Positions 1 through 64,000 of a stretch of 64,000 nucleotides of DNA are shown in pieces (within the stretch, counting starts at the first letter, position 1; each line of letters starts with the position of its first letter). Under the pieces are notes generated by a model that was given only the letters and a program-made list of their open reading frames with translations, searched no databases and was not told where the DNA came from. Source of the stretch: Nocardia sp. NBC_00403 (lineage in GTDB: Bacteria; Actinomycetota; Actinomycetes; Mycobacteriales; Mycobacteriaceae); assembly GCF_036046055.1 (NCBI RefSeq), contig NZ_CP107939.1, positions 5,146,001-5,210,000 of the forward strand, read 5' to 3'. The position numbers and the translations under genes are program-made.

Positions 1-1
1 G

Positions 2-202
2 GAGGTACGGCCGGAAGCGCAGGAGGCGTTCCTCGACGAGATGCAGGAACGAAGCCGCTCGACGGTGTGGCTCACCGGCGGATGCCACAGCTACTACCAG
101 ACACCGGACGGCCACAATGCCGGCCTCTACCCGAACTGGAGTTTCGAATACCGAAGTCGTACAAGCCGATTCGATGCCAGCTCCTATGAAGTGAGTGCAT
201 GA
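2..202 (+). CDS. Flavin-containing monooxygenase, C-terminal end (partial)
   Basis: This is the last 66 codons of a gene that begins left of the window. The translated tail carries a segment reading CHSYYQTPDG followed by LYPNWSFEYR, typical of the extreme C-terminus of class B flavin monooxygenases of the cyclohexanone/Baeyer-Villiger group (COG2072), which oxidise ketones or similar substrates with FAD and NADPH. The cofactor-binding part lies outside, so substrate cannot be judged. Its TGA overlaps the ATG of the following SDR gene (ATGA), so the two are probably co-translated and may act in one catabolic pathway. Confidence 0.8.
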   Translation, partial: EVRPEAQEAFLDEMQERSRSTVWLTGGCHSYYQTPDGHNAGLYPNWSFEYRSRTSRFDASSYEVSA

Positions 203-1092
203 TGGACATAGGACAGCTCAACCCGCTGCGCTGGATCGGTAGCACCGCATATGAGGTGCGCAACAAGACGGTGCTGATTACGGGAGCCGGGCAGGGAATC
301 GGCCTGGAACTGGCGAAGATCCTGTACGCCCGCGGGGCTTCGGTCGCGCTGGTGGACATCGACGAAGGCGCCGCCCGCATCGCGGCGGAAGCACTCGGAG
401 ATCGCGCCTGTGCGATCGCTGCGGACGTCGCGGATCGTGAGTCGACGGACGAGGCGATCGCGCAGGCAGTGGCCAGGTTCGGCGGCCTCGACATCGTAGT
501 CGCGAACGCGGGTGTGGTCCCGCGTCCGGCGACGTTGCGAACCATGGACGGCAGCGATTTCGACCGCGTCATCGGCATCAATCTCACCGGTGTGTTCAAT
601 ACGGTTCATCCGGCCCTCGACCACGTGATCGCCGCGAAAGGTCATGTGGTGGTGGTCTCGTCGGCGGCTGCCTTCGCGCCCGGTATGGGCGGTGCGCCGT
701 ACATGATCAGCAAGGCGGGCGTCGAGCAACTCGGGCGCGCGCTCCGGGTCGAACTAGCCGCAGTCGGTGCTACGGCCGGCGTCGCCTACTTCGGCGTTGT
801 GGAGACGGCCATGACACACGACACCCTCGATCGCGACGACCTGGGCCGCGCGCTCGGCGACATGCTGCCATGGCCGCTCAACGTGCGAATCACCGCGGCC
901 GAGGCCGCCGAGACGATTGCCGACGGCATCGGTCGGCGAGCCGCGCGGACCATCGCCCCTAGCGGCTGGGAGCCGTACGCCCTCTTGCGCGGAGCGGTAA
1001 ACGTCGTGCTTGACAACCGACTCGCCCGCGACGCCGGGGTGCAGGCGCTGGTCCGCGAGGTCGAACAGCGCAACGGCCGGCCTGCATCATGA
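199..1092 (+). CDS. SDR family NAD(P)-dependent oxidoreductase
   Basis: A 297-residue classical short-chain dehydrogenase/reductase. The sequence shows the dinucleotide-binding motif TGAGQGIG at residues 28-35, NAG at 103-105, a serine pair near 154, and the catalytic pair Tyr168/Lys172 in YMISK. An aspartate after the second strand (VDID) suggests NAD(H) preference. The start ATG overlaps the stop of the upstream monooxygenase gene, giving a monooxygenase-SDR pair of the kind that oxidises an alcohol to a ketone and then inserts oxygen. The C-terminus is about 50 residues longer than a minimal SDR. The substrate is unknown. Confidence 0.9.
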   Translation: MMDIGQLNPLRWIGSTAYEVRNKTVLITGAGQGIGLELAKILYARGASVALVDIDEGAARIAAEALGDRACAIAADVADRESTDEAIAQAVARFGGLDIVVANAGVVPRPATLRTMDGSDFDRVIGINLTGVFNTVHPALDHVIAAKGHVVVVSSAAAFAPGMGGAPYMISKAGVEQLGRALRVELAAVGATAGVAYFGVVETAMTHDTLDRDDLGRALGDMLPWPLNVRITAAEAAETIADGIGRRAARTIAPSGWEPYALLRGAVNVVLDNRLARDAGVQALVREVEQRNGRPAS

Positions 1093-1199
1093 CCACCGCC
1101 GAGGATCGGTGCGCTCCCGGATTTCTCGTCAGCTGGCGGGTGTGACAGTTCGCCCCGCCACCAGTATGGCTCCGGTCGATCGGCACGGCATTCGGGTAG

Positions 1200-1528
1200 C
1201 ACGGCAACGGTGGCGCGGGCCCGCGCCACCGTCGATGTACAACAGCGACGGTTCTGCCGATCCGCGCCTGGAATTGCGTCCGACGCGTGGAATGACGTTG
1301 CCGCCGACAGTGATCCAGGTCGGTGACGCCGAGTTCCTGACCGTGGACTCGATCGAACTCGCCGACCGGCTCGACCGAGCGGGTGCGCGATGCGAGCTGC
1401 AGGTGTGGCCGGATCAGATGCACGTCTTCCATGCCTTGGCGGCCCTGATTCCCGAGTCGCGCTCGGCATACCGCGCGGCCCTGTTCATCACGACCAATCT
1501 CGACCGTGCCACCACCATCGCGGTCTGA
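1200..1528 (+). pseudogene. Alpha/beta hydrolase (HSL-type esterase), 3' remnant
   Basis: The translation of this stretch gives only the last part of an HSL/GDXG-family esterase. It has the strand leading to the catalytic Asp (PPTVIQVGDAEFL, then DSIELADRL) and the catalytic His region (LQVWPDQMHVFHAL). The N-terminal two thirds, including the HGGG oxyanion motif and the GDSAGG nucleophile elbow, are missing. The sequence between 1093 and 1200 has no hydrolase similarity. A gene probably once sat in this operon between the SDR and the SRPBCC gene and lost its 5' part by deletion. Confidence 0.65.
1208..1231. terminator. Perfect 24-bp GC-rich palindrome
   Basis: Two 12-base arms (CGGTGGCGCGGG and its exact complement) abut without a loop, inside the 5' part of the hydrolase remnant. 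In RNA it would form a hairpin with a small loop, which may act as a terminator after the SDR gene. No T-tract follows, so this is tentative. It could equally mark the deletion endpoint that truncated the hydrolase gene. Confidence 0.35.
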
Positions 1529-1551
1529 GCACTCCGAAAAGGACGACAGCC

Positions 1552-2055
1552 ATGGCACGCAAGTACGCCCTCGACGAATCCGACGACACGTTTCTCGCTA
1601 CGGCCGGCCGCCGCTACGTACACGTCATCGATCTCCTGGCCCCTCCGGGGAGGGTATGGGAAGCATTGTGCGCCGACGATGCCCTCGTGTCGTGGTCATC
1701 GATCGTCACCCGAGTGGAATGGACCAAGCCACGGCCCTTCGGAGTGGGCACCACGCGCGTGGTGACACTGGCAGGCGCGGTCCGGCTCGAGGAACGGTTC
1801 TACCGCTGGAATGTCGACGAGCGCATGACATTCACCGTCGACGCGGCATCCGTCCCGGGCCTACGTCGCTTCGGCGAGGACATCGCCCTCGAAAAGACGA
1901 CTGGCGGTACGAGATTGACATGGACGTTCGCGTTGGAAGGCGAGACGGGCGTCCAGCCGTTGTTGTGGCTGCTCGACCCGGCCAATCGCATCGTCACCTC
2001 GGGTATCGCGCGTGGCATCGGCCGCCGCGTCCGGGACAGCAGTGCTACTGCATGA
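1552..2055 (+). CDS. SRPBCC family protein
   Basis: A 167-residue protein of the START/Bet v1-like (polyketide cyclase/dehydrase, SRPBCC) superfamily, judged from the N-terminal pattern around VHVIDLLAPPGRVWEAL, the following VTRVEW strand and the C-terminal helix that closes the pocket. Such proteins bind small hydrophobic ligands; some are cyclases and many lack a known activity. The ATG follows an AAAGGACGA ribosome-binding stretch. The stop overlaps the ATG of the next, broken reading frame. Position inside a monooxygenase/SDR/synthetase unit suggests a role in handling a lipophilic metabolite. Confidence 0.8.
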   Translation: MARKYALDESDDTFLATAGRRYVHVIDLLAPPGRVWEALCADDALVSWSSIVTRVEWTKPRPFGVGTTRVVTLAGAVRLEERFYRWNVDERMTFTVDAASVPGLRRFGEDIALEKTTGGTRLTWTFALEGETGVQPLLWLLDPANRIVTSGIARGIGRRVRDSSATA

Positions 2056-2236
2056 CCGAGTTTGCGCCGGTGGCGACCCTGCTGGGACCGGAAGACCATG
2101 AGAAGGGCCTGCTGCGTTCTGCTGGTCGAGCAGCACCGCATGTCGAGGCGAGTTGCCGATCTCCGGTGCCGGCAAGATTCTCGAGCGCGAGCTGCGCAAG
2201 AAGTATGGGGGAGAGGACGCGCGCCAAGTGAACTGA
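2052..2236 (+). pseudogene. Acyl-CoA synthetase remnant (extreme 3' end)
   Basis: In the frame ending at 2236 the last residues read LPISGAGKILERELRKKY and a short tail. This is the A10 motif of AMP-dependent synthetases and ligases, with the catalytic Lys in GAGKIL. The reading frame opened by the ATG at 2052, which overlaps the SRPBCC stop, is a different one, so start and end cannot belong to one intact gene. A 5' start and a 3' end of a synthetase of roughly 500 residues seem to have been joined by a large internal deletion plus a frameshift. Confidence 0.55.
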
Positions 2237-2583
2237 CCTCGCCCGGGCCGACTCAGCGAGGCGGCGGCCCGGGTCGGTGTCGTGGTCGCAATCGGGTTCG
2301 AAAAGCGGACGGAGCCACGGTCGACGTGTCGGATACCCGCGGTCGATCGAGAACGTTTCGCCGAGCATGCCGCTCAGGTCATCGAGCCGATAGCGCGGGC
2401 CCGCTCATCCAGGATCGGAAGCGGCGCGGCCCGAGATCGTTGAGGTCGAGGGCTCGCGCCTCCTTCGCTGCTGATCGACCAAATGGCGTCTCGGTCACCG
2501 CCATGGACGTGGTCAGCGGTCGGGAGTTCGGAGGTTACCAACCGGGCCGTTCGCAACCCCGCGTAGACGTCACGGGCGTCCTG
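2237..2583. other. Intergenic stretch, nothing recognised
   Basis: About 350 bases lie between the synthetase remnant and the convergent ADP-ribosylglycohydrolase gene. No frame gives a recognisable protein. No strong hairpin or repeat is apparent. Confidence 0.5.
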
Positions 2584-3663
2584 TCATCGGCCTTCGTCGA
2601 ACGGGTATCGGGCATGGAGTGCGGACCGGTCGCCGAGTCCATAGTTCATGACGAGGTCATCGGCGACCTGGACCAGCACATCTCGCCCCTCGACCGCAGA
2701 TATCCAATCCATCGGCAGCCCGGAGACGCCATAGATGGCGCCGATCAGGTTGCCGGCGACCGCGCCGGTGGAATCGGAGTCACCCGAGTGGTTCACCGAC
2801 AACAGCAGTGCTGCGCGCACATCGTTCGTCTTGGCCGCGTGTAGGGCGCAGAACGCAGCGATGGCCAGGCACTCCTCGGCGATCCACCCCGCGCCTACCT
2901 GCTCGAGGAGTTCGGCCGTGGCTGCATGCTCGGACAACTCGACGGCGCGTGTCAGTGCCGCCGCTGTTTCCGCTGCTGCGGGTATCTCCGTGAGCTGGGT
3001 GACCGTCTGCTGCACGGCAATTGGCAGTTCGATACCGCTCACCACGCGATCGATCAGTGCCGCGAACGCACCAGCCGCGAGATATCCCGTGGGATGCCCG
3101 TGGGTCAACTGCGCAGCCCCCGCGGCCGTGGCGAACGCACGATCAGGCCCCATGCCGGCCAGTCCGAACGGCGCGGAGCGCATCACTGTGCCGCATCCTT
3201 TCGACCCCGGATTCACCGGACCGGGTTCACCGAACGGGTGCGGCGCGAGATATCCCCGTTCTTGCTGACCCAGCCCCGACATGCACGCATTCCCCGGCGC
3301 ACGCACCGCATACAGAAACGGCAGACCGGCCAGCCAGCCATCGATATCCGATGCTGGTCCCTCCTGCCGCTGAGTCTGTAGCCAGCGTAGATACGCCCGG
3401 CGCAGCGCGGGCACGGGATCGACACCGGGCACCGACCGCAACAACCCCTCCGCGGTGAACAGGGTCATCTGGGTGTCATCGGTGATCTGCTGCGGCGCGT
3501 CCTCGGCATACTGCGGTAGAAATCCCGTCACACCGTCAGGGCCATACCGCTCGCGAATCTGCTGGAGCTGCAGGAATTCGATGGGCCACCCGAGCGCGTC
3601 ACCAACCGCCCCGCCTAGCAGGGAGCCCCGAACCCGGTCGAAGACCGTCATGTAATCCACCAC
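2584..3663 (-). CDS. ADP-ribosylglycohydrolase family protein
   Basis: A 359-residue member of the DraG/ARH family, which removes ADP-ribose from proteins or hydrolyses related N- and O-glycosidic ADP-ribose bonds using two Mg ions. Visible motifs are the N-terminal GAVGDALGWPIE (residues 19-29), the metal-binding TDDTQMT (61-67) and the C-terminal metal-binding NHSGDSDSTG (291-300). The length is normal for the family. The start is one of two nearby ATGs (codon 1 or codon 5). It stands alone between unrelated genes, with no linked ADP-ribosyltransferase, so its target is unknown. Confidence 0.92.
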   Translation of the reverse strand: MVDYMTVFDRVRGSLLGGAVGDALGWPIEFLQLQQIRERYGPDGVTGFLPQYAEDAPQQITDDTQMTLFTAEGLLRSVPGVDPVPALRRAYLRWLQTQRQEGPASDIDGWLAGLPFLYAVRAPGNACMSGLGQQERGYLAPHPFGEPGPVNPGSKGCGTVMRSAPFGLAGMGPDRAFATAAGAAQLTHGHPTGYLAAGAFAALIDRVVSGIELPIAVQQTVTQLTEIPAAAETAAALTRAVELSEHAATAELLEQVGAGWIAEECLAIAAFCALHAAKTNDVRAALLLSVNHSGDSDSTGAVAGNLIGAIYGVSGLPMDWISAVEGRDVLVQVADDLVMNYGLGDRSALHARYPFDEGR

Positions 3664-3714
3664 GAGACACCATCATTACGCATCTATTCCGCACAGGTCC
3701 TTCCGCCTTGCCCG

Positions 3715-3963
3715 CTACGCGGCGACGCGCCCCAACGATGAACACGCACATACCCCGGACGATCGCTCTGTTCGGTGACCTCCGCTGCGCGACTGCACTG
3801 GGAATCCACGCAGCCTGCCTCCCGAATCCACGAGTACATCGACGTTATAGTGCCGATTGCGGTCGAGTCCGGCGTACCAGGTGAGGCTCCCCGGATCCGT
3901 AGTGACGCTTTCGCTGGGTTCCGACTGCTCGATCGGATCCCAGGTAGTCGACATGTGCAACAT
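3715..3963 (-). CDS. Small hypothetical ORF
   Basis: An 82-residue reading frame in the gap between the divergent glycohydrolase and sulfatase genes. It contains a plausible soluble segment (TWYAGLDRNRHYNVDVLVD) but no recognised domain, and a competing frame exists on the other strand. It starts only 20 bases from the sulfatase start on the opposite strand. I keep it as a possible small gene or remnant. Nothing else was seen in this 320-base gap. Confidence 0.25.
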   Translation of the reverse strand: MLHMSTTWDPIEQSEPSESVTTDPGSLTWYAGLDRNRHYNVDVLVDSGGRLRGFPVQSRSGGHRTERSSGVCACSSLGRVAA

Positions 3964-3983
3964 TCCGTGAACGGAGTAGAAGC

Positions 3984-5633
3984 GTGACGATCAGCAGGCG
4001 TGGTTTCTTTGCCCGCGGTGCCGCGGCCGCAACGGCTGCCACCGCGGCGTCGGGCGCGACGGGGGCCGGTAAAGCCCGCGCCGATGTCGACCCTGATAGG
4101 CCGAACATCCTCATTGTGCTCGTAGACGAGATGCGTGCGCCGATGTGGTTCCCCGACCAAGAAGCGTTGGACGGCATACTGCCGCATATCGCTCGAATCC
4201 GCAGAGGCGCTGTGTCATTCGAGCAGCACTACACCGCGGCCAACGACTGCACACCGTCGCGTGGAGTCCTGCTGACCGGCTTGTACTCTCATCAGACCGG
4301 TTGCATGATGACCTCACAGTCGACGTTGTCACCGTTGTTCCCCACTTGGGGCTCGATGATCCGCGAACACGGATACGAGACGACGTGGTGGGGAAAGTGG
4401 CATCTCGGCCACGATTCGGACACGATTCCAGGATCGCTGGCGAATTATGGATTCACAGGCGGCACCTATCCGTCGCCCAACGGTGCGCCCGGACAGGGCT
4501 TGCAGATGGACCCGGCCATCGTCGACCAATTCATCGGATGGCTCGATGCGGAAGCAGGTCGAGCGCCGTGGTGCTGCACGGTGTCGTTGGTCAATCCGCA
4601 CGACATCCAATGGTGGCCTCGATGGACCCAACGCCTCCAAGCGCAGCTCGACATTCCACGCTGGATGAACGACCTGCCCGCGAACTACGAAAGCCTCGAG
4701 CAGCTGGCTCAGAAGCCTCGCCTGCAGCTTGCATTGGTGGAAGCCTCGGCCGTCGCGTTCGGGTGGGCTCCCTACGGAACTCCCGGTGCCGAGCAGCAGT
4801 GGATCGACATGCGCAACTTCTATCTGTGGCTGCAACAGCAGGTCGATATCCAGATCGGCCGAGTGCTCGACGCGCTGTACGAGCGCCCGGATGTCGCCGC
4901 CAACACCGTCATCGTCTTCACCTCCGACCACGGGGACTACGCGGGCTCGCACGGGCTGCACGGTAAAGGCGGCGCCGCCTACGACGAGGCGATCAGGGTA
5001 CCGCTGTATGTGCACGATCCCCGCGGTCTACTCAGCCCCAAGTCTTCGACCAGTACCCGTGAACAGCTCACCTCCAGCGCCGATATCACCCCGCTGCTGC
5101 TGACGATCGCCTCGGGCGGGAGCGCATGGCGCGGGGACGCGAGGTACGCACACCTCGCCGATCGCCTCGACATCGCTGACCTGTGCCGCGATAGGAGCAA
5201 ACCGGGGCGGCCCTGGATCGTGCACGCCACCGACGAACCCACCATCGAAGAGGCGGCCGTGCTCTTCAACCAGAATGCACCTGCACACGTTGCAGCGGTG
5301 CGCACCGCTGATGCGAAATACGTGTCCTATTCACACTTCATCAACGGACGAATAGAAGTAGACCCAGCTCAGCAACAAGAATTCGAGCTCTATGACTACG
5401 CGGCGGCGGGCGGGCAACTCGAACTCGACAACCAAGCCGCACGTAACGGTGATCTGCGCGCCCAGATGGAACCGCTACTGCAACAAGCCATTGCGGAACT
5501 GAACCAGCCGCTCCCGGGCTACCTGCGCCAAGCCCAGGAGCAGGGCTGGGCGGATTATCTTGCACAGGAACACAATATTCTCGCAATTGCGCAACACGTG
5601 CTCGGCGAATTGCAAAACGCCCTGCCCAAGTAG
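3984..5633 (+). CDS. Tat-exported sulfatase
   Basis: A 549-residue type I sulfatase of the alkaline-phosphatase superfamily. The N-terminus carries a twin-arginine signal (SRRGFF at 4-9, then an Ala-rich stretch to about residue 33), so it should be folded in the cytoplasm and exported. CTPSR at 89-93 is the formylglycine motif, with Cys89 converted by a formylglycine-generating enzyme. D48, TSDHG (313-317) and GKWHLG (137-142) supply metal and substrate contacts. The start is a GTG preceded by GGAG. The substrate (choline sulfate, sulfated lipid or other) cannot be told. No sulfotransferase or maturation enzyme lies next to it. Confidence 0.92.
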   Translation: MTISRRGFFARGAAAATAATAASGATGAGKARADVDPDRPNILIVLVDEMRAPMWFPDQEALDGILPHIARIRRGAVSFEQHYTAANDCTPSRGVLLTGLYSHQTGCMMTSQSTLSPLFPTWGSMIREHGYETTWWGKWHLGHDSDTIPGSLANYGFTGGTYPSPNGAPGQGLQMDPAIVDQFIGWLDAEAGRAPWCCTVSLVNPHDIQWWPRWTQRLQAQLDIPRWMNDLPANYESLEQLAQKPRLQLALVEASAVAFGWAPYGTPGAEQQWIDMRNFYLWLQQQVDIQIGRVLDALYERPDVAANTVIVFTSDHGDYAGSHGLHGKGGAAYDEAIRVPLYVHDPRGLLSPKSSTSTREQLTSSADITPLLLTIASGGSAWRGDARYAHLADRLDIADLCRDRSKPGRPWIVHATDEPTIEEAAVLFNQNAPAHVAAVRTADAKYVSYSHFINGRIEVDPAQQQEFELYDYAAAGGQLELDNQAARNGDLRAQMEPLLQQAIAELNQPLPGYLRQAQEQGWADYLAQEHNILAIAQHVLGELQNALPK

Positions 5634-5978
5634 TCTCGGGCCGGATCGTCATGGCTTGATCATGCCGAGTGCTGCGGCCGGCGTACTCACCGGCGCGGTG
5701 TCTTGTGTCCAAGTTATTTTGTGACGGTGTGGGCAATGTTATCGGAGTTAGAAAGAAGATGGTGCGACGCAATTGTCAAGACAATAGTTTCGACAACGGA
5801 CTGACTAGTTCTGATGCGGCAACCCGGAATAGTGCCAGACTAACTGCATGGACCAGGGAAGTGGTGATCCCCTTCGGGCCAGTGGGATACCCGGTCCAGC
5901 CCTTTGCCGAGCGGCCCCGACCAGGCTTTTGTGGAGCTTCACGCTCGACGCATGGCGGCAGTGGAATATGCGCCGGAC
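5634..5978. other. Intergenic stretch with an inverted repeat
   Basis: No convincing gene. An inverted repeat ATTGTC-AA-GACAAT lies at 5772-5785 and resembles a MarR-type operator half-site pair, but no MarR gene is adjacent. The opposite strand shows scattered fragments without a continuous reading frame. Confidence 0.4.
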
Positions 5979-6164
5979 TCAGATGCAAATACCGATACTG
6001 GCGGATCCGAATGGCAACCAGAGGCACACTGTCACGGAGCCGACTACTTGCACTACTTCGGGCGCCGATGGCGACGGTTCCGCCGACGCGATAGCAGGTG
6101 CGATCATCCCGAGGGATGATACTGTGGCGACTGCGGCCAGCAAGAGTGCTAATTTGGTTCGCAT
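5979..6164 (-). CDS. Small secreted protein
   Basis: A 61-residue protein with a clear Sec signal peptide: MRTKLALLL, a hydrophobic core, and a likely cleavage after ASA near residue 28. The mature part is only about 33 residues, hydrophobic near its end (VCLWLPFGSASIGICI) with two cysteines that could pair. The ATG is preceded by GAAGGAG at good spacing, which decides it against an upstream in-frame ATG. Small secreted peptides of this layout are common in Nocardia and mycobacteria. The function is unknown. Confidence 0.7.
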   Translation of the reverse strand: MRTKLALLLAAVATVSSLGMIAPAIASAEPSPSAPEVVQVVGSVTVCLWLPFGSASIGICI

Positions 6165-6761
6165 GGCGAACTCCTTCGGGTTGAGCAGATGGAATTGATC
6201 CCAACAATTCTGGATCGATATGAAGGACATTGAAAGAGGGTTAATCCTCTAGTGTCGAGACATGTTCGACTGAGGCTGATTTTTTCCAAATAGACCTTCC
6301 ATGGCTACTTGATTGGTGCCGTAATGATGTCCGGTTGTGACCGCTACTAGGGTCATCCTCGGTTCGGGTGGCACGCGCAGGTCCGATGTCGGCCGTTATT
6401 GATGCCACTATTGTCGAATATGTCCGGATTGTGGTTTACGTCGCCCTTTGCCGCAAAATATGAGACCCGGTCCGAATAGGGCCGGGTCTCCGGGTTTCGG
6501 GCTGTTCAGCGCGGGGCGAGGCGGTCGACCACGATCCGGACTTGAAAGTGGTCGTGTCGAGCAGTTCGAGGTGGCTGAGGGCGCGGCCCTCGAAGGGTTT
6601 CTTTCGGTCGGTTGACGGACCTACGCCGACGTCGGCCCGAGTCACCGTCGCGGGAGCCGGCGAGTCAACCGCGAACGTCTGCCACCGGCATCCCATAGAC
6701 CCGACCGGTCGCGCTCTCGCCGGTCGACCGGCGGTCCGGAACGCCGCGCCAGCCGAGTCGA
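6165..6761. other. Intergenic stretch of lower GC with unclassified remnant
   Basis: The part 6230-6460 is noticeably richer in A and T than the surroundings and has no gene. Between 6500 and 6760 the minus strand has open reading with protein-like composition (a frame ending in VRIVVDRLAPR) but broken across frames. I regard it as decayed or non-coding. Confidence 0.4.
6462..6490 (-). terminator. Hairpin terminator
   Basis: GAGACCCGG and CCGGGTCTC form a perfect 9-bp stem with an 11-base loop. On the minus strand it is followed by an A/T-rich stretch reading ATATTTTG, so it probably ends transcription coming from the minus-strand genes at 6763-8921. Confidence 0.55.
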
Positions 6762-6762
6762 A

Positions 6763-8295
6763 TCAGGATCGGTTCAAGGTCAGATCCAGCCGGGCGATGT
6801 GGAACCGAGTATCGGTGACATCGACAGAGGTTTCCGTGAAACGGTTCCCGCCCAGTACGTTTCGGACGAATTCGCGTACCACGGCGGGCTGCGCGTCGAG
6901 GCCCGCCAGCAGCTCCGGCGCCAGTTCTATCGTCCCGTCGAAATATCGTGGCTGACTGGAGATTCCCGGCCGCTGTGGCGTCTGGCGCAACCCGTCGACT
7001 GTGTGCAGAATCAGATCCAGCTGCTTACCGTCGCCGAAGTCGATCCGAAGCGGTGTCGGGGTGACGGCCACATCGAAGGTGTGCACTTGTGCTCTCCACC
7101 CCTGCGCAAAGACGCCGTCATAGTCATACGGCGAAGGGGCCGCCAGCGTATCGAGCGAACGATCGGTCGGCGAATTCTCCAGCACGGCCCCGGCAAGAGG
7201 CTGATCGGTACGGACGAATGTCCAAGACTCGTCGGTGAGTTGCTTTGTCCAGTAGCCGGTTCGACCGCCGTCACGGCCCTCGACTCGCAGTTCCAGGGCC
7301 GACGAGCCGGGCCCGGTCCGGTGAATGGAGATGCGGTCGGTGATTTCACCCGGCACCTTCGGCTGCCGCATCCAGTCCGGTGCGGGCAGCTGAATCGCGG
7401 CGTATCGGCTGTCCAAGCGTTCCGACAGCATGTCGGGAGCCTCGGGCAGTTCGCTCTGATCGTGATAGGAGTAGCGAAAGAACACCTTGTCGGCGCCGGA
7501 GATGTCGAAATCGTAGAGGCGCGTATAGAAGTCGCCGAAACGGTTGACGATCAGCGAGGTCGATGCGCTCGTGGACAGCGCGATCGCCTGGAACCGACCG
7601 CCGTGCGGCGTCGCCATCTCGTAGCTGTGATCCACCGGCAACCAGGGATCGATGTACTGGATGCGCTGACCATCGTGGGTGAGCGCATAGACGTGCGACA
7701 CCTTCGCGCCGCCGACCGGGTGATCGTTGCCGGCGGTATCTCGCCAGACGTGGTCCTCGTTGGGTGAGAGAACCGACCAGGACCAGGTGCGAGTGCCCGG
7801 AGGCAGCGTGTTTCCGGGGCCGGTCCACAGTGGGGTGCCGTAGCGGCTGCTCCAGTTCCAGTCCCGGGGTGCGCTGAGCGCGTGGTCCATGGTGTAGAAC
7901 CGGCCGTCGCGGTCGATCATCATCACCTCGTCGTCGTCGGCGGAGACACCGGCGACGCGACCCTCCAAGCAGCCCGGTAGCGCCACGGTGCGCCAACCGC
8001 CCTGGGCGGCGGACTCTTTCACATATACGTGGCCGTCGCGGTTGGCGAATGTCCAGCGTCGGTTGAACGAGTCGGTGGGGGTGCGGAAGTGGATCCGCTC
8101 GGGCAGGTCGACGGCGGCAGGAGCCAATGCCGCCAGTCCGGCAGTGGATTCGTCGACTGTCACTTCCGGGGTGCCGACCGTGCCCACCGGCGCACAGCCG
8201 GGGTCCGCGACAGTCACCGAATGCGTTGCCACCCCGGCCAATACCAGCCCGGTCACAGCGACGACGGCGGTACGCCGGATGGCTTCGGGTCGCAT
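6763..8295 (-). CDS. Secreted conserved hypothetical protein
   Basis: A protein of about 510 residues with an N-terminal signal segment (RRTAVVAVTGLVLAGVA) and a large extracellular part rich in aromatic and Asp/Gly turns. Several short repeats of the type W-x-F-x-NRDG-x-VYVK and DRDGRFYTMDHAL look like beta-propeller or YncE-like blades, which is an inference from pattern only. The ATG at 8295 shares a base with the stop of the upstream membrane-protein gene (TGATG). Another ATG lies three codons upstream at 8304. The two genes form a coupled pair, probably a membrane protein with its extracellular partner. Confidence 0.75.
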   Translation of the reverse strand: MRPEAIRRTAVVAVTGLVLAGVATHSVTVADPGCAPVGTVGTPEVTVDESTAGLAALAPAAVDLPERIHFRTPTDSFNRRWTFANRDGHVYVKESAAQGGWRTVALPGCLEGRVAGVSADDDEVMMIDRDGRFYTMDHALSAPRDWNWSSRYGTPLWTGPGNTLPPGTRTWSWSVLSPNEDHVWRDTAGNDHPVGGAKVSHVYALTHDGQRIQYIDPWLPVDHSYEMATPHGGRFQAIALSTSASTSLIVNRFGDFYTRLYDFDISGADKVFFRYSYHDQSELPEAPDMLSERLDSRYAAIQLPAPDWMRQPKVPGEITDRISIHRTGPGSSALELRVEGRDGGRTGYWTKQLTDESWTFVRTDQPLAGAVLENSPTDRSLDTLAAPSPYDYDGVFAQGWRAQVHTFDVAVTPTPLRIDFGDGKQLDLILHTVDGLRQTPQRPGISSQPRYFDGTIELAPELLAGLDAQPAVVREFVRNVLGGNRFTETSVDVTDTRFHIARLDLTLNRS

Positions 8296-8921
8296 CACAG
8301 CCATCCCGCGGCGCCGAAGCCGAGGATCGCGACGGCGTCGACGCCGAGGATCGCGCCGAGAGTGAGTGCTTTGGCGCGCACGGTGGGTAGATCATGCACA
8401 AAGAAGCAGACCGCGAAGAACGGTACATAGCCGATGAGCCAGATGAGGACGGGGAAGCCCGGCCGCCACCACGACCATTCCCAGGTGAGTACCCCGACCT
8501 TGTTGAGCAACACTTCGACGCCGACCGCCGCGGCCGAGTTGGCCGCGATGAGAACTGGCCGGTTGGGCAGGCCGAAGATGCGGGTCTCGCGGGGCGGCAA
8601 CATCTTTGCCGCCGCGATCCCCATGATGGCGAACATGAAGCAGATCTCGATATTGAGGCCGATGAGGATCTGATATGCGGTGGGGCCGGCCGCGCCCCAG
8701 ACCGGCGCCCGATCGGTGAAATGAAAGACCAGGGCGTTCCAGATCTCGTTGAACCAGTCCATGCCCCACAAGGCGAGTCCAGCGAACAGGACATTCCAGT
8801 TCCGTCGTTCGATTTCGACGGCATAGATGTAGATGACGATCAGCAGAAGCGGGATCACATACCACTTGAATTGACTCGCATCGCGAAGTATCTCGAGCGC
8901 CTCTCGGGCGTTGTCGGTCAA
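8295..8921 (-). CDS. Conserved polytopic membrane protein
   Basis: About 208 residues with five or six hydrophobic helices (around WYVIPLLLIVIYIYAV, the VLFAGLALW stretch, YQILIGLNIEICFMFAIMGIAA, VLIAANSAAAVGV, FPVLIWLIGYVPFFAVCFFV and the C-terminal segment). I chose a TTG start because GAGAGGGAGG sits just upstream of it. The longer frame opening at 8978 has no such site. The family is not one I can name. It is coupled by TGATG to the secreted protein gene downstream, which implies a joint function at the cell envelope. Confidence 0.7.
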   Translation of the reverse strand: MTDNAREALEILRDASQFKWYVIPLLLIVIYIYAVEIERRNWNVLFAGLALWGMDWFNEIWNALVFHFTDRAPVWGAAGPTAYQILIGLNIEICFMFAIMGIAAAKMLPPRETRIFGLPNRPVLIAANSAAAVGVEVLLNKVGVLTWEWSWWRPGFPVLIWLIGYVPFFAVCFFVHDLPTVRAKALTLGAILGVDAVAILGFGAAGWL

Positions 8922-9181
8922 CGGCGCACCTCCCTCTCGTGATCGCCGGGCCAAGCGAGTATTACACATCGACATCAAACGTCAACATGTAACGAGTGTG
9001 GTCCAGCGGTCGAGCAGGTAAGGAGCACACGGCTCCGGTCGGCGAGCTAGCGTCCATCCGCCGTCCTCATCGGCTGCAGTTCCTACATCCGCACGGGCCC
9101 TGCGCATCCCGACCGGCCGAACGCGAGTTCTCCCCGCCCGCTCCGTAGTTGCGCCCAGGCCGAGCCGGTAAGGTGGCGGGC

Positions 9182-10027
9182 ATGCAGGTCGGGCAACCGA
9201 GTAGAACCGCAATGGCCGTAGCGCGTGCGAGGGCCGACCATCAGGTTGCCGACGAGCCACGGGTGTTCACCGATCCGTTGGCTCTGCAGATCATCGGTGA
9301 ATCCGACTCGCGGGCAAATGAATTCGACAATGGTCTCGATCAGGATCTGGCTCGTCGGCGGCGGTTGTTTATCGCGGCGCGCAGCCGATTCGCTGATGAC
9401 ATCGTGGCGGCCGCGGTCGCCCGGGGGACTGGTCAGGTAGTGATCCTTGGGGCTGGACTGGACACCACCGCCTACCGCAATATCCACGAGGACGTGCGAT
9501 TCTTCGAGGTCGATCACCCCGACACCCAGGAGTGGAAGCGGCGCCGACTGTCCGGGACCGGAATCGCGATCCCGTCATCGCTGACCTTCGCCCCGATTGA
9601 TTTCGAACAATCCACGCTGGCAGACGGGTTGGCCGAGGCAGGGCTCGACCGCGCTCGGAGCGCGGTGTTCATCTGGCTCGGCGTTGTCATGTACCTGACC
9701 AGAACGTCGGTCGAGGACACTCTTCGCTACATCGCCGGCCACGGCGGACCCGCGGAGGTGGTTTTCGACTACCTGTACCCGATCTCCTCGACCCTCCACG
9801 ATCCTGCGGCCGGACACCAACAGGCACGCGCAGATCGCGTCGCCGCGGTGGGCGAACCGTGGCTCAGTTTCTTCACCGCGGACGAAATCCGCGGCAACTT
9901 GCTGTCCTTCGGTTTCGATCGGGTCGAAGACCGTTCCGCGACACAGCTGTTGGCCACCTACGGCATCCGAACAACCGCGCGTCCTATGAATTCAGGACCG
10001 CACCTGATCCACGCCGGCACGGCGTGA
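9182..10027 (+). CDS. Class I SAM-dependent methyltransferase (TIGR00027/LCM family)
   Basis: A 281-residue methyltransferase of the leucine-carboxyl-methyltransferase-like family that is greatly expanded in mycobacteria and Nocardia. Typical features are the N-terminal substrate region TAMAVARARADHQ, RSRFADD, the SAM-binding loop VVILGAGLDTTAYR (acidic residues follow in FEVDHPDTQEWKRR), and the IWLGVVMYLT segment. The ATG at 9182 is preceded by AAGGTGG. The members' natural substrates are mostly unknown. It stands alone, transcribed away from the membrane-protein pair. Confidence 0.9.
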   Translation: MQVGQPSRTAMAVARARADHQVADEPRVFTDPLALQIIGESDSRANEFDNGLDQDLARRRRLFIAARSRFADDIVAAAVARGTGQVVILGAGLDTTAYRNIHEDVRFFEVDHPDTQEWKRRRLSGTGIAIPSSLTFAPIDFEQSTLADGLAEAGLDRARSAVFIWLGVVMYLTRTSVEDTLRYIAGHGGPAEVVFDYLYPISSTLHDPAAGHQQARADRVAAVGEPWLSFFTADEIRGNLLSFGFDRVEDRSATQLLATYGIRTTARPMNSGPHLIHAGTA

Positions 10028-10160
10028 GCGCCCAGGATCCCTTGTCCCTGGACGTCATTCGGATCAGATTTGTCCGACATGCCGGCCACCACCGGTCTAC
10101 CAGGACCGCGAGCGGATTCACGGCTACGAGCGAGGGCGCCGTGCGTTCTGAGCGGCCTGC

Positions 10161-10790
10161 TCACGCGGTGAGATCGGCGCCCGGTGACGCGGGAGGCCGG
10201 GCCGGCTGGCGGCCGATGAGCGGGATCGGCCGTCGCAGGTCGACCATGGTCGCCACGTGGAGCGTGCGTTTGCGCTGCAGGATCGGCCCGACTTCCGGCG
10301 CGGCGACGGAAACTTTCACAGTGCAGTCACCAGGGCCCAACGCCACCAGCATGCCGCCGCGCACGGTTGCCGCGAGCGGCTGAAGCAGCAACGCAACGCA
10401 GAGTTCGAGCGCAAATTCGCCCACCCGGTTTCCGTCGACGGTGACCTCGAGCCGTGGACAGCAGGTTTGGGTAACCTCGTGTTCGAACAACTCGACCTGC
10501 TCGACTCGGTCCGGGCAGGTTCGCATCGCCGCACGGAGAAGCCGGTCGTAGCGGCGCCAACCCGCGACCGCGACCCTGCCGAGGTCGATCTCGAGCAGCT
10601 CGTCGACCGCCTTGGCCAGCTCGCGCAGCGCCGCCGACCGCAGGATCACGGTAACGACCGGCGCTCGGCGCAGCGCCAACTGCTCGACACCTCTCTCGTG
10701 CAGGCGCTCGGCCAGCTGACCCACGTCGGCCCCGCGCGCGGCGCCCGGGAACAGCACCGCCCGAGCCGTGATCGATGCGGGACTCGTCAT
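10161..10790 (-). CDS. Conserved hypothetical protein, coupled to surface protein
   Basis: A 209-residue protein of unknown function. It appears soluble, with an alternating strand/helix pattern (TARAVLFPGAARGADV, APVVTVILRSAALRELAKAVDELLEID) and no signal peptide. Its ATG overlaps the TGA of the preceding membrane-anchored gene (ATGA) and is preceded by GGGAGG, so the two products are made together. It may be the cytoplasmic partner of that surface protein's C-terminal tail. No family name can be given. Confidence 0.65.
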   Translation of the reverse strand: MTSPASITARAVLFPGAARGADVGQLAERLHERGVEQLALRRAPVVTVILRSAALRELAKAVDELLEIDLGRVAVAGWRRYDRLLRAAMRTCPDRVEQVELFEHEVTQTCCPRLEVTVDGNRVGEFALELCVALLLQPLAATVRGGMLVALGPGDCTVKVSVAAPEVGPILQRKRTLHVATMVDLRRPIPLIGRQPARPPASPGADLTA

Positions 10791-11632
10791 CTGGGCACCT
10801 CCCTGACGTGTAGCTGTGGCTCGCCGCCGCTCAGCCGAACCCGAACAGCCGGAGCGTGGGTGGGGCGGGTGATCTGGCGAATGTAAATCGACGGGCTCAT
10901 GTCCTCGACCACATGTACGCATACCTGCGGCGGGTGCGGATCACGGCGGTACGCCCGCGCCGGATCGGTCGGGTGCTTGCGCCGCTGATGCAGTACGAGC
11001 GTCGCGACACCGACGGCGAGAAGAAACCCGCCGATGCCAAGCGCGTCGCCGATGTGGTTGTCCCGCTGACGATCATCGCTTCGTGGTGCAGCGGTCGGCG
11101 GTTGCGTGGTGGGTGGCTGCGTGACGGGCGTGGTAGTCGGCTCGGTGGTCGTGGGTTTGGAGGTGGTCGTCGTGGTGGTCGGGCCGACCTGTGCGGGGAC
11201 GATCTTGATGGACGCTTCCCTCCGGATTACGTGGTCGTACGTCGCGCGGCAGGTGACGTTGATCGAATGCGCGCCGAGTTCGGTCCGGTCGGGCACGCTG
11301 ACGGGAGCATCGAACGAATACTGGTGGACGTAGGCGGTGGTCACCGAATCAGACCAGTTCGGTGAGACGCTCACCGCGTCGCAGGGCCAGTAATCGCCGT
11401 AAATGGTGATTTGCGTACCGCGTTGGGCGGTGGGTGGCACGCGGAGAGTGGGTTCGGGGACCGTATCAGGACTCCCGGACGGTGTGGGGGAGATACCGGA
11501 GCTCCCTGACGTTCCGGTCGGCGGGGCCGGCCAGGTCGTGGTAGGCGCCGTCGCGGCGATCGGTACCGATACCGCGCCGAGCAGCCCAGCCGCGGCCACC
11601 GCGACAAGGAACACTCGCGCGTCGTCTCTCAT
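10787..11632 (-). CDS. Membrane-anchored surface protein with Thr/Pro-rich stalk
   Basis: About 281 residues. In order: an N-terminal signal or anchor helix (VFLVAVAAAGLLGAVSVPIAATA), a Ser/Pro/Thr-rich linker, an Ig-like beta domain (PPTAQRGTQITIYGDYWPCDAV through NVTCRATYD, with two Cys that may bond), a long Thr/Pro stalk (about 150-185), a second membrane helix (IGGFLLAVGVATLVL) and a basic cytoplasmic tail. The layout is that of a cell-wall-spanning receptor or scaffold. The ATG at 11632 follows GGAGAGG. An in-frame GTG lies two codons upstream. It is coupled to the downstream gene. Confidence 0.7.
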   Translation of the reverse strand: MRDDARVFLVAVAAAGLLGAVSVPIAATAPTTTWPAPPTGTSGSSGISPTPSGSPDTVPEPTLRVPPTAQRGTQITIYGDYWPCDAVSVSPNWSDSVTTAYVHQYSFDAPVSVPDRTELGAHSINVTCRATYDHVIRREASIKIVPAQVGPTTTTTTSKPTTTEPTTTPVTQPPTTQPPTAAPRSDDRQRDNHIGDALGIGGFLLAVGVATLVLHQRRKHPTDPARAYRRDPHPPQVCVHVVEDMSPSIYIRQITRPTHAPAVRVRLSGGEPQLHVREVPR

Positions 11633-11869
11633 GATCACCTCTCCGAGACGCGGGAGGCTCGGAGGATCCGTGCCCCGGAGTCAGTCTGTTCCCGTCCCGA
11701 GGTGTCGACGTGAGTAGCGCACTACCTGTTTCGGCGCTCGTGCCTGCAGGAACAACCGGAGATGAGGTCGGACCGAGTGAGCTTGTGAAATTCGAGGAGA
11801 TCGGACTGCTTCGCCATCACAATGACCGGCAACGCGGCTTGGAAGTGCACGACCGGAGCGTATGAGATC

Positions 11870-12301
11870 TCACTGATTCGGCGTCAACAGCACGAGCGGG
11901 ATCTCACGGGTGGTCTTGCGTTGATAGCCGGCGTAGCCCTTGTACGCCGCGACGACCCGGGGCCACAACGCTGCGCGTTCTTCCGCGTTGGCCACGTGGG
12001 CCGCCATCGGTCGCTGGGGACCGCTCTGCAGCGACACCTCGACATCAGGATTGTCACGCAGATTCAGAAACCACGCAGGGTGGGTGGGGTCGCCGCCGCG
12101 CGAGGCCACGATCACGATCGTCTCGCCGTCGATGACCGGCGCGGTCAGCATGACCTTTCGCGGCTCACCGGTCTTGCGACCGATCGTGGTGAGCTCGAGG
12201 GTCGGCATCCCCACGATGGTTTTGCCCAGCTTCCCGCCGCTTACTTTGAGCAAGGCACGGTGGATGGCGTTCTGGATCTTCAGCTGGGCATCACTCGGCA
12301 T
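11870..12301 (-). CDS. Nitroreductase family deazaflavin-dependent oxidoreductase
   Basis: A 143-residue member of the Ddn/DUF385 family, whose characterised members bind coenzyme F420 in a split-barrel fold and reduce quinones or nitro compounds; others bind FMN or fatty acids. The signature run PTLELTTIGRKTGEPRKVML is followed by the glycine-rich VIVASRGGDPTHPAWFLNL and the PDVEV strand, as usual for the family. The length is typical. The start is the ATG giving MPSDAQLKIQNAI; a longer upstream frame has no family similarity. Confidence 0.9.
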   Translation of the reverse strand: MPSDAQLKIQNAIHRALLKVSGGKLGKTIVGMPTLELTTIGRKTGEPRKVMLTAPVIDGETIVIVASRGGDPTHPAWFLNLRDNPDVEVSLQSGPQRPMAAHVANAEERAALWPRVVAAYKGYAGYQRKTTREIPLVLLTPNQ

Positions 12302-12684
12302 GCTGCGGAATCTACACCGGTACGCGACTGCGTGAAGGGCTGGTATTGCAGGGCATTTCGAATACCAGAACATCCTTCGTCGGGATTCGGGTTCAGCGAG
12401 AACTCGAATCCGTGCCATTCCGTATCACTCAGCCCATACGCTGGTGAACCTCGGTTTCCGCCGAACCCGGTCGGCAGTGATAGGTGTTTGCCTGTGGCGG
12501 CTGACGGTGACTTCGTACTCCCCCGCGGGCACCGGTGACGCTGCCGTCTGATCACCATTACATTGCTGCATCATTGCTGGACATTGCATCGGCATTGCCG
12601 CCTTTGCGGTAGTCGAGACCGTAGTCTCGGGCTCACCGAGTGGATGCGGGACGCGGTGGTCTCGCGAGGAGGAGGCGACACGAG
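12302..12684. other. Intergenic stretch, nothing recognised
   Basis: The divergent promoter region between the deazaflavin oxidoreductase and the GYD protein. It contains a low-complexity ACATTGC/GCATTGC run near 12560-12600 (three copies of CATTGC within about 40 bases) but no gene or hairpin that I can support. Confidence 0.4.
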
Positions 12685-13011
12685 ATGCCCAAATACTTGT
12701 GGCGGGTCAACTACTCCCAGGAAGGAGCGCGTGGCCTGCTCGCTCAGGGTGGCAGTGCTCGCCGACTGGCCATCACGGAGATGGTCGAAAGCGTGGGCGG
12801 CCAGGTAGAAGCCTGCTATTTCGCTTTCGGTGAAGACGACCTGTTCGTCATCGGCGATGTTCCGGACGAGGTTGCTGCAGCTGCGCTCGCAATCCGTACT
12901 GCGGCATACGGAGCGGCAGTCTCACACACGGTGGCACTACTGACCCCTGAGCAGATCGATGAAGCAGTCGCGCGTGACGTCACGTACTTGCCGCCCCAGG
13001 TCGGGCCGTAG
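12685..13011 (+). CDS. GYD domain-containing protein
   Basis: A 108-residue protein of the GYD family (dimeric alpha/beta-barrel fold), recognised from the N-terminal YLWRVNYSQEGARGLL and the glycine-rich FAFGEDDLFVIGDVPD centre where the GYD motif lies. The family is small and of unknown biochemical function; some members are near stress or catabolic genes. The ATG is preceded by a strong GAGGAGGAGG site. A hairpin 50 bases after the stop probably ends its transcript. Confidence 0.85.
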   Translation: MPKYLWRVNYSQEGARGLLAQGGSARRLAITEMVESVGGQVEACYFAFGEDDLFVIGDVPDEVAAAALAIRTAAYGAAVSHTVALLTPEQIDEAVARDVTYLPPQVGP

Positions 13012-13064
13012 TTCTTCCCGTCTGGTGTCGGGATTGTTCTATCGACTTGCTGAGCATGACAGTG

Positions 13065-13103
13065 CGAATCGGCGTCCGCCCACGGTTGCGGGCGGACGAT
13101 TCG
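13065..13103 (+). terminator. Hairpin terminator after GYD gene
   Basis: GTCCGCCC pairs with GGGCGGAC across an 8-base loop, and outer CGAATC/GATTCG arms extend the stem with a three-base bulge. It lies just downstream of the GYD gene. Confidence 0.55.
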
Positions 13104-13129
13104 GCTATTGCCGCGGCTACCGTGGGTGG

Positions 13130-13315
13130 CCGAAGTACATCAGTTCCCAGATCGCGTCGTCCTTGTAGGTTTCGATCAGGTTGTTGACCGCCTTTGCGGT
13201 GGGCTACTCACCCGGCGAAGGCGCCGTGTCGGCGAGTTGGCGGGCGGTGGCGGCGCCGATACCGATACTTGCGCCGGTGATGAGCGCGACGGTTCCGGTC
13301 AGTTTCTATGTCGTG
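13130..13315 (-). pseudogene. SDR N-terminal remnant
   Basis: On the minus strand the translation gives KLTGTVALITGASIGIGAA, the N-terminal cofactor-binding motif of a short-chain dehydrogenase, followed after about 15 residues by a stop. A further short open stretch ends in a WELMYFG-containing tail without SDR similarity. The catalytic YxxxK part is absent. A deletion seems to have joined the start of an SDR gene to the 3' end of another gene. Confidence 0.55.
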
Positions 13316-13877
13316 GGTATTGTCCTGTGCTCTCGATGTTGGGGCGAGCCAATGGGAATGAGCTCCCAACCAATTGGCCAGCGGGGATGGACCGAGTGCT
13401 CGCGGAGATCGGCGCCGGGGCTTGGGGGTGTCCCCGATCCGGATATCGGGTGGGTTTCAGACAGCTCCAATGCGGCTACTAACAACTGGCGTCAGGGCCG
13501 GGTCCAGAAGAGTGCGTTCATCCAATGGAGGTGCTGTAAGCAGCGCCAGGATGGCTGGTCTTGGTTTGGCGGTGTGTAGTGCACCGAGTCGTCATGTCGA
13601 TCAGTCGCGGCTGGGAGCCGGTCAGCGTGTCGGTCGCCGCCACCGGTATCGGGGCGGAACTGTTATCGGCCAAGGGATCTCGACGGGAACAGGGCTGCGC
13701 TCCGTACCGCTGTGAGGACGCCTGAACGTTCGCTGCGGCCGTGCTTGTTCGATACGCTCACTGCTGGAACGACTTCCGCTACTCGCTGCTGCGATGTCGG
13801 TGGGGTCGGTCCCCGGCCGTATGGCTGGCGCGGGTAGTAAGCCCGCGAGTGTGATTGCGTGGGAAGGACATTGACGG
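13316..13877. other. Intergenic stretch, nothing recognised
   Basis: No frame shows a recognisable protein, and reading frames here change often. It probably contains decayed sequence plus the promoter of the following secreted-protein gene. Confidence 0.4.
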
Positions 13878-14321
13878 ATGACGGTGCGGCGGATGGTCGC
13901 GGGGGCTATGGTTTCGGTAGGAATCGGTGCGCTGGTGTGCGGAACGGTGGTGACACCGGCGCAGGCGGATCCGCTACCACAATGGGCGCCGTTAGGCACC
14001 ACGCTTTATACCTTTGGCGATGCGAATTTTTGTGCCGGGGCGATCGGCGTGGCGGTGGAGGCCGCACCACATCAGCCCGGCCACGTGCTGGCGCACGTCA
14101 CACCACTGGGTTACCAGCGCGGGCCGTGCGGCAATCATGTGATGCTGGGGTGGGTGGGCTCGGCGGGCGGACGAACTCAGGACGTATACGTGCACACCGA
14201 TGCGGCGCAAGGCGACACTGTGACCGTCGACCTGTGGGTGGGGATGGGTCCGGCCAAGATCATGGCCGACACGTGGCCGATCCAGGGCCCGTTCGCGGAG
14301 TGGTATCTGCTGGTGCCCTAG
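13878..14321 (+). CDS. Small secreted protein
   Basis: A 147-residue exported protein. The signal peptide runs from MTVRRMVAGAMVSVG to a probable cleavage after AQA near residue 30. The mature domain of about 117 residues has two cysteines (FCAGAIG and GPCGNH) that could form a disulfide, and beta-rich composition with a C-terminal WYLLVP. Similar small secreted proteins are frequent in Nocardia and mycobacteria, but no function is known. The start ATG lies close to a GGAAGGACATTGACGG stretch that serves as ribosome-binding site. Confidence 0.7.
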   Translation: MTVRRMVAGAMVSVGIGALVCGTVVTPAQADPLPQWAPLGTTLYTFGDANFCAGAIGVAVEAAPHQPGHVLAHVTPLGYQRGPCGNHVMLGWVGSAGGRTQDVYVHTDAAQGDTVTVDLWVGMGPAKIMADTWPIQGPFAEWYLLVP

Positions 14322-14942
14322 CCCGTGCCTGGGTGTATGGCGCCTAGCGGGGTCCGTGAGCGGGCCGCAGTTCGGGTTTGGCTGTAGGTCGAGGCCATGG
14401 TCCCGAGGAGAGGACTGATCAGTTCAGGGTCGGATTTTCCCGGCTCGCGCAGCGGCCCCCGCTGGCGCCGTCGATCCGCAGCAATCCTGGACAACCGCAG
14501 GCGTGGCGACACAGCGACACCGCCCTTCGGTCCGGACAGGGCCGGGTTGCCAGGCCGCTTTCTGCCACCCGGACTCGGCTTGCGTCGCCGAGTTCGGCTG
14601 TGCCCGAATGGAGTTCGGCGTGCGATGTGGCCCACCTCGGGATTCATATCGTCGCCCCCACGTTGTCGGTCGGATAGGCGCCTGAGTTGCAGTACGCCCG
14701 CAATGATGCTGTCGATGCCGTGGTGTCGGTACAGGTCTTCGGTCGTTCCCGATTGGCCGAAACCGGTGACACCGAGCGGCGTTGGTGGGGACCTGCTGGA
14801 TGGTGCCGAGAAAGGCGAGCGTGTGCAGGCGACCGTCCAGGACTATCAGCACAGGGGTCGACGGATTGCTCGCCCCATTAGCGGCCATCGCAATAGTTGA
14901 GGTGTTGCCTGTCGGTGAGTCGCCACGCTAGCCTCTATCGAG
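14322..14942. other. Intergenic stretch before the ABC importer
   Basis: About 600 bases without a recognisable gene. Reading frames on both strands have arginine-rich, unstructured translations typical of non-coding high-GC DNA. Confidence 0.45.
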
Positions 14943-14961
14943 TTAGCGGAGGCTAACCTTC
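14943..14961 (+). promoter_or_regulatory. IdeR/DtxR-type iron box upstream of the importer
   Basis: TTAGCGGAGGCTAACCTTC matches 14 of 19 positions of the established IdeR box TTAGGTTAGGCTAACCTAA, including the central AGGCTAACCT. It is 25 bases before the importer's start codon, so bound IdeR-Fe would block transcription or initiation. TAGCCTC and GAGGCTA 7-bp arms (14929-14955) form a further inverted repeat overlapping it. Iron repression of the importer is inferred from this match. Confidence 0.7.
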
Positions 14962-14986
14962 GAAGTGAACCGGGTGAGGTCGAGCG

Positions 14987-16516
14987 ATGGATTTGAATAG
15001 GCGTCAACTCTTCAAAGCAGGCCTCGGACTGAGTGCGATACTGGCGATCGCCGCCTGTGGAGATGGATCTTCGTCCGATGGCTCTGGTGGCTCACCTCAG
15101 CGCGGCGGCACGCTTCGTATCGGTGCAATCGGCAAATCATCCAAGACCGAGCGGGATCCTCACGCGACGATGAGCAATGAAAGCGATTTCCTCATCATGT
15201 CGCTCATCTATGATCCGCTGACGGTTCCCGGAACCGACCCGAACGTGGCCCCTCGGTTGGCGTCGAAGTGGGAATCCGATGCAGAGCAACGGAATTGGAC
15301 ATTCACGATCGCCGAGGGTGCCACCTTCCACGACGGTCGTCCGGTCACTGCCGACGATGTGGTGTGGTCGCTTCGGCGTCTGCGTGAGGTCGCGGGTGAA
15401 ACCAAGGTGCCTGTGTCGTCGGTCGATGACATCAAGCCGGTCGGCGCGAACGCGGTTGTGCTGACTTGCGCGGGTCCGAACAGCCAGTTGCCGTTGCTGC
15501 TGCGATTGATGACTTTTGCCGCCCCCAAGGGAACCACAGACTTCACCAAAGGCATTGGCAGCGGCCCATTCCGGCTCGAAAGCTACAACAATGGCAACGC
15601 CCGGCTGGTGCGAAATGACAACTGGCACGGCGGCGCCCCCTTGCTCGACGCTGTCGAAGTCACCCTGTTCGAGAGCCCTGAATCGATGGCCAACGCAATC
15701 ATGGCCGGGCAGATCGATGTCGCATCGAGTGTCGGCGCCGTCGCGGGGCGGACGGCAGAAGCCCGCAGTGACCTCCAGGTCATCCGCCGTCCGAATGATG
15801 TCGCGATTGTCATCGCGATGAGGACCTCCGACGGGCCTTTCGCTGATCCGCGCGTGCGGGAAGCGCTCCGTCTTGCCGTGGACCGCCCGGCGATGGTCGC
15901 ACAGGTGCTTTCGGGCTACGGCAGTGTGGCCAACGATATTCTGGGCACTGCTGATCCGACCTTCGACTCATCGATCGCGCAGCGAAAGCGCAATGTCGAT
16001 CGAGCAAAGCAACTGCTCGCGGATGCGAAGTTCGACACCGGAAGAACCTATCCGCTGGTCACGAAGCAGGAGGCCGCGGGTGAGGTGGAATCGGCGAAGG
16101 TGTTCGCGAGCCAGGCCAAGGATATCGGGCTGAATATCGAGGTGGTCGTCCAAGAAGCGAACGCTTTCTACGATGACACCTGGCTGAAGGCCCCGTTCTA
16201 CACAGTGAACTGGGGCACCAATGACTCGGTCATGTTCTTCGCCAGCAAGGTCATGTCGTCGCGGACGAAGTGGAACGAAACCGGCTTCAAGGATGCGGAG
16301 TTCGACAAAGCCTACGCCGACGCACTCGCCGCGCCGGCAGGCGCGAAGTTCACCGAGGCGAGTAAGGCGATCCAACAGATCCAGTACGACCGTGGCGGTT
16401 ACATCGTGTGGGGCATGGCGGATGGCATCGATGTTGCGTCCCGTTCAGTTCAGGGTCTGCCGAAGCTAGGAGGATACGGCCGAGTCCAGCTCGAACGCGT
16501 TTGGTTGTCGAGTTGA
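14987..16516 (+). CDS. ABC importer substrate-binding lipoprotein (SBP family 5)
   Basis: A 509-residue extracellular binding protein of the dipeptide/nickel/metallophore class. The N-terminus has a NRRQLF twin-arginine-like motif and the lipobox AIAAC, with lipidation expected at Cys24, then a Ser/Gly linker. Family signatures are the RGGTLRIGAIG opening, a YDPLT segment, the domain motif FHDGRPVTADDVVWSLRR, and a C-terminal domain with VREALRLAVDRPAMVAQVLSGYG. It is first in a four-gene operon whose other members are two permeases and a double ATPase. The upstream iron box and the facing diaminopropionate-type operon suggest it captures a metal-metallophore complex rather than peptides. Confidence 0.9.
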   Translation: MDLNRRQLFKAGLGLSAILAIAACGDGSSSDGSGGSPQRGGTLRIGAIGKSSKTERDPHATMSNESDFLIMSLIYDPLTVPGTDPNVAPRLASKWESDAEQRNWTFTIAEGATFHDGRPVTADDVVWSLRRLREVAGETKVPVSSVDDIKPVGANAVVLTCAGPNSQLPLLLRLMTFAAPKGTTDFTKGIGSGPFRLESYNNGNARLVRNDNWHGGAPLLDAVEVTLFESPESMANAIMAGQIDVASSVGAVAGRTAEARSDLQVIRRPNDVAIVIAMRTSDGPFADPRVREALRLAVDRPAMVAQVLSGYGSVANDILGTADPTFDSSIAQRKRNVDRAKQLLADAKFDTGRTYPLVTKQEAAGEVESAKVFASQAKDIGLNIEVVVQEANAFYDDTWLKAPFYTVNWGTNDSVMFFASKVMSSRTKWNETGFKDAEFDKAYADALAAPAGAKFTEASKAIQQIQYDRGGYIVWGMADGIDVASRSVQGLPKLGGYGRVQLERVWLSS

Positions 16517-17442
16517 TCGCCCTCACCGGACTGGTGGTGCGGCGGCTCGGACTGTTGATCGCACTGCTTGCAGTGGTATTCGTTGTGGTCGACCTGCTGC
16601 CGGGAAACGCGGCACGGGCCGTCCTCGGACGCGATGCGGGAGCGGATCGGATAGCGGCGAAGGAGCACGAGCTGGGATTGGACCGGCCGCTGCCGGTCCG
16701 TTTCTGGAACTGGTTCAGTGGGGCCGCTACCGGGGATTTCGGCACCACGGCCCGCGGGCAATCGGTGAATGAGCTGTTGGCGGCGAAGTTTCCACAAACC
16801 TTGCTGCTGGCATCGGTCGCGATGTTGGCCACGGTGGTGATCTCGCTGCTGTGCGGGTTGTGGTGGTCCGCGCGGCCTACCGGCTTCACCGCTCGCGTTA
16901 TGCAACCGAGCTCCGCCTTCGTCATCGCGGTTCCGGAATTCGTGGTGGCAACACTGTTGGTGCTGGTTTTTTCGCTGTGGCTGGATTGGCTGCCCGCGGT
17001 GACTTTCACCGACCGCTCCGGATATCCGGCGAGCCCGGAGATGCTGATCCTGCCAGTTGCGGCCCTGGCGATACCACAGGCGGGCTGGAATTCGAGGGTA
17101 GTGCGTGGCGCGTTGATCGACGCGGCCGCCGCACCACATGTGGAGAGCGCCGTTCTGAATGGGCTCCCGGAAAGGACTGTCCTACTCCGTCACGTCCTGC
17201 CGTTCGCGTTACCCACGATCGCAACGTCTTTCGCAACCTCGGTCGGTACGTTGTTCGGCGGCGCTCTCGTTGTGGAGACGATATTCAACTATCCAGGGAT
17301 GGGCGCCATGGTGGCGGGATCTGTCTCCGACCGCGATACCGCGCTCGTAGCGGCAGTCGTGGCAATGACCGGAACAACGATCATGTGCGTCTTGCTGCTG
17401 GCCGATGCCATTCGTGCCTGGGCTAATCGAGGTCGGCGATGA
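16513..17442 (+). CDS. ABC importer permease (DppB/OppB type)
   Basis: About 309 residues with six predicted helices, of the BPD_transp_1 family. The N-terminal helix LLIALLAVVFVVVDLLPGN and the cytoplasmic EAA-like loop LNGLPERTVLLRHVLPFALP, followed by ETIFNYPGMGAM, are typical of DppB/NikB. I place the start at a TTG overlapping the binding-protein stop (TTGA); GTG and TTG codons nearby are alternatives. The stop overlaps the next gene by ATGA. It forms the membrane channel with the following permease. Confidence 0.88.
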   Translation: MIALTGLVVRRLGLLIALLAVVFVVVDLLPGNAARAVLGRDAGADRIAAKEHELGLDRPLPVRFWNWFSGAATGDFGTTARGQSVNELLAAKFPQTLLLASVAMLATVVISLLCGLWWSARPTGFTARVMQPSSAFVIAVPEFVVATLLVLVFSLWLDWLPAVTFTDRSGYPASPEMLILPVAALAIPQAGWNSRVVRGALIDAAAAPHVESAVLNGLPERTVLLRHVLPFALPTIATSFATSVGTLFGGALVVETIFNYPGMGAMVAGSVSDRDTALVAAVVAMTGTTIMCVLLLADAIRAWANRGRR

Positions 17443-18245
17443 CGACCTCGACCACCTCCCGGAGGCTGTGGCCGACGGTGTTACCCGCGGCCGCGGTTGT
17501 CACCGTTGCGATAGTCGGACCCGCGCTCGCGCCGCACGCAGTCGATCATGCGGTCGGTATTACCTTCGAGAAGCCCAACAGCGCGGCCTGGCTGGGTGGC
17601 GATCGGCTCGGCCAAGACGTCACGAGCCAGTTGTTGCGTGGCGGCTGGGGACTGCTGCTGCTGGGCGCGATCATCGCCCTGTTGGTGACCGCGTTCGCCG
17701 CGATCCTCGGATCGATAGCAGCGCTGCATCCGAGAACCGGGGCATGGATCGAACGCACCGCCGATCTGGGCATGCTGTTGCCGCCGGTGTTGGCGATCCT
17801 GCTATTTATGCTCTCCTGGCCCGAATCCGGAGCCGTGGGTTTGGTGGTCGTATCGGTGATCGCGGGTACACCGTATTCGGCGCGAGTGTTCGCAGCGGCG
17901 GCGACCGGAGTGGCGGCGTCGGGCTTCATCGAAGCGGCGCAGGCACGCGGAGAACGGTTGAGTTACCTCATTTTTCGAGAGCTGCTCCCGAACCTGCGCG
18001 AAACACTGCTCACTCAATTGGGCCTACGATTCGTGGAGGCGATGTACCTCGTGAGTACTGCGGCGTTCCTACAGCTGCCGACCACCCTCGGAGACGCGAA
18101 CTGGGCGGTGATGGTCCGCGAGAACGCCTCCGGGATCCTGCTGAACCCCGCCGCGGTGCTGGCGCCGAGTGTGGCGATCGGTCTGTTGGCGGTCAGTGTG
18201 AACAGCGCCGTTGCGGCGTTCGGGCGTGGGCGGAGCAGCGTATGA
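17439..18245 (+). CDS. ABC importer permease (DppC/OppC type)
   Basis: A 268-residue second permease with about six helices, starting with an N-terminal helix TVLPAAAVVTVAIVGPALAPH. WLGGDRLGQDVTSQLLRGG is the conserved periplasmic segment of DppC/NikC (GTDxxGRDxxSR in typical members). The EAA loop is EAAQARGERLSYLIFRELLPN. Its ATG overlaps the previous stop, and its stop overlaps the ATPase ATG, so all four products are made in step. Confidence 0.88.
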   Translation: MTTSTTSRRLWPTVLPAAAVVTVAIVGPALAPHAVDHAVGITFEKPNSAAWLGGDRLGQDVTSQLLRGGWGLLLLGAIIALLVTAFAAILGSIAALHPRTGAWIERTADLGMLLPPVLAILLFMLSWPESGAVGLVVVSVIAGTPYSARVFAAAATGVAASGFIEAAQARGERLSYLIFRELLPNLRETLLTQLGLRFVEAMYLVSTAAFLQLPTTLGDANWAVMVRENASGILLNPAAVLAPSVAIGLLAVSVNSAVAAFGRGRSSV

Positions 18246-19687
18246 CGACTGGGGTGCAGGTCGAGGATCTCACGATCCATTCGTCGTCGGGTGCGGTATT
18301 GCTGGCAACGACGTCGCTGTGTGTTCCCCAAGGCTCCGTCACGGCGTTGACCGGTCCATCCGGAGCGGGGAAAAGCACGCTGATGCGTGCGGTGCTCGGC
18401 CACCTTTCCAGCGGTACGACTCGATCGAGCGGTTCGGTGCGGGTCGCCGGACAGGATGTGTTCGCGCTGAGTCCCGATGCGTTGCAGTCCTTCCGCCGCG
18501 GGCACATCGCTTTCGTGAGCCAGGATCCGGGTGCCGCGCTGAATCCGACAATGCGGGTTCGGTCACTGCTCAGAGAAGCGGCGAACCATTCCAGAGATGC
18601 CGATCTGGGTACCGTGCTCGCTCGCGTCGGGCTGCCCGAGCACTGTCTGCATCGGCGTCCTGGCGAACTGTCCGGTGGTGAACAGCGACGGGTCGCGCTT
18701 GCGCTCGCGCTGGTCCGCAAGGTTGGTGTCCTTGTTGTTGATGAGCCTATCGCCGGGTTGCATGGGGAGCTGCGGAACGGGATAGCGGAGCTGCTACGTT
18801 CGCTGGCCACCGACGATGATGTCGCGGTGGTGGTTTCGGGCCATGACACCAAGGTTCTGCACCGGCTCGCGGATGACGTGGTCGCGCTGGGCGAGCCACA
18901 GGTGGGACTGCTGGAGCTGGCGACGCGGCCTTCGGATCCCGTGGTCGCGGGGCCGCCCGCCCTGCAGGCGCACGCGATATCCGCAATGGCGGGTCGCAGA
19001 AGGCTACTGGCATCGGTCGACCTCAGTATCGGGGCCGGGGAATCGGTCGCAGTCGTCGGGCCGTCGGGCGCGGGGAAGACCACGTTGGCCCGAGTGCTGG
19101 CCGGTATCCATTCCGCGGCGTCGGGCACTCTCGAGGTGGATGGACGCGAATTGGCTGTCGGGCGCGCACGCCGATCTCGCCGCGACCGGAGGCGAGTGCA
19201 GCTGATCCCGCAAAACCCGCTGTCCACACTCAACCCGAAGCAGACTGTGTTGCAAGCGCTTTCGCGACCACTGCGGCTCAGCGGGATGACCGGAAAGGCT
19301 GAGGTCGCTGATCGCGCCGCACGTCTGCTGGGCAGTGTGGAGCTGGACGCCGATCTGTTGGGTCGATATCCGGACGAGCTTTCCGGCGGTCAGCGGCAGC
19401 GCGTCGCGATCGCGCGCGCGCTCGCCACTGAACCGGATGTACTCATCTGCGACGAGATAACATCGGCACTCGATACCAGCACCGCTGAATCGATCATGGA
19501 GTTGGTGGAGCGAACTCGAATCGCACGGGGGATCGGCGTCCTGGTCGTCAGCCACGACATGGCAGTGGTGGCCAGGTATTGCCGCCGGATCCTTGTCCTT
19601 GCGGACGGAATGGTTGTCGAGCACGGAGACACCGCGGGGGTGCTGGCAGACCCCAGCGCACCTCAGACGAGGGCGCTGCTGGTCTGA
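18242..19687 (+). CDS. ABC importer, fused dual ATPase (DppD-DppF type)
   Basis: A 481-residue protein with two ABC nucleotide-binding domains in one chain. The first has Walker A GPSGAGKST at 38-46, signature LSGGEQ at 143-148 and Walker B LVVDEP around 164-169. The second has Walker A GPSGAGKTT near 275, signature LSGGQRQR and Walker B LICDEI. In most Opp/Nik systems these are two polypeptides; the fusion occurs in several metallophore and dipeptide systems. The second Walker B ends in DEI rather than DEP. It energises uptake through the two permeases. The gene ends 13 bases from the end of the convergent amidinotransferase gene. Confidence 0.9.
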   Translation: MTTGVQVEDLTIHSSSGAVLLATTSLCVPQGSVTALTGPSGAGKSTLMRAVLGHLSSGTTRSSGSVRVAGQDVFALSPDALQSFRRGHIAFVSQDPGAALNPTMRVRSLLREAANHSRDADLGTVLARVGLPEHCLHRRPGELSGGEQRRVALALALVRKVGVLVVDEPIAGLHGELRNGIAELLRSLATDDDVAVVVSGHDTKVLHRLADDVVALGEPQVGLLELATRPSDPVVAGPPALQAHAISAMAGRRRLLASVDLSIGAGESVAVVGPSGAGKTTLARVLAGIHSAASGTLEVDGRELAVGRARRSRRDRRRVQLIPQNPLSTLNPKQTVLQALSRPLRLSGMTGKAEVADRAARLLGSVELDADLLGRYPDELSGGQRQRVAIARALATEPDVLICDEITSALDTSTAESIMELVERTRIARGIGVLVVSHDMAVVARYCRRILVLADGMVVEHGDTAGVLADPSAPQTRALLV

Positions 19688-19700
19688 GCGCGGGGCGCGA

Positions 19701-20861
19701 TTACCCCGAGAAGTAGTCCTCCAGCCCGCCTTCGCGGACGGTGTCCACTGTGAAGCAATGGAATCCACCGCCGAAGAGCCGACGGTGGCGATGCTGGACC
19801 GGTACCACGGTCATTCTGTTCGCCTCGAGGAGTTCGATGAGTTCGGTGTGCGCCGAATTGACAAGCACGGTCTCGGAGTCGATGGACAGCAGGTTCATGT
19901 CGATGAACTTGCTGGTGAGCACCAGATCGTTGTCGTCGTAGCTCGGGAAGCCGTCTGCTGCCGGTTCGGGATAGTAGATGCGGTCCCATTTCTGCAGCTC
20001 GACGGGCAGTTGATCCACGATCTCGGGCGAGCGCGCCAGCAACAGTCCGGGGCGAAGCGGCAATACGGTGCTGTCGATGTGATCATCGCTGAGCCGGTAG
20101 AGCCGATGCAGTCGGAAGCGACCTTCGAACTGCCGGACCAGCCATTCGAAGGCGAGCTGGTGATGAGCTGTCGACACATTGACCAGGACATCCTCGCCGA
20201 AGCGCAGTATCTGCGCGGCATCCATCATCATCTCGAAGCCGACGTGATACGGCGAGTCGTCGGGACGGCCGACCGGTGCAAGCGGCTCGTCGGCCGAACC
20301 GGTGCCTTCGACATAGGAGAAGTCGAACGATCCGTCGGTCATGAGTGGTCGCGGCATTACCGACCACCGGGCTCCCTTGCGGAAGTAGTCCATGAACACC
20401 GGTTTCAACAATTGGTTTTCGAAATAGCGCGAACGCATCATCGGTGGGGTCTCGACGATTTCATCGCCCATGATGACTACGTTGTCGCGTACGTTGAGTG
20501 CAGGGATCATTGCCGCCGACCATGCGGGAGTCTGTACCTCGGGGACCGTAGGTCCGATATCCAGTGGGCGATGAACCCGGACATGAAGGGATTCCAGCGT
20601 GCGGACGAGCCCTGCGATATCTTCGTTCAGTTCGTCGACATGGCGCTGCGAGATTCTGATTCTGGACCGTGTATCGGTCCCTGCCGGAGGCGAGAATGGT
20701 GGGTAGAGCCATGGCTTGCGTGCAAGGTCGTTGTCGCCGGAAATGTTCTCGTGAAGGAACATATCGAACGTCAGCTCGCGCTCGTGTGTGGTGTAGTTCA
20801 GCCCCGATCCTACAATTACCTCTCGGAGTGGCGACCATTCATCATAGCTATTCAGACGCAT
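19701..20861 (-). CDS. Amidinotransferase (arginine:glycine amidinotransferase family)
   Basis: A 386-residue member of the GATM/StrB amidinotransferase family, which moves an amidino group from arginine to an amine through a covalent cysteine intermediate. The opening YDEWSPLREVIVG is a hallmark. The catalytic cysteine is Cys369 in GGGFHCFTVDTVREG, with an acidic YDDNDLVLT segment before it. Related enzymes act in streptomycin, cylindrospermopsin and saxitoxin pathways. It is the last gene of the six-gene biosynthetic operon, 36 bases after the exporter gene. A guanidino-containing product, or a guanidino intermediate made from an amine such as diaminopropionate, is inferred. Confidence 0.88.
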   Translation of the reverse strand: MRLNSYDEWSPLREVIVGSGLNYTTHERELTFDMFLHENISGDNDLARKPWLYPPFSPPAGTDTRSRIRISQRHVDELNEDIAGLVRTLESLHVRVHRPLDIGPTVPEVQTPAWSAAMIPALNVRDNVVIMGDEIVETPPMMRSRYFENQLLKPVFMDYFRKGARWSVMPRPLMTDGSFDFSYVEGTGSADEPLAPVGRPDDSPYHVGFEMMMDAAQILRFGEDVLVNVSTAHHQLAFEWLVRQFEGRFRLHRLYRLSDDHIDSTVLPLRPGLLLARSPEIVDQLPVELQKWDRIYYPEPAADGFPSYDDNDLVLTSKFIDMNLLSIDSETVLVNSAHTELIELLEANRMTVVPVQHRHRRLFGGGFHCFTVDTVREGGLEDYFSG

Positions 20862-20897
20862 GTCGATCTCTTTCGTAAATCGGTGGATCTGGGTTTT

Positions 20898-22301
20898 TCA
20901 AACGAACGCGGCGGTGCGCGCGGGCTCTCGCTTGTGTAGGTCGCGGTCGAAACGCCGCAACAGCAGCGTCGCGGTGACCGCCAAGCCCGCACACAGTCCG
21001 ATCCACACTCCTGGACCGCGTAGACCGAAACCATAGGCGCAGGTCAACAGCACAGGTAGCCCGACGGCCCAATAGCCGACGAGGGTGATTCGAAAGCCGC
21101 TCTTGGTGTTGCCGAGGCCACGCAGAAGTCCGACACCAATATTCTGTGCGCAGTCCAAGAATTGCTGCACGACAGCGATGAAGAGAAGGGTCTTCGCCAA
21201 AGGCAGAACGTCCGCCGCCTCTGTTTGATCGAGAAAGGGGACAAGTACCAACCGGGGTGCCGCCACATATATGATGCCCACTGCGCCCATTACTGCGACA
21301 CCGAGGGTCAAAGCTATGCGGGCGGTACTTCTCGCTTCGTCGAGATCTCCCTTGCTGACCACTCGACTCACCAAGATGGACGACCCGTGCGAAAGGCCGA
21401 TGGTTACCTGAAAGACGATATATGTCAATTGGATGACTACGTTGTGCGCAGCCAGCACAGTCGGACCGAAACTCCCCATGATGAGTGCGGCGACAGAGAA
21501 AAGCCCTGCTTCTGATCCATATGTCAAGCTGATCGGGATCCCGAGTCGCAGGATCGCACGAACTGTTCTCAGATCCGCGCGCCAGCCCTGGATCGACAGC
21601 AATGGTGCAAGGTGGGTGTCCCTGCGGACGATCAGGAAGAAGGCACAGCATGTCGAGAGGTTGACAAAGGAGGTGGCACAACCGATCCCGGTCAACCCCA
21701 GGACCGGAAGTCCGAACCAGCCATAGATGAAGGCGCCGTTGATGGCTGCGTTCACCCCGACAGAGCCGATGGTGACCCACAGCAGTGATCCGGGTCTGCG
21801 CATGCCTACCGCGAATTGACGGAGCACGTTCAGCCACAACATCGGCACCAGACCGAACGCCAATGCCATCATCATCGGCCGTGCCAGTTCCAGAATGCGG
21901 GCGTCCTGACCGAACCATACGAGCGAGTAGCTCAGCGCGACAAGCGCACCTCCCGCGAGCAGACCGACGAAGGTCGCCACCAGAAATGCCGCACGAACGA
22001 CCTGGCGGATCTCCGATCGCGCTTGCTCGTCGAGTTGGTCGGTACCGGCGCGCGATTCCCCTTGGCCCACCGCGCCCGCCACCAAATTTCCGACCGCCGT
22101 CACCACACCCACACTCATCGTGCGCACCTGGTTGTACAGCGTTATTGCCAACCCACCCGCGGCGATCGCCTGCACACCGAGCAAGCCCATCATCGCGAGG
22201 TCCGTGGTGGTCAGTGCCACTTGCGCGAGTTGGATCCCCGCGATGGGGGCCGCGAGAGCGATCAACGGGCGACTGTCGCGCACACCGATCGCGAGGCTCA
22301 T
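20898..22301 (-). CDS. MATE family efflux transporter
   Basis: A 467-residue transporter with twelve expected helices in two homologous halves, of the NorM/DinF-type MATE family (cation-coupled drug and metabolite antiporters). The N-terminal PIAGIQLAQVALTTTDLAMMG matches the family's first helix region, and the halves repeat around VGVNAAINGAFIYGWFGLP and the C-terminal helices. Its ATG overlaps the stop of the PLP-synthase gene by ATGA, placing it within the biosynthetic operon. The likely role is export of the finished metabolite; the ABC importer next door would bring it back. Confidence 0.88.
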   Translation of the reverse strand: MSLAIGVRDSRPLIALAAPIAGIQLAQVALTTTDLAMMGLLGVQAIAAGGLAITLYNQVRTMSVGVVTAVGNLVAGAVGQGESRAGTDQLDEQARSEIRQVVRAAFLVATFVGLLAGGALVALSYSLVWFGQDARILELARPMMMALAFGLVPMLWLNVLRQFAVGMRRPGSLLWVTIGSVGVNAAINGAFIYGWFGLPVLGLTGIGCATSFVNLSTCCAFFLIVRRDTHLAPLLSIQGWRADLRTVRAILRLGIPISLTYGSEAGLFSVAALIMGSFGPTVLAAHNVVIQLTYIVFQVTIGLSHGSSILVSRVVSKGDLDEARSTARIALTLGVAVMGAVGIIYVAAPRLVLVPFLDQTEAADVLPLAKTLLFIAVVQQFLDCAQNIGVGLLRGLGNTKSGFRITLVGYWAVGLPVLLTCAYGFGLRGPGVWIGLCAGLAVTATLLLRRFDRDLHKREPARTAAFV

Positions 22302-23401
22302 GCCGGCGTCGATCGTGCCGAGGGCCGAGTCAACACTGACGAGCCGATTTCACTGGCATATTCATCGAGCAATTGTGCGACCTCCGCTTCTGCGACCGAG
22401 TTCAGCAAGTTCTTCTCACGCATCCAATCGTCATTGAAAATCGTGTCGAGATACTTTTCGCCGCCATCGCATGCGATGGTCACCATCGTGCTGCCGGGAG
22501 GAATTTCACGCAGCCGTTTCATCGCTACATACACTGCTCCACCGACCGAACCGCCGAGCATCAAACCATTGCGTCGCGCAACTGTGCGCGCGGTCGCAAA
22601 GGCGTGAACATCCGATACCTTAACCCCCTCGTCGAGGAGGTCGTAGTCGATGGTGCTGCCGATCGGGGCGCCGGGTGGAGTGCCGGTGCCGGACTGCCAA
22701 TACGGACCGCCCGGGCCACCGAATACGATCGAACCGGCAGGTTCGACACCGATCACCCTGACCGATGAACCGAGGCGACGCAGTTCACGCGCGGTACCGA
22801 ATAGAGAACCGCCGGTGCCTACCGAGCTGACCAGGTAGTCCACGTCGGTAGCAAGGTCTGCACGAAGTTCGTCGGCCAGCGCCCGGTATCCCCGCGCGTT
22901 GCTCGGATTGTTGTGCTGATCGAAGAAGTAGGCGCCCTCCTCCGAAGCGGCCAGTAGGGCGGCGTGCTCTTCACGTGCGGTCGGGCTCGGACCGTCGTCG
23001 CTGGTATCGGCGACGTAGACCAGCTGTGCGCCCATGGCGACCATCGCTCGCAATTTGTCCTTGGCCGAGTGATTGTCCACGACCGCGGTGAATCGGTAGC
23101 CACGCTCGGCGGCGACCACTGCGAGGCCTAGACCTGTATTCCCTGAGGTGGATTCGATGATGTGCCCGCCTGGCGGGAGCCGACCGTCCAGCTCGGCGTC
23201 GAGCACCATCTGTCGAGCCATCCGAATCTTTGCAGAGCCCGTCGGATTGAACTGCTCGAGTTTGAGTAGCAGCCGCGATCCTGAGCCGGTTCTGCACAAT
23301 TCGATGAGCGGCGTACGGCCGACCAGATCAGAGACACGCTCGGCGATGTTCTCGACTCGTTCTCCGGTACGATGATTTGTCGATTGCAGCGCATTATTCA
23401 T
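22298..23401 (-). CDS. SbnA-like PLP synthase (cysteine synthase family)
   Basis: A 367-residue fold-type II PLP enzyme. The PLP lysine is Lys58 in FNPTGSAKIRMA, and the substrate loop STSGNTG is at 84-90. A glycine-rich phosphate-binding loop SSVGTGGSL follows. Within the superfamily it resembles SbnA/VioB, which join O-phosphoserine and glutamate to give N-(2-amino-2-carboxyethyl)-glutamate on the way to L-2,3-diaminopropionate. The call rests on pairing with an SbnB-like dehydrogenase in the same operon. The ATG at 23401 overlaps the decarboxylase stop by 8 bases. An upstream in-frame start exists. A plain cysteine synthase is the alternative but would not need this partner. Confidence 0.85.
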   Translation of the reverse strand: MNNALQSTNHRTGERVENIAERVSDLVGRTPLIELCRTGSGSRLLLKLEQFNPTGSAKIRMARQMVLDAELDGRLPPGGHIIESTSGNTGLGLAVVAAERGYRFTAVVDNHSAKDKLRAMVAMGAQLVYVADTSDDGPSPTAREEHAALLAASEEGAYFFDQHNNPSNARGYRALADELRADLATDVDYLVSSVGTGGSLFGTARELRRLGSSVRVIGVEPAGSIVFGGPGGPYWQSGTGTPPGAPIGSTIDYDLLDEGVKVSDVHAFATARTVARRNGLMLGGSVGGAVYVAMKRLREIPPGSTMVTIACDGGEKYLDTIFNDDWMREKNLLNSVAEAEVAQLLDEYASEIGSSVLTRPSARSTPA

Positions 23402-24779
23402 GGCTGTGACCGCCCCCTCGATGTGAAACACCAGCGGACTCCAGTCGCCACCGGATGCGTTCCGGCGAGGTCGTGACGACGACCTTCGGTGGCAATGGCA
23501 ACTGATGGAACTCCGACTCGTTCGAATCCATTTGATAGCCAGCGGTATTCGGGTAGATCAACAGATCACCTCTGCGCGGGACACGATCGAATCGAATCTT
23601 GCGCCAGGACAACATATCTGTTTCGAGGCAACTCGAGCCGCCGACGCAGGCACTCGTCGGGGTGCTCGGCTCCTGCTGGGGCCAGAGCATCGGATCCGGC
23701 AGGTACTCGCTGGCAAACCATTGTTCGGACAAGCTCAAGCTGAGCCCGGACGCGGTGATGAACCCGTAGTCCTGTCTCGGCTTGTAGCCGAGGACAGGAA
23801 AGGCCGTGAAGCCGCAGCCATCGAGCAGTGCCCGGCCTGGTTCGATCAGCAATCGGGTACCGGTCTGCGCGAACTTGGCGGCGAGATCGGAATGCTCCGT
23901 GGCAACCGAGCTGCCGAGGATCGCCGAGAGCATCTCCGCGCCTGCGGGATTCGCGTGATAGGGGTAGAACCCGCTGAAGGTCTTCCGGGTGTGGAACCAG
24001 GAATCTTGATACTCGCTGAGGAACTGCTGCCAAGGACTCGCATCGACGTAGTCGACGGCGAATCCGCCGCCGATCGAAACCGAGTTGGCTGCAAGGCCTT
24101 TGGCTCGCGCGGCCAGGCACCGGTCGATCAGATCGGAGGCTTGCCATGCGCGCGGTGCGACGCTGTACCCGGTCAGATGAAAGGAGAAGCCTTCCATCCT
24201 CAGGTGTGCGCGATGCGCTACGCACCGGTCGATCGCAAGGTCCAGCTCGTTGTCGTTGAGTCCGAATCGACTGTTGGGGTTCGACGGCGGCAGGACTCGC
24301 AACAGAATGCGGACCGCTTCGCCCGCGTCGGCAATCGCGATCACTCGGTCGAGCTCGTCGAGCTCGTCGACCGTGATCAGGCAGCGATGGCGAGTGGCCA
24401 GCCACAGAAGATCATCGCTTTTGCTGGGCCCGGTGATCACCAGATCCTCGCCTCGAACGCCGTTGGCCAAAGCATGGATCAACTCCGGCGCGCTTGCGAC
24501 ATCCACTCCGGTGTTCGCCTCGGCACAGGCGCGCGGCCAGCACGCGGCTTTGTTGGCCTTCTTGCCGAAATACACCTTGCCGTCGACACCGGCAGTGACC
24601 ATCGCATCGACGAATGCCGCGAGATTCGTAGTGAACTGCTCGGGGTACACCACGTGAAATGGGCCGCCGCCTACCGCATTTGCCAAATCGGCGAGCAACG
24701 TCGGATCGGTTCGCACCCGAGTGACCCAGCCCAGTTCTTTTGCTGGGAGCGGCAGCGCGGCGGTCTCGGTCAGTTCCAC
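23394..24779 (-). CDS. Type III PLP-dependent decarboxylase (SbnH/Y4yA-like)
   Basis: A 461-residue alanine-racemase-fold (type III) PLP enzyme of the diaminopimelate/ornithine decarboxylase group. YFGKKANKA (71-79) holds the PLP lysine, GVDVASAPELIHAL the adjacent helix, SIGGGFAVDY the phosphate-binding glycine loop, and IEPGRALLDGCG a substrate/PLP contact. It is closer in pattern to Y4yA and SbnH, which act in small-molecule pathways, than to LysA. In staphyloferrin B synthesis SbnH decarboxylates a diaminopropionate unit to an ethylenediamine unit; a similar step is inferred here. It overlaps both neighbours by 8-10 bases. Confidence 0.85.
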   Translation of the reverse strand: MELTETAALPLPAKELGWVTRVRTDPTLLADLANAVGGGPFHVVYPEQFTTNLAAFVDAMVTAGVDGKVYFGKKANKAACWPRACAEANTGVDVASAPELIHALANGVRGEDLVITGPSKSDDLLWLATRHRCLITVDELDELDRVIAIADAGEAVRILLRVLPPSNPNSRFGLNDNELDLAIDRCVAHRAHLRMEGFSFHLTGYSVAPRAWQASDLIDRCLAARAKGLAANSVSIGGGFAVDYVDASPWQQFLSEYQDSWFHTRKTFSGFYPYHANPAGAEMLSAILGSSVATEHSDLAAKFAQTGTRLLIEPGRALLDGCGFTAFPVLGYKPRQDYGFITASGLSLSLSEQWFASEYLPDPMLWPQQEPSTPTSACVGGSSCLETDMLSWRKIRFDRVPRRGDLLIYPNTAGYQMDSNESEFHQLPLPPKVVVTTSPERIRWRLESAGVSHRGGGHSHE

Positions 24780-25747
24780 AGTCGCAGCTCCTGTCCACGG
24801 CCTTCTTCGATAGCGCGGATTGCCAGCGCATGCCCCACTGCGATGTCGGTGACGACCAGCCCACTGTTATATGCGAAGACCCGATCCTCCGGCGTCTTTC
24901 GCCCCAGGCCGCGGCCGGCGAGTATTTCCGGTAGCTCGGCGTCGACCGGACGTAGTGTCCCATCCGGACCAGCCAGATACTTCCCCGTCACCGCCAGCTG
25001 GCCCGCACTGGTAGCAATCGCGTAGTCGGAGTCCAGCAGTGCGGAGTCCGCGACGCCGTATCCGACGTCCACCAGTAGTCCGCCCGGCTTCAAGGAGTTT
25101 GTCCGTACCTTGACCGCCGTGGCTGGGCCAGAGGCGGCCAGCACGACGTCGGCGTCGAGTACCGCACCGGTCACGTCGGTGACCACTTCGATCGTCCGAT
25201 CCGGGTGGTGCTGGTGGAATACCTCCAGCACCGCGGCGATTCCAGCGTCATGGGTCCCGTAGAGCAACAGGCGATCCAAGTTCGGCAGCACCTCGAGCAG
25301 GTAGGGGAATGCCTGCCTACCCTGGGTGCCGGTCCCGATCAACAGCGCCGTCCTGGCGGCCGGTGCAGCGCTGGCCTCGACGAGAAGTGCAGTCGCGGCC
25401 GGTGTACGCAGCGACCCGATTCGAGCGCAGTCCATCAGCGCGATCGGAGCGCCGGAGTCGTCATCGTAGAGAGTGATAGTGGTGTAGTACTGCTTCTGTC
25501 CGCGTCCCTTCTCCTGCTTGTACGACGTTTTGAAGGCGACCACCCGTCGAGACCCGTCATAGCCGAGCATCGAATACGAGATCGAGTCTCGGTCCGGCAC
25601 GGGAAGCGCTATCTTGGCAGGGTTTCGAGACTGGCCTTGTGCGAGAGTCACGTAAACATCGCGCACCGATTTGATCACCTCGGCGGGTGTGATAGCTATG
25701 TCCGCCAGGTCATTGCGCGAGAGCACGCGCAGCGGTATGTCATTCAT
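24770..25747 (-). CDS. SbnB-like dehydrogenase (ornithine cyclodeaminase/mu-crystallin family)
   Basis: A 325-residue NAD-dependent enzyme with the glycine-rich loop GTGTQG at 138-143, YSMLGYDGSRRVVAFKTSY (58-76) and the family segment SLRTPAATALL (112-122). SbnB and VioK members oxidise N-(2-amino-2-carboxyethyl)-glutamate to release L-2,3-diaminopropionate and 2-oxoglutarate, so pairing with the SbnA-like gene supports diaminopropionate formation. Notably, the 2-oxoglutarate released is the co-substrate of the oxygenase encoded just before it. The ATG overlaps the oxygenase stop (ATGA). Confidence 0.87.
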   Translation of the reverse strand: MNDIPLRVLSRNDLADIAITPAEVIKSVRDVYVTLAQGQSRNPAKIALPVPDRDSISYSMLGYDGSRRVVAFKTSYKQEKGRGQKQYYTTITLYDDDSGAPIALMDCARIGSLRTPAATALLVEASAAPAARTALLIGTGTQGRQAFPYLLEVLPNLDRLLLYGTHDAGIAAVLEVFHQHHPDRTIEVVTDVTGAVLDADVVLAASGPATAVKVRTNSLKPGGLLVDVGYGVADSALLDSDYAIATSAGQLAVTGKYLAGPDGTLRPVDAELPEILAGRGLGRKTPEDRVFAYNSGLVVTDIAVGHALAIRAIEEGRGQELRLWN

Positions 25748-26754
25748 TTCGACTCCAAGGAGAGATAGTCGACCTGCTGGCCGTAGCCATTCTCGGTCAA
25801 CTCGGCCATCGGGCGCGGCCGATCCGGCATCGCGACATTTACCCGCTTGAGCCACCGGTCGGTGCCGTCGAATCGCGCGGTGAACGGGACGCGGCCGTGT
25901 ACAACCACGTCGTTGTCGATGATCGCGACGTCACCGGGCTCGAGCACGACACGACGAGTAACCCGCTCCAGTTCGCTTCCCAACCGCAGGTAGGCCTCTC
26001 GGTATTCAGGATCGGCGTCGGCCCACGGTGTGTAGTCCGGGTCGTAGCGCAGGCACAGCCCGTCCGAGCGTTCCCACAACGTAGGAATCGGATCTGCGGC
26101 TCCCCACTTCTCCGCGTCTCCATAGGTGAGATCCGGCAGGATCGGAATCGTTGGGCGCAAGAGTATTTCGTGGTCGGCAGCGGAGAGATTCACATCGCGA
26201 ACCGAGGCTATGGTCGTCGCGACACCGTCCGGGTTGCGAACGCAACCGAGAAGGAAGACGTGCGAGCGATGTGGATGAAAAGAATCTTCGGTGTGTGGGC
26301 TCAACAGAATCGAGCTGCTCGCCCCGGTCTGCACGCTCTCATACCCTCGCGCGGGCATGACATTGTTCACCAGCCGCCCCTCCTGCTGGCCTCGCCAGCC
26401 GAAAGGTTCGCCGATCATGCTGGCGAGCAACAACATTTGCAGATCCAACGGCAAACTGGCCGTGTCATCGATCGCTGCCCAGATCGGCGGAGTTCGGCCG
26501 ACCGATTGCTCATCGATGAGGAGCCCGCGGATTACACATACACCCCCGTCCGTGGCCGGTGGGCATATCTTCTCGCGCAGCTCACCCTCGATATTTGCTG
26601 CCAGTGTCGAGATCGCTTGCCGGCAGCGAGGATTGGACAACCCTCCGTATGCCGCAGCCAACGTCGTGCCCAGCTGATGCAAGAACACTTGCGAATTCGC
26701 GTTCAACATGCGCATTTCAAGTGATCGTATCTCGCTTTTTACAGCAATCGACAT
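25744..26754 (-). CDS. Clavaminate-synthase-like Fe(II)/2-oxoglutarate oxygenase
   Basis: A 336-residue oxygenase of the TauD/clavaminate synthase superfamily. The facial triad is His154 and Glu156 in SPHTEDSFHPHRSH, and His286 in DNDVVVHGRVPF; the 2-oxoglutarate arginine lies shortly after, near RWLKR. The HTE form of the motif and the following LLGCVRNPDG are shared with the amino-acid beta-hydroxylases VioC (arginine) and AsnO (asparagine). It probably hydroxylates a free amino acid or a small peptide. It is the first gene of the six-gene operon, with AAAGGGGAAG before its ATG and the iron box 142 bases upstream. Confidence 0.87.
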   Translation of the reverse strand: MSIAVKSEIRSLEMRMLNANSQVFLHQLGTTLAAAYGGLSNPRCRQAISTLAANIEGELREKICPPATDGGVCVIRGLLIDEQSVGRTPPIWAAIDDTASLPLDLQMLLLASMIGEPFGWRGQQEGRLVNNVMPARGYESVQTGASSSILLSPHTEDSFHPHRSHVFLLGCVRNPDGVATTIASVRDVNLSAADHEILLRPTIPILPDLTYGDAEKWGAADPIPTLWERSDGLCLRYDPDYTPWADADPEYREAYLRLGSELERVTRRVVLEPGDVAIIDNDVVVHGRVPFTARFDGTDRWLKRVNVAMPDRPRPMAELTENGYGQQVDYLSLESK

Positions 26755-27194
26755 CCTGAACTTCCCCTTTGCAGTGCCCTGCCCTGTAGAAGGACGCACG
26801 GTCGTTCGGCGATGCGCGGGAACGTGGTCGTGCACCCGGGCACGTGACCCACTCGCAAATCAAGAACGGGGTCGACCATAGCGGAGTACGGCGCGTTAGG
26901 CAAGGCATTCCTAAGCTCGGGTCAACCTGCTTAGATGTCCGAATTATGCACCCGCCCAGCGATGTTCGTGCAGACGATGACTCCTACCTCGGGGCGCTGC
27001 ATGGGTAGTCGGGGCCAAGTGCTGGCTCCAGTCGGTCGGGTCTGCCCCAGGCTCGCTTGGCCGCGGGGTCCGCGATGCGGCCCGCTCGGCGTCGGTCGCC
27101 TCTGAAGGACTCGTCGCCAAACGCCTCACAGTGACCGTGGCACCTGATATGCCGCCCACTCATTACAGCCCTGACGTTGTGTCACAATGCGCCG
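26755..27194. other. Divergent promoter region of the biosynthetic locus
   Basis: A 440-base region between the minus-strand operon and the plus-strand ligase. It contains an iron box at 26896-26914, and a CTAAGC/GCTTAG inverted repeat with a 12-base gap (26911-26934) just beside it. No gene is supported in it. Confidence 0.5.
26896..26914 (-). promoter_or_regulatory. IdeR/DtxR-type iron box of the biosynthetic operon
   Basis: TTAGGCAAGGCATTCCTAA matches 14 of 19 bases of the IdeR consensus, with perfect TTAGG and CCTAA ends. It lies 142 bases upstream of the oxygenase start and about 280 bases from the ligase start, so it could control both directions. Iron-dependent repression is inferred. 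Confidence 0.65.
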
Positions 27195-27482
27195 GTGCGT
27201 ATCAACGTGATCTGTGGCGGGGAGAGTGGCGAGCGAGATGTATCAATGTCTTCCGGTGCGGCCGCTGTCCAATCCCTTTGGAGATGGGGCATGAGGTCAC
27301 GCTCATCGACCTTGCGGCCGAATTGCCGATACTGGCGGGACCATTGCGGTTTCCAGCCGCACTTCCTCCCTATCATGTGACGAACAATCCGCCAGATATC
27401 GAGCAGCAGCGGCTATGGCGTCGCAACATCGCGGCGTCGCTGCTCGACGAGGAAGTCCTCGCGTGCCTAACATGACGCAGAT
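27195..27482 (+). pseudogene. N-terminal part of ATP-grasp ligase, two frameshifts
   Basis: Translation gives RINVICGGESGERDVSMSSG in one frame from a GTG at 27195. Similarity to the N-terminal domain of D-Ala-D-Ala ligases continues as MGHEVTLIDLAAELPI in a second frame from about 27282, then returns to the first frame near 27465 (HDADMTYVAVHGGWGEDG). The two shifts cancel. Together with the downstream frame the gene would have 357 codons, the usual ligase length. Either the gene is recently damaged or two single-base sequence errors are present. Confidence 0.6.
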
Positions 27483-28265
27483 ATGACTTACGTTGCGGTG
27501 CACGGCGGATGGGGGGAGGACGGGCATTTGCAGTCGTGGCTCGAAATGCTGGGTGTTCCGTTCACCGGCCCCCGCAGCGATGCCTGTTCTGCCGCATGGC
27601 ACAAGTCGCGAGCCCTTGCGATCCTTCAGGTCGCGTCCGTGCCGACGGCGCCCCGTGTTATTTATCGAGCGAATGATCCGGTTGCCGAGTCGGAGGTGCG
27701 GCGGATTCTCGGTGATGGACCGGCCGTCGTGAAGCCGGCGACTGGAGGCTCCAGCGTCAATATTTCTGCCGTTCGTGGAATCGAAGAGCTCCACTTGCTC
27801 GACGACTTGGCTGCATCGGAGGGGGAACTGCTTGTGGAGTCATACCTTTCCGGCAGGGAGTTCACGGTGGGAGTGTTGGGAGAAGAAGTATTCCCTGTCG
27901 TTGAAATACTGTTGGCATCTTCACTATTCGACTATCAGGCCAAGTATCAGATAGGTGCGGTCACTGAAGTGTGTCCCGCTGAGATATCCTCAGAATTTTC
28001 TGAGCAGTTGCAGGAAATTGCGATGCGCGCGCATCGAGCGCTGGGTTTTTGTCGGTACTCGTACTCCCGCATCGACTTTCGCTGCGACGCCGATGGAATG
28101 CCGGTGTGCTTGGAGGTCAACGCTCTTCCAGGCCTCACCCCGGGCAGCTTGCTGCCCTTGGCTGCGTCCAGGGTCGGATTGTCGTACTCGCAACTCACGG
28201 AACGCATCGTCGATCTCGGGGTGGGGAGAGTCGGTGGTGCTCTGGCTGTCAGGGCGCGTGGATGA
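27483..28265 (+). CDS. D-Ala-D-Ala ligase-like ATP-grasp ligase (C-terminal two thirds)
   Basis: A 260-residue open frame covering the central and ATP-grasp domains of a Ddl-family ligase. Visible are VAVHGGWGEDGHLQSWLE, the ATP-binding AVVKPATGGSSVNIS, LVESYLSGREFTVGVL, and the catalytic metal site CLEVNALPGLTPGSLLP. Ddl enzymes join two amino acids through an acyl-phosphate. A housekeeping copy is expected elsewhere, so this one probably makes an amide bond in the neighbouring metabolite pathway, as Ddl homologues do in some amino-acid antibiotic clusters. Whether it is active depends on the frameshifts in its 5' third. The ATG at 27483 is only the first start after the second shift. Confidence 0.75.
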   Translation: MTYVAVHGGWGEDGHLQSWLEMLGVPFTGPRSDACSAAWHKSRALAILQVASVPTAPRVIYRANDPVAESEVRRILGDGPAVVKPATGGSSVNISAVRGIEELHLLDDLAASEGELLVESYLSGREFTVGVLGEEVFPVVEILLASSLFDYQAKYQIGAVTEVCPAEISSEFSEQLQEIAMRAHRALGFCRYSYSRIDFRCDADGMPVCLEVNALPGLTPGSLLPLAASRVGLSYSQLTERIVDLGVGRVGGALAVRARG

Positions 28266-28329
28266 CACCGCACTGATCTGGCCATGACCTCATCGGCTCG
28301 TGCGGCCGTACCGTGAAGACACAGTCGTG

Positions 28330-28348
28330 TTAGGTTAGCATCACCTTA
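28330..28348 (+). promoter_or_regulatory. Third IdeR/DtxR-type iron box
   Basis: TTAGGTTAGCATCACCTTA matches 15 of 19 positions of the IdeR consensus, the best of the three in this locus, with an intact left half TTAGGTTAG. It lies 65 bases downstream of the ligase gene and upstream of a chain of very short reading frames, about 660 bases before the next clear gene. It may drive a small gene, a regulatory RNA or a lost gene. Confidence 0.65.
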
Positions 28349-28435
28349 GTTTGAATGGTATGCATGAACCGCTCGTCGATCGCTTCTGTGGTTTCGACGG
28401 GCCGCAGTCAGGGATGCCCTTCGACGCGGCAGGGA

Positions 28436-28464
28436 GTCGCCCTCTCGATGAGGGGGAGGGCGAC
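28436..28464. terminator. Hairpin, 9-bp perfect stem
   Basis: GTCGCCCTC and GAGGGCGAC pair across an 11-base loop, about 90 bases after the third iron box. It could be a terminator or an attenuator-like structure in a leader transcript. Confidence 0.4.
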
Positions 28465-28604
28465 GACCTTGTCCTACCGATGGTTGGGCGTCGGTCTCAG
28501 CGTCCCTTCGGATTCGAGCCTCAAAAGTCACGATCTGCGTACAACACTAAGTTTGCCTTGTCGAACCATGGTTATGTTCGGTGTGGTTCAGCTTGGGAGT
28601 GAAT

Positions 28605-28712
28605 GTGATTAAGCAGATGTTCGCTTCCGGTGCGCCTTCGGTTGCCGCTCAGTTGTTCGGTAGCGACTTGATCGGGGTGAGTGGGGGCTCGAAACCGGAA
28701 TCGGCGTCATGA
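28605..28712 (+). CDS. Candidate 35-residue small ORF
   Basis: A GTG preceded by GGGAG at 5 bases opens a 35-residue frame starting MIKQMFASGAPSVAAQLFG and ending in a Gly/Ser-rich tail. It has no recognised family. Its stop overlaps the ATG of another 35-residue frame. A small peptide under iron control is possible; it may also be a fragment of a decayed gene. No modification enzyme for a ribosomal peptide is seen nearby. Confidence 0.3.
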   Translation: MIKQMFASGAPSVAAQLFGSDLIGVSGGSKPESAS

Positions 28713-28816
28713 TTTTGGTCGCTTTCCTCGTGAAATCGCAACGGGACAACCTCGCCCGCAACGAATACATTGAACATGCCGGATCGGCCGAGGGTATGGG
28801 GCTGCCGAATTGTTAG
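28709..28816 (+). CDS. Candidate 35-residue small ORF, coupled to the previous one
   Basis: It begins MILVAFLVKSQRDNLARNEY at an ATG overlapping the previous stop (ATGA) and ends in a lone C-terminal Cys. A short hydrophobic N-terminus is followed by a charged segment. The same-size coupled arrangement hints at real translation, but no homologue is recognised and the opposite strand is also open here. Confidence 0.25.
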   Translation: MILVAFLVKSQRDNLARNEYIEHAGSAEGMGLPNC

Positions 28817-29006
28817 TGCAGCGCTGCAAGTCGTGAGCACCGGTTCACCGTCCCCCAGCGGGCTGTGAACACGCTGAGCGGCCCAACGTCACCACCTGCG
28901 GGAACAGTCGATCCTATGAAAACTGAAGCACTCTTTCAGCGTGCTCTCAGCGGTGGGTTGTCATGCTACAGATCGGGTCGGTATCGCACTGACGAAGAGA
29001 GGATCG

Positions 29007-29873
29007 ATGGTGAACAACACTGCTCGCAGTCTGCTGGTCGACTACAAGCTTCCCCAGGTCACGGTGATGTTCTGGGTGCTCAAGATCGCCGCGACCACGC
29101 TGGGGGAGACCGGTGGGGACCTGCTGGCGCAGACGCTCGGGCTCGGCTACGCGCAGGCGTCGCTGTTATTTCTTGCCATCTTCATAGTCGGTGTGCTGGT
29201 CCAATTGCGAGTGCGCCGATTCCATCCCGCGCTCTACTGGACGGTCATCGCCGCGACCAGCACGGCGGGCACGACGATGTCGGACCTGATCAACAGGGGG
29301 CCCGGCTCGGACACATCTACCGACGGCGGACTCGGCTACGGCGTCGGCGCGATCATTCTCATCTCCGGATTGGTCACCGTCTTCGTGATCTGGAAGTTCA
29401 GCGGGCAGACGTTCGACGTCGCGAACATCACCACCGTGCGCGGCGAAGTGCTGTACTGGGCCGCGATCCTGCTGTCCAATACCCTGGGGACTTCCCTCGG
29501 CGATTATCTGTCCGATAGTTCGGGACTCGGATACTGGGGCAGCGCCATGCTCATCGCTGTCATCATGGTCGTCATCTCGGCCGCTCACTACTTCACCGGG
29601 CTCTCCGGTGTCCTGCTTTTCTGGATGGCCTTCGTGCTGACCCGCCCGCTCGGCGCGACTGCTGGCGACTGGCTGTCCAAACCACACGCCAGTGGTGGCC
29701 TCGCGCTCGGCACGTACGGAACTTCCGCGGCATTGCTGGCGATTCTGGTATTGGGGATTACCTACAGCTATCGAAAGAATCGTCGTACGATGGTAATCGA
29801 GCCGAGCGACGTCGAGTCTGCGCTGATCAATGGCAGCGACACTACGTCCGAGACTTCGGGGTCCAGGCGGTAG
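29007..29873 (+). CDS. COG4705 family membrane protein
   Basis: A 288-residue integral membrane protein with about eight helices, of the uncharacterised COG4705 family. Repeated motifs such as KIAATTLGETGGDLLAQTLGLGY, NTLGTSLGDYLSDSSGLGYWG and TRPLGATAGDWLSK show internal repetition (a T-x-G-x-x-GD unit recurs four times), suggesting four homologous helix pairs. The ATG at 29007 follows AGAGGA. The function is unknown. A second family member follows in tandem. The third iron box lies 660 bases upstream. Confidence 0.82.
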   Translation: MVNNTARSLLVDYKLPQVTVMFWVLKIAATTLGETGGDLLAQTLGLGYAQASLLFLAIFIVGVLVQLRVRRFHPALYWTVIAATSTAGTTMSDLINRGPGSDTSTDGGLGYGVGAIILISGLVTVFVIWKFSGQTFDVANITTVRGEVLYWAAILLSNTLGTSLGDYLSDSSGLGYWGSAMLIAVIMVVISAAHYFTGLSGVLLFWMAFVLTRPLGATAGDWLSKPHASGGLALGTYGTSAALLAILVLGITYSYRKNRRTMVIEPSDVESALINGSDTTSETSGSRR

Positions 29874-30064
29874 CGGTCTTTCGGACATGTACCAGATCCG
29901 CCACGAGTGGACTATCGGGCGGTGCGATCCTGTCGGGCTTGCCGGTGTTCGAGTCGTGGATCTTGTAGGGCATCGGTGTGCTGCGGCTGACCGCGGCCGG
30001 GCTGAATGCACGCGCCTTCGGCTCTCAACGTCTCTTCAGCGAGCTGTCGTTACAGTCCCGCGTT

Positions 30065-31318
30065 GTGAGCGAGACAACGAGATCCGAGGCCGCTGCGGTC
30101 CACGTGCTGTTGAGCAAGGTGCCCGCGGTTACGGTGTGGTTCTGGATCATCAAGATCCTGTGCACGACCGTGGGAGAGAGCGTCGCCGACTGGATCAACG
30201 TGACGTTGGGTGTCGGTCTGAGCCTTACCGCTGTTATTTTTACGCTCGTGCTCGCCGCGGTGCTGGGGTGGCAGTTGCGTCTGGACCGCTATGTGCCGTT
30301 CGTCTATTGGCTTTCGGTCGTCGTGCTGAGCGTGACGGGCACCCTGTACACCGACATCCTCACCGACAATCGGGGTGTTCCGCTCGCACTGAGCACCGGC
30401 ATCTTCACGGCGGTTCTGGTCATCGTCTTCGGGATGTGGTTCGCTCGGGAGCAGACACTGTCGATCCACAGCATCGTCACACTGCCGAGAGAGCTGTTCT
30501 ATTGGCTCGCGGTCCTTGTCACCTTCGCCCTCGGCACGGCGGCTGGTGACTGGACATTGGAACTGACCGGTTGGGGGCCTGGTACTTCGGTACTTCTGCC
30601 GGTCGGCTTGATCATCGCGATCGTGATCGGCCGGCGGCTGGGTGCGAACGCGGTGCTGTCGTTCTGGCTCGCCTACATTCTGACCCGCCCGCTAGGGGCG
30701 AACCTCGGCGACTGGCTCGCGTCCCCGGCGACCGATCACGGCCTCGGAGTGGGTACTGCCGCCACCAGCGTGATCTTCCTCGCCGCGATCCTCGCATCGG
30801 TGGTGTACCTGACCCGCACCCACCGCGATGTCATCGCGGCGGCAGAACGGACCCACACACCGACCGTGACCACGCGTCCGGATCGTGAGCGGGTCATGAT
30901 CGGCTACTACGTCGCAGTCGCTGTCGCGACGGGTGCGTTACTCGTGTGGGCCGCCGCACAGCCGCACGCAACAGTGACGAGCGAGGACGACGCCACAGCG
31001 GCGCCCGAGGTCACGTCACTGTCTTCAGGCGAGGCGACAACGCATTTCCCGCAGGTAGAAGTAGCGAAGTTCCGTACCATTGCCCAGGACACACTTCTGA
31101 AAGTTCAAGCTGGCGACCAGGCCGGCGCGAAGGCCCAGATCAAGGACCTCGAAACTGCATGGGACGACGACGAGGCAACCCTGCGTTCCCTGGACAAGAA
31201 CGCATGGAACGCGCTGGATGAGCAGATCGACAGCGCCCTGAAGGCGGTACGGGCCGGCAAACCCGACAACGCGACCGAGACGAAGGCTCTCACCGCGCTA
31301 TTGACCGCACTTGGTTGA
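30065..31318 (+). CDS. COG4705 family membrane protein with C-terminal extracellular domain
   Basis: About 417 residues. The N-terminal 255 residues repeat the T-x-G-x-x-GD membrane unit of the preceding gene (CTTVGESVADW, GTAAGDWTL, TRPLGANLGDWL). A further helix (IGYYVAVAVATGALLVWAA) then carries an extracellular domain of about 110 residues with helical heptad-like composition (LKVQAGDQAGAKAQIKDLETAWDDDE and onward). The GTG start at 30065 is chosen because it aligns with the sister protein; an earlier GTG at 29978 is possible. The two genes look like a tandem duplication with one copy gaining the domain. Function unknown. Confidence 0.78.
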   Translation: MSETTRSEAAAVHVLLSKVPAVTVWFWIIKILCTTVGESVADWINVTLGVGLSLTAVIFTLVLAAVLGWQLRLDRYVPFVYWLSVVVLSVTGTLYTDILTDNRGVPLALSTGIFTAVLVIVFGMWFAREQTLSIHSIVTLPRELFYWLAVLVTFALGTAAGDWTLELTGWGPGTSVLLPVGLIIAIVIGRRLGANAVLSFWLAYILTRPLGANLGDWLASPATDHGLGVGTAATSVIFLAAILASVVYLTRTHRDVIAAAERTHTPTVTTRPDRERVMIGYYVAVAVATGALLVWAAAQPHATVTSEDDATAAPEVTSLSSGEATTHFPQVEVAKFRTIAQDTLLKVQAGDQAGAKAQIKDLETAWDDDEATLRSLDKNAWNALDEQIDSALKAVRAGKPDNATETKALTALLTALG

Positions 31319-31444
31319 GACGACGCCGACAGCCGAATCCGGCTCGCGAAATGTTCGGCTTACTCGCCGGAGTTCGACGCGTGAGTTGTAATGGCCTGAT
31401 TATCAACAAGATTGTGCAGTCGGTGCGTGCAGACGAGGAGAGGG

Positions 31445-32389
31445 ATGTGGTCGGTAATGACGTCGACAGTTCGTCTCGCAGCCGCGGTCGGCTCGATTGT
31501 GGCGATCGCGATATCGATGTCCGCGTCCGCACGGCAACCTGCCGCGTCCACGATTGCCGACCTGATCTATGCGTCGGTCGACGGTAGCGACCTGAGACTC
31601 GATCTGTATCTGCCGGCCACCACCGGACCAGCACCGCTGGTCGTGTACTTCCATGGCGGTGGATGGTCGAGCGGTTCGCGGAAGAACTATGGAAAGCTAC
31701 GATGGCAGGCCGACGAGCGAACACCGTTCGCACAATTGGTCGCGGCCGGTTACGCGGTGGCAGCCGTGGACTATCGCCTCAGTAGTCAGGCGCAGTGGCC
31801 CGCCCAGATCTTCGACGCGAAGGCCGCGGTGCGGTGGCTGCGCGCCAGTGCCGAAATCTATCGCATCGACCCGAATCATGTTGCAGCGTGGGGAGATTCG
31901 GCCGGTGGCTATGTCGCGGCGATGCTGGGCACCTCGGGTGATGTACCCGAACTCGAAGGGAGCGAGGGCAGTGCCGGTTACTCGAGCCGAGTGCAGGCGG
32001 TCGCCGATTGGTTCGGCCCCATTGATCTGCTCAGCATCGACGATCAAGCCCTCGATGATGGTCGCCGCAGGATTCATCTCGCGGAGGGTTCTGGAGAGTC
32101 GTTGCTACTGGGTTGTGTCGCCACTGCGTGTCCCGAGCGGGCCCGCGCTGCCAGTCCGATCAGCTACGTCAGTCGCGATGATCCACCAGTCCTGTTGCAG
32201 CACGGGCGTTTCGACCATGTGGTGCCTTTCGGTCAAAGTGTTGAATTTCGTGATGCGTTGAACCGCGCAGGGGTGCGTACCGAATTCCACGCCTACGACT
32301 GTGATCACGAATTCGAGGGGGTCGACGCACCGCCGAAGGAGATCCGCGCTGCGTTGATTACCTTTCTCGGGCGGACCTTCGGGCGTTGA
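31445..32389 (+). CDS. Secreted alpha/beta hydrolase (esterase)
   Basis: About 314 residues with a signal segment (VRLAAAVGSIVAIAISMSASA), then the BD-FAE/HSL-like esterase fold. HGGGW is the oxyanion motif, GDSAGGYVAAML holds the nucleophile serine, DPPVLLQHGRFDHVVPF the acid and CDHEFEG the histidine. The layout is that of small extracellular carboxylesterases acting on acetylated sugars or lipids. The ATG at 31445 has AGGAG 4 bases upstream; an ATG four codons later is an alternative. It is transcribed in the same direction as the preceding membrane proteins with a 126-base gap. Confidence 0.88.
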   Translation: MWSVMTSTVRLAAAVGSIVAIAISMSASARQPAASTIADLIYASVDGSDLRLDLYLPATTGPAPLVVYFHGGGWSSGSRKNYGKLRWQADERTPFAQLVAAGYAVAAVDYRLSSQAQWPAQIFDAKAAVRWLRASAEIYRIDPNHVAAWGDSAGGYVAAMLGTSGDVPELEGSEGSAGYSSRVQAVADWFGPIDLLSIDDQALDDGRRRIHLAEGSGESLLLGCVATACPERARAASPISYVSRDDPPVLLQHGRFDHVVPFGQSVEFRDALNRAGVRTEFHAYDCDHEFEGVDAPPKEIRAALITFLGRTFGR

Positions 32390-32686
32390 CACAGCATCTG
32401 GTGACGGCCGCAGACGTGCAGTCACCGACTACAGCAGCACTGAGTTCAGTGAGTGGTGACGAGTTCAGCAGGGTAGCGGCGGTCATAGTCGGTGCGCCCT
32501 TGCTGTTGGTCGGTGACGAGGTCTTTGCCCGGGGGCTTGCGGCCTGGTCAGGGCAAGTCCGTCGCCCTATAGGCGATGATGGGGCGTGATGCGAAAACGA
32601 GCATGTCGAACGCAGGTGTTGTGTCGGATCCCCGACGCCGACTGCTCGCCCGCGGTGCGCGCGGCCCGTCGTCGGGGACTGGCCCA

Positions 32687-33361
32687 GTGAGGGTCTTGCT
32701 GGTAGAGGACGAAGAGCTATTGGCCGAAACTGTGCGTCGTGGACTGGAGTTGGAAGGGTTCGTGGTGCAGGTGGCCGCCACCGGGCCCGACGGACTGTGG
32801 CTTGCGACCGAAGAGCGCTTCGACATCATTGTGCTCGACATCATGCTGCCCGGTCTGAGCGGGTACGAAGTGCTGCGACGGATCCGCACTCGGGATGTGC
32901 AGACACCAGTGTTGATGCTGACTGCCAAGAACGGGGATCACGAGGAGGCGGACGCACTGGATCTCGGTGCGGACGACTATCTGACGAAGCCATTTTCGTT
33001 CGTGGTTCTGATCGCGAGAGTGCGCGCGTTGTTGCGGCGGCAGACTCCGCAGCAGCGGCCGATCCTGAGCGCTGGTGATTTGGTGTTGGATCCGGCGAGG
33101 CGTTCGGTTCGACGCGGCGCGGTGGCGTTGACGCTCACCCCGCGGGAGTTCGCGCTACTGGAATTCTTGTTGCGGCGCAAAGGGGTTGTGGTCAGTAAGC
33201 AGGAGATCCTGCGGAATGTGTGGGACGCGCACTACGAGGGTCCGGAGAACGTGGTCGAGGTGTACGTGGGGTATCTGCGCAAGAAGATCGACGTGCCGTT
33301 CGGTCGGTCTGTCATCGAAACCCACCGTGGGGTGGGTTACCGGCTCGCCGAGAATGGTTGA
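32687..33361 (+). CDS. OmpR-family response regulator
   Basis: A 224-residue two-component regulator. The receiver domain has the acidic pocket EDEE (7-10), the phosphoacceptor Asp51 in VLDIMLPGLSGYE, the switch Thr near 79 and Lys101 in LTKPFS. The C-terminal winged helix has LTPREFALLEFLLRRKG and the recognition helix region NVVEVYVGYLRKKI. The GTG start giving MRVLLVEDEE has GGGGA upstream; the frame runs further 5' without similarity. Its presumed kinase gene follows in the opposite orientation with only 16 bases between the stops, an uncommon arrangement. Confidence 0.92.
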   Translation: MRVLLVEDEELLAETVRRGLELEGFVVQVAATGPDGLWLATEERFDIIVLDIMLPGLSGYEVLRRIRTRDVQTPVLMLTAKNGDHEEADALDLGADDYLTKPFSFVVLIARVRALLRRQTPQQRPILSAGDLVLDPARRSVRRGAVALTLTPREFALLEFLLRRKGVVVSKQEILRNVWDAHYEGPENVVEVYVGYLRKKIDVPFGRSVIETHRGVGYRLAENG

Positions 33362-33377
33362 GTGATCGGCTCGTTGA

Positions 33378-34754
33378 CTATGTGGGGTGTTGGTCGATGG
33401 GGAGCTCGACCACGACGCGGGTTCCGCCGTGCGGCCCATCCTCGATGGTGACCGAGCCGTGGTGGGCGGCGACCAGCTGGGCAACGATCGCCAGTCCCAA
33501 TCCGGTACCGCCGGAATTGCGGGAGCGGTCGTCTTGCAGCCTGACGAAGCGTTCGAATACGCGTGCGCGGTCGCTGATCGGGATGCCGGGCCCGTCGTCA
33601 TCGACAATGAAAAGCGCTCGCCGGTCGGTGGCTCGGGTGGTGAGCACGACACGTGATTTGCTGTGGGTGGCGGCGTTGTCCGCCAGATTGCGCAGCACGC
33701 GTTCGAGCGCCTGCTGATTGCCGGTCAGCCGGACCGGGTGCAGATCGGTGGTGACGTGCAGTGCCGGGTGATGGTGACGCAGCAGCGCGGCCGCTGTGGC
33801 AGCCAGGTCGTCGAGGTCGACGTCGGTGGTGCGCAGTGCGAGTCCATGCTCGTCGGTTGCGGCCAAGGTCAGCAGATCCTCGATCAGGTGGCGCATCCGC
33901 TCGGCTTCGGGGAGCAGGGTGGTGGCGATCAGTTCGCGGTCGACGAAGTCGGGATGGTCGCGGCCGACCTCGAGTGCTGCGATCATCGTGGCCAGCGGGC
34001 TACGCAACTCGTGGGAGGCGTCCCCGACGAAGCGGCGTTGTGCATCGCGTCCCGCCTGCACGCGGTCCAACATCGCATTCATCGTCGCGGCAAGTCGGGC
34101 GATCTCATCCTGGGCGACAGGGACCGGGACTCGCTCGGCGAGCCGTTCGGCGCCGATGCTTGCGACGTGCGCGCGGATTGCCTCGACCGATGCCAAGGAT
34201 CGGCCGACCAGTGTGTAGGTGGCGGACGCGGCGGCCAGGACGACCACCGGTCCGCACAAGGCGATGCCGATAGTGACCTCCTTGAGGGTGTCCTCGACCG
34301 GTTCACCGCTTGTGGCTGCCAGCACGGTGAACGTGCCTGACGAGGCGTCCAGCGTCCTGGCCGACGCACGCAGATCGGCCTCGCCACCGAGCGATCGGCC
34401 GGTGGTCACTGCAGAATCCGGCACAGCGATCAACGCACCCGAGGGCGCGCCCCCGGAGGATCGCACAACCGTGCCCGTCGCATCGAGAATCTGGACGACA
34501 TCGATGTGCCCCTCGGTAGTGAACAGCCCGGGACTGAGATCGGCGGGTCCTGAGCCGACGAGTTGCGCAGCGATGTCATCGACCCGGGCGCTGGTGGCGG
34601 CGTCGAGGGAGCCGATCAGCGATCGGTGCAACAGCCACAGCCACGCAATCGCGCCCACACCGAGCACGATGGCCACAACGCCGGCGCAGATCAGGGCCGA
34701 ACGAACACGTAGCCCCCAGCGCGAGGGGCGTACGACGACCTCGAAAGAGTGCAT
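33378..34754 (-). CDS. Two-component sensor histidine kinase
   Basis: A 458-residue membrane kinase. The first helix is at about 17-41, followed by an extracytoplasmic sensor of about 115 residues, a second helix at about 160-183, a HAMP domain, and a HisKA domain with His248 in VGDASHELRSPLATM. The ATPase domain has N-box RNLADNAATHS, DDDGPGIP and GGTGLGLAIV. The sensor part resembles no known ligand domain that I can name. The ATG at 34754 gives a normal N-terminus; the open frame continues upstream without similarity. It faces the response-regulator gene end to end. Confidence 0.92.
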   Translation of the reverse strand: MHSFEVVVRPSRWGLRVRSALICAGVVAIVLGVGAIAWLWLLHRSLIGSLDAATSARVDDIAAQLVGSGPADLSPGLFTTEGHIDVVQILDATGTVVRSSGGAPSGALIAVPDSAVTTGRSLGGEADLRASARTLDASSGTFTVLAATSGEPVEDTLKEVTIGIALCGPVVVLAAASATYTLVGRSLASVEAIRAHVASIGAERLAERVPVPVAQDEIARLAATMNAMLDRVQAGRDAQRRFVGDASHELRSPLATMIAALEVGRDHPDFVDRELIATTLLPEAERMRHLIEDLLTLAATDEHGLALRTTDVDLDDLAATAAALLRHHHPALHVTTDLHPVRLTGNQQALERVLRNLADNAATHSKSRVVLTTRATDRRALFIVDDDGPGIPISDRARVFERFVRLQDDRSRNSGGTGLGLAIVAQLVAAHHGSVTIEDGPHGGTRVVVELPIDQHPT

Positions 34755-34827
34755 GCAGCAATCATCGTCCACCAAGGTTGCTGCGCCGGACACTCTCTCA
34801 GCGTGTTCACAGCGAACAAGGAACACG

Positions 34828-35550
34828 GTGGCAACCATGGCAACCACTGCTGATCCCAGCCATCGGAGACGGACTGCACTGATCGCCGAGGACCTGTTGT
34901 GGCTGTTACTGGACGACGAGTCCGGTGACATGCTGATCGATCGGATCAGTATCTCCGGGGTCCTGGCCGGAGCGCTTCTGGTCGAGTTGACCTTGCCGAC
35001 GCCGGCGACATCAGTTCCGCTGGTCCGAATCAGCGGGGCGGGTGAGCTGGTGAAACCGGGCAGATTGGTGTGTGCTGACACGGGCGGCTTCCCGACCGAC
35101 CCGATCCTGGTCGATGCGATGGCTGCGATCGAGGCGGTACCGTGCACACCCAAGCAGGTGATCCAGAAGCTCGAGCGCGGCCTGCACAAGCCACTGCTGG
35201 CTCGCCTTTCCGCTGACGAGCGGGTGTATCGCAACAGGTCCCGACTGGCAGGGGGCATACCGTGGACGAGTTGGCCGACTCTCGACCAACGGGGCAAAGA
35301 CGTGCTACGCAGGCCGCTGCAACGGGCGCTCCTGGACGGCCAGCCGCCCGATCCACGCACCGCTGCGCTGATCGCGTTGCTGCGCATCGTGCATGCACTG
35401 CCGCAGCAGTGCCCTGGATGGCGTCGCAGCATCATCGAGGAGTGCGCCGATCGACTCGTGGCCGGGTGCAACCCGCTTGTTTCTTCGCCCGTCGACGCGG
35501 TCCAAGCCGCAGTGTGCGACACCTACGCGGGGGCCTACCTGATCCTGTGA
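34828..35550 (+). CDS. GPP34 (GOLPH3/Vps74-like) family protein
   Basis: About 240 residues of the GPP34 family, whose eukaryotic members bind phosphatidylinositol 4-phosphate at the Golgi; bacterial members, frequent in actinobacteria, are of unknown role. The N-terminal LIAEDLLWLLLDDESG followed by GVLAGALLVELTL is diagnostic, and the VRISGAGELVKPGRLVCAD region matches the second helical layer. A GTG at 34828 is favoured by AAGGA upstream; an ATG three codons later is an alternative. It shares a 73-base divergent promoter region with the histidine kinase gene. Confidence 0.85.
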   Translation: MATMATTADPSHRRRTALIAEDLLWLLLDDESGDMLIDRISISGVLAGALLVELTLPTPATSVPLVRISGAGELVKPGRLVCADTGGFPTDPILVDAMAAIEAVPCTPKQVIQKLERGLHKPLLARLSADERVYRNRSRLAGGIPWTSWPTLDQRGKDVLRRPLQRALLDGQPPDPRTAALIALLRIVHALPQQCPGWRRSIIEECADRLVAGCNPLVSSPVDAVQAAVCDTYAGAYLIL

Positions 35551-35686
35551 CCTAGTGGGAGCGGAGGCCGCAGTTGGAACGTGATGCTGAGTGCCACTGT
35601 TCGGCGCGGCCGGTCGGCAGTGCTGCACGGTCGTGCACGACGCGAAAACATTGCCCGGCCGAGCGCATAGCAATGCCGAATTGCGC

Positions 35687-36218
35687 TTATTTGATGTCGT
35701 AATGTGTTGTGCCCTGAACGATTTCGAGTCGAGCGCGGCCGGGCTTTCCGGTGTTCAGCCGAGAGACCATATCGGTGGCGTGGTCTCGATACAAGGCATC
35801 GGATTCGGTGGTCATGACGAGGGCGGGCGTTTTGATCGCCAGCTGCGCGGTCCAGTCGCAATCCGGGGTGAGCAGCTGCTTGGTTTTGGTGGCAAGGGCG
35901 TTCCAGCCGGCGGGGTCTGATGCGACGCTGCTGTAGAGCTGGTACATAGGGCTGTCGCGCATGGCATCGGGGTTAATGGCGGCGATGCCCGCACGGGTCT
36001 CGGGCATCCAGCCGTCGGAACGGTAGGGAGCCGAAGTGATGGCCAGCCGATTGACCAGGTCCGGTGTCCGGGCGGCCACCTGCAGGGCCACGCCGCCGCC
36101 GAGTGAGTAACCGAACAAGATCGGCCTTGCCGAGTTTCAAGTGGGTGATCAGCGCCGCGACATCATCGGCCAGCGACTTGTAGCGACTGGCCGGAACACA
36201 TACCTTCGACTCCGGCAC
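35687..36218 (-). pseudogene. Alpha/beta hydrolase, truncated and frameshifted
   Basis: On the minus strand a first frame encodes YKSLADDVAALITHLKLGKADL, then coding continues in another frame as FGYSLGGGVALQVAARTPDLV (nucleophile elbow GYSLGG) through the acid segment ALVMTTESDALYRD and the terminal histidine GTTHYD. A single frameshift near 36115 separates the parts. The first 60 or so residues of a normal hydrolase, including the HG oxyanion motif, are absent. The gene appears dead. Confidence 0.75.
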
Positions 36219-36258
36219 TGTCGTCCTCGATTAACGAGACACGTGGCTCGGTGTCCGG

Positions 36259-36864
36259 TCAGCCGTGGGTTGGGGTGCGTCGGTTAGGTTGCGTGACGAA
36301 TTGCGCGATCGCGTCGAGGCCAGGTCGGTAGCCGTTACTGGTGTCCACGGTCAGTGCGGGTGCGTCGAGGCTGATCGGGTTGAAGGATTCGATGGGCGAT
36401 TCGGTGCTGGCGGCAATCGCCGCGACGAGGGCGGTGTCGTCGTGCGCGTGGCGGTGGTTGTCGGTGTCGACACGGTCGGTGATGCGGTCGTGGATCAGCG
36501 CTGTTGGTGCGGTGCAGTGAATGATGCGGATGTCGGCGATCTCGTTGAGGGGTAGCACGTTCGGCCGCCACAGCTTGTCCTGGAATGCGGCTTCGGCGAC
36601 AAGCGTGACGCCGGCGCAGATCAGGGTGGTGAGGACGGCGAAGAACGTGTCCAGTGTCAGGAGGTTGAGGTCGTCGAATCCATCGGCGGGTTCGCCGCGG
36701 CCGGAGATCACCATGCCCTGTTTGATTTCGTCGCGGATTGTCGCCGGGCAGCCGATCCGGCGGGCGAGGGCATGCGCGAGGGTCGTCTTGCCGCTTCCTG
36801 GTGGGCCGCTCAACACGGCCAAGGTGGGTTTGGTCGCCATGCCGCATTCTGGCATCCCGCTCAT
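36259..36864 (-). CDS. ATP-binding protein (AAA/kinase-like P-loop)
   Basis: A 201-residue P-loop protein of the small-molecule or nucleoside-kinase-like AAA_33 type. Walker A GPPGSGKTTL is at 20-29, and an AGVTLVAEAAF segment (around 105) resembles the region of zeta-toxin and chloramphenicol-phosphotransferase-like kinases that precedes the acceptor site. A late Walker-B-like segment and basic lid residues (HDRITDRVD) follow. GGAG sits just upstream of the ATG at 36864. The ATG overlaps the stop of a preceding broken frame. The substrate is unknown. No antitoxin-like partner was seen. Confidence 0.78.
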   Translation of the reverse strand: MSGMPECGMATKPTLAVLSGPPGSGKTTLAHALARRIGCPATIRDEIKQGMVISGRGEPADGFDDLNLLTLDTFFAVLTTLICAGVTLVAEAAFQDKLWRPNVLPLNEIADIRIIHCTAPTALIHDRITDRVDTDNHRHAHDDTALVAAIAASTESPIESFNPISLDAPALTVDTSNGYRPGLDAIAQFVTQPNRRTPTHG

Positions 36865-36990
36865 GCCCGATCTCCTTGGACGTTGCCGGTGGGGACCTCG
36901 GCGAGGCGGTATGTGATGAAGTCGGGTTGCCCGGTCAAGGTCTCGTGCACGGCCGGATGGGCGTGGGCCATTTGGAGGCGGGTTGATGTT
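36861..36990 (-). pseudogene. 3' remnant of an unidentified gene
   Basis: The minus strand carries a short coding-like end (MAHAHPAVHETLTGQPDF followed by ITYRLAEVPTGN) whose TGA overlaps the ATG of the P-loop gene (ATGA). This is the arrangement of a real upstream operon partner. The N-terminal part is missing. The family is not recognised. Confidence 0.4.
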
Positions 36991-37249
36991 CGGTGATCGT
37001 CTCGACGGTGTGGTTTCGGGGATGCCTACCGCGGCGCGCCTCGATGCCGGCGATCTGAGCAGGGCGAGTGTCGACGAAAGTTGTTGTTGTGCAGCCTGAC
37101 TCGCGCGCCACCGCGTCGAGCTCGCCGAAGAATTATTCGACGATCGGCTGTGGGCGATAGAGGGCTGCAGTGGCCTGCCGTATTCGACGCTGTCGGTGAC
37201 GGTTTGGCCGAATAACTCACCCCTGCGGGTAGCGCGCGTTTCGGAGATG

Positions 37250-37640
37250 TGCTCAACCGTGTATCGCGGGGCGCAGGGGCGGCGAGCACGCGGCCGGTGT
37301 TCGAGCCGAAACTGAGTAGCACGCTGTCGTCCATATCGATCACCCGCTGGTTGTGTCCGGCGGGAGTCTGGGCGACGCCGGGGATCTTCAGCAATCCCTG
37401 GACACCACCGATCGAAGCCAAACCGTCGGACATCACGAGCAAGATGTTCGGGCCGGCGGCGATCGTGGCCTCGCTTGTGATATTCACGAACGGCTGATCG
37501 AGCCCGGCTATCGTGCCGGCGTCCTGCGCGCCGAGCGATTCGGTCAGCGCGTCAGCACCCGATCCCGGCCCGGCCAGCATGGTGAGCGCAGTGCCGCGCA
37601 GGTAGATGAATGCGATCCTCGGCTTCGGGTTCGTCCTTCA
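37250..37640 (-). pseudogene. Heme ABC transporter substrate-binding protein (HmuT-like) remnant
   Basis: Translation gives PKPRIAFIYLRGT, LAGPGSGADALTESLGAQDA, AGPNILLVMSDGLASIGGVQ and the C-terminal VIDMDDSVLLSFGSNTGRVL, all typical of the second lobe of HmuT-type periplasmic heme-binding lipoproteins. The first lobe with signal peptide is missing, and the normal C-terminus is replaced. The hmuU and hmuV partners are not adjacent. It is a relic of a heme-uptake operon. Confidence 0.7.
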
Positions 37641-37670
37641 CGTCGGTGCTTCATGCGCCAGGCTTCCTAG

Positions 37671-37979
37671 TTGGCCTCTCTGTCGCTGTGGCGCCAGGCC
37701 GGCCGCTCGCCGGGAGCTCTCGGCGTTGCCTTGAAAGCGGAAATGTTGAAGGGCACCTTCTGGACCTATTCCGCCTGGACCGACAAGGCCGCCATCTACG
37801 CCTACGCGGGCGCCGAGCCGCACAGGTCGACCGTCCGACGCAAGCGCAAGGTCATGCGCGAGGCCACGTTCGTATTCTTTACCGCGCCCGTCGATGAGTT
37901 GCCCGTGTCGTGGGACGAAGTCCGTCGTCGGATCGCCGAGGAGCGCGAATCGGCGCAGCCGCGTCCAGAAAGCCACTGA
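37671..37979 (+). pseudogene. DUF3291-like protein, 5'-truncated
   Basis: A TTG-initiated 102-residue frame containing GALGVALKAEMLKGTFWTYSAWTD and AEPHRSTVRRKRKVMREATFVFF, the central and C-terminal part of a dimeric-barrel protein of the DUF3291/monooxygenase-like type. The 40 or so N-terminal residues of complete homologues are absent, and a TAG lies in frame just before the TTG. A hairpin follows the stop, so the 3' end of the original unit is intact. Confidence 0.5.
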
Positions 37980-38008
37980 TTCGAACACAACGATCAGTGG
38001 CGGAATTG

Positions 38009-38037
38009 CCCCGCCCGGCTCTGATGGCCGGACGGGG
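38009..38037 (+). terminator. Hairpin terminator
   Basis: CCCCGCCCGGC pairs with GCCGGACGGGG with one mismatch and a short loop, followed by TTTCCTGT. It lies 30 bases after the DUF3291-like frame. Confidence 0.65.
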
Positions 38038-38262
38038 TTTCCTGTCCCCCAACGAGATTCAGCGGTCATGGCGTTCGGTCGACCCGGCGGCGGTGCTCTC
38101 TGGTTTGGCACGGATCAGGCGGTTGGGGGAGTGATCCACCATCGAATGCTGTTGCGAATCAAGTGTCCGCCGAACTCGCCTGACCGACAGGCGATCACGA
38201 TCGAGAGGTCCGTCGACCCTGGTCGCTGCTTCAGCGCGTTGCTTGGAGCGCAATGTGCACGC

Positions 38263-39519
38263 TCAGTTGTGCACGTTCAACGGAGGGCAGGGCGGGAAGG
38301 CGACCGGTAGGGCGGTCAAGGCGCGGTGGAAGGGACCTGGCCGCCAGACTGGTTCCCCGGTCGGGAGGTCTGGTCGCATCTCGGGTAGCGCATCGAGGAG
38401 TTGGTCGATGGCGTCTTGCGCGATGAGGTAGGCCGAGGATTGCGCGGGGCAGGCGTGTGGGCCGATGCCCCATGCCAGGTGGGCGCGATTGCCTGCCTGG
38501 TTTTCGGTTCGGATGGTGGGGTCGTTGTTGCATGCGGCCATGCTGATGACGACCGGCTGATGGGCGGGTAGCCAGACGTCGTCGACGAGGATCGGTTGGC
38601 GTGGGTAGCTGATCAGGAGGTTGGCCAGTGGTGGGTCGTTGAACAAGACTTCGTCGAGGGCTTCGCGGGAGGAGAGGTTTCCGCCCATGACGCTGCCGCC
38701 GAACCGGTCGTCGGTGAGGATCACCAGTAGGGTGTTGACGATCAGGTTCAGTAGGAACTCGATCCCTGTGCCGTAGACCTGTGCTACGTGGTTGACGACT
38801 TCCATTTCGTCGAGTTCGGATGGATGTTGTAGTAGCACGGTGGTGATGTCGTTTGCTGGTTCGGTTCGTTTGAGTGCTACGAGTTCCAGTAGTGCTTCGA
38901 ACAGTATCTTGTTGCCGTTTTCGGCATCGACTCCCTCGACGATGGCGGCCGTGCCGGCGGCGACTCGCTGCCCTATTTCCGGGGGGCAGCCGAGCAATGT
39001 GTTGACGACCTGGAACACGAGCGGGAAAACGTATTGGCTGATCAGGTCGGCTTTGCCGTCTTGGCAGAAGGTGTTGACCAGCGGGATGGCGATGTCTTCC
39101 ACGATGTCGTGGAGCGCGTAGAGGTCTATCGCGTCGAGGCTTGCGGTACTGGCCTGGCGGTAGCGTGCGAAGTCGAGGCCGGTGCTTCTGCTTGCGAGTG
39201 GTCGCCATCCCAGCAGTGGGAGGATGGGGCAGTCGGTGGGGATGTTTTTCTGCCAGGTGCGGGGATCGGCGGGGAAGTGTTCGGGATCGTTGAGGATTCG
39301 CACTGCGGTGTTGTAGCCGATCACCAAGGTGGCGGGTACCTCCGGCGCAAGTTCCACCGGTGCCAAAGAGCCGTATTGGCTGCGCATTTCGCGGTAGGCG
39401 CGGTGTGGATCGGCGGCGAATTCCGGCGCGTGCAGCGGCACTCGTGGGTCGTTGGAATCGGTCGGTGAGCCGTGGTAGACCGGGCAGGATCGGGCTTGGA
39501 GCTGGGGCGGCGTATTCAA
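38263..39519 (-). CDS. Cytochrome P450, conservon type lacking ExxR
   Basis: A 418-residue P450. The heme ligand is Cys357 in AWGIGPHACPAQ, and the I-helix region (VYGTGIEFLLNLI) is recognisable. The K-helix, normally E-x-x-R, reads EVLFNDPPLAN here (Glu290, with Phe in place of Arg). The same K-helix change is known in CYP157-type P450s of actinobacterial conservons. No conservon partners (sensor-like ATPase, roadblock, DUF742, small GTPase) lie nearby. I chose a TTG start because GGAG precedes it at proper spacing and the length then fits the family. Catalytic competence is uncertain. Confidence 0.88.
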   Translation of the reverse strand: MNTPPQLQARSCPVYHGSPTDSNDPRVPLHAPEFAADPHRAYREMRSQYGSLAPVELAPEVPATLVIGYNTAVRILNDPEHFPADPRTWQKNIPTDCPILPLLGWRPLASRSTGLDFARYRQASTASLDAIDLYALHDIVEDIAIPLVNTFCQDGKADLISQYVFPLVFQVVNTLLGCPPEIGQRVAAGTAAIVEGVDAENGNKILFEALLELVALKRTEPANDITTVLLQHPSELDEMEVVNHVAQVYGTGIEFLLNLIVNTLLVILTDDRFGGSVMGGNLSSREALDEVLFNDPPLANLLISYPRQPILVDDVWLPAHQPVVISMAACNNDPTIRTENQAGNRAHLAWGIGPHACPAQSSAYLIAQDAIDQLLDALPEMRPDLPTGEPVWRPGPFHRALTALPVAFPPCPPLNVHN

Positions 39520-39677
39520 GGATGGAACTCCAGACAATTCGTGTGCACGGCGGGTGGGACGGATTCTGTGCCGAGGCGCAGCGCCGGGGAGCGCGTTACC
39601 TGATTCCGGCCGGAACCGGCTGGGGGGCATAGCGTCGGGGTACTGATCTTGGCTGTGACGAACCACCTGGAGGTTCG

Positions 39678-40850
39678 TCAGATGCCGAGGGCGCCCAGCG
39701 AATCGTGATCGTCCAGGGCGGTGGCGATTCGCTTCAACAACGTCAAACAGGTTTCGTCCGTTTGCATCTTGGGTTGATATGCCGCTCGGCCGATGGTGAA
39801 TGCCCAGGCCGCGTAGGCGAACATGGACTGCTGCCGATAGGCCAGCCAGGCATCGTCGAAGGACGGCACCTCCCCGCCGGCGCGCCCTAGCTCGTCCAAG
39901 TAGACCTCCAGCAGTTCGCGGTCCCACGCGCGCCGGTCTTCGGGCTCACATCCCGAGTTGACGGTATACGCGAAGTCATGCGCCCAGCCGCCCTGCATCA
40001 CGACTTGCCAGTCGGCGTACCCCATACGTCCGTCGCTGGTCACGTAGGTCTGTCCGATGTGTGGGTCGCCGTGCAGCAAGGTCGGGGCCATGTCCTTGGT
40101 CGCCATATCGAGCGCGCGCTCGACGCCGGCCCACAACCGGTCGCTCTGACCGTAAAGCGTCGCGGGGATAACCTCTTTGGCCCGCTCCATGCCGACTTCG
40201 CAGCGTTTCTTCATATCGATCGCGGAGCGGACGGCGTCGAGCATATCGTTCGGGGTCTTGAGGACCGCGATCGACGGATGCTTCCAGAAGGTGCCGTGTA
40301 GTCGGGCGAGATTGCGCACCAGATCTTCGATCTGGTCGCGGGCGATCGGGGCATTCGGCTCGATGAACACCGCGCCACGAGTCGCGGCGATGTCCTCCAT
40401 GAGCGCAATGGACCGCCACGATGACGGATCGAAGGCGCCCCAATAGCCGATCGGCGCCTCCATCTCGACTTCGGGACGCAAGTCCATGAAGAAGTGGGTT
40501 TCGCCGTCGATCATTTTCGCCCCGCCCAGCAATATGCGCTGGCTGAGGGAGGTGGTGGTCTTCGCGAACAGCTCGGTAGGCAATCCGGCCTGCTGGCCCG
40601 CCTCGTTGTAGTCGACGCGAATCGCAACCCGCGTGGACGTGCCGTGACTGCCATTGGATGTGCTGAACGAGAGCACCTCGGCATCGGGGAAGTCGCGACA
40701 CAGGACAGCCGTCAGCCAGTCGACGGTGATCGCGTCACCGGAGATGGGGACATCGTCGGCGCTCCGCGCTTTCGGCCGGGTGATCTTCTCTAGCAGCACA
40801 TGACCACCGACTGTGGCGACCCGCCCGAGCAACCAGAGCTTGTGGTTCAA
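39678..40850 (-). CDS. Phosphotransferase family protein (aminoglycoside/ecdysteroid kinase-like)
   Basis: A 390-residue protein-kinase-fold small-molecule kinase. The catalytic loop is LLHGDPHIGQ with the catalytic Asp, followed by the metal-binding MGYADWQVV segment. A P-loop-like FSTSNGSHGTSTRVAIRV and an ELFAKTTT lysine lie in the N-lobe. Members of this branch are common in actinobacteria near lipid and steroid catabolic genes; substrates are not known, and antibiotic resistance should not be assumed. It is transcribed in the same direction as the P450, 158 bases upstream. Confidence 0.85.
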   Translation of the reverse strand: MNHKLWLLGRVATVGGHVLLEKITRPKARSADDVPISGDAITVDWLTAVLCRDFPDAEVLSFSTSNGSHGTSTRVAIRVDYNEAGQQAGLPTELFAKTTTSLSQRILLGGAKMIDGETHFFMDLRPEVEMEAPIGYWGAFDPSSWRSIALMEDIAATRGAVFIEPNAPIARDQIEDLVRNLARLHGTFWKHPSIAVLKTPNDMLDAVRSAIDMKKRCEVGMERAKEVIPATLYGQSDRLWAGVERALDMATKDMAPTLLHGDPHIGQTYVTSDGRMGYADWQVVMQGGWAHDFAYTVNSGCEPEDRRAWDRELLEVYLDELGRAGGEVPSFDDAWLAYRQQSMFAYAAWAFTIGRAAYQPKMQTDETCLTLLKRIATALDDHDSLGALGI

Positions 40851-40901
40851 TCGTTTGCCTCGATTCCGGAGTGTACGAAATATTCTGAGCAGCTGTCCCG
40901 T

Positions 40902-41146
40902 TCACAAACACGTGCCGAAGGACAGTACCCGATAGGTTCGGATCATGTTGTACGACAACATTTTCGCTGGTTGTGACGCTATCGCGACCGCCTGACTGGT
41001 CACCGCGGCGGCGGATCCGGTGTTGAACTCGGTCTGGGTCATGTCCACGCCGCCACCGTGGTGTCGAATCACCAACTGTAGGAAGAAGACATCGGCGTCG
41101 GCGCCGTGCTGTCCGGAGAGCCGGGTGATCTCGGTGTTGGAGCCAT
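40902..41146 (-). pseudogene. DUF305 protein remnant
   Basis: The minus strand reads SNTEITRLSGQHGADADVFF and then LVIRHHGGGVDMTQTEF, the second half of the DUF305 domain whose paired HHxGG-M motif binds copper in related proteins. The N-terminal lipoprotein half is absent, and the tail (ending near 40902) lacks the usual QxxEI motif. It is a relic gene. Confidence 0.65.
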
Positions 41147-41581
41147 GCCGGGCCGTCGTCGGGCCGTGTCCGGCGGGTCCTGATTGCCGCCCATGGAGTG
41201 CGCGACGCCCATCGGGTGGTCGCGGGTCGTCGAGGGACCGTCATGGTTCGAGCGGTCACGTCCCATCCACCACATCGGTGCGGTGGTGGTGAGGGGCGGG
41301 TCAAATCGCCAGGCGCGCAGTTGGGCGATTTCGGCGGTCTGGGACACGCGATTCGGTCGGCGAGGCCGCGCACCTGCGGCTCGCGTCACTGGGCAGGGGA
41401 TGAGCCCGTCAATCCGTCGCCCACTACCCGCTCGAGCTCGGCGTGCTTCGGTGCGGAAGGCTCGCCGCGGACAAGACCGCATTCCTCGGCACGCATGCCG
41501 TGAAGAAAACGTGAGCCATTCCAGGAGTGATCCAGGGAGGCGTTGCGAGGAGGGAATAAGCGGGCGGCAGACTGGCTGGCG
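41147..41581. other. Intergenic stretch, degraded
   Basis: This region upstream of the helicase gene has no recognisable gene. A GAGGAGGG at 41549-41556 would be a good ribosome-binding site but is 25 bases before the chosen helicase ATG. Confidence 0.4.
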
Positions 41582-44020
41582 ATGAAACTGCCTGAGCTTC
41601 CCGATCTGCCGGTCCGTGCGGCTCTCGATCGAATTGTCGCAACCCTGGCCAACCGCGGGACCGCGGTTTTGGTGGCGCCACCGGGGACCGGAAAGACGAC
41701 GTTGGTTCCATTGGCGTTGGCGGCCGGGACGCCGGGGCGGGTGCTGGTGGCCGAACCCCGGCGGCTGGCGGCGCGGGCGGCGGCCGGGCGGATGGCCGCG
41801 CTGCTGGGGGAATCGGTGGGGGAGACCATCGGGTACTCGGTGCGCGGGGATCGGCAGGTGGGTCCGGGGACGAGGGTCGAGGTCGTCACGTCGGGCTTGC
41901 TCGTGCGGCGGTTGCAGGGTGATCCCGAGCTGACCGGGGTCGATGCGGTCGTGCTCGACGAGTGCCACGAACGGCACCTCGACGCGGATCTGCTGCTGGC
42001 CTTGCTGCTCGATGCTCGCGCGGGGTTGCGGCCGGATCTTCGGGTGCTCGCGACCTCGGCGACCGTTGCGGCCGAACGCCTTTCGATACTCCTGGGTAAA
42101 GATGGCGCGGCGCCGGTCCTGGAGGTGCGGGGGCGGACTCATCCGGTTGAACTGACCTATGTTCCGTCGTTGCCGCGGGAGCGAATCGAGGCGCACGTGG
42201 CCAGGGCTACCCGGGCCGCGCTCGCCGGAACTGGCGGTGACGTGCTTGTCTTCCTCCCCGGTGCCGCTGAAATCCGCCGGACGACGCAGCTTTTGGCGGA
42301 TGTCGAAGGGGTGGACCTCGTTCCGCTGCACGGCAGGCTGTCGGCCGTTGGGCAGGACACCGCGCTGCGGCCCGGGTCGCGGCGGCGAGTGGTGTTGTCC
42401 ACTGCGGTGGCCGAATCCAGTCTGACGGTGCCGGGGGTGCGGGCGGTGGTTGATTCGGGGCTGGCTCGGGTCCCGCGCATCGATCGAGTGCGGGGACTCG
42501 CAGGACTTGCGACAGTCCGGGTTTCGGCGGCGGTTGCCGAGCAGCGGGCCGGACGGGCCGGGCGCGAAGCGCAGGGTCGGGTATGGCGTTGCTGGCCGGA
42601 ATATGAACACGCCACCTTGCCCGCCTATCCGGAGCCGGAGATCCGGACGGCGGATCTGACCCGGTTGGCGTTGGAACTGGCATGCTGGGGTACCCCCGAC
42701 GGACATGGCCTCGCCTGGTGGGACGCTCCACCGTCCGGCGGATTGGCCGCCGGGCGGGATGTATTGAGCGCATTGGGGGCGGTTGATGCGGATCAGGTGA
42801 CCGAGCGTGGGCGTCGGATGGCCGGGATCGGACTGCATCCGCGGCTGGCACGAGCGTTGCTCGACGGCGCCGCCGAGGTCGGGGGGCGAGCGGCCGCGGA
42901 AGTGGTCACGGTACTCGACGACGACACCGTCGCTCGCGGCGTGGATATCACGGCTGCTCTGCGAGAACTGCGGCGGGAGCGCCCGACCCGGTGGCGACGA
43001 GAGGTCGAGCGGCTGGCGCGATTGGTCGAAGTGTCCGACGGTGTCGACGATCCGGCTCTGGTTATCGCGCTGGCTCATCCGGAACGTTTGGCGCGTCGCC
43101 GTGGTGCGGGCTCGTCGATCTATCTCATGGCTGGTGGCACCGCGGCGACGCTGCCACCCGGTTCCGGATTGGGTGATTCGGAATGGCTGGCGGTCGCGGT
43201 GGCAACTCGCGACCCTGGGCACTCCGACGGGCGGATACGGTTGGCCGCCGCCGCCGATGAACAGCTCGCCCGCCGTGCCGCATCGAATCTGTTGGTGATC
43301 GTCGACGAGGTGGACTGGACCGACGGTGACGTGGTTGCTCGCCGAGTCGAGCGACTCGGAGCGATTCTGTTGTCGGAGTATCCGATTCGGGACCCCGATC
43401 GCCGATTGCTCGGCGATGCGGTGCGTCGTGGACTGCGCGAGACCGGGCTGGGCCTGCTGTGCTGGGATGCCGACGCGATCGTCCTGCGACAGCGTCTCGA
43501 CTTCCTGCACCGCACCCTCGGCGCCCCTTGGCCGCCGGTCGACGACGAGTCACTGCTCGCCGGGATCGACAGCTGGCTCGGCCCCGAACTGGCCACCGCT
43601 CGTCGCCGTGCCGACCTCGAACGTGTCGATGCCGGACAGGCATTGCGCCGCCTGCTGCCCTGGCCTGCCGCGGCGCACATGGATGAACTCGCGCCCGAAC
43701 GCATCGAGGTCCCGTCCGGCAGTCGCCACCGCATCGACTACTCGGCCGACCCGCCGGTGCTCGCGGTCAAGGTGCAGGAAATCTTCGGCTGGACGGACGC
43801 GCCGCGCCTGGCCGAGGGCCACGTCCCGGTAGTGCTGCATCTGCTCTCACCCGCCCAACGCCCGGTCGCGGTTACCGCGGATCTGGCCTCTTTCTGGCGT
43901 ACCGGTTGGCCACAGGTCCGCGCCGACCTGCGCGGACGCTACCCCAAACACGCCTGGCCGGAAGACCCCGGCACCGTACCCGCCCACCGCGGCACTGCCC
44001 GCAACGCGGGTCGCGGTTAG
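41582..44020 (+). CDS. hrpB: ATP-dependent helicase HrpB
   Basis: An 812-residue DEAH/RHA helicase of the HrpB family. Walker A APPGTGKTT is at 32-40, DECH at 126-129 and SAT in LATSATV. Motifs V-VI include STAVAESSLTVPGV and QRAGRAGR. The family-specific HrpB C-terminal domain (ending around DLRGRYPKHAWPEDP) is complete, which separates it from HrpA. HrpB is an RNA-helicase-like protein of uncertain role. The ATG giving MKLPELPDLP is chosen because family proteins begin near this point; a TTG at 41543 is an alternative. It is monocistronic. Confidence 0.95.
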   Translation: MKLPELPDLPVRAALDRIVATLANRGTAVLVAPPGTGKTTLVPLALAAGTPGRVLVAEPRRLAARAAAGRMAALLGESVGETIGYSVRGDRQVGPGTRVEVVTSGLLVRRLQGDPELTGVDAVVLDECHERHLDADLLLALLLDARAGLRPDLRVLATSATVAAERLSILLGKDGAAPVLEVRGRTHPVELTYVPSLPRERIEAHVARATRAALAGTGGDVLVFLPGAAEIRRTTQLLADVEGVDLVPLHGRLSAVGQDTALRPGSRRRVVLSTAVAESSLTVPGVRAVVDSGLARVPRIDRVRGLAGLATVRVSAAVAEQRAGRAGREAQGRVWRCWPEYEHATLPAYPEPEIRTADLTRLALELACWGTPDGHGLAWWDAPPSGGLAAGRDVLSALGAVDADQVTERGRRMAGIGLHPRLARALLDGAAEVGGRAAAEVVTVLDDDTVARGVDITAALRELRRERPTRWRREVERLARLVEVSDGVDDPALVIALAHPERLARRRGAGSSIYLMAGGTAATLPPGSGLGDSEWLAVAVATRDPGHSDGRIRLAAAADEQLARRAASNLLVIVDEVDWTDGDVVARRVERLGAILLSEYPIRDPDRRLLGDAVRRGLRETGLGLLCWDADAIVLRQRLDFLHRTLGAPWPPVDDESLLAGIDSWLGPELATARRRADLERVDAGQALRRLLPWPAAAHMDELAPERIEVPSGSRHRIDYSADPPVLAVKVQEIFGWTDAPRLAEGHVPVVLHLLSPAQRPVAVTADLASFWRTGWPQVRADLRGRYPKHAWPEDPGTVPAHRGTARNAGRG

Positions 44021-44859
44021 CCCATACACGCGACATCGCGTCGCACAACATGAGCACGATGACCACCATGCGCATGCTGAAAGGCAGAACTCGTTGCCGC
44101 AGTTGACAACTGGATCAATTTCTACCGCATACTCCGGCGGCATTTCGCGAACTTCGAGCGGCCGCCTGAAGTCGCGTAGGCCCCTGTCCGCCGTTCCGGA
44201 CCTTACCCCGCGGGGTGCGTACCGCAACCGCATCATGATCATAAGAAAAGCGTCGTTGTCTGGTAAGTGAGCTGGATTGCCACTATATTTGGGCCGATAT
44301 GCGAAGTCGGCTGCCGGATGGGCGTCGGTTCGATGCGGAAGTGATGAGCAACCCAGCTCGCCTTCGGCCAGAGCCGTCGGTCTCGTCGTCGAGTCGATCC
44401 AGGACTCTGAAGTCACAAGGATGCAACCACTCTCCGCCGGAGTAGCGCGGAGATCCTCCAGGTATCTGAGTTGCGCACCGGTGACCAACACGGGAGTCCC
44501 TATGATGTCCGTACAGGACCGTAGACGAGAGGCGAGTGCCAACGGCAACGTCGGCATCGCCCAGCATTCGATCAACTTGACTACGGGCGTCGCTGCGGTA
44601 GTGCAGCGGTGGCCGATGCGAAGCGCGTCACTGTGATCTAGGCAATCCGTCGCGCCATTGCCGTCTGGAATTTGATCGAGATCGAGAAAGCTTTTCGATA
44701 CCGGGATCGGATATTCACGCGAACGGGTTGGTCGGTATTATCCCGAGTTCTCTCGAGCAGTGAAATCAGCACCGCGCCAACGGATTACGAGATATATTCA
44801 GAACGGCATTCACGCAATGTCGTGTGACAGGCACAACGATCTACGCGGAGGAGGGCGCC
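44021..44859. other. Intergenic stretch of 840 bases, nothing recognised
   Basis: Open frames exist on both strands, but none shows a known domain or convincing composition. The centre (44640-44820) is richer in A and T and probably carries the promoter for the DUF5995 gene. Confidence 0.4.
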
Positions 44860-45564
44860 ATGACAACTACACAAATTCCCGGACCCGTCGAAGAGGTTAT
44901 CCGGCGGATGCGTGCCATCAAGGAAGAACTCGATCCGCGAGACGGAGTCGCGAGCTTCAACGGCATGTATCTGCACGTCACCGAATTGGTGGGAAAGCAG
45001 ATCACTGAAGGATTTTTCGCGGATCCTGAATTCGTCGAACGCCTTGATGTGGTCTTCGCGGGATTGTATTTCGACGCGGTCGACGCCGCCAAGCTCGGCA
45101 AGCAGCCCGACGCGGTCTGGAAACCGGTCTTCGATTCCCGTTCCAACCGCACCGTGTGGCCATTGCAGTTCGCACTGGCAGGCATGAATGCTCACATCAA
45201 CCACGATTTGGCGGTCGCGGTGGTCGAGACCTGCAAGGAGCGGGCCACCACGCCCGACACCAAACCGGTGCACGCCGACTACCTCGAGGTCAACGAACTG
45301 CTGGCCGAGATCGAGGCGGAGGTTCGGGCGGAATACGAGCCCGCGCTGGCCAAGCTGGCCACCAAGGACGCCGAAACACTCGAGCACATCCTGAGCAGTT
45401 TCAGCATTGCCCGCGCCCGAGACGCCGCCTGGGCCACCACCCAGATGCTCTGGATACAGCGCGACAACAGCATGCTGCTCGGAATGACACGGCGAACCCT
45501 GAAGCAAACCGTCGCCACCGCTAGCCGGATGCTCCTCACACCGGTCATTCCGCCGCCAGTCTGA
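44860..45564 (+). CDS. DUF5995 family protein
   Basis: A 234-residue all-helical protein of the DUF5995 family, recognised from RMRAIKEELDPRDGVASFNGMYLHVTELV near the start and the central WPLQFALAGMNAHINHDLAVAVV with its conserved His residues, which could bind a metal. There is no signal peptide. The ATG follows GGAGGAGG. A strong hairpin starts five bases after the stop. Family members occur widely in actinobacteria without known function. Confidence 0.85.
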   Translation: MTTTQIPGPVEEVIRRMRAIKEELDPRDGVASFNGMYLHVTELVGKQITEGFFADPEFVERLDVVFAGLYFDAVDAAKLGKQPDAVWKPVFDSRSNRTVWPLQFALAGMNAHINHDLAVAVVETCKERATTPDTKPVHADYLEVNELLAEIEAEVRAEYEPALAKLATKDAETLEHILSSFSIARARDAAWATTQMLWIQRDNSMLLGMTRRTLKQTVATASRMLLTPVIPPPV

Positions 45565-45569
45565 CGATC

Positions 45570-45613
45570 GGACGACTTGGCCGATACCGTGCACCGGTTC
45601 GGCCAAGTCGTCC
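45570..45613. terminator. Strong bidirectional hairpin terminator
   Basis: A perfect 15-bp stem (GGACGACTTGGCCGA and its complement) encloses a 14-base loop, five bases after the DUF5995 stop and eight bases before the end of a minus-strand frame. Its position between two convergent ends fits a shared terminator. Confidence 0.8.
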
Positions 45614-45620
45614 AGAGCTG

Positions 45621-45805
45621 TCAGACGGCAAGTTCGTCGAAACCGTCGGGAACTGTGTCGGCAACGGTGATGCAATCGCGCGCCCAGGGGCCGGCCAGTG
45701 CGAAGAAGCGGAATTCTCCCAATCCGTGACACGCTGGAGCCCGAGCAGTCGAAAAGCCCGAATAAACCAGATGACGTCGTGGGAATCGGTCGCGTGCTCG
45801 GTCAT
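45621..45805 (-). pseudogene. Frameshifted small gene, family unknown
   Basis: The minus strand reads MTEHATDSHDVIWFIRAFRL in one frame, and the end reads GEFRFFALAGPWARDCITVA followed by a short tail and stop in another, with the change near 45720. The stop lies directly beside the shared hairpin, as expected for a once-real gene. No domain is recognised. Confidence 0.4.
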
Positions 45806-45874
45806 CGGCTAATCGGTTGAACCCACGGTCGTCGATCGTGGGGCGTTGTCTTCGGGTCGCTGTGGGTTGGGGGG

Positions 45875-45979
45875 TTACATGGGCATGTTGGGGAAGGTCA
45901 TGTTCCACATGTTGCGCATCATGTCCATCATTTGCGTACACATCGGTATCACCACCTTCATCATCTCCTGCGTTCTCAT
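45875..45979 (-). CDS. Methionine-rich micro-ORF
   Basis: A 34-residue frame with 12 methionines; the second half reads MCTQMMDMMRNMWNMTFPNM followed by PM. A shorter version of 22 residues starting at the ATG at 45943 has AAGGTGG upstream and is the better-supported start. Dense Met-x-x-Met spacing with one Cys is the pattern of soft-metal (Cu(I)/Ag(I)) binding peptides. There is no signal peptide. It lies alone in a 650-base gap. Translation is unproven, but the composition is very unlikely for random high-GC DNA. Confidence 0.45.
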   Translation of the reverse strand: MRTQEMMKVVIPMCTQMMDMMRNMWNMTFPNMPM

Positions 45980-46017
45980 AGCTGAGCGTTTACTGACTAC
46001 CCAGCGATGAGGCGGAC

Positions 46018-46410
46018 ATGCTCGGTATCGGGAGGATTCGAGGGTTGTTTCGTTGGCTGTCGTGCTGTCGGGGTGATGGAGACGTGGAGAGCAGGATTTG
46101 CCACGTCGATCAGCTCTGGCCCATGCCTGAGGCGGTCAGCAACACCAGTACCACGGTGGTCACGGCGAACACCGTGACCGGCGACGATCGCGATGGGGAA
46201 ATGCCGTTCGGCCGGATCATCGATGCGGTGCAGATGGTTGATGTGCCGGTACTGATCAACCTTGGTGGTTCGGCGCTGACGGATGACGTTCAGACCGCGG
46301 TGGCCGGCTATGACCAGCTGCTCATTCGGACCAACGTCGATGACAGCGCCCATGCCGCGGCTCCAGCGGTTGCCAGATCGCTTCTGGCCTATCGTGCTCG
46401 GGGGAGTTGA
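46018..46410 (+). CDS. Doubtful hypothetical ORF
   Basis: A 130-residue frame in the gap before the acyl-CoA synthetase. Its second half (MVDVPVLINLGGSALTDDVQ and AGYDQLLIRTNVDD) looks protein-like, but the first half is Cys/Arg-rich and irregular. No family is recognised. It may be a relic. Confidence 0.25.
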   Translation: MLGIGRIRGLFRWLSCCRGDGDVESRICHVDQLWPMPEAVSNTSTTVVTANTVTGDDRDGEMPFGRIIDAVQMVDVPVLINLGGSALTDDVQTAVAGYDQLLIRTNVDDSAHAAAPAVARSLLAYRARGS

Positions 46411-46452
46411 TGCAACAGTTCCTGGCAGCCACCGGACACGCGGTGCGAGTCC

Positions 46453-48072
46453 TCACAAGTAGAGTGCGTCGATCAGGTTGCCGTACATCTCGTGTACGTT
46501 GCGCCTTCTGATCTTCATGCTCGCGGTGAGTTCTCCGCCGTCCGGAGTCCATTCGGTGGCGAGGACGGCGAAACGTTTGACCTGTTCAACGCGAGCGAGG
46601 TCCTGGTTGGCCTCCGCGACCGCACGGTCCAGTTCTGCGATCAGGTCGGGGTGGGTGGCAAGGTCATCCGCGGATTCGACGACGATGCCGCGGGCTGTCG
46701 CCCATGCTGTTACCGCGTCTTGGTCGAGCACTATGAGGGCGACGACGTACGGTCGGCGGTCGCCGTAGGCCAGTGCTTGGCCGATCAAGTTGTGCTTGGT
46801 CAGCAGCGCTTCGATCGCGGTGGGGGCGATGTTCTTGCCGCCCGCGGTGATGATGAGGTCTTTCTTCCGATCGATGATGTAGAGGTGCCCGTTGCCGAGC
46901 CGCCCGACATCGCCGATATGCATCCAGCCCTCGTCGTCGGTGACGGGTGTAACGGATCCGTCCGCCTGGAGGTATCCAGTGGCCACGATGGGACCACGGA
47001 CGAGGACCTCACCGTCGTCGAGTAGCCGAACCTCATTGCCGGGGATGGGCTTTCCGACCGATCCGAGATGGAAGTCCGCCGCTCCGGTCGCCGTGGCTAC
47101 GCCCGTGGTTTCGGTCATTCCCCAGGCCTCGAGTATCGCGATGCCGCGGGTCCGGAAGTACTCCTGCACATCCATGGGCAGCGGCGCGGCGGCGCTGCAG
47201 GCCCACGTGACCTGATCCAGACCGACGTCGGCGAGGGATGACTCCGGGCGTGCGCGCAGTGCGGCCGCGAGCTTCTCCCAAATGCGGGGTACCCCGAAGA
47301 AGCTGGTCGGGCGGGTCCGAACGAGCAATCCCACGAAGTTGCTCGGATCCGGACAGAACGTCACGTGACCGGCCTTGTGAATGGCCATGTAGACCGACAC
47401 CATGCGTTCGGCGATGTGCGCCAAGGGCAGATAGCACACGCTCCGGAAATGTTCGGGGGTCGGTGCTGCCGCGTCCCGGGCTTCCGCATTGGCGATCACG
47501 TTGCGGTGCGTCAGCAGTACACCTTTCGGCACGCCAGTCGTCCCCGAGGTGTAGATCAGCGTGATGGGATCGTCGGACGATATGTCACGCCAACCGGCTT
47601 CGAACGCGGTGAGATCCGTCTCGCCGGTGATCGCGTCGGACCACCGTATGAAGCGGTCGTCGTCGATACAGGCATCGGGATCCAGCACGATGACATGTTC
47701 GAGCTCCGTCAGCTGGTCGAGAACAGGGAGCCAGCGATCGACCTCCGCCTTGCCTTCGAGCACCGCGACGGTGGCGCGGCTGTGCTCGGCCAGGTAGGCG
47801 ATCTGCGAGGACGGCATCGTGCCGTACACCGTTGTCGGTAGCGCCCCCACGTGCACGACGGCCTGGTCGATCAGCCAGTGTTCAGGGCGGCTGGACATCA
47901 TGATGGCCACTCGCCCGCCTTTGCGCACACCCAGCCGGGAGAGTCCGTACGCGACCTCGGCGATCCGCGACCGGGTTTCGTTCCAGGTGAGGGTGTTTCC
48001 GTCGTAGGACAGCGCGGGCTTGTTGCCGAAGTGCTCGGCGTTGCGGTGGAGTAGGAGTGGAATTGTCGACAT
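46453..48072 (-). CDS. Long-chain acyl-CoA synthetase (AMP-dependent ligase)
   Basis: A 539-residue FadD-type ligase of the COG1022 group that activates fatty acids with ATP and CoA. The P-loop LIYTSGTTGVPKGVLLTH, the EAWGMTETTGVAT segment, GWMHIGDVGRLGNGHLYIIDRKKD and the C-terminal GGELTASMKIRRRNV with the catalytic Lys are all present. The length is normal. The ATG at 48072 follows AAAGG; an open frame further upstream has no similarity. A broken monooxygenase lies immediately upstream on the same strand, so the two may once have formed an operon like that at the left end of the window. Confidence 0.92.
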   Translation of the reverse strand: MSTIPLLLHRNAEHFGNKPALSYDGNTLTWNETRSRIAEVAYGLSRLGVRKGGRVAIMMSSRPEHWLIDQAVVHVGALPTTVYGTMPSSQIAYLAEHSRATVAVLEGKAEVDRWLPVLDQLTELEHVIVLDPDACIDDDRFIRWSDAITGETDLTAFEAGWRDISSDDPITLIYTSGTTGVPKGVLLTHRNVIANAEARDAAAPTPEHFRSVCYLPLAHIAERMVSVYMAIHKAGHVTFCPDPSNFVGLLVRTRPTSFFGVPRIWEKLAAALRARPESSLADVGLDQVTWACSAAAPLPMDVQEYFRTRGIAILEAWGMTETTGVATATGAADFHLGSVGKPIPGNEVRLLDDGEVLVRGPIVATGYLQADGSVTPVTDDEGWMHIGDVGRLGNGHLYIIDRKKDLIITAGGKNIAPTAIEALLTKHNLIGQALAYGDRRPYVVALIVLDQDAVTAWATARGIVVESADDLATHPDLIAELDRAVAEANQDLARVEQVKRFAVLATEWTPDGGELTASMKIRRRNVHEMYGNLIDALYL

Positions 48073-48083
48073 GGTGGAGCCTT

Positions 48084-48722
48084 TCAGAGGTGGCGGAGAT
48101 AGTCGGCGCGCCGGACGAAGCGAGAGCGGATCCAGTACGACACTGTGGATCGAGGCCACAACAGCGTGTTACGCCCAGTGACGGGATCCTGGTACCAGCT
48201 CTTGCAGCCGCCCGCCTGCCATACGGTCGAGGAGAGCCGCCCCTGCAGGAACTCGTTGAAACGGTGCTGGGCGTCCGGCTTGACTTCGATCACGCCGCGG
48301 CGACCGGCGTACCGGAGGCACTGGATCATGTATCGGGCCTGCGCCTCGATCATGAACACTTGAGAGTTGTGTCCGAGACCGGTGTTCGGGCCGCACAGCA
48401 GGAAAAGATTCGGGAATCACGACACCGTGGTACCCATGTACGCCTCGGGCCCTGACGCCCATTGTGCACCGAGTGGAATGCCACCGCGTCCACGGATCGG
48501 CACCCGGGTGAGGCTGTTCTGGGCGTCGAAGCCGGTGCCGAAGATGAGGACATCGGCACCGTATTCCGTTCCGTCCGTGGCGAGTACCGAATGTGTGCGC
48601 ACTTCCTCGATGCCCACGGTGACGAGGTTGACGTGCGGCTTGGTCAAGGCCGGGTAGTAGTCGCTGGAGATGAGTAGCCGCTTACAGCCGATCTCGTAAT
48701 CGGGGGTCAGCTTGGCCCGCAG
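48084..48722 (-). pseudogene. Flavin-containing monooxygenase, 3' fragment with frameshift
   Basis: On the minus strand: [54 protein letters not shown], then after a frame change near 48417 FPNLFLLCGPNTGLGHNSQV, FMIEAQARYMIQCL and the C-terminal VWQAGGCKSWYQDPV. This is the second half of a class B flavin monooxygenase. The FAD and NADPH Rossmann motifs of the N-terminal half are missing. At its 5' edge it abuts, head to head, a plus-strand acyl-CoA synthetase fragment. Confidence 0.8.
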
Positions 48723-48727
48723 TTCGG

Positions 48728-49157
48728 GTCGGCGACCGCCGCCGCGATCCCCGACGGCTGGTTCCGCACCGGAGATCTGGCTCGACGCGATGCCGATGGC
48801 TACTACTACATCGTCGACCGGAAGAAGGATGTCGTTATTCGCGGCGGCTACAACGTCTATCCCCGGGAAATCGAGGAAGTGCTGTATGAGCACGCGGCCG
48901 TCGCCGAGGTCGCGGTCATCGGCGTGCCCGATGCGCGGCTCGGCGAAGAGGTGTGCGCCGTCGTGGCGCTGAAGCCGGGCGCTACGGCAACAGCTGAGGA
49001 GTTGATCGACTTCGCGCGACTGCGTGTCGCCGCCTACAAGTACCCGCGCCACGTGCACTTCGTCGACGCACTGCCGAAGGGTGCGACCGGGAAGATCCTC
49101 AAACGCGAGATCATCGTGCCGTCCTTCCCCGAAAACGGGCAGCGGCCGTCTCGTTGA
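48728..49157 (+). pseudogene. Acyl-CoA synthetase, 3' fragment
   Basis: From the junction the plus strand encodes [40 protein letters not shown] and the A10 region [14 protein letters not shown] with its catalytic Lys. This is the C-terminal third of an AMP-dependent acyl-CoA synthetase. The part with the P-loop is absent and no start codon with a ribosome-binding site is present at the left edge. Confidence 0.8.
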
Positions 49158-49233
49158 GGGCGGCGGGCGTGCTTCGGGCGCGGCCCCTCCTGCTAGATTT
49201 CCTCTGCGGAACACCTGACGTCGGAGGGCGGAA

Positions 49234-49863
49234 GTGGCGAGAAATCTTGGACTCGACGGCGGCGTGGACGTAGCCGATCGGATCAGGGTCGAAGCGGCGC
49301 AACTCTTTCACCACCGCGGCTACGGAATGACCGCGATCCGCGACATCGCCGAAGCCGCGGGGATCTCCTCCTCGACGATGTATCACCACTACCGCAATAA
49401 GCAGGACGTGCTGTTCGCGATATCCCGGCAGTTCATGACCGACTTCAACAATGCACTGCTGCCGATACTGAGCGACTCGACCCGCCCGCATCAGGAGCGT
49501 CTGGATGCGGCCATCAAGCTCCACCTGATGATCAGCAACGAACGGCGCACCGAGCTACTGACCATCCGGGGCAATCGTGGCGCGCTGTCTCCCGATCAAT
49601 TGAGAACGATCGTGCGTCTCCAGACCACCTACCAACGGGCCGTTCGCGAGGTCGTCGCCGCTATCCAAGGCTCCGGACCCGTTGACGCTGAGCTGATCAC
49701 GATGGCATTGATGGATCTGATCAATGGCGTCTGTCAGTGGTTTGCCCCGTCGGGCTCACTGACGATCGACGAGATTGCGGAACGCTACCTGCGAATGGCA
49801 AGGTCCTTGGTGTCCGGTGGGGTTCCGCCACGTCGGGCGACGCGGATGGCCACGCCCGGGTAG
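49234..49863 (+). CDS. TetR/AcrR family regulator
   Basis: A 209-residue one-component regulator. The N-terminal helix-turn-helix is complete: AAQLFHHRGYGMTAIRDIAEAAGISSSTMYHHYRNKQDVL, the TetR_N signature. The ligand-binding C-terminal domain includes LMDLINGVCQWFAPSGSLT, a pattern shared with KstR2-like regulators of lipid and sterol catabolism. The GTG start follows GGAGGGCGG. It stands next to the acyl-CoA synthetase fragment and may once have controlled that unit. Confidence 0.9.
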   Translation: MARNLGLDGGVDVADRIRVEAAQLFHHRGYGMTAIRDIAEAAGISSSTMYHHYRNKQDVLFAISRQFMTDFNNALLPILSDSTRPHQERLDAAIKLHLMISNERRTELLTIRGNRGALSPDQLRTIVRLQTTYQRAVREVVAAIQGSGPVDAELITMALMDLINGVCQWFAPSGSLTIDEIAERYLRMARSLVSGGVPPRRATRMATPG

Positions 49864-50700
49864 TTGCGTCCGCAACGCGGCGCGAGCGGCGGCCGCGGCC
49901 GCGGGATTGCCGACCTCACGCGCGGCTACGTGAGCCCGCCCGGAAAAGAGCGCAGCGGCGAATCTCGTTCCGCTCCTGACGCAACCACCGGAAGCGAACT
50001 GCTGCGAGTCGCGTAGGGCGAGGGCGGCGTTGCGGCGGCTGGCGATTTCGATGTGGAGTCGAAGGACGAGGGGTGCCGAGTTCACGGTCGTCGGAACGGT
50101 CGCACGAGCCCGAATCAGTTGGTACGCGGTGTGTTCCACACGAATGTAGCGTCGCCAGCAGCTGAGCAGTGCGGGAATTGTTCTGCCTGGCAGACTCCGG
50201 TTCCCCGGCCGCGTACGGGCCGGAGGCATTGAGTTCTGCGAGCTCGTGCGGGCGAAGACGGAGCGATTCATGGGTCGTGATGGCGGTGAACCATGCGTGG
50301 TGGCCCAGCCGCCGCAACTCTGGTTCCAAGGCATGGAGTCGCTGCCGAATCGCGAGAATCTGCGACCGGTGACCGTCAGGGTGATCCAAGCTGTCTCGCG
50401 CTCGATCTCCCGAGCGAAGCGCTGCCCCTGGCTGTGGCGTGCCGCTCGGCGGCGGCGATGACATCCCTGCTTCGCTGGAGCCGGGGTGGCGTGAGATTCG
50501 CCGTAGGAGGCACTGATGCGTAGGCGGCCATGATCGCTGGTGCGAGTCCTCACCGTGGGTGATGTGGTGAGGACCTGCTGGTCGGGCGGGACCAGTCGGG
50601 TCGGGAAGTCGAGCAACGCCCGATCCGGCACGGCTGACGATCATGGAGTATCCAGTCTTGGTGGTCGACCAAGTCGCAGGTCATCGCCGCCAGGGCGTCG
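49864..50700. other. Intergenic stretch with a decayed minus-strand gene
   Basis: About 840 bases without an intact gene. On the minus strand, coding-like segments appear in different frames (ILAIRQRLHALEPELRRLGH, then VLRLHIEIASRRNAALALRD), suggesting one dead gene between about 49950 and 50480. The family is not recognised. Confidence 0.4.
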
Positions 50701-50715
50701 ACCGATGCACCTAAG

Positions 50716-50727
50716 TTACACTGTGTA
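50716..50727 (+). promoter_or_regulatory. Putative TetR operator in front of the regulator gene
   Basis: TTACACTGTGTA contains the perfect 11-bp inverted repeat TACACTGTGTA and lies 37 bases before the regulator ATG. A near-identical element (TTACAGTGTGTA, minus strand, 52085-52096) precedes the gene at 51475. Autoregulation plus control of that gene is inferred. Confidence 0.45.
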
Positions 50728-50764
50728 TACAAATGTGAGGGCCCAGATCGAAGGAGAAGCGGAG

Positions 50765-51415
50765 ATGGCTGAGCCTGCGGCTGCGGGGGCGCGTCGGGTG
50801 CGGATGAGTGCAGCCGAGCGTGAGCAGCAGTTGCTGGATGTGGCGGAGGTGTTGTTCACCGAGCGGGGGTATGAGGGGGTGAGCGTGGATGAGATCGCTC
50901 GGGTGGCGGGGGTGACTCGGCCGATCGTGTACCAGCATCACGGTTCGAAAGAGGGAATCTTCCTGGCGTGCGTGTATCGTGCCCGTGCTCAGTTCGAGCA
51001 GAGCCTTGTCGCGGGTGTGACGGAGGTTGTGGAAGCGGGTCGGAACTTACGGGCCATTGCTGCGGCTGGGGGTGCCCCGTACTTCGACCTCATCGTTTCC
51101 AATCCGCAGCGGTGGGCGCTGTTGTTCACGACGTCGGCAAATCTGGAAGGAACGCTGGCGGAGCAACTGGGGCAGTTGCGGCATTCGACGATCGTGCAAG
51201 TCGGGCAGTTAGTGCGCCCTCTGGTAGGGGTCGTGGGGGAGGACGATCTGATGGCGTTTTCGTATGCGGCTTCAGGGATTGCCGAGCAGTTGGGTCGCTG
51301 GTGGCTGCGCAACCCACAGATTCCGCGTGAGCGGGTATTGGCGTTGTACGCCGATCTTGTCGTGGGGGCGGCATCGTTGCTGCAGTCGCCGGTGATCGCA
51401 AGATCGGGCAACTGA
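50765..51415 (+). CDS. TetR/AcrR family regulator
   Basis: A 216-residue regulator with helix-turn-helix AEVLFTERGYEGVSVDEIARVAGVTRPIVYQHHGSKEGIF and an all-helical ligand domain. The ATG at 50765 has AAGGAG upstream; the open frame extends far 5' without similarity. A palindrome overlaps its promoter and a sister element lies before the convergent gene, so it probably represses itself and its neighbour. The effector is unknown. Confidence 0.9.
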   Translation: MAEPAAAGARRVRMSAAEREQQLLDVAEVLFTERGYEGVSVDEIARVAGVTRPIVYQHHGSKEGIFLACVYRARAQFEQSLVAGVTEVVEAGRNLRAIAAAGGAPYFDLIVSNPQRWALLFTTSANLEGTLAEQLGQLRHSTIVQVGQLVRPLVGVVGEDDLMAFSYAASGIAEQLGRWWLRNPQIPRERVLALYADLVVGAASLLQSPVIARSGN

Positions 51416-51474
51416 GCCGACGGGCCCTCGCTCAGATCACCGGCCGGATTGCGCCACGCTGTTTCGCGTCGGGC

Positions 51475-52014
51475 TTATCGAAGCTGCGGTCTCTCCGTGA
51501 CGTAGCACAGCTGGGTCAGGATTTCTTCGAGGGGGCGGGCGATCTGCGCGGCAAGTCGCCGCATGACGCTGAGCATGGTGGCACTGTCGAGTTCATGGTC
51601 GACCAGGACCGCGTCCAGAACCATCGCGGCATACGCCTGCCGACGATTCAGGACTGCATCGGGCAACCAGCTCAGCAGCCACGCCTCGCCGGGGCGGTCG
51701 TCGGCCAGCCGAGCCGCGAAACCGTGGCACCGTTGTCCGGCGATGCTGAACGGGGTGATGACGAACTCATCGATATAGGTCGTGATCAATCCGCGCAAGG
51801 TCGCATTGGTCGCGGTGTCGGGAAGGAGCTCTTCGGCAGTGGGCGGCGCCGGCACTGTCGAGCGCGTGGGGACCGAGGGAATGAGCTGCGGCGGTGCGGC
51901 TTCCGAAGCGGGGCCGTGCTGGTGATGGTCACCGACGGGGTGGATCCGATCGGGGGTATGCACGACCGTGACGGGCAACATGATGGGCATATGGTCTCGT
52001 TGCATAGGTTCCAT
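51475..52014 (-). CDS. Hypothetical protein
   Basis: A 179-residue protein. The first 60 residues are disordered, rich in Pro and His (HTPDRIHPVGDHHQHGP), then a helical domain follows (LRGLITTYIDEFVITPFSIA, then ARLADDRPGEAWLLSWLPDA, and a C-terminal helix pair). The family is not recognised. The start is uncertain: ATGs at codons 1, 4 and 9 are possible, and none has a strong ribosome-binding site. It is convergent with the TetR gene and carries a similar operator in its promoter. Confidence 0.6.
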   Translation of the reverse strand: MEPMQRDHMPIMLPVTVVHTPDRIHPVGDHHQHGPASEAAPPQLIPSVPTRSTVPAPPTAEELLPDTATNATLRGLITTYIDEFVITPFSIAGQRCHGFAARLADDRPGEAWLLSWLPDAVLNRRQAYAAMVLDAVLVDHELDSATMLSVMRRLAAQIARPLEEILTQLCYVTERPQLR

Positions 52015-52083
52015 GTGTAGGGGTCGAGGCTACGCGGCGAGTGCGGCCGTAGCGAGTCTTCGAGGCCAACCGGAACGGATGGT

Positions 52084-52110
52084 TTACACACTGTAACTAT
52101 ACAGGCTGTA
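52084..52110 (-). promoter_or_regulatory. Putative operator pair before the hypothetical gene
   Basis: TTACACACTGTAA (52084-52096) is a perfect inverted repeat with a 3-base centre, and TACAGGCTGTA (52100-52110) is a second perfect one right beside it. Both resemble the element at 50716-50727. They lie 70-95 bases upstream of the gene start. Confidence 0.45.
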
Positions 52111-52437
52111 GGTTTGCAAGTGTTGCTTCGAGCACGTCACAGTGCAGGTAGAAGTACTCGCCGCGAAGTTGCCGGAAGTTTGGTGCCGCGAAGACGTCTG
52201 CGGAGATTCGGTCGTTGCAGAAGATTCAGGCTCCCGTAGAAGGAGCTCGGTGCAGTCACATGCCCGACACGCGCGGGCATGTTCTGCGACGTCATCGCGG
52301 GGATTGCGATCGGCCACGGTCCAGTGAGCGCATCGACACGCTGCGAGAGCGCCGCCACGACCCGGCACGCCAGAGCGATCGGTGTGCGTCGACCTCGTCG
52401 GCGACCGGGAGGATGGGGCCATGCTCGTGGCCGAGGT
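52111..52437. other. Intergenic stretch, nothing recognised
   Basis: No gene or strong structure could be supported between the operator pair and the end of the SDR gene. Confidence 0.4.
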
Positions 52438-53214
52438 TTACGCCGGAGGCGTCTGCGTGAGCGCTCGGACGTGGCCGAGGACATCGGGGTATCGGCGCAG
52501 GTGTGCGCCTCCGTTGAGGTCGATGGTGGAGCCGGTCATCCAGGTTGCTCGATCGGAGGCGAGGAACGCTGCCATATCGGCGATCTCCTCGGGGCGTCCG
52601 CTGCGTCCCAGGGGAGTGTTTTCCAGGTAGTCCTCGGTCAGGCCCGGCACCAGTGCGATTCCGGCCACCAGAGGTGTGTCGACGAGCCCCGGAGAGATTG
52701 CGTTCACGCGGATTCGGCGTTCGGACAGTTCGAGCGCCGCGACCTGCACGAGCATGAGCACTCCGGCTTTGGCCGCGCAGTAGGCGGCCATTCCGGTACC
52801 TGGTTGGCGTCCGTTGAGTGAGGCGATGCAGGTGATGCTGCCGCCGTCGACGATATGGCGGCCCGCGTGTTTGAGTACCAGGAAGGTGCCGGTCAGGCAG
52901 ACGTCGAGGGTGATGTGCCAGTGTTCGAGTTCGAGTTCGGTGATCGGGCCGGGCATCGAGAGCCCGGCGCAGTTCACCACAGCGTGCAGGGCGGGTGCCG
53001 TGCGAAATCCGGCCTCGACCGATGCCTCGTCGGTGACGTCCATGCCGATGCTCGAGGCGGTCGAGCCGATGGCGATGGCCGCGTCTGTGGCTCCGGTCTC
53101 GTTGAGGTCGGCGACGATCACCCGGTATCCGTCGGCGGTCAGGGCGTGCGCGGTCGCCAGGCCGATGCCCGACGCGCCGCCTATCACCATCGCCGTGCGC
53201 TCGTCTGTGGTCAT
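52438..53214 (-). CDS. SDR family oxidoreductase
   Basis: A 258-residue classical short-chain dehydrogenase. The glycine motif is GGASGIG at about 12-18, with an Asp-containing VADLN that favours NAD. NCAG, the catalytic serine in IASLNG, and Tyr/Lys in AAYCAAKAG are present, then the usual NAISPGLVDTPL and DRATWMTGSTIDLNGG. The ATG follows AAGGGAG and overlaps the stop of the decayed monooxygenase gene upstream (ATGA). With that gene it copies the monooxygenase-SDR arrangement at the left end of the window. It is probably under the divergent TetR regulator. Confidence 0.92.
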   Translation of the reverse strand: MTTDERTAMVIGGASGIGLATAHALTADGYRVIVADLNETGATDAAIAIGSTASSIGMDVTDEASVEAGFRTAPALHAVVNCAGLSMPGPITELELEHWHITLDVCLTGTFLVLKHAGRHIVDGGSITCIASLNGRQPGTGMAAYCAAKAGVLMLVQVAALELSERRIRVNAISPGLVDTPLVAGIALVPGLTEDYLENTPLGRSGRPEEIADMAAFLASDRATWMTGSTIDLNGGAHLRRYPDVLGHVRALTQTPPA

Positions 53215-53551
53215 GCTGCTCCCTTGGTGCTGTGGTGGACTGTGTAGTCGAGTAGGTGTCGGCGCAGGAATCGCAGTTGTTGTGCGACAGCCGGTTCGAA
53301 CCATGGGTTGGGCTCGAGTGGTCTTACGGGGAGTGCCTGACTTCGGCACTTGATGTGGCCGCGGCGTGTGGTGGGGCGGCGCGGTCGAGGTCGGCGATCT
53401 GGACCAGGGGGTCGCGTCGATGTGTTCGGCGCGCCGGTGGGTGGATGCGCGACCGCGCCTACATCAACCTGCGACACGGCATGTTGAGCACCATGCCCGT
53501 GGTCAGGCCGCTGGTGTCGGCGCCGATGACCGCGGTTCGCGGTGGGGACAT
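53211..53551 (-). pseudogene. Flavin-containing monooxygenase, internally deleted
   Basis: The minus strand starts MSPPRTAVIGADTSGLTTGM, an FAD-binding Rossmann motif (GxDxSGL in place of GxGxSGL), then runs out of frame. It ends in a coding-like tail containing WFEPAVAQQLRFLRRHLLDY whose stop overlaps the SDR start. Most of the roughly 500-residue enzyme is missing, so this is a deletion remnant that keeps both original ends. Confidence 0.6.
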
Positions 53552-53574
53552 GGCTACATTTCCTTTCGGCGCTG

Positions 53575-53626
53575 TAGACACATCTTGAATTTTGTCTACG
53601 GATAGACACATTCTCAGATCTGTCTA
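53575..53626. promoter_or_regulatory. Tandem inverted-repeat operator, two copies of TAGACA-N12-TGTCTA
   Basis: Copy 1 spans 53575-53598 and copy 2 spans 53603-53626, in exact 28-base register. Both begin TAGACACAT and end TGTCTA, with unrelated sequence in between. Each is a 24-bp inverted repeat of the size bound by a TetR dimer. They lie in the divergent promoter between the TetR gene at 53691 and the monooxygenase-SDR unit. Confidence 0.75.
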
Positions 53627-53690
53627 GTTTTTGCTAGGGTTTGAGCGAAACCGCAGTCGTGCTGATGAACCCGTACCGAAAGTGAGCCGC

Positions 53691-54314
53691 ATGATCGAAG
53701 CGGAGACCGCCACGGTGGTCGACAGGCTTCTCGATGCCGCTCAGAAACTGTTGGCACGCAAAGGAATCCGGGCGACTACCGTCATCGAAGTCGCCGAGGA
53801 AGCGGGTGTCTCGCGAGCGTGGCTCTACCGGCACTTCCAGGACAAGGCTTCGCTGCTCGGCGCGGCGATCGTCCGGCTCAACGACGCGTTGTGGAGCGGC
53901 GCGCGCGCCGAGCTCGACACGCTCGGAACCTTCGCCGAACAGCTCACAGCAGGTGTGCGCATCGGGCGCGGGGCCTACGACGATCCAGGGACATTGTTGC
54001 TGCGGTTACGAATGGCCGAGCCCGAGGAGTTCGCACTGTGTGCCGGCGCGGGGGTTTCCGGTCTCGTTCCCGATCTCGCCGCCTTCTGGCGTCCCTACGT
54101 CGAGGCCGCCGCCGCGCGCGGCGAGATCCATCCACATCACGACCTCGCCGAGGTATCCGAGTGGGTGGCGCGCATTCTGATCAGCCTGGGCACTGTCCCG
54201 GGAGATACCATCGACGCAGACGACAGCACTGCTGTTCTGCGCCACGTGCGCCGCTACATCCTGCCGGGCATGGCCGCGGACCCTGATGGATTCGACGCCC
54301 GCACGAATAGGTGA
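53691..54314 (+). CDS. TetR/AcrR family regulator
   Basis: A 207-residue regulator with helix-turn-helix AQKLLARKGIRATTVIEVAEEAGVSRAWLYRHFQDKASLL. The C-terminal ligand domain resembles that of regulators placed next to monooxygenase-SDR units. The ATG is preceded by a weak GAAAGTGAG; the frame continues upstream. The tandem TAGACA operator lies 65-116 bases upstream, so self-repression and repression of the divergent SDR unit are likely. Confidence 0.9.
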   Translation: MIEAETATVVDRLLDAAQKLLARKGIRATTVIEVAEEAGVSRAWLYRHFQDKASLLGAAIVRLNDALWSGARAELDTLGTFAEQLTAGVRIGRGAYDDPGTLLLRLRMAEPEEFALCAGAGVSGLVPDLAAFWRPYVEAAAARGEIHPHHDLAEVSEWVARILISLGTVPGDTIDADDSTAVLRHVRRYILPGMAADPDGFDARTNR

Positions 54315-54561
54315 TCCGGGCATCGTCGACGATTTGTGGCCGGTTAGGGCACAAAGTTGCGCCGGTTATAGTCCCAAATTCGATAGCCACCGCAGTGTCA
54401 TCGGTGCGGCAGCCTTGGGGCCACCGCCATTAATTCCTGAATGCCAGCTAGGAATTTGATCGACGGCGGGACACAATATTTGTAGGGATGAATGTTCCAG
54501 GGCGATCTGTTGTGTTCGGCAGATCACCTCGCCTGCACTGATTGGAGGCGGAACTGACGAT

Positions 54562-57339
54562 ATGCATCGAGACGGAGAGCGCCCGAAAGGGCTTTGTGTT
54601 TCCGCGCTGGCGGCGGTAGCGAACCCGTCGTACTCGCGAATCGATACGTGGAATCTGCTCGATGACGCGTGCCGGCAGCTGGCCGATGTCAATCGTGCCG
54701 GGCTGGACACCACCCGCGCCACTGCCCGAGTGCAGCGCCTGCTCGATCGTCTCGGCGCTTACGAGCGGTACTGGCTGTACCCAGGCGCGGCGAGACTGGC
54801 GACGTTTCGCGGATACGTCGCCGATCTTGCCACGACGCGGCTCACCGAGGAGGTGTCGCTGGCCGTGCGCCTGCTCTCCGAGTACGGCGACCGCACAGCT
54901 GTGTTCGACACATCCGCGCCGATGGCCGATCAGGAACTGGTGGCGCGGGCCAAACAACAGCAGTTCTACACTGTCCTGCTCGGCGACGATTCCCCGCCCG
55001 AGGCTCCCGAGAGCCTGGCGGAGAGCCTGCGGGCGCTTCGCGACCCGTCGGACGATGTGCAGTTCGAGCTGCTTGTCGTGGCGAGCATCGAGGACGCCAT
55101 CACCGCCGTCGCGTTGAATGGCGAGATTCAAGCGGCGATCATCCGGGATGACCTGCCGCTTCGTTCACGCGACCGGGTGCCGTTGATGACCACGTTGCTC
55201 GGCGCCAACGACGAGGTGGTCGTGACCGACCGCACCCACGCCTGGGTTGAATGTGGCGAGTGGATCAGGGAGCTGCGGCCTCATATCGACCTGTATCTGC
55301 TCACCGACGAGTCGATCGCCGCGGAGACCGAGGACGAGCCGGACGTCTACGATCGCACATTCTATCGACTCAACGATGTCACCGACCTGTACAGCACGGT
55401 GCTCGCCGGCATCCGGAGCCGGTTCGCCACACCGTTTTTCGACGCCCTGCGTGCCTATGCGGCCGCGCCGGTCGGCCAATTCCACGCCCTTCCCGTCGCG
55501 CGTGGCGCCAGCATCTTCAACTCCAAGTCACTGCAGGACATGGGCGAATTCTACGGCCGCAACATCTTCATGGCCGAGACGTCGTCCACCTCGGGCGGGC
55601 TGGACTCACTGCTCGACCCGCACGGCACGATCAGGGCGGCGATGGACAAAGCCGCCGAAACGTGGTGTGCCGATCAGACGTACTTCGTCACCAATGGAAC
55701 ATCCACCGCGAACAAGATTGTCGTGCAGGCCCTGACCCGGCCGGGCGACATCGTTCTGATCGACCGCAATTGCCACAAGTCGCACCACTACGGCCTGGTG
55801 CTGGCCGGGGCGTACCCGATGTACCTGGACGCCTACCCGCTCGAGCCGTTCGCGATCTACGGAGCCGTGTCCCTGCACACCATCAAGAAGGCGCTGCTGG
55901 ACCTCGAGGCGGCCGGACAACTGGACCGAGTGCGCATGCTGCTGCTCACCAACTGCACTTTCGACGGCATTGTCTACAACCCCCGGCGCGTGATGGAGGA
56001 GGTCCTGGCGATCAAGCCGGACATTTGCTTCCTGTGGGACGAGGCGTGGTACGCGTTCGCAACCGCGGTGCCTTGGGCACGGCAGCGGACCGCGATGGTT
56101 GCCGCCGAGCAACTCGAATCGACGTTGTCGTCGCCCGGGTATGTGGAGGAGTACCGCAAGTGGCGTGCGTCGATGCAGGGAGTCGACCGTGCCGAGTGGA
56201 GCAACCACCGGCTGCTTCCCGACCCTGGGCGCGCGCGGGTACGCGTGTACGCGACGCATTCCACCCACAAGTCGCTGTCGGCGCTTCGGCAGGCGTCGAT
56301 GATCCATGTCCGCGACCAGGATTTCAAAGCTCTCGTGCGCGAGGTATTCGATGAGGCGTTTATGACCCACACCTCGACGTCGCCGAACCAGCAACTCTTG
56401 GCGTCGTTGGACTTGGCGCGTCGGCAGGTCGACATCGAGGGATTCCAGCTGGTCCGGAATGTCTACGACATGGCGCTGGTCTTCCGTCACCGCGTCCGCA
56501 AAGACCGGCTGATCGGCAAGTGGTTCCGCATCCTCGACGAGGACGACCTGGTGCCCGACGAGTTCCGGGCCTCTGAAGTCAGCTCGTACCGGCAGGTCAG
56601 GCAGGGTGGCTTGGCAGAGTGGAACGAGGCGTGGCGGTCCGATCAGTTCGTGCTCGACCCGACACGCGTCACCCTGTTCATCGGCAAGACCGGTATGAAC
56701 GGGTATGAGTTCCGCGAGAAGATCCTCATGGACCGGTTCGGCATCCAGATCAACAAGACCTCGATCAACAGTGTGCTGTTGATCTTCACGATCGGCGTCA
56801 CCTGGTCGAGCGTGCACTACCTGCTCGACGTGCTGCGTCGGGTGGCTACCGACTTCGAGCGCAGCCAGAACGCGGCCGGTAAGGCCGATCGCGCTCTGCA
56901 ACAGCGCCGGGTTGACGAGATCACCAAGTATCTGCCAGGGCTGCCCGACTTCAGCGAGTTCGACAGCACGTTTCGTCCCGACGGCGCCAGCTCGTTCGGC
57001 GACATGCGATCGGCCTTCTATGCCGGGTATGAGGAGTCCGACCGCGAACACGTCCTGCTCGGCGACGCTGGGCGACGGCTCGCCAAGGGGAAGACTCTGG
57101 TGTCCACCACCTTCGTCGTCCCCTACCCGCCCGGCTTTCCAGTGCTGGTCCCGGGCCAGGTGATCTCGACGGAGATCCTGTATTTCCTGGCCGAGCTCGA
57201 CGTCAAGGAAATTCACGGATACAACCCCGACCTCGGGTTGTCGATCTTCACCGAGGCCGCACTTGCGCGGCTGGCCGCGGCTCGGCACGTGAGTGCCGCG
57301 GCGCCCGTCGGTGCGCCCGCGCCGGCCACCGTCGGGTAG
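54562..57339 (+). CDS. Orn/Lys/Arg decarboxylase family PLP enzyme
   Basis: A 925-residue fold-type I decarboxylase of the large inducible class (AdiA/CadA/SpeF-like). After an N-terminal receiver-like wing domain and linker, the PLP domain starts near FYGRNIFMAETSS. Other landmarks are YFVTNGTSTANKIV, NCHKSHHYGLVL, the PLP-contacting Asp in ICFLWDEAWYA, and the Schiff-base Lys570 in THSTHKSLSALRQ. The C-terminal domain is complete. It is some 200 residues longer than E. coli forms. The substrate (lysine, ornithine or arginine) cannot be told. It makes an alkaline polyamine and CO2, and is monocistronic without a visible antiporter. Confidence 0.9.
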   Translation: MHRDGERPKGLCVSALAAVANPSYSRIDTWNLLDDACRQLADVNRAGLDTTRATARVQRLLDRLGAYERYWLYPGAARLATFRGYVADLATTRLTEEVSLAVRLLSEYGDRTAVFDTSAPMADQELVARAKQQQFYTVLLGDDSPPEAPESLAESLRALRDPSDDVQFELLVVASIEDAITAVALNGEIQAAIIRDDLPLRSRDRVPLMTTLLGANDEVVVTDRTHAWVECGEWIRELRPHIDLYLLTDESIAAETEDEPDVYDRTFYRLNDVTDLYSTVLAGIRSRFATPFFDALRAYAAAPVGQFHALPVARGASIFNSKSLQDMGEFYGRNIFMAETSSTSGGLDSLLDPHGTIRAAMDKAAETWCADQTYFVTNGTSTANKIVVQALTRPGDIVLIDRNCHKSHHYGLVLAGAYPMYLDAYPLEPFAIYGAVSLHTIKKALLDLEAAGQLDRVRMLLLTNCTFDGIVYNPRRVMEEVLAIKPDICFLWDEAWYAFATAVPWARQRTAMVAAEQLESTLSSPGYVEEYRKWRASMQGVDRAEWSNHRLLPDPGRARVRVYATHSTHKSLSALRQASMIHVRDQDFKALVREVFDEAFMTHTSTSPNQQLLASLDLARRQVDIEGFQLVRNVYDMALVFRHRVRKDRLIGKWFRILDEDDLVPDEFRASEVSSYRQVRQGGLAEWNEAWRSDQFVLDPTRVTLFIGKTGMNGYEFREKILMDRFGIQINKTSINSVLLIFTIGVTWSSVHYLLDVLRRVATDFERSQNAAGKADRALQQRRVDEITKYLPGLPDFSEFDSTFRPDGASSFGDMRSAFYAGYEESDREHVLLGDAGRRLAKGKTLVSTTFVVPYPPGFPVLVPGQVISTEILYFLAELDVKEIHGYNPDLGLSIFTEAALARLAAARHVSAAAPVGAPAPATVG

Positions 57340-57925
57340 GGGAGTCGTGAGCTGTCCAGCAGACTATCTGTTGTCCTGCCCCCGTCCGAGGGCTCTGATC
57401 GCCGACCGTTCCCCCAACCGTCCGAGTGTATTAGAAGTTGTGGCGCAATGTAATTCGTCAGATGCTATGCCGGAGACGGTTGGGGGGAATCGAAGGGGAG
57501 GCCGGGAAGGTGTTTGGCATGCACTCCGGACGAGTACAGGCCGTCGAAACCGATTGTCATTGCGTGGGTCCGACACTGGCCGTGGTGTAGCCGATTCGAC
57601 TCGGCGTCGGATCAAGCAACGCTGCCGCCGGCAATTCGAACCTGGTTCGAGTCTTCGAGCGGCTACGGGCATTGACTCGATTGACGGGTGCTGAGGGCAC
57701 GCGACAGCGCTTTCGCGCCGATTCCGCATTTCATGTGCCCGATTTCAGCGGTGGACGTGTCGTGGCGACTATGTGGACGCGTTTACTCCGCGGTCCAGTC
57801 CGGGCACGAGCATCGAATGTGACGAAGTCCAACCGAGGAACGTGATGCACGTCATTGCCCGAGAAGGCGTGGTTGGGCATCGTCGTCATTTCGTTTTTGG
57901 AAAGAACCGGGTTGGAGATGCCCAT
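57340..57925. other. Intergenic stretch of 586 bases, nothing recognised
   Basis: No frame with a recognisable protein. No strong hairpin follows the decarboxylase. Confidence 0.4.
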
Positions 57926-58156
57926 ATGGCCGACCATACTTTTGCTTACGACCTCACGCTGGACGAGGCACGACGGCGCAGCGCCGTCGTCGCGGCGCTC
58001 GGTGACGACTGGGATCCGGTCGCGGTGCTCGCCGAGGAAGATCTGGCGTACGACATGCTGTACTCGAATCTCGACGATGAGCAGCAGCGGATCTACGAGG
58101 AACTCGTCCGGGCCGGGATCCTGCCGGATCGGGCGACGCGCCATATTGCCGACTGA
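57926..58156 (+). CDS. Small DUF6400-like protein
   Basis: A 76-residue acidic, helical protein (YDLTLDEARRRSAVVAALGDDWDPVAVLAEEDLAYDMLY and onward). The pattern, with two helical pairs around GDDWDP and a closing AGILPDR, resembles DUF6400 proteins found in Streptomyces and relatives. GGAG stands before the ATG at 57926. There is no known function. Confidence 0.65.
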   Translation: MADHTFAYDLTLDEARRRSAVVAALGDDWDPVAVLAEEDLAYDMLYSNLDDEQQRIYEELVRAGILPDRATRHIAD

Positions 58157-58329
58157 TCTCACCGCCGAGCACGAACCATGACTGGTGTTCGGCGTGTTGC
58201 CGCCGGCGAGTCGTGACCTAGCTGTTCCGGCTCTCGGGCGGGTCCTGACACCAGTCTCTAACTAGCCGCATACCGAGGTTCCCAACGGCCACGCGGCCGC
58301 ACCCGGGGTTCGACGGTCGGTGGCCGTGT

Positions 58330-58354
58330 CGCGGGGTCCGGAGAGGACCCCGCG
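58330..58354 (-). terminator. Hairpin terminator
   Basis: CGCGGGGTCC and GGACCCCGCG form a perfect 10-bp stem with a 5-base loop, 38 bases beyond the end of the minus-strand gene at 58392. Confidence 0.7.
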
Positions 58355-58391
58355 ACCAGCTACCAGTTGTGCTGCGCCGGCCGCGCACCTG

Positions 58392-58790
58392 TCAGGCGGC
58401 GTCGAGGGCCGCGGTGATCTTGCGGGCCATCGCCGCCACGGCGGGGCTGGGCTGACCCTTGCCGGGCCCGGTGGCGGCTTCGACGGCGACCAGGACGGTG
58501 TCGCGGAAGTTGTCGGCCTCGCCCGGATGCTGTGTGCCGAGCAGGCTCATGGCTGCGGTCAGGGCAGGCAGCACCTGGTCGGCGAGTTCGGCGACGGACT
58601 TGCCTGGCAGGTGGATGTCTTTGGACTTGGCGGCGAGCACGTGCCCGACCAGCCCGGTCGCCGAGGTCAGGGCGATGGAGCCGTGTGTGATGCCCTTGTG
58701 CGGTGCACCGGCGGCGGCCAGCAGCGACACCGCGCCGTAGGCGGCGGTGCGCAGGGTGGCCTTGTCCTGGTCGGTCAGGGTGATGGTCAT
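58392..58790 (-). CDS. Conserved hypothetical protein
   Basis: A 132-residue, mostly helical protein (DKATLRTAAYGAVSLLAAAG, then SVAELADQVLPALTAAMSLLG, then AAMARKITAALDAA). It has no signal peptide and no known domain. The ATG at 58790 has GAGGAG upstream and a good hairpin follows the gene, so it is a real transcription unit. Homologues probably exist in actinobacteria, but I cannot name the family. Confidence 0.7.
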   Translation of the reverse strand: MTITLTDQDKATLRTAAYGAVSLLAAAGAPHKGITHGSIALTSATGLVGHVLAAKSKDIHLPGKSVAELADQVLPALTAAMSLLGTQHPGEADNFRDTVLVAVEAATGPGKGQPSPAVAAMARKITAALDAA

Positions 58791-59265
58791 GTCGTGTGCT
58801 CCTCGTAATCGGTTGTGGCAGCGACCCGTACCGTGTCGGTGCCGGTCGTTTTGTTCGATGGACACACTGTTGCCGGGCTGGCTGACACCGACCTGACACA
58901 CGCCTGACGCCTCCACTGACACCACGATCGGCCATCAACACACCAGCTAACGCCGCCGGCGATCACACGGCCCGAGATCGCTGTGGCTCAGGACATCCCG
59001 TAATGCCGCGTACGGCGCGGTCAGCGGTGCGAGATGCGCTGCGGCGCAGAACATCCGCTCATCAGCGTAAGGCGTTTTGTGTCAAGCGGTTGGTCGGTGC
59101 CTCGCCCGTTGTCGTCCCTGCATAGCGGTGATGGGGTTGATCCCTGCAGCGTGTAATCGGGTTGGTGTGACGACGGGCGGGGCTGCCCATGATGAGCGTC
59201 GAGATCACGGTGTGTCTCAATGCCGCGTGGGGCTCGCCCCGACCGACCGCTCGATAGCCACTGAA
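58791..59265. other. Intergenic stretch beside the IS110 element
   Basis: Contains several GACACA/CTGACAC repeats near 58860-58920 and otherwise nothing recognisable. The right-hand part probably belongs to the flank of the decayed insertion element. Confidence 0.4.
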
Positions 59266-60642
59266 TTATTCAGGCGGCCACCGAGATTGGGGGATGACTG
59301 GCCATGTGCCGTGGGTGGCGATGCGTGGATCCCAGCATTGGCCGGTGGTGACGACCGCATGCAGATGTCGCAGGATCGTGGCGGCGATGGCGGCGATGGC
59401 GGCGATGGCGGCTTGGGCTTGGGTGGGAGTGAGTTTGTTGTCGTCGCGGCTGGTCAGGTGCTGGTAGCGAGCGGCATAAACAGGGTTGGCGCGTTGGGCG
59501 CCCCAAACCGCTCGCCAGGCGGCCAGACGCAAGCCGGGCCGTCCTTGGCCGGTGAGTTTGGTGCGTCCGGTGAAGGTGCCCGACAGTTTCTCGCGCGGTG
59601 CCAGACCGGCGTGTTCGACCAAGGCGCGGGCGGTGGTGAACCGGGCGGGATCACCGGTTTGGGCCAGGATCGCCGCGGCCCCGACCGCGGAAAGTCAGGT
59701 GATGGAAGTGACCAGCTCGGTAACCCGAAGTTCGTTGAGCACGTTGATCATTCGAGCCTCGGTGTCGGTGAGACGCCGTTGGTTTTCGGCCCAGTCGGCC
59801 AGCAGCAGCCGCACTCGATCGAGTGCGCCGCGCCGGTGCGCGATCACCCCCGCCGGATCATCGGGCGCGGCGAACAGGTTGCCCACGATCCGCAGCGACG
59901 GTTTCTGGCCACCTCGCCGGGTGATCTCGCGGCGGACCGCTTGTTCGAGGCGGGCCGAGCCGAGACGGCGGGTGCGGGCCAGGTCACCGCCGTCGCGGTC
60001 GCAGATCACGCTCATCGCCGCGACCGGAGGTGCGGGAACGAAACGGCTGTCGCGCGGTGTCCAGCGCGGCCGGCCCTACGCACTCCAGCAACGCCCGCAG
60101 TTGTTGGATTTGGCTGACCATCTCCACGATCACCTGCTCGCGACGAGCACCTAGATGCCACAACCGGCCCCAGGTCTCATCGACCGGCTCAGGGATATAG
60201 CAGCGCAACTGCGCGGTCAACCGGGCGATCAGCACCGCGTCCTTCTCATCGGTTTTGTCGCAGGTCAGGTCCTCGGCGCGACGTGACCAGGAGGTCATCG
60301 ACGGCTGGACACACACAACGCCATACCCTGGTCAGCGGCCAACTGGCCCAGCACCCGCCACCGGTGTCCGGTCGGCTCACACGCCACCGTCACCCCAGCG
60401 AAACCCGCGCCGGCTGCCCGCTGGACCGCCCAGTCCAACGCGGCTCCCAGATCCCATGCCCGGCATCGGAATGTTTTGCGGGCCGATACTTTCGAGTCGT
60501 GATCGGTCACTACCACCATCTGTTTCCGGTCGGCCAGATCAATCCCGACGATGGTGTTGTCGGTCGGGACCAGCGCCCGAAGCCGCCCCAGACGGGCGTT
60601 TCGGTTGCGATCACCCCGCGACAAGCCACTACCGTTACTCAC
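59266..60642 (-). mobile_element. IS110-family insertion element, decayed transposase
   Basis: A single transposase gene of about 450 codons broken by three frameshifts (near 60300, 60025 and 59660). The N-terminal DEDD domain shows IVGIDLADRKQMVVVTDHD and VACEPTGHRWRVLG. Then come DKTDEKDAVLIARLTAQLR, the middle part RRGALDRVRLLLADWAENQR, and the C-terminal transposase_20 domain VEHAGLAPREKLSGTFTGRT and GRPGLRLAAWRAVWGA. The GTG start at 60642 has GGAGG upstream. IS110 elements lack long terminal inverted repeats, so exact element ends cannot be set. The element should be inactive. Confidence 0.85.
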
Positions 60643-60857
60643 GAACGTCCTCCTACTGCGATGGGACACCAAGCCCGACAAGCGCATCAGGAGGATGTTC
60701 CCTCGTCCAGACACCCGGCGCATAGAACGTCTTTCTATGCCGCTGGGCGTGAACATCAGCCCGCGTGGGTGCATGTCCCACCGTTGCGCCGCAACACCTT
60801 TGAAGACGGGTCCGCGGGATGCCGTTCACCGGACGGCACGCCGGTGCCAGCCTTGCC

Positions 60858-60977
60858 GTGAGGGGCGAGAATCTCCGGAAAGAACTACGCGACAACGGAA
60901 TCCACTCGTCGCTCCGGGAAATGGAGTACGAGTTCCACCATGGTGTGCACACCATGCTGATCCTGCACGGTGGCTGA
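60858..60977 (+). CDS. Short ORF or 3' gene remnant before a terminator
   Basis: A GTG-initiated frame of 39 residues (ENLRKELRDNGIHSSLREME and EYEFHHGVHTMLILHGG in its last part). It ends 7 bases before a perfect 36-bp palindrome, the position expected of a real gene end. No family is recognised. It may be the tail of a gene whose 5' part was lost when the IS110 element inserted. Confidence 0.4.
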   Translation: MRGENLRKELRDNGIHSSLREMEYEFHHGVHTMLILHGG

Positions 60978-60984
60978 CCGCCGA

Positions 60985-61020
60985 GTGCGTCGTGTCCAGC
61001 GATCGCTGGACACGACGCAC
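60985..61020. terminator. Perfect 36-bp palindrome, bidirectional terminator
   Basis: Two 18-base arms (starting GTGCGTCGTGTCCAGC) are exact complements around a GATC centre. It lies between the end of the plus-strand short ORF and the end of the minus-strand secreted-protein gene 5 bases away, so it can end both transcripts. Confidence 0.8.
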
Positions 61021-61024
61021 TCGC

Positions 61025-61510
61025 TCAGCTCAGTGTGAACGTCGCCGTACCCGAGATCTGCTCCATCTCCCTGTCGTTCGAGTCCAGCGCGACGATCCGA
61101 GCCTCCACCCGGCCGACGCCCGGCGCCGTGCCGAAGCCGACGATCACGCCGTCCACCGTGTTTTGGACGACACCGTTCACGACGCGGTGCTGTTGCCCGT
61201 CCGTGTACCCGGTATCCAGGTTCTTGAAGCGCACAGCGACCTTCCAGTCCGAGCAGCTGTCCCCGGTCTGGGTGACGTTCACCCGCACGCCGAACGTGCC
61301 AGGCTTCTCCTGCCGCACGGTGACCGCGTCGATGATCGCGGAGCAGCTGGTCGGAATCAGGCGCGTCAGGGTCGGCGAGAACGGAAAGCCTGGGTCATGC
61401 GGAATGGCGGTAGATGGCGCTGCGAGCCCGACCACCCCGGCGACGGTCACCGCTGCGATCACACCAGCGCGGGCCAAAAACTGTTGCAGCTGCTTGCGAT
61501 TGAGAGTCAT
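61025..61510 (-). CDS. Secreted hypothetical protein
   Basis: A 161-residue exported protein with a signal peptide (LARAGVIAAVTVAGVVGLAAPSTA, cleavage likely after STA near 34). The mature domain of about 127 residues is beta-rich with a Cys pair (PTSCSAIID and GDSCSDW) and ends GTATFTLS, as in Ig-like or lipocalin-like secreted domains. The fold is inferred from pattern only. It is a single gene ending at the 36-bp palindrome. Confidence 0.75.
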   Translation of the reverse strand: MTLNRKQLQQFLARAGVIAAVTVAGVVGLAAPSTAIPHDPGFPFSPTLTRLIPTSCSAIIDAVTVRQEKPGTFGVRVNVTQTGDSCSDWKVAVRFKNLDTGYTDGQQHRVVNGVVQNTVDGVIVGFGTAPGVGRVEARIVALDSNDREMEQISGTATFTLS

Positions 61511-61714
61511 GCCTGGTTTACCGGGTCACCAGCAGCCGTTGTTACGACAATAGTTGCGTTAGTGAAATCACTGTAACATCCGGAATGGACGCTGTTGATG
61601 ATCTCGTCGGCCAGGGCCGAAAGCCGTTACAGCTCTGAAGATCTCAGCTCCACCGCTGATCCGGCGGCAACGGCAACTGCTCCAGCCCGCCGAGATCCCC
61701 GTCGCTGGGCGAAC

Positions 61715-61956
61715 TCACATCGCGAGGAGTATGACCGCAATCGTTATCAGCACCAGCAGCCCCACGCACAGCGCGCGACGATGACACCGGCTCTGGAGCG
61801 GGAACGCGACGCTTGCCCAGTCGGCGTCAAGGACTGAAGTCTGACGTCGTGGGGCGATCTCGGTCCATGCTGTGCTGGCATCTGCTGCCCGCAGGCCGAT
61901 TGCGCGGGCACCGGCCGCCCGAAACCAGGCTGTGCGAACACCGGCTGTCGCGGCAC
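61715..61956 (-). pseudogene. Pro/Gln-rich small membrane protein, frameshifted
   Basis: The first frame reads MPRQPVFAQPGFGRPVPAQS with more Pro/Gln repeats. The end, in another frame, reads a membrane helix GLLVLITIAVILLAM. Together they have the layout of the short proline-rich single-pass proteins common in Nocardia and mycobacteria. A frameshift near 61780 breaks it. Nothing else was recognised between 61511 and 62006. Confidence 0.4.
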
Positions 61957-62006
61957 GGATTGCCCTGTAGCGGAGGGGCGTGGGTGGCCACGTCACGCCG
62001 GGCGGG

Positions 62007-62201
62007 TCATAGCTTTGGTTGGCGTGAGCCGGTGAGGTCCATGTAGTCGGGCAGCATGCGCAGCACCTCGACGAGTCCGTAACTGCTGTAGCGATTGGCG
62101 TCGTCGGTGTCGAGATGACCGATACGGACCGGTGTCGCGATCTGGATCTCGCGGGCCAACGGGTTGCACTGGCCGGGCGTTTCTGCCGAACGCACGCTCA
62201 T
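62007..62201 (-). CDS. Small ORF coupled to aftB
   Basis: A 64-residue frame whose ATG overlaps the aftB stop (ATGA). It contains LAREIQIATPVRIGHLDTDD and EVLRMLPDYMDL with no known domain. Coupling suggests real translation. In M. tuberculosis the gene after aftB is fbpA (antigen 85A), which is not what is found here. Confidence 0.5.
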   Translation of the reverse strand: MSVRSAETPGQCNPLAREIQIATPVRIGHLDTDDANRYSSYGLVEVLRMLPDYMDLTGSRQPKL

Positions 62202-64000
62202 GGCTCGCCTATGTCAAGTCGCAACCTCGATGCGTTAGGGTCGCTCCGGTCGACCACGTGGCACCGCTCGATCTCGTGCTCAGGCACCCGGTCGATGCGG
62301 TACTTGGCGTATTCCACCGACTGCTGGATGTTGCGCCGGAATCGGTCGAAGGTGAGCGGGGCGCGGGTGGAGGCCAGCATATCCCGAGTTTCCGGGCAGC
62401 TCAGGGCGGTTCGGATCCTGGTCACCCAGCCCTCGTCCAGGAACCATGGCATCCAGGGATGCTCGTCCGCCATGCCGGCGTCCACGACCACCCAGTCCGA
62501 GTCGAGGTTCTTGTCATGGCCGATACGGGCATTTGGGAACCGGAAAGTGTGTGCGGCAAGCGGATACGACAGACCCATCGGATCGAGGACGCGGACATCG
62601 AGGGGCATGTTCATGCCGATCATGCCGAGGTTCACGAAAAACACGGTATGCCCGGCGCTGCCATCCGGGATCGGTGTCGGAGGCGGGACGATGGTCCAGC
62701 TCCAGGACGGCGAATTGATGAGCAGACCGCCGTTCGGGCTTCTTGCGATATCGCCGACCATGGCGCGCATACGCGGGTAGTCCAGGTAGTCCTCGGCGCG
62801 GAGCGGGTGATCGTGGCCGGTGGTCTGGACGTAGTAGAGCCGCTCGTCTGCGATACCGGAGGTGCTGATCTTGCTGTCGGTCTCGATGGCGGTGGCGTTG
62901 GCCGCGAACAGCGCCCAGCCCACGGTTCCGGCGAGAGCTACGGGCACGATCAGGGAGGCCCGGCCGGTGCGGCGCGGGTCCGCCTGCGCAGCCCAAGACT
63001 TCAGCGGCAGCACCATGACGGGCAGTAGCAGGCAGAACAGCTGCGGCAGCAGCATCCGGCCGTGCATGAAGTCGCCGCCGACACGGATCTCATAGACGGC
63101 CAACAGGACACCGCTGCCGAACATGAGTGCGACCACTGCGACCGGGGTCCGCAGCCACCCGCTGAGTCGGTGAATGCGTTCGCGCAGGGCCGGTTTCGCA
63201 TCGCGGTCGGACGCGATAGCGGCATGACCACCGATACGTCGGGACCGCACCGCCATCACCGCCGCCACACCCAGCACCACCAGCGGCACCCACAGCCAGT
63301 ACGGCCCAACCAGATTCCACAGGTAGACCAACCCCTGCCGCCATTTCGCGCCGCCCGCATCTTTGGCAACGGCCGTATTCGGGTACGGCAGACCGTAATA
63401 ACCCATGCGCCAGATCTGATAGGCGACGGGCGCCACGCCCGCCATCGCCACCATCAGTGCACGGAACATCCACGGCCGCATCCGGATCCCCGGCTGTGGC
63501 GCGCAGCAGATCATGAGCAGCGCCAGCGCGCCGACCAGCGTCATCTCCGGCCGGATCAGCGGCGCCAGACCTGCGACAAAGGACAGGCCGAAAATGCTTG
63601 CGAAACACACTGTTTCGGCGCGGCTCCAGCGGATCAGCCACCACCACAGCACCGCCAGCCAGCAGATGACCAGGCTGGACTCCAGTCCCGAGGTGGCATA
63701 GTCACGGGCCGGGGGCACCGCGATATAGACCAGAGCGCCTGCCGGAAGTAGTAATCGGGCACCGCCGCCATCCCACAACCGGGCCGCGCCCAGCATCGCG
63801 AAGACGATGGCCGCAACCGACAGCGTCAGCGCGATACCCAGCACCAGGTATTCCAGCCGCGCCTGCGTCAGCCAGCCGAAGAACCAGATGAGGTAGGTCC
63901 AGGCCGTACTGGTGTTGACTTCGACGCGCTCACCCGCATTGAAGACTGGGCCGTTGCCCGCCAGTAGGTTTCGCACCGTACGCAGCACGGTCAAGCCGTC
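62198..64000 (-). CDS. aftB: Terminal beta-(1->2)-arabinofuranosyltransferase AftB (5' end outside window)
   Basis: At least 600 codons of a polytopic GT-C glycosyltransferase that runs off the right edge; reading continues to the last base as DGLTVLRTVRNLLAGNGPVF. Segments such as NTSTAWTYLIWF, AGALVYIAVPPARDYATSGL, QIWRMGYYGLPYPNTAVAKD, VGGDFMHGRMLLP and HTVFFVNLGMIGMNMPLDVR match the mycobacterial AftB (Rv3805c) pattern closely. AftB adds the terminal beta-1,2-linked arabinofuranose to arabinogalactan and lipoarabinomannan from decaprenyl-phosphoarabinose, outside the membrane. About 25-35 N-terminal residues are missing. It shows that the host makes a mycolyl-arabinogalactan wall. Confidence 0.9.
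   Translation of the reverse strand, partial: DGLTVLRTVRNLLAGNGPVFNAGERVEVNTSTAWTYLIWFFGWLTQARLEYLVLGIALTLSVAAIVFAMLGAARLWDGGGARLLLPAGALVYIAVPPARDYATSGLESSLVICWLAVLWWWLIRWSRAETVCFASIFGLSFVAGLAPLIRPEMTLVGALALLMICCAPQPGIRMRPWMFRALMVAMAGVAPVAYQIWRMGYYGLPYPNTAVAKDAGGAKWRQGLVYLWNLVGPYWLWVPLVVLGVAAVMAVRSRRIGGHAAIASDRDAKPALRERIHRLSGWLRTPVAVVALMFGSGVLLAVYEIRVGGDFMHGRMLLPQLFCLLLPVMVLPLKSWAAQADPRRTGRASLIVPVALAGTVGWALFAANATAIETDSKISTSGIADERLYYVQTTGHDHPLRAEDYLDYPRMRAMVGDIARSPNGGLLINSPSWSWTIVPPPTPIPDGSAGHTVFFVNLGMIGMNMPLDVRVLDPMGLSYPLAAHTFRFPNARIGHDKNLDSDWVVVDAGMADEHPWMPWFLDEGWVTRIRTALSCPETRDMLASTRAPLTFDRFRRNIQQSVEYAKYRIDRVPEHEIERCHVVDRSDPNASRLRLDIGEP

Follow-up and report, generated by a model that had tools for sequence, protein, structure and literature searches.

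The window, by which we mean the whole 64 kb stretch of Nocardia DNA analysed here, contains a plus-strand importer convergent with a six-gene minus-strand operon, as seen from its reading frames and profile searches (Table 1). The four-gene importer is of the Opp/Nik type, as an earlier note on this DNA had described it, and comprises an SBP_bac_5 solute-binding protein (SBP), two BPD_transp_1 permeases and one ATPase reading frame with two ABC_tran domains, all on the plus strand. The operon genes likewise come in the order named before, i.e. a TauD-type oxygenase, an OCD_Mu_crystall enzyme (OCD), an Orn_Arg_deC_N decarboxylase, a PALP enzyme, a MatE exporter and an amidinotransferase, the first five assigned by profile matches and the last by matches to solved enzymes. 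Their description as fully overlapping applies to five of the six, the amidinotransferase gene starting 36 nt after that of the MATE exporter, while the names SbnA-like and SbnB-like hold for relatives and not for equivalogs (NCBIfam scores of 244 of 350 and 86 of 327 bits).

Table 1. Genes and predicted iron boxes of the locus, with positions in the window.
Feature	Position	Strand	Remark
IdeR/DtxR-type iron box (predicted)	14943..14961	+	14/19 to consensus; 25 nt upstream of the SBP gene, the first of the importer
Solute-binding protein, SBP_bac_5 (Opp/Nik type)	14987..16516	+	profile match
Permease B	16408..17442	+	profile match; true start probably further in
Permease C	17439..18245	+	profile match
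NikD/NikE-like ABC ATPase with two nucleotide-binding domains on a single chain	18242..19687	+	two ABC_tran stretches; start inferred, inside the longer ORF 17405-19687
Amidinotransferase, AGAT/StrB kind	19701..20861	-	matches to solved amidinotransferases
MATE exporter	20898..22301	-	profile match
SbnA-like PLP beta-replacement enzyme (PALP)	22298..23431	-	profile match; own clade in SbnA tree
Type III PLP decarboxylase (LysA/SbnH kind)	23394..24779	-	profile match
Ornithine cyclodeaminase/mu-crystallin family enzyme (OCD, SbnB-like)	24770..25753	-	profile match
2OG/Fe(II) oxygenase, VioC/GntD kind, two-aspartate motif DPD	25744..26754	-	profile match and alignment
Iron box (predicted)	26896..26914	-	14/19; 141 nt before operon
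ATP-grasp (D-Ala-D-Ala ligase-like) gene, frame-disrupted	27195..28265	+	two internal stops in main frame
Iron box (predicted), strongest of the window	28330..28348	.	15/19 on plus strand, 16/19 on the other

The condensing enzymes that had been reported absent are indeed missing, as IucA/IucC (PF04183) has no match in the whole genome and the locus genes scanned include no NRPS, PKS or intact ligase. Staphyloferrin B or another NIS siderophore was rejected on the same PF04183 result, together with the missed equivalog cut-offs for SbnA and SbnB.

The divergent ATP-grasp ligase, which the earlier note had listed with the operon, is not intact, since its main frame has two internal stops between 27195 and 28265. 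Part of the stretch up to its second stop looks ligase-like by eye only in another frame, and one relative aligns along the main frame (27195-28232, 41 %). Within the genus its nearest relative reaches no more than 47 % identity, and a tblastn scan of 40 + 6 related stretches turned up no counterpart. For these reasons we rejected the ligase as a pathway part and place it probably outside the system, which leaves a Ddl-type enzyme joining Dap units without support. The other genes and the boxes of the earlier observation are real.

Relation to the EDHA siderophore clusters

Ethylenediaminesuccinic acid hydroxyarginine (EDHA) is an aminopolycarboxylic-acid siderophore, and it is the gene set of this family that cluster comparison and literature recover in the window: the core enzymes with a 2OG oxygenase of the arginine type, and an Opp/Nik-type importer alongside. 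The earlier note had read the locus as a metallophore system without a match to any named pathway and with the ligase as a member; of this reading the metallophore system is well supported, the lack of a name falls away, and the ligase most likely does not belong. In published accounts, the EDHA genes of S. scabiei span 11 kb from scab_5231 to scab_5311, EDHA is reported for N. brasiliensis, 328 EDHA windows are given for Nocardia, and N. mangyaensis carries an aminopolycarboxylic-acid cluster with a MATE exporter and an iron-regulator site.

The search across Nocardia and relatives that had been suggested found the core genes together in most same-genus genomes examined and in genus g45. By tblastn, all five core genes occur together in 33 of the 40 fetched loci, three of which (L031, L041, L049) are cut at a contig edge. 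Each of these 33 loci comes from a different genome, so that they represent 33 of the 35 other same-genus genomes. The remaining seven comprise two loci that begin inside the OCD gene at a contig end and belong to the two remaining genomes, four oxygenase-less paralogs, and one locus from another family without any core gene. Within the stretch fetched, the importer adjoins the core in 14 of the 33 Nocardia core loci. Outside the genus, 10 stretches were retrieved around oxygenase matches. In seven of them (L261-L266 and L268, all g45) importer and five-gene core are adjacent, which makes 7/7 g45 core loci, the other three stretches being a short contig (L267) and two lone oxygenases (L269, L270). 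An oxygenase match at E 0.001 is present in 149/150 same-genus genomes; EDHA-type clusters are near-universal in the genus yet little studied.

The window's locus does not fall into the clade of the ordinary Nocardia clusters. In the SbnA tree, the variant copies (3), the ordinary ones (37, one of them the window genome's own) and those of oxygenase-less loci (5) fall into three distinct clades, all supported at 100/99 or better, and the locus was therefore classed as a variant and not as EDHA itself. This variant is rare, occurring in 3/150 same-genus genomes. One of them, G102, holds the complete six-gene operon, which is 79-88 % identical to that of the window, compared with 58-59 % for the importers. 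This importer gap counts against the explanation preferred below, as do the G102 operon box of only 13/19, the missed SbnA and SbnB cut-offs and the lack of genome-wide enrichment of a looser box pattern over its reversed control. N. aurea has the core operon and, separately, a pair consisting of a second oxygenase and the amidinotransferase, which is preceded by an iron-box-like site of its own (14/19, at 136 nt). Such a pair with its own box links the two enzymes, while a core operon without an adjoining amidinotransferase means that the latter could act in a different pathway.

Iron boxes

The earlier box counts of 14, 14 and 15 of 19 were reproduced at 14943, 26896 and 28330, and these are the sole sites of at least 14/19 in the window; the mean over 100 dinucleotide shuffles was 0.08 and the maximum 1. 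A looser pattern (up to two mismatches) yielded 34 + 27 hits in the whole genome, compared with 87 + 87 for a reversed control pattern, so that single loose matches mean little; its only mismatch-free hit in the genome is the 26896 site.

With gene starts extrapolated from tblastn, a box of at least 14/19 precedes the SBP gene in 17/17 loci, compared with 4.1 % of 1020 control windows. For the oxygenase, the 400 nt ahead of the gene hold such a box in 31 of 38 loci, a 13/19 site in six, and a 12/19 site in one whose upstream region runs off the contig; the corresponding control value is 2.5 % of 2280 windows. The box lies 136-146 nt from the oxygenase in all four variant oxygenase loci. Sites of at least 14/19 are present in 32/33 ordinary loci and nowhere in the five oxygenase-less paralog loci. 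As judged from sequence, the window thus has the iron-regulator box of an EDHA cluster, and gene set and box conservation support well the earlier view of an iron-regulated export-and-reimport metallophore whose locus lacks NRPS and NIS enzymes.

Amidinotransferase and partner oxygenase

The unusual part of the locus is the amidinotransferase with its partner oxygenase, which the earlier note had listed but not highlighted. For the amidinotransferase, Pfam and NCBIfam gave no match at E 0.001, but the protein aligns with solved enzymes along nearly all of its length, i.e. inosamine-phosphate amidinotransferase (7e-48), SxtG (9e-42) and L-arginine:glycine amidinotransferase (8e-42 to 2e-39). 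Besides this fold-wide match of the AGAT/StrB kind, an Asp, a His and a Cys that we take to be catalytic align with those of the solved enzymes. At an identity of at least 84 % the protein was found in 3/150 same-genus genomes, its own included. In the amidinotransferase tree the three variant copies group together on a long branch (99/100), at a fork without clear resolution, which makes the acceptor unreadable from phylogeny. Among the neighbours at 48 amidinotransferase loci (46 of 77, plus L168 and L174), a DpgA-like type III PKS occurs in 21, a PGM1-like ATP-grasp enzyme in 21 and both in 12, these names being assigned by reading the sequences and not by family scan; we take such clusters to be of the pheganomycin/resorcinomycin type. 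No amidinotransferase in an EDHA-type cluster was seen in the literature consulted, to which Spohn 2016 and Spohn 2018 did not belong.

The oxygenase shares the iron ligands, the QQ motif and the first guanidinium Asp with VioC, CmnC, OrfP and NapI. In the alignment its DPD motif recurs in 4/4 variant oxygenases, whereas 33/33 others have A at the last position; a wider set of 67 others, to which the oxygenase loci of the 150 genomes contributed their best 30 so that it covers part of these genomes, gave 66 DPA and one DPS. The second Asp corresponds to VioC Asp270 and CmnC Asp249, which contact the guanidino group, while NapI has Ala, so that the variant enzymes are predicted to possess the two-aspartate guanidinium clamp of a VioC-type arginine oxygenase. 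At three specificity positions the window's enzyme reads Q, G and D, the first two as in OrfP and the third as in VioC and CmnC, compared with Q, G and A in the EDHA-type copies. A published review proposes that the A/D position could shift the hydroxylase VioC towards desaturation, for which the window's and the EDHA-type oxygenases offer a natural comparison.

Proposed pathway and its alternatives

From the gene set, the conserved boxes, the rarity of the variant, the co-travelling oxygenase and amidinotransferase and the fixed residue difference, we infer the catalytic steps, iron response and product as follows. The locus probably directs an IdeR-repressed aminopolycarboxylic-acid siderophore of the EDHA family, in a variant bearing an amidinotransferase. 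The SbnA-like enzyme would link an amino acid, which in EDHA-type products is aspartate, to a three-carbon unit derived from phosphoserine. The decarboxylase would convert the resulting product to an aminoethyl (ethylenediamine) unit, and the OCD would attach a second acid to the free amine by reductive coupling. As no amide bond would be formed, neither NRPS, NIS nor ATP-grasp synthetase would be needed. The oxygenase is expected to hydroxylate a guanidino amino acid, the hydroxyl aiding Fe(III) binding. The MATE protein would export the chelator, and the Opp/Nik importer would recover its ferric complex.

The extra enzyme and the altered oxygenase together suggest a related but different molecule, most likely a congener of EDHA whose guanidino residue is altered. 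The amidinotransferase would use arginine as the donor of an amidino group and an amine as the acceptor, and it may thereby supply a guanidino group distinct from the one in plain arginine, a possibility that we rate just short of even; addition of such a group after assembly appears rather unlikely. The variant oxygenase would have a refitted guanidinium pocket.

A somewhat unlikely arrangement, compatible with the preferred congener, is a mosaic of two loci. At 8.47 Mb the window genome carries an ordinary EDHA-type locus with open oxygenase, decarboxylase, SbnA and MATE genes and a 15/19 box. The genome search found no OCD there and a close OCD only in the window, whose copy is the genome's only match at E 0.001; the window's SBP is likewise the sole close copy (next match at 28-30 % identity). 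The 8.47 Mb locus might thus have lost OCD and importer, with those of the window serving both and two chelators, EDHA and the variant, sharing enzymes. It may, however, be decaying like that of N. aurea, where an EDHA-type oxygenase is all that remains; the best site within 400 nt of it scores 10/19, so that it lacks a box and departs from the general pattern of boxed oxygenases.

That ordinary EDHA is made and the amidinotransferase is accessory, for instance in re-guanidinylating hydroxyornithine or feeding another pathway, is improbable. The core gene set does equal that of EDHA, and core and amidinotransferase lie apart in N. aurea, but there the amidinotransferase adjoins the boxed oxygenase duplicate, the pocket residue differs in every variant copy, and the window genome keeps its separate EDHA-type set. 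An antibiotic or other guanidino product under iron control (viomycin, guanitoxin or pheganomycin-like) would fit an oxygenase resembling GntD and VioC and the type III PKS clusters around the amidinotransferases nearest by path outside Nocardia; it is very improbable given the lack of NRPS, PKS and intact ligase among the locus genes scanned and the conservation of core, exporter and iron boxes as a unit.

Hardly probable at all is a zincophore under Zur, as encoded by the [S,S]-EDDS genes of Amycolatopsis japonicum: the four core enzymes are those of the oxygenase-less paralogs, which have Zur-like sites in 4/5 loci, and a 10-11/15 Zur-like string precedes the oxygenase in most ordinary loci, though overlying the gene's first codons, but the window has iron boxes, an oxygenase and a Zur score of only 8/15 before operon and importer.

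Taken further, the preferred congener pathway may, next to EDDS and EDHA, constitute a third branch of the aminopolycarboxylic-acid metallophores. In it the amidinotransferase would produce or attach a guanidino group that differs from the one in plain arginine, and a partner oxygenase with VioC's second Asp would hydroxylate this group. In the window's genome, OCD and importer would be shared with an EDHA locus in decay, so that one siderophore pathway would be caught in the act of displacing another. We advance this tentatively, with slightly more doubt than confidence. If it is true, related species display stages of one siderophore locus replacing another. The natural variant itself, with one added enzyme and a fixed active-site residue, offers a direct test of guanidino-arm tailoring by these clusters.

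Among known systems, staphyloferrin B shares homologous SbnA, SbnB and type III decarboxylase (SbnH) families but depends on the IucA/IucC synthetases that the window's genome lacks. EDDS has the same ethylenediamine-linked aminopolycarboxylate logic and related core enzymes; its genes are under Zur control according to a review, and, to judge from the oxygenase-less paralogs, would include neither 2OG oxygenase nor amidinotransferase. Closest is the EDHA cluster (MIBiG BGC0002567; Streptomyces sp. MA5143a, S. scabiei), which, from its presumed gene-level make-up, has in common oxygenase, OCD, decarboxylase, SbnA-like enzyme, MATE exporter, Opp/Nik importer, iron box and the lack of NRPS and NIS enzymes. 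The window differs from it by the extra amidinotransferase, by DPD instead of DPA in the oxygenase, by core proteins only about 46-71 % identical to the ordinary copies, and by an importer that is convergent with the operon, whereas the ordinary one is divergent.

Gene content and assignment of the locus

The window lies in a host genome of 8.7 Mb on one contig and carries an importer facing a six-gene operon, in which a core of 2OG oxygenase, ornithine cyclodeaminase family protein (OCD, SbnB-like), type III PLP decarboxylase, SbnA-like protein and MATE exporter is joined by an amidinotransferase. The full overlap earlier ascribed to this operon holds for five of the six genes, the exception being the amidinotransferase, which lies 36 nt past the MATE gene. 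GntD and VioC are the top NCBIfam matches of the oxygenase, both under the cut-off, which places it among the arginine-hydroxylase sort.

An arginine-type oxygenase beside SbnA-like, OCD, decarboxylase and MATE genes reportedly characterizes the ethylenediaminesuccinic acid hydroxyarginine (EDHA) siderophore of Spohn et al. 2018. Excerpts of published work describe EDHA as an iron-responsive zwitterionic siderophore with homologues named in S. avermitilis, Corynebacterium and N. brasiliensis, and its S. scabiei cluster (scab_5231 to scab_5311, 11 kb) as missed by antiSMASH. Further excerpts mention 1450 EDHA windows in one survey (328 in Nocardia), an aminopolycarboxylic acid cluster with MATE gene and iron-regulator site in N. 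mangyaensis, and an antiSMASH 7 rule for this class. The earlier note could match the system to no named pathway; its gene set corresponds to a known kind, the aminopolycarboxylic acid siderophore EDHA, and judging by gene content and iron boxes the locus very probably belongs to this kind and is under iron control.

The divergent ATP-grasp ligase, previously counted as part of the system, has two stops within its main frame. It was rejected as a pathway member, as the closest relative in the genus shares 47 % identity with it and none occurs in the related stretches scanned. The disrupted gene is D-Ala-D-Ala-ligase-like and shares just 34 % identity with the one other match in the genome, which is likely the housekeeping ligase.

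Coordinates of features in the window and of related sites elsewhere
Feature	Position	Strand	Remark
Four importer genes	14987-19687	+	converge upon six-gene operon
2OG oxygenase, OCD, type III PLP decarboxylase, SbnA-like, MATE, amidinotransferase	26754 to 19701	-	six-gene operon
Iron box	14943		
Iron box	26896		
Iron box	28330-28348		window's strongest; 3' of ATP-grasp gene, ~590 nt before DUF347 ORF
ATP-grasp gene	27195-28265		frame-disrupted
Two DUF347 membrane protein ORFs	28941-31318		downstream of 28330-28348 box
Ordinary EDHA-type core at 8.47 Mb, window's genome	L225 (G000:C1:8460000-8479999), 9871-15030		second locus
Lone ordinary EDHA-type oxygenase, N. aurea	L226, 9502-10593		syntenic with 8.47 Mb locus
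Further clustered close iron-box matches	G000:C1: 2158743-2161186, 1928689-1931824, 4846942-4854534, 8476406-8476901		possibly further iron-regulated loci

Conservation of the core and its regulatory sites

The search for the gene set across Nocardia and relatives, which had been proposed beforehand, found the core conserved in 33 of 35 other same-genus genomes. In a 60-genome sample, OCD relatives at 54–59 % identity (best per genome) occur in all 35, with only weak matches (≤37 %) in 8 of 24 genomes from other families of the order. The five core genes keep the same order in 33 of 40 fetched stretches, three of them cut at a contig edge, and the importer lies in the same stretch for 14 of these 33, divergent from the operon. 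The remaining seven comprise two whose contig starts within OCD, four oxygenase-less paralogs and one without match. In a class-wide sample, 32 of 394 genomes gave a hit to the oxygenase at E ≤1e-30; among ten stretches fetched (nine from g45, which we guess to be Streptomyces, and one from another genus), seven, all g45, hold importer and core, and one consists of a short contig. The other two, L269 and L270, each carry a lone EDHA-type oxygenase (46–47 % identical), and their 20 kb include none of the core genes.

The three iron boxes were confirmed with at least 14 of 19 matches to the IdeR/DtxR-type consensus, and no other such site exists in the 64 kb (0.08 expected). As a looser pattern is unenriched genome-wide (61 matches vs 174 for the reversed control), the argument draws on where the sites lie and how well they are conserved, rather than just on how well they match. 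A site of at least 14/19 lies no more than 400 nt before the oxygenase in 31 of 38 loci; six others reach 13/19 and one, whose upstream region falls off the contig, 12/19, whereas control windows reach 14/19 in 2.5 % (n=2280). All 17 loci searched upstream of the solute-binding protein (SBP) gene have a box of at least 14/19, compared with 4.1 % of control windows (n=1020). These controls stem from the same loci and may include the boxes themselves, which biases against the result; in divergent loci both searches may pick up one identical site.

When entire stretches were scanned, a site of at least 14/19 turned up in all but one of the 33 ordinary loci, as opposed to none of five oxygenase-less paralog clusters (OCD, decarboxylase, SbnA, MATE; L054–L057 and L172, five genomes), three of which have a 13/19 site. 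Three Zur patterns, each with an expectation ≤0.1, were also searched: a site matching one or more of them at 12/15 or better was found in four of these five paralogs and none of four comparison loci; a Zur-like string of 10–11/15 before most ordinary oxygenases sits on their first codons. EDDS is Zur-controlled and EDHA iron-controlled, and the distribution of both site types agrees with this split, so that the paralog clusters are probably EDDS-type zincophore loci in Nocardia.

Variant loci and the second locus at 8.47 Mb

Amidinotransferases of at least 84 % identity occur in three of 150 same-genus genomes, namely the window's own, G102 and N. aurea; any match occurs in 36, the best after these three being 55 %. 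G102 has the complete six-gene operon with divergent importer, its operon proteins 79–88 % identical to the window's, and one oxygenase match only. In N. aurea (stretches L169 and L170), the five-gene core occupies one site, and a second oxygenase immediately next to the amidinotransferase another, indicating that both genes travel together even away from the core; its SBP gene, whose product is 86 % identical to the window's, lies at yet another site. This pair has a 14/19 box-like site 136 nt upstream, and the core its own separate 14/19 site. Other amidinotransferases include a distinct Nocardia family (L065–L072, 46–52 % identical) and L092–L130 (59–64 %), many inside actinomycete clusters with type III PKS, DpgB-D-like, aminotransferase or PGM1-like ATP-grasp genes, named by reading the sequences.

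The second core in the window's genome comprises a DPA-type oxygenase, decarboxylase, SbnA-like and MATE genes, with every ORF open and a 15/19 box. It has no OCD: at the place expected for that gene, the oxygenase match is separated from the decarboxylase match by about 200 nt. It also has no importer in the fetched stretch; the genome's only OCD match and only close SBP are both in the window. At the syntenic N. aurea site, the lone oxygenase has no iron box within 400 nt. In the SbnA tree, the window copy groups with two others in a clade distinct from the 37 ordinary copies, one of which is the same genome's own. The simplest history would be a separate arrival of the variant, with the ordinary locus now in the course of being lost; that the window's OCD serves both loci is a live alternative.

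Oxygenase pocket and possible product

According to excerpts of published work, the substrate guanidino group is held by Asp247/Asp249 in CmnC and Asp268/Asp270 in VioC. All four distinct variant oxygenases read DPD and 66 of 67 distinct others DPA, the single DPS belonging to a lone gene; in the Nocardia alignment (4 vs 33 sequences), this D/A position is one of nine fixed differences. A guanidinium group is thus predicted to meet a second acidic residue in the variant pocket, exactly in those copies tied to a guanidino-making enzyme, which is our main ground for proposing a substrate unlike that of ordinary EDHA. We lean towards a variant product different from EDHA. The amidinotransferase may supply the guanidino substrate for the oxygenase, a reading we hold tentatively; its action on the finished scaffold appears rather unlikely.

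The position of the second Asp is described, again in excerpts, as Tyr in OrfP and Ala in NapI. At the other two specificity positions, the 70 readable oxygenases of 71 carry Q and G, as OrfP likewise does.
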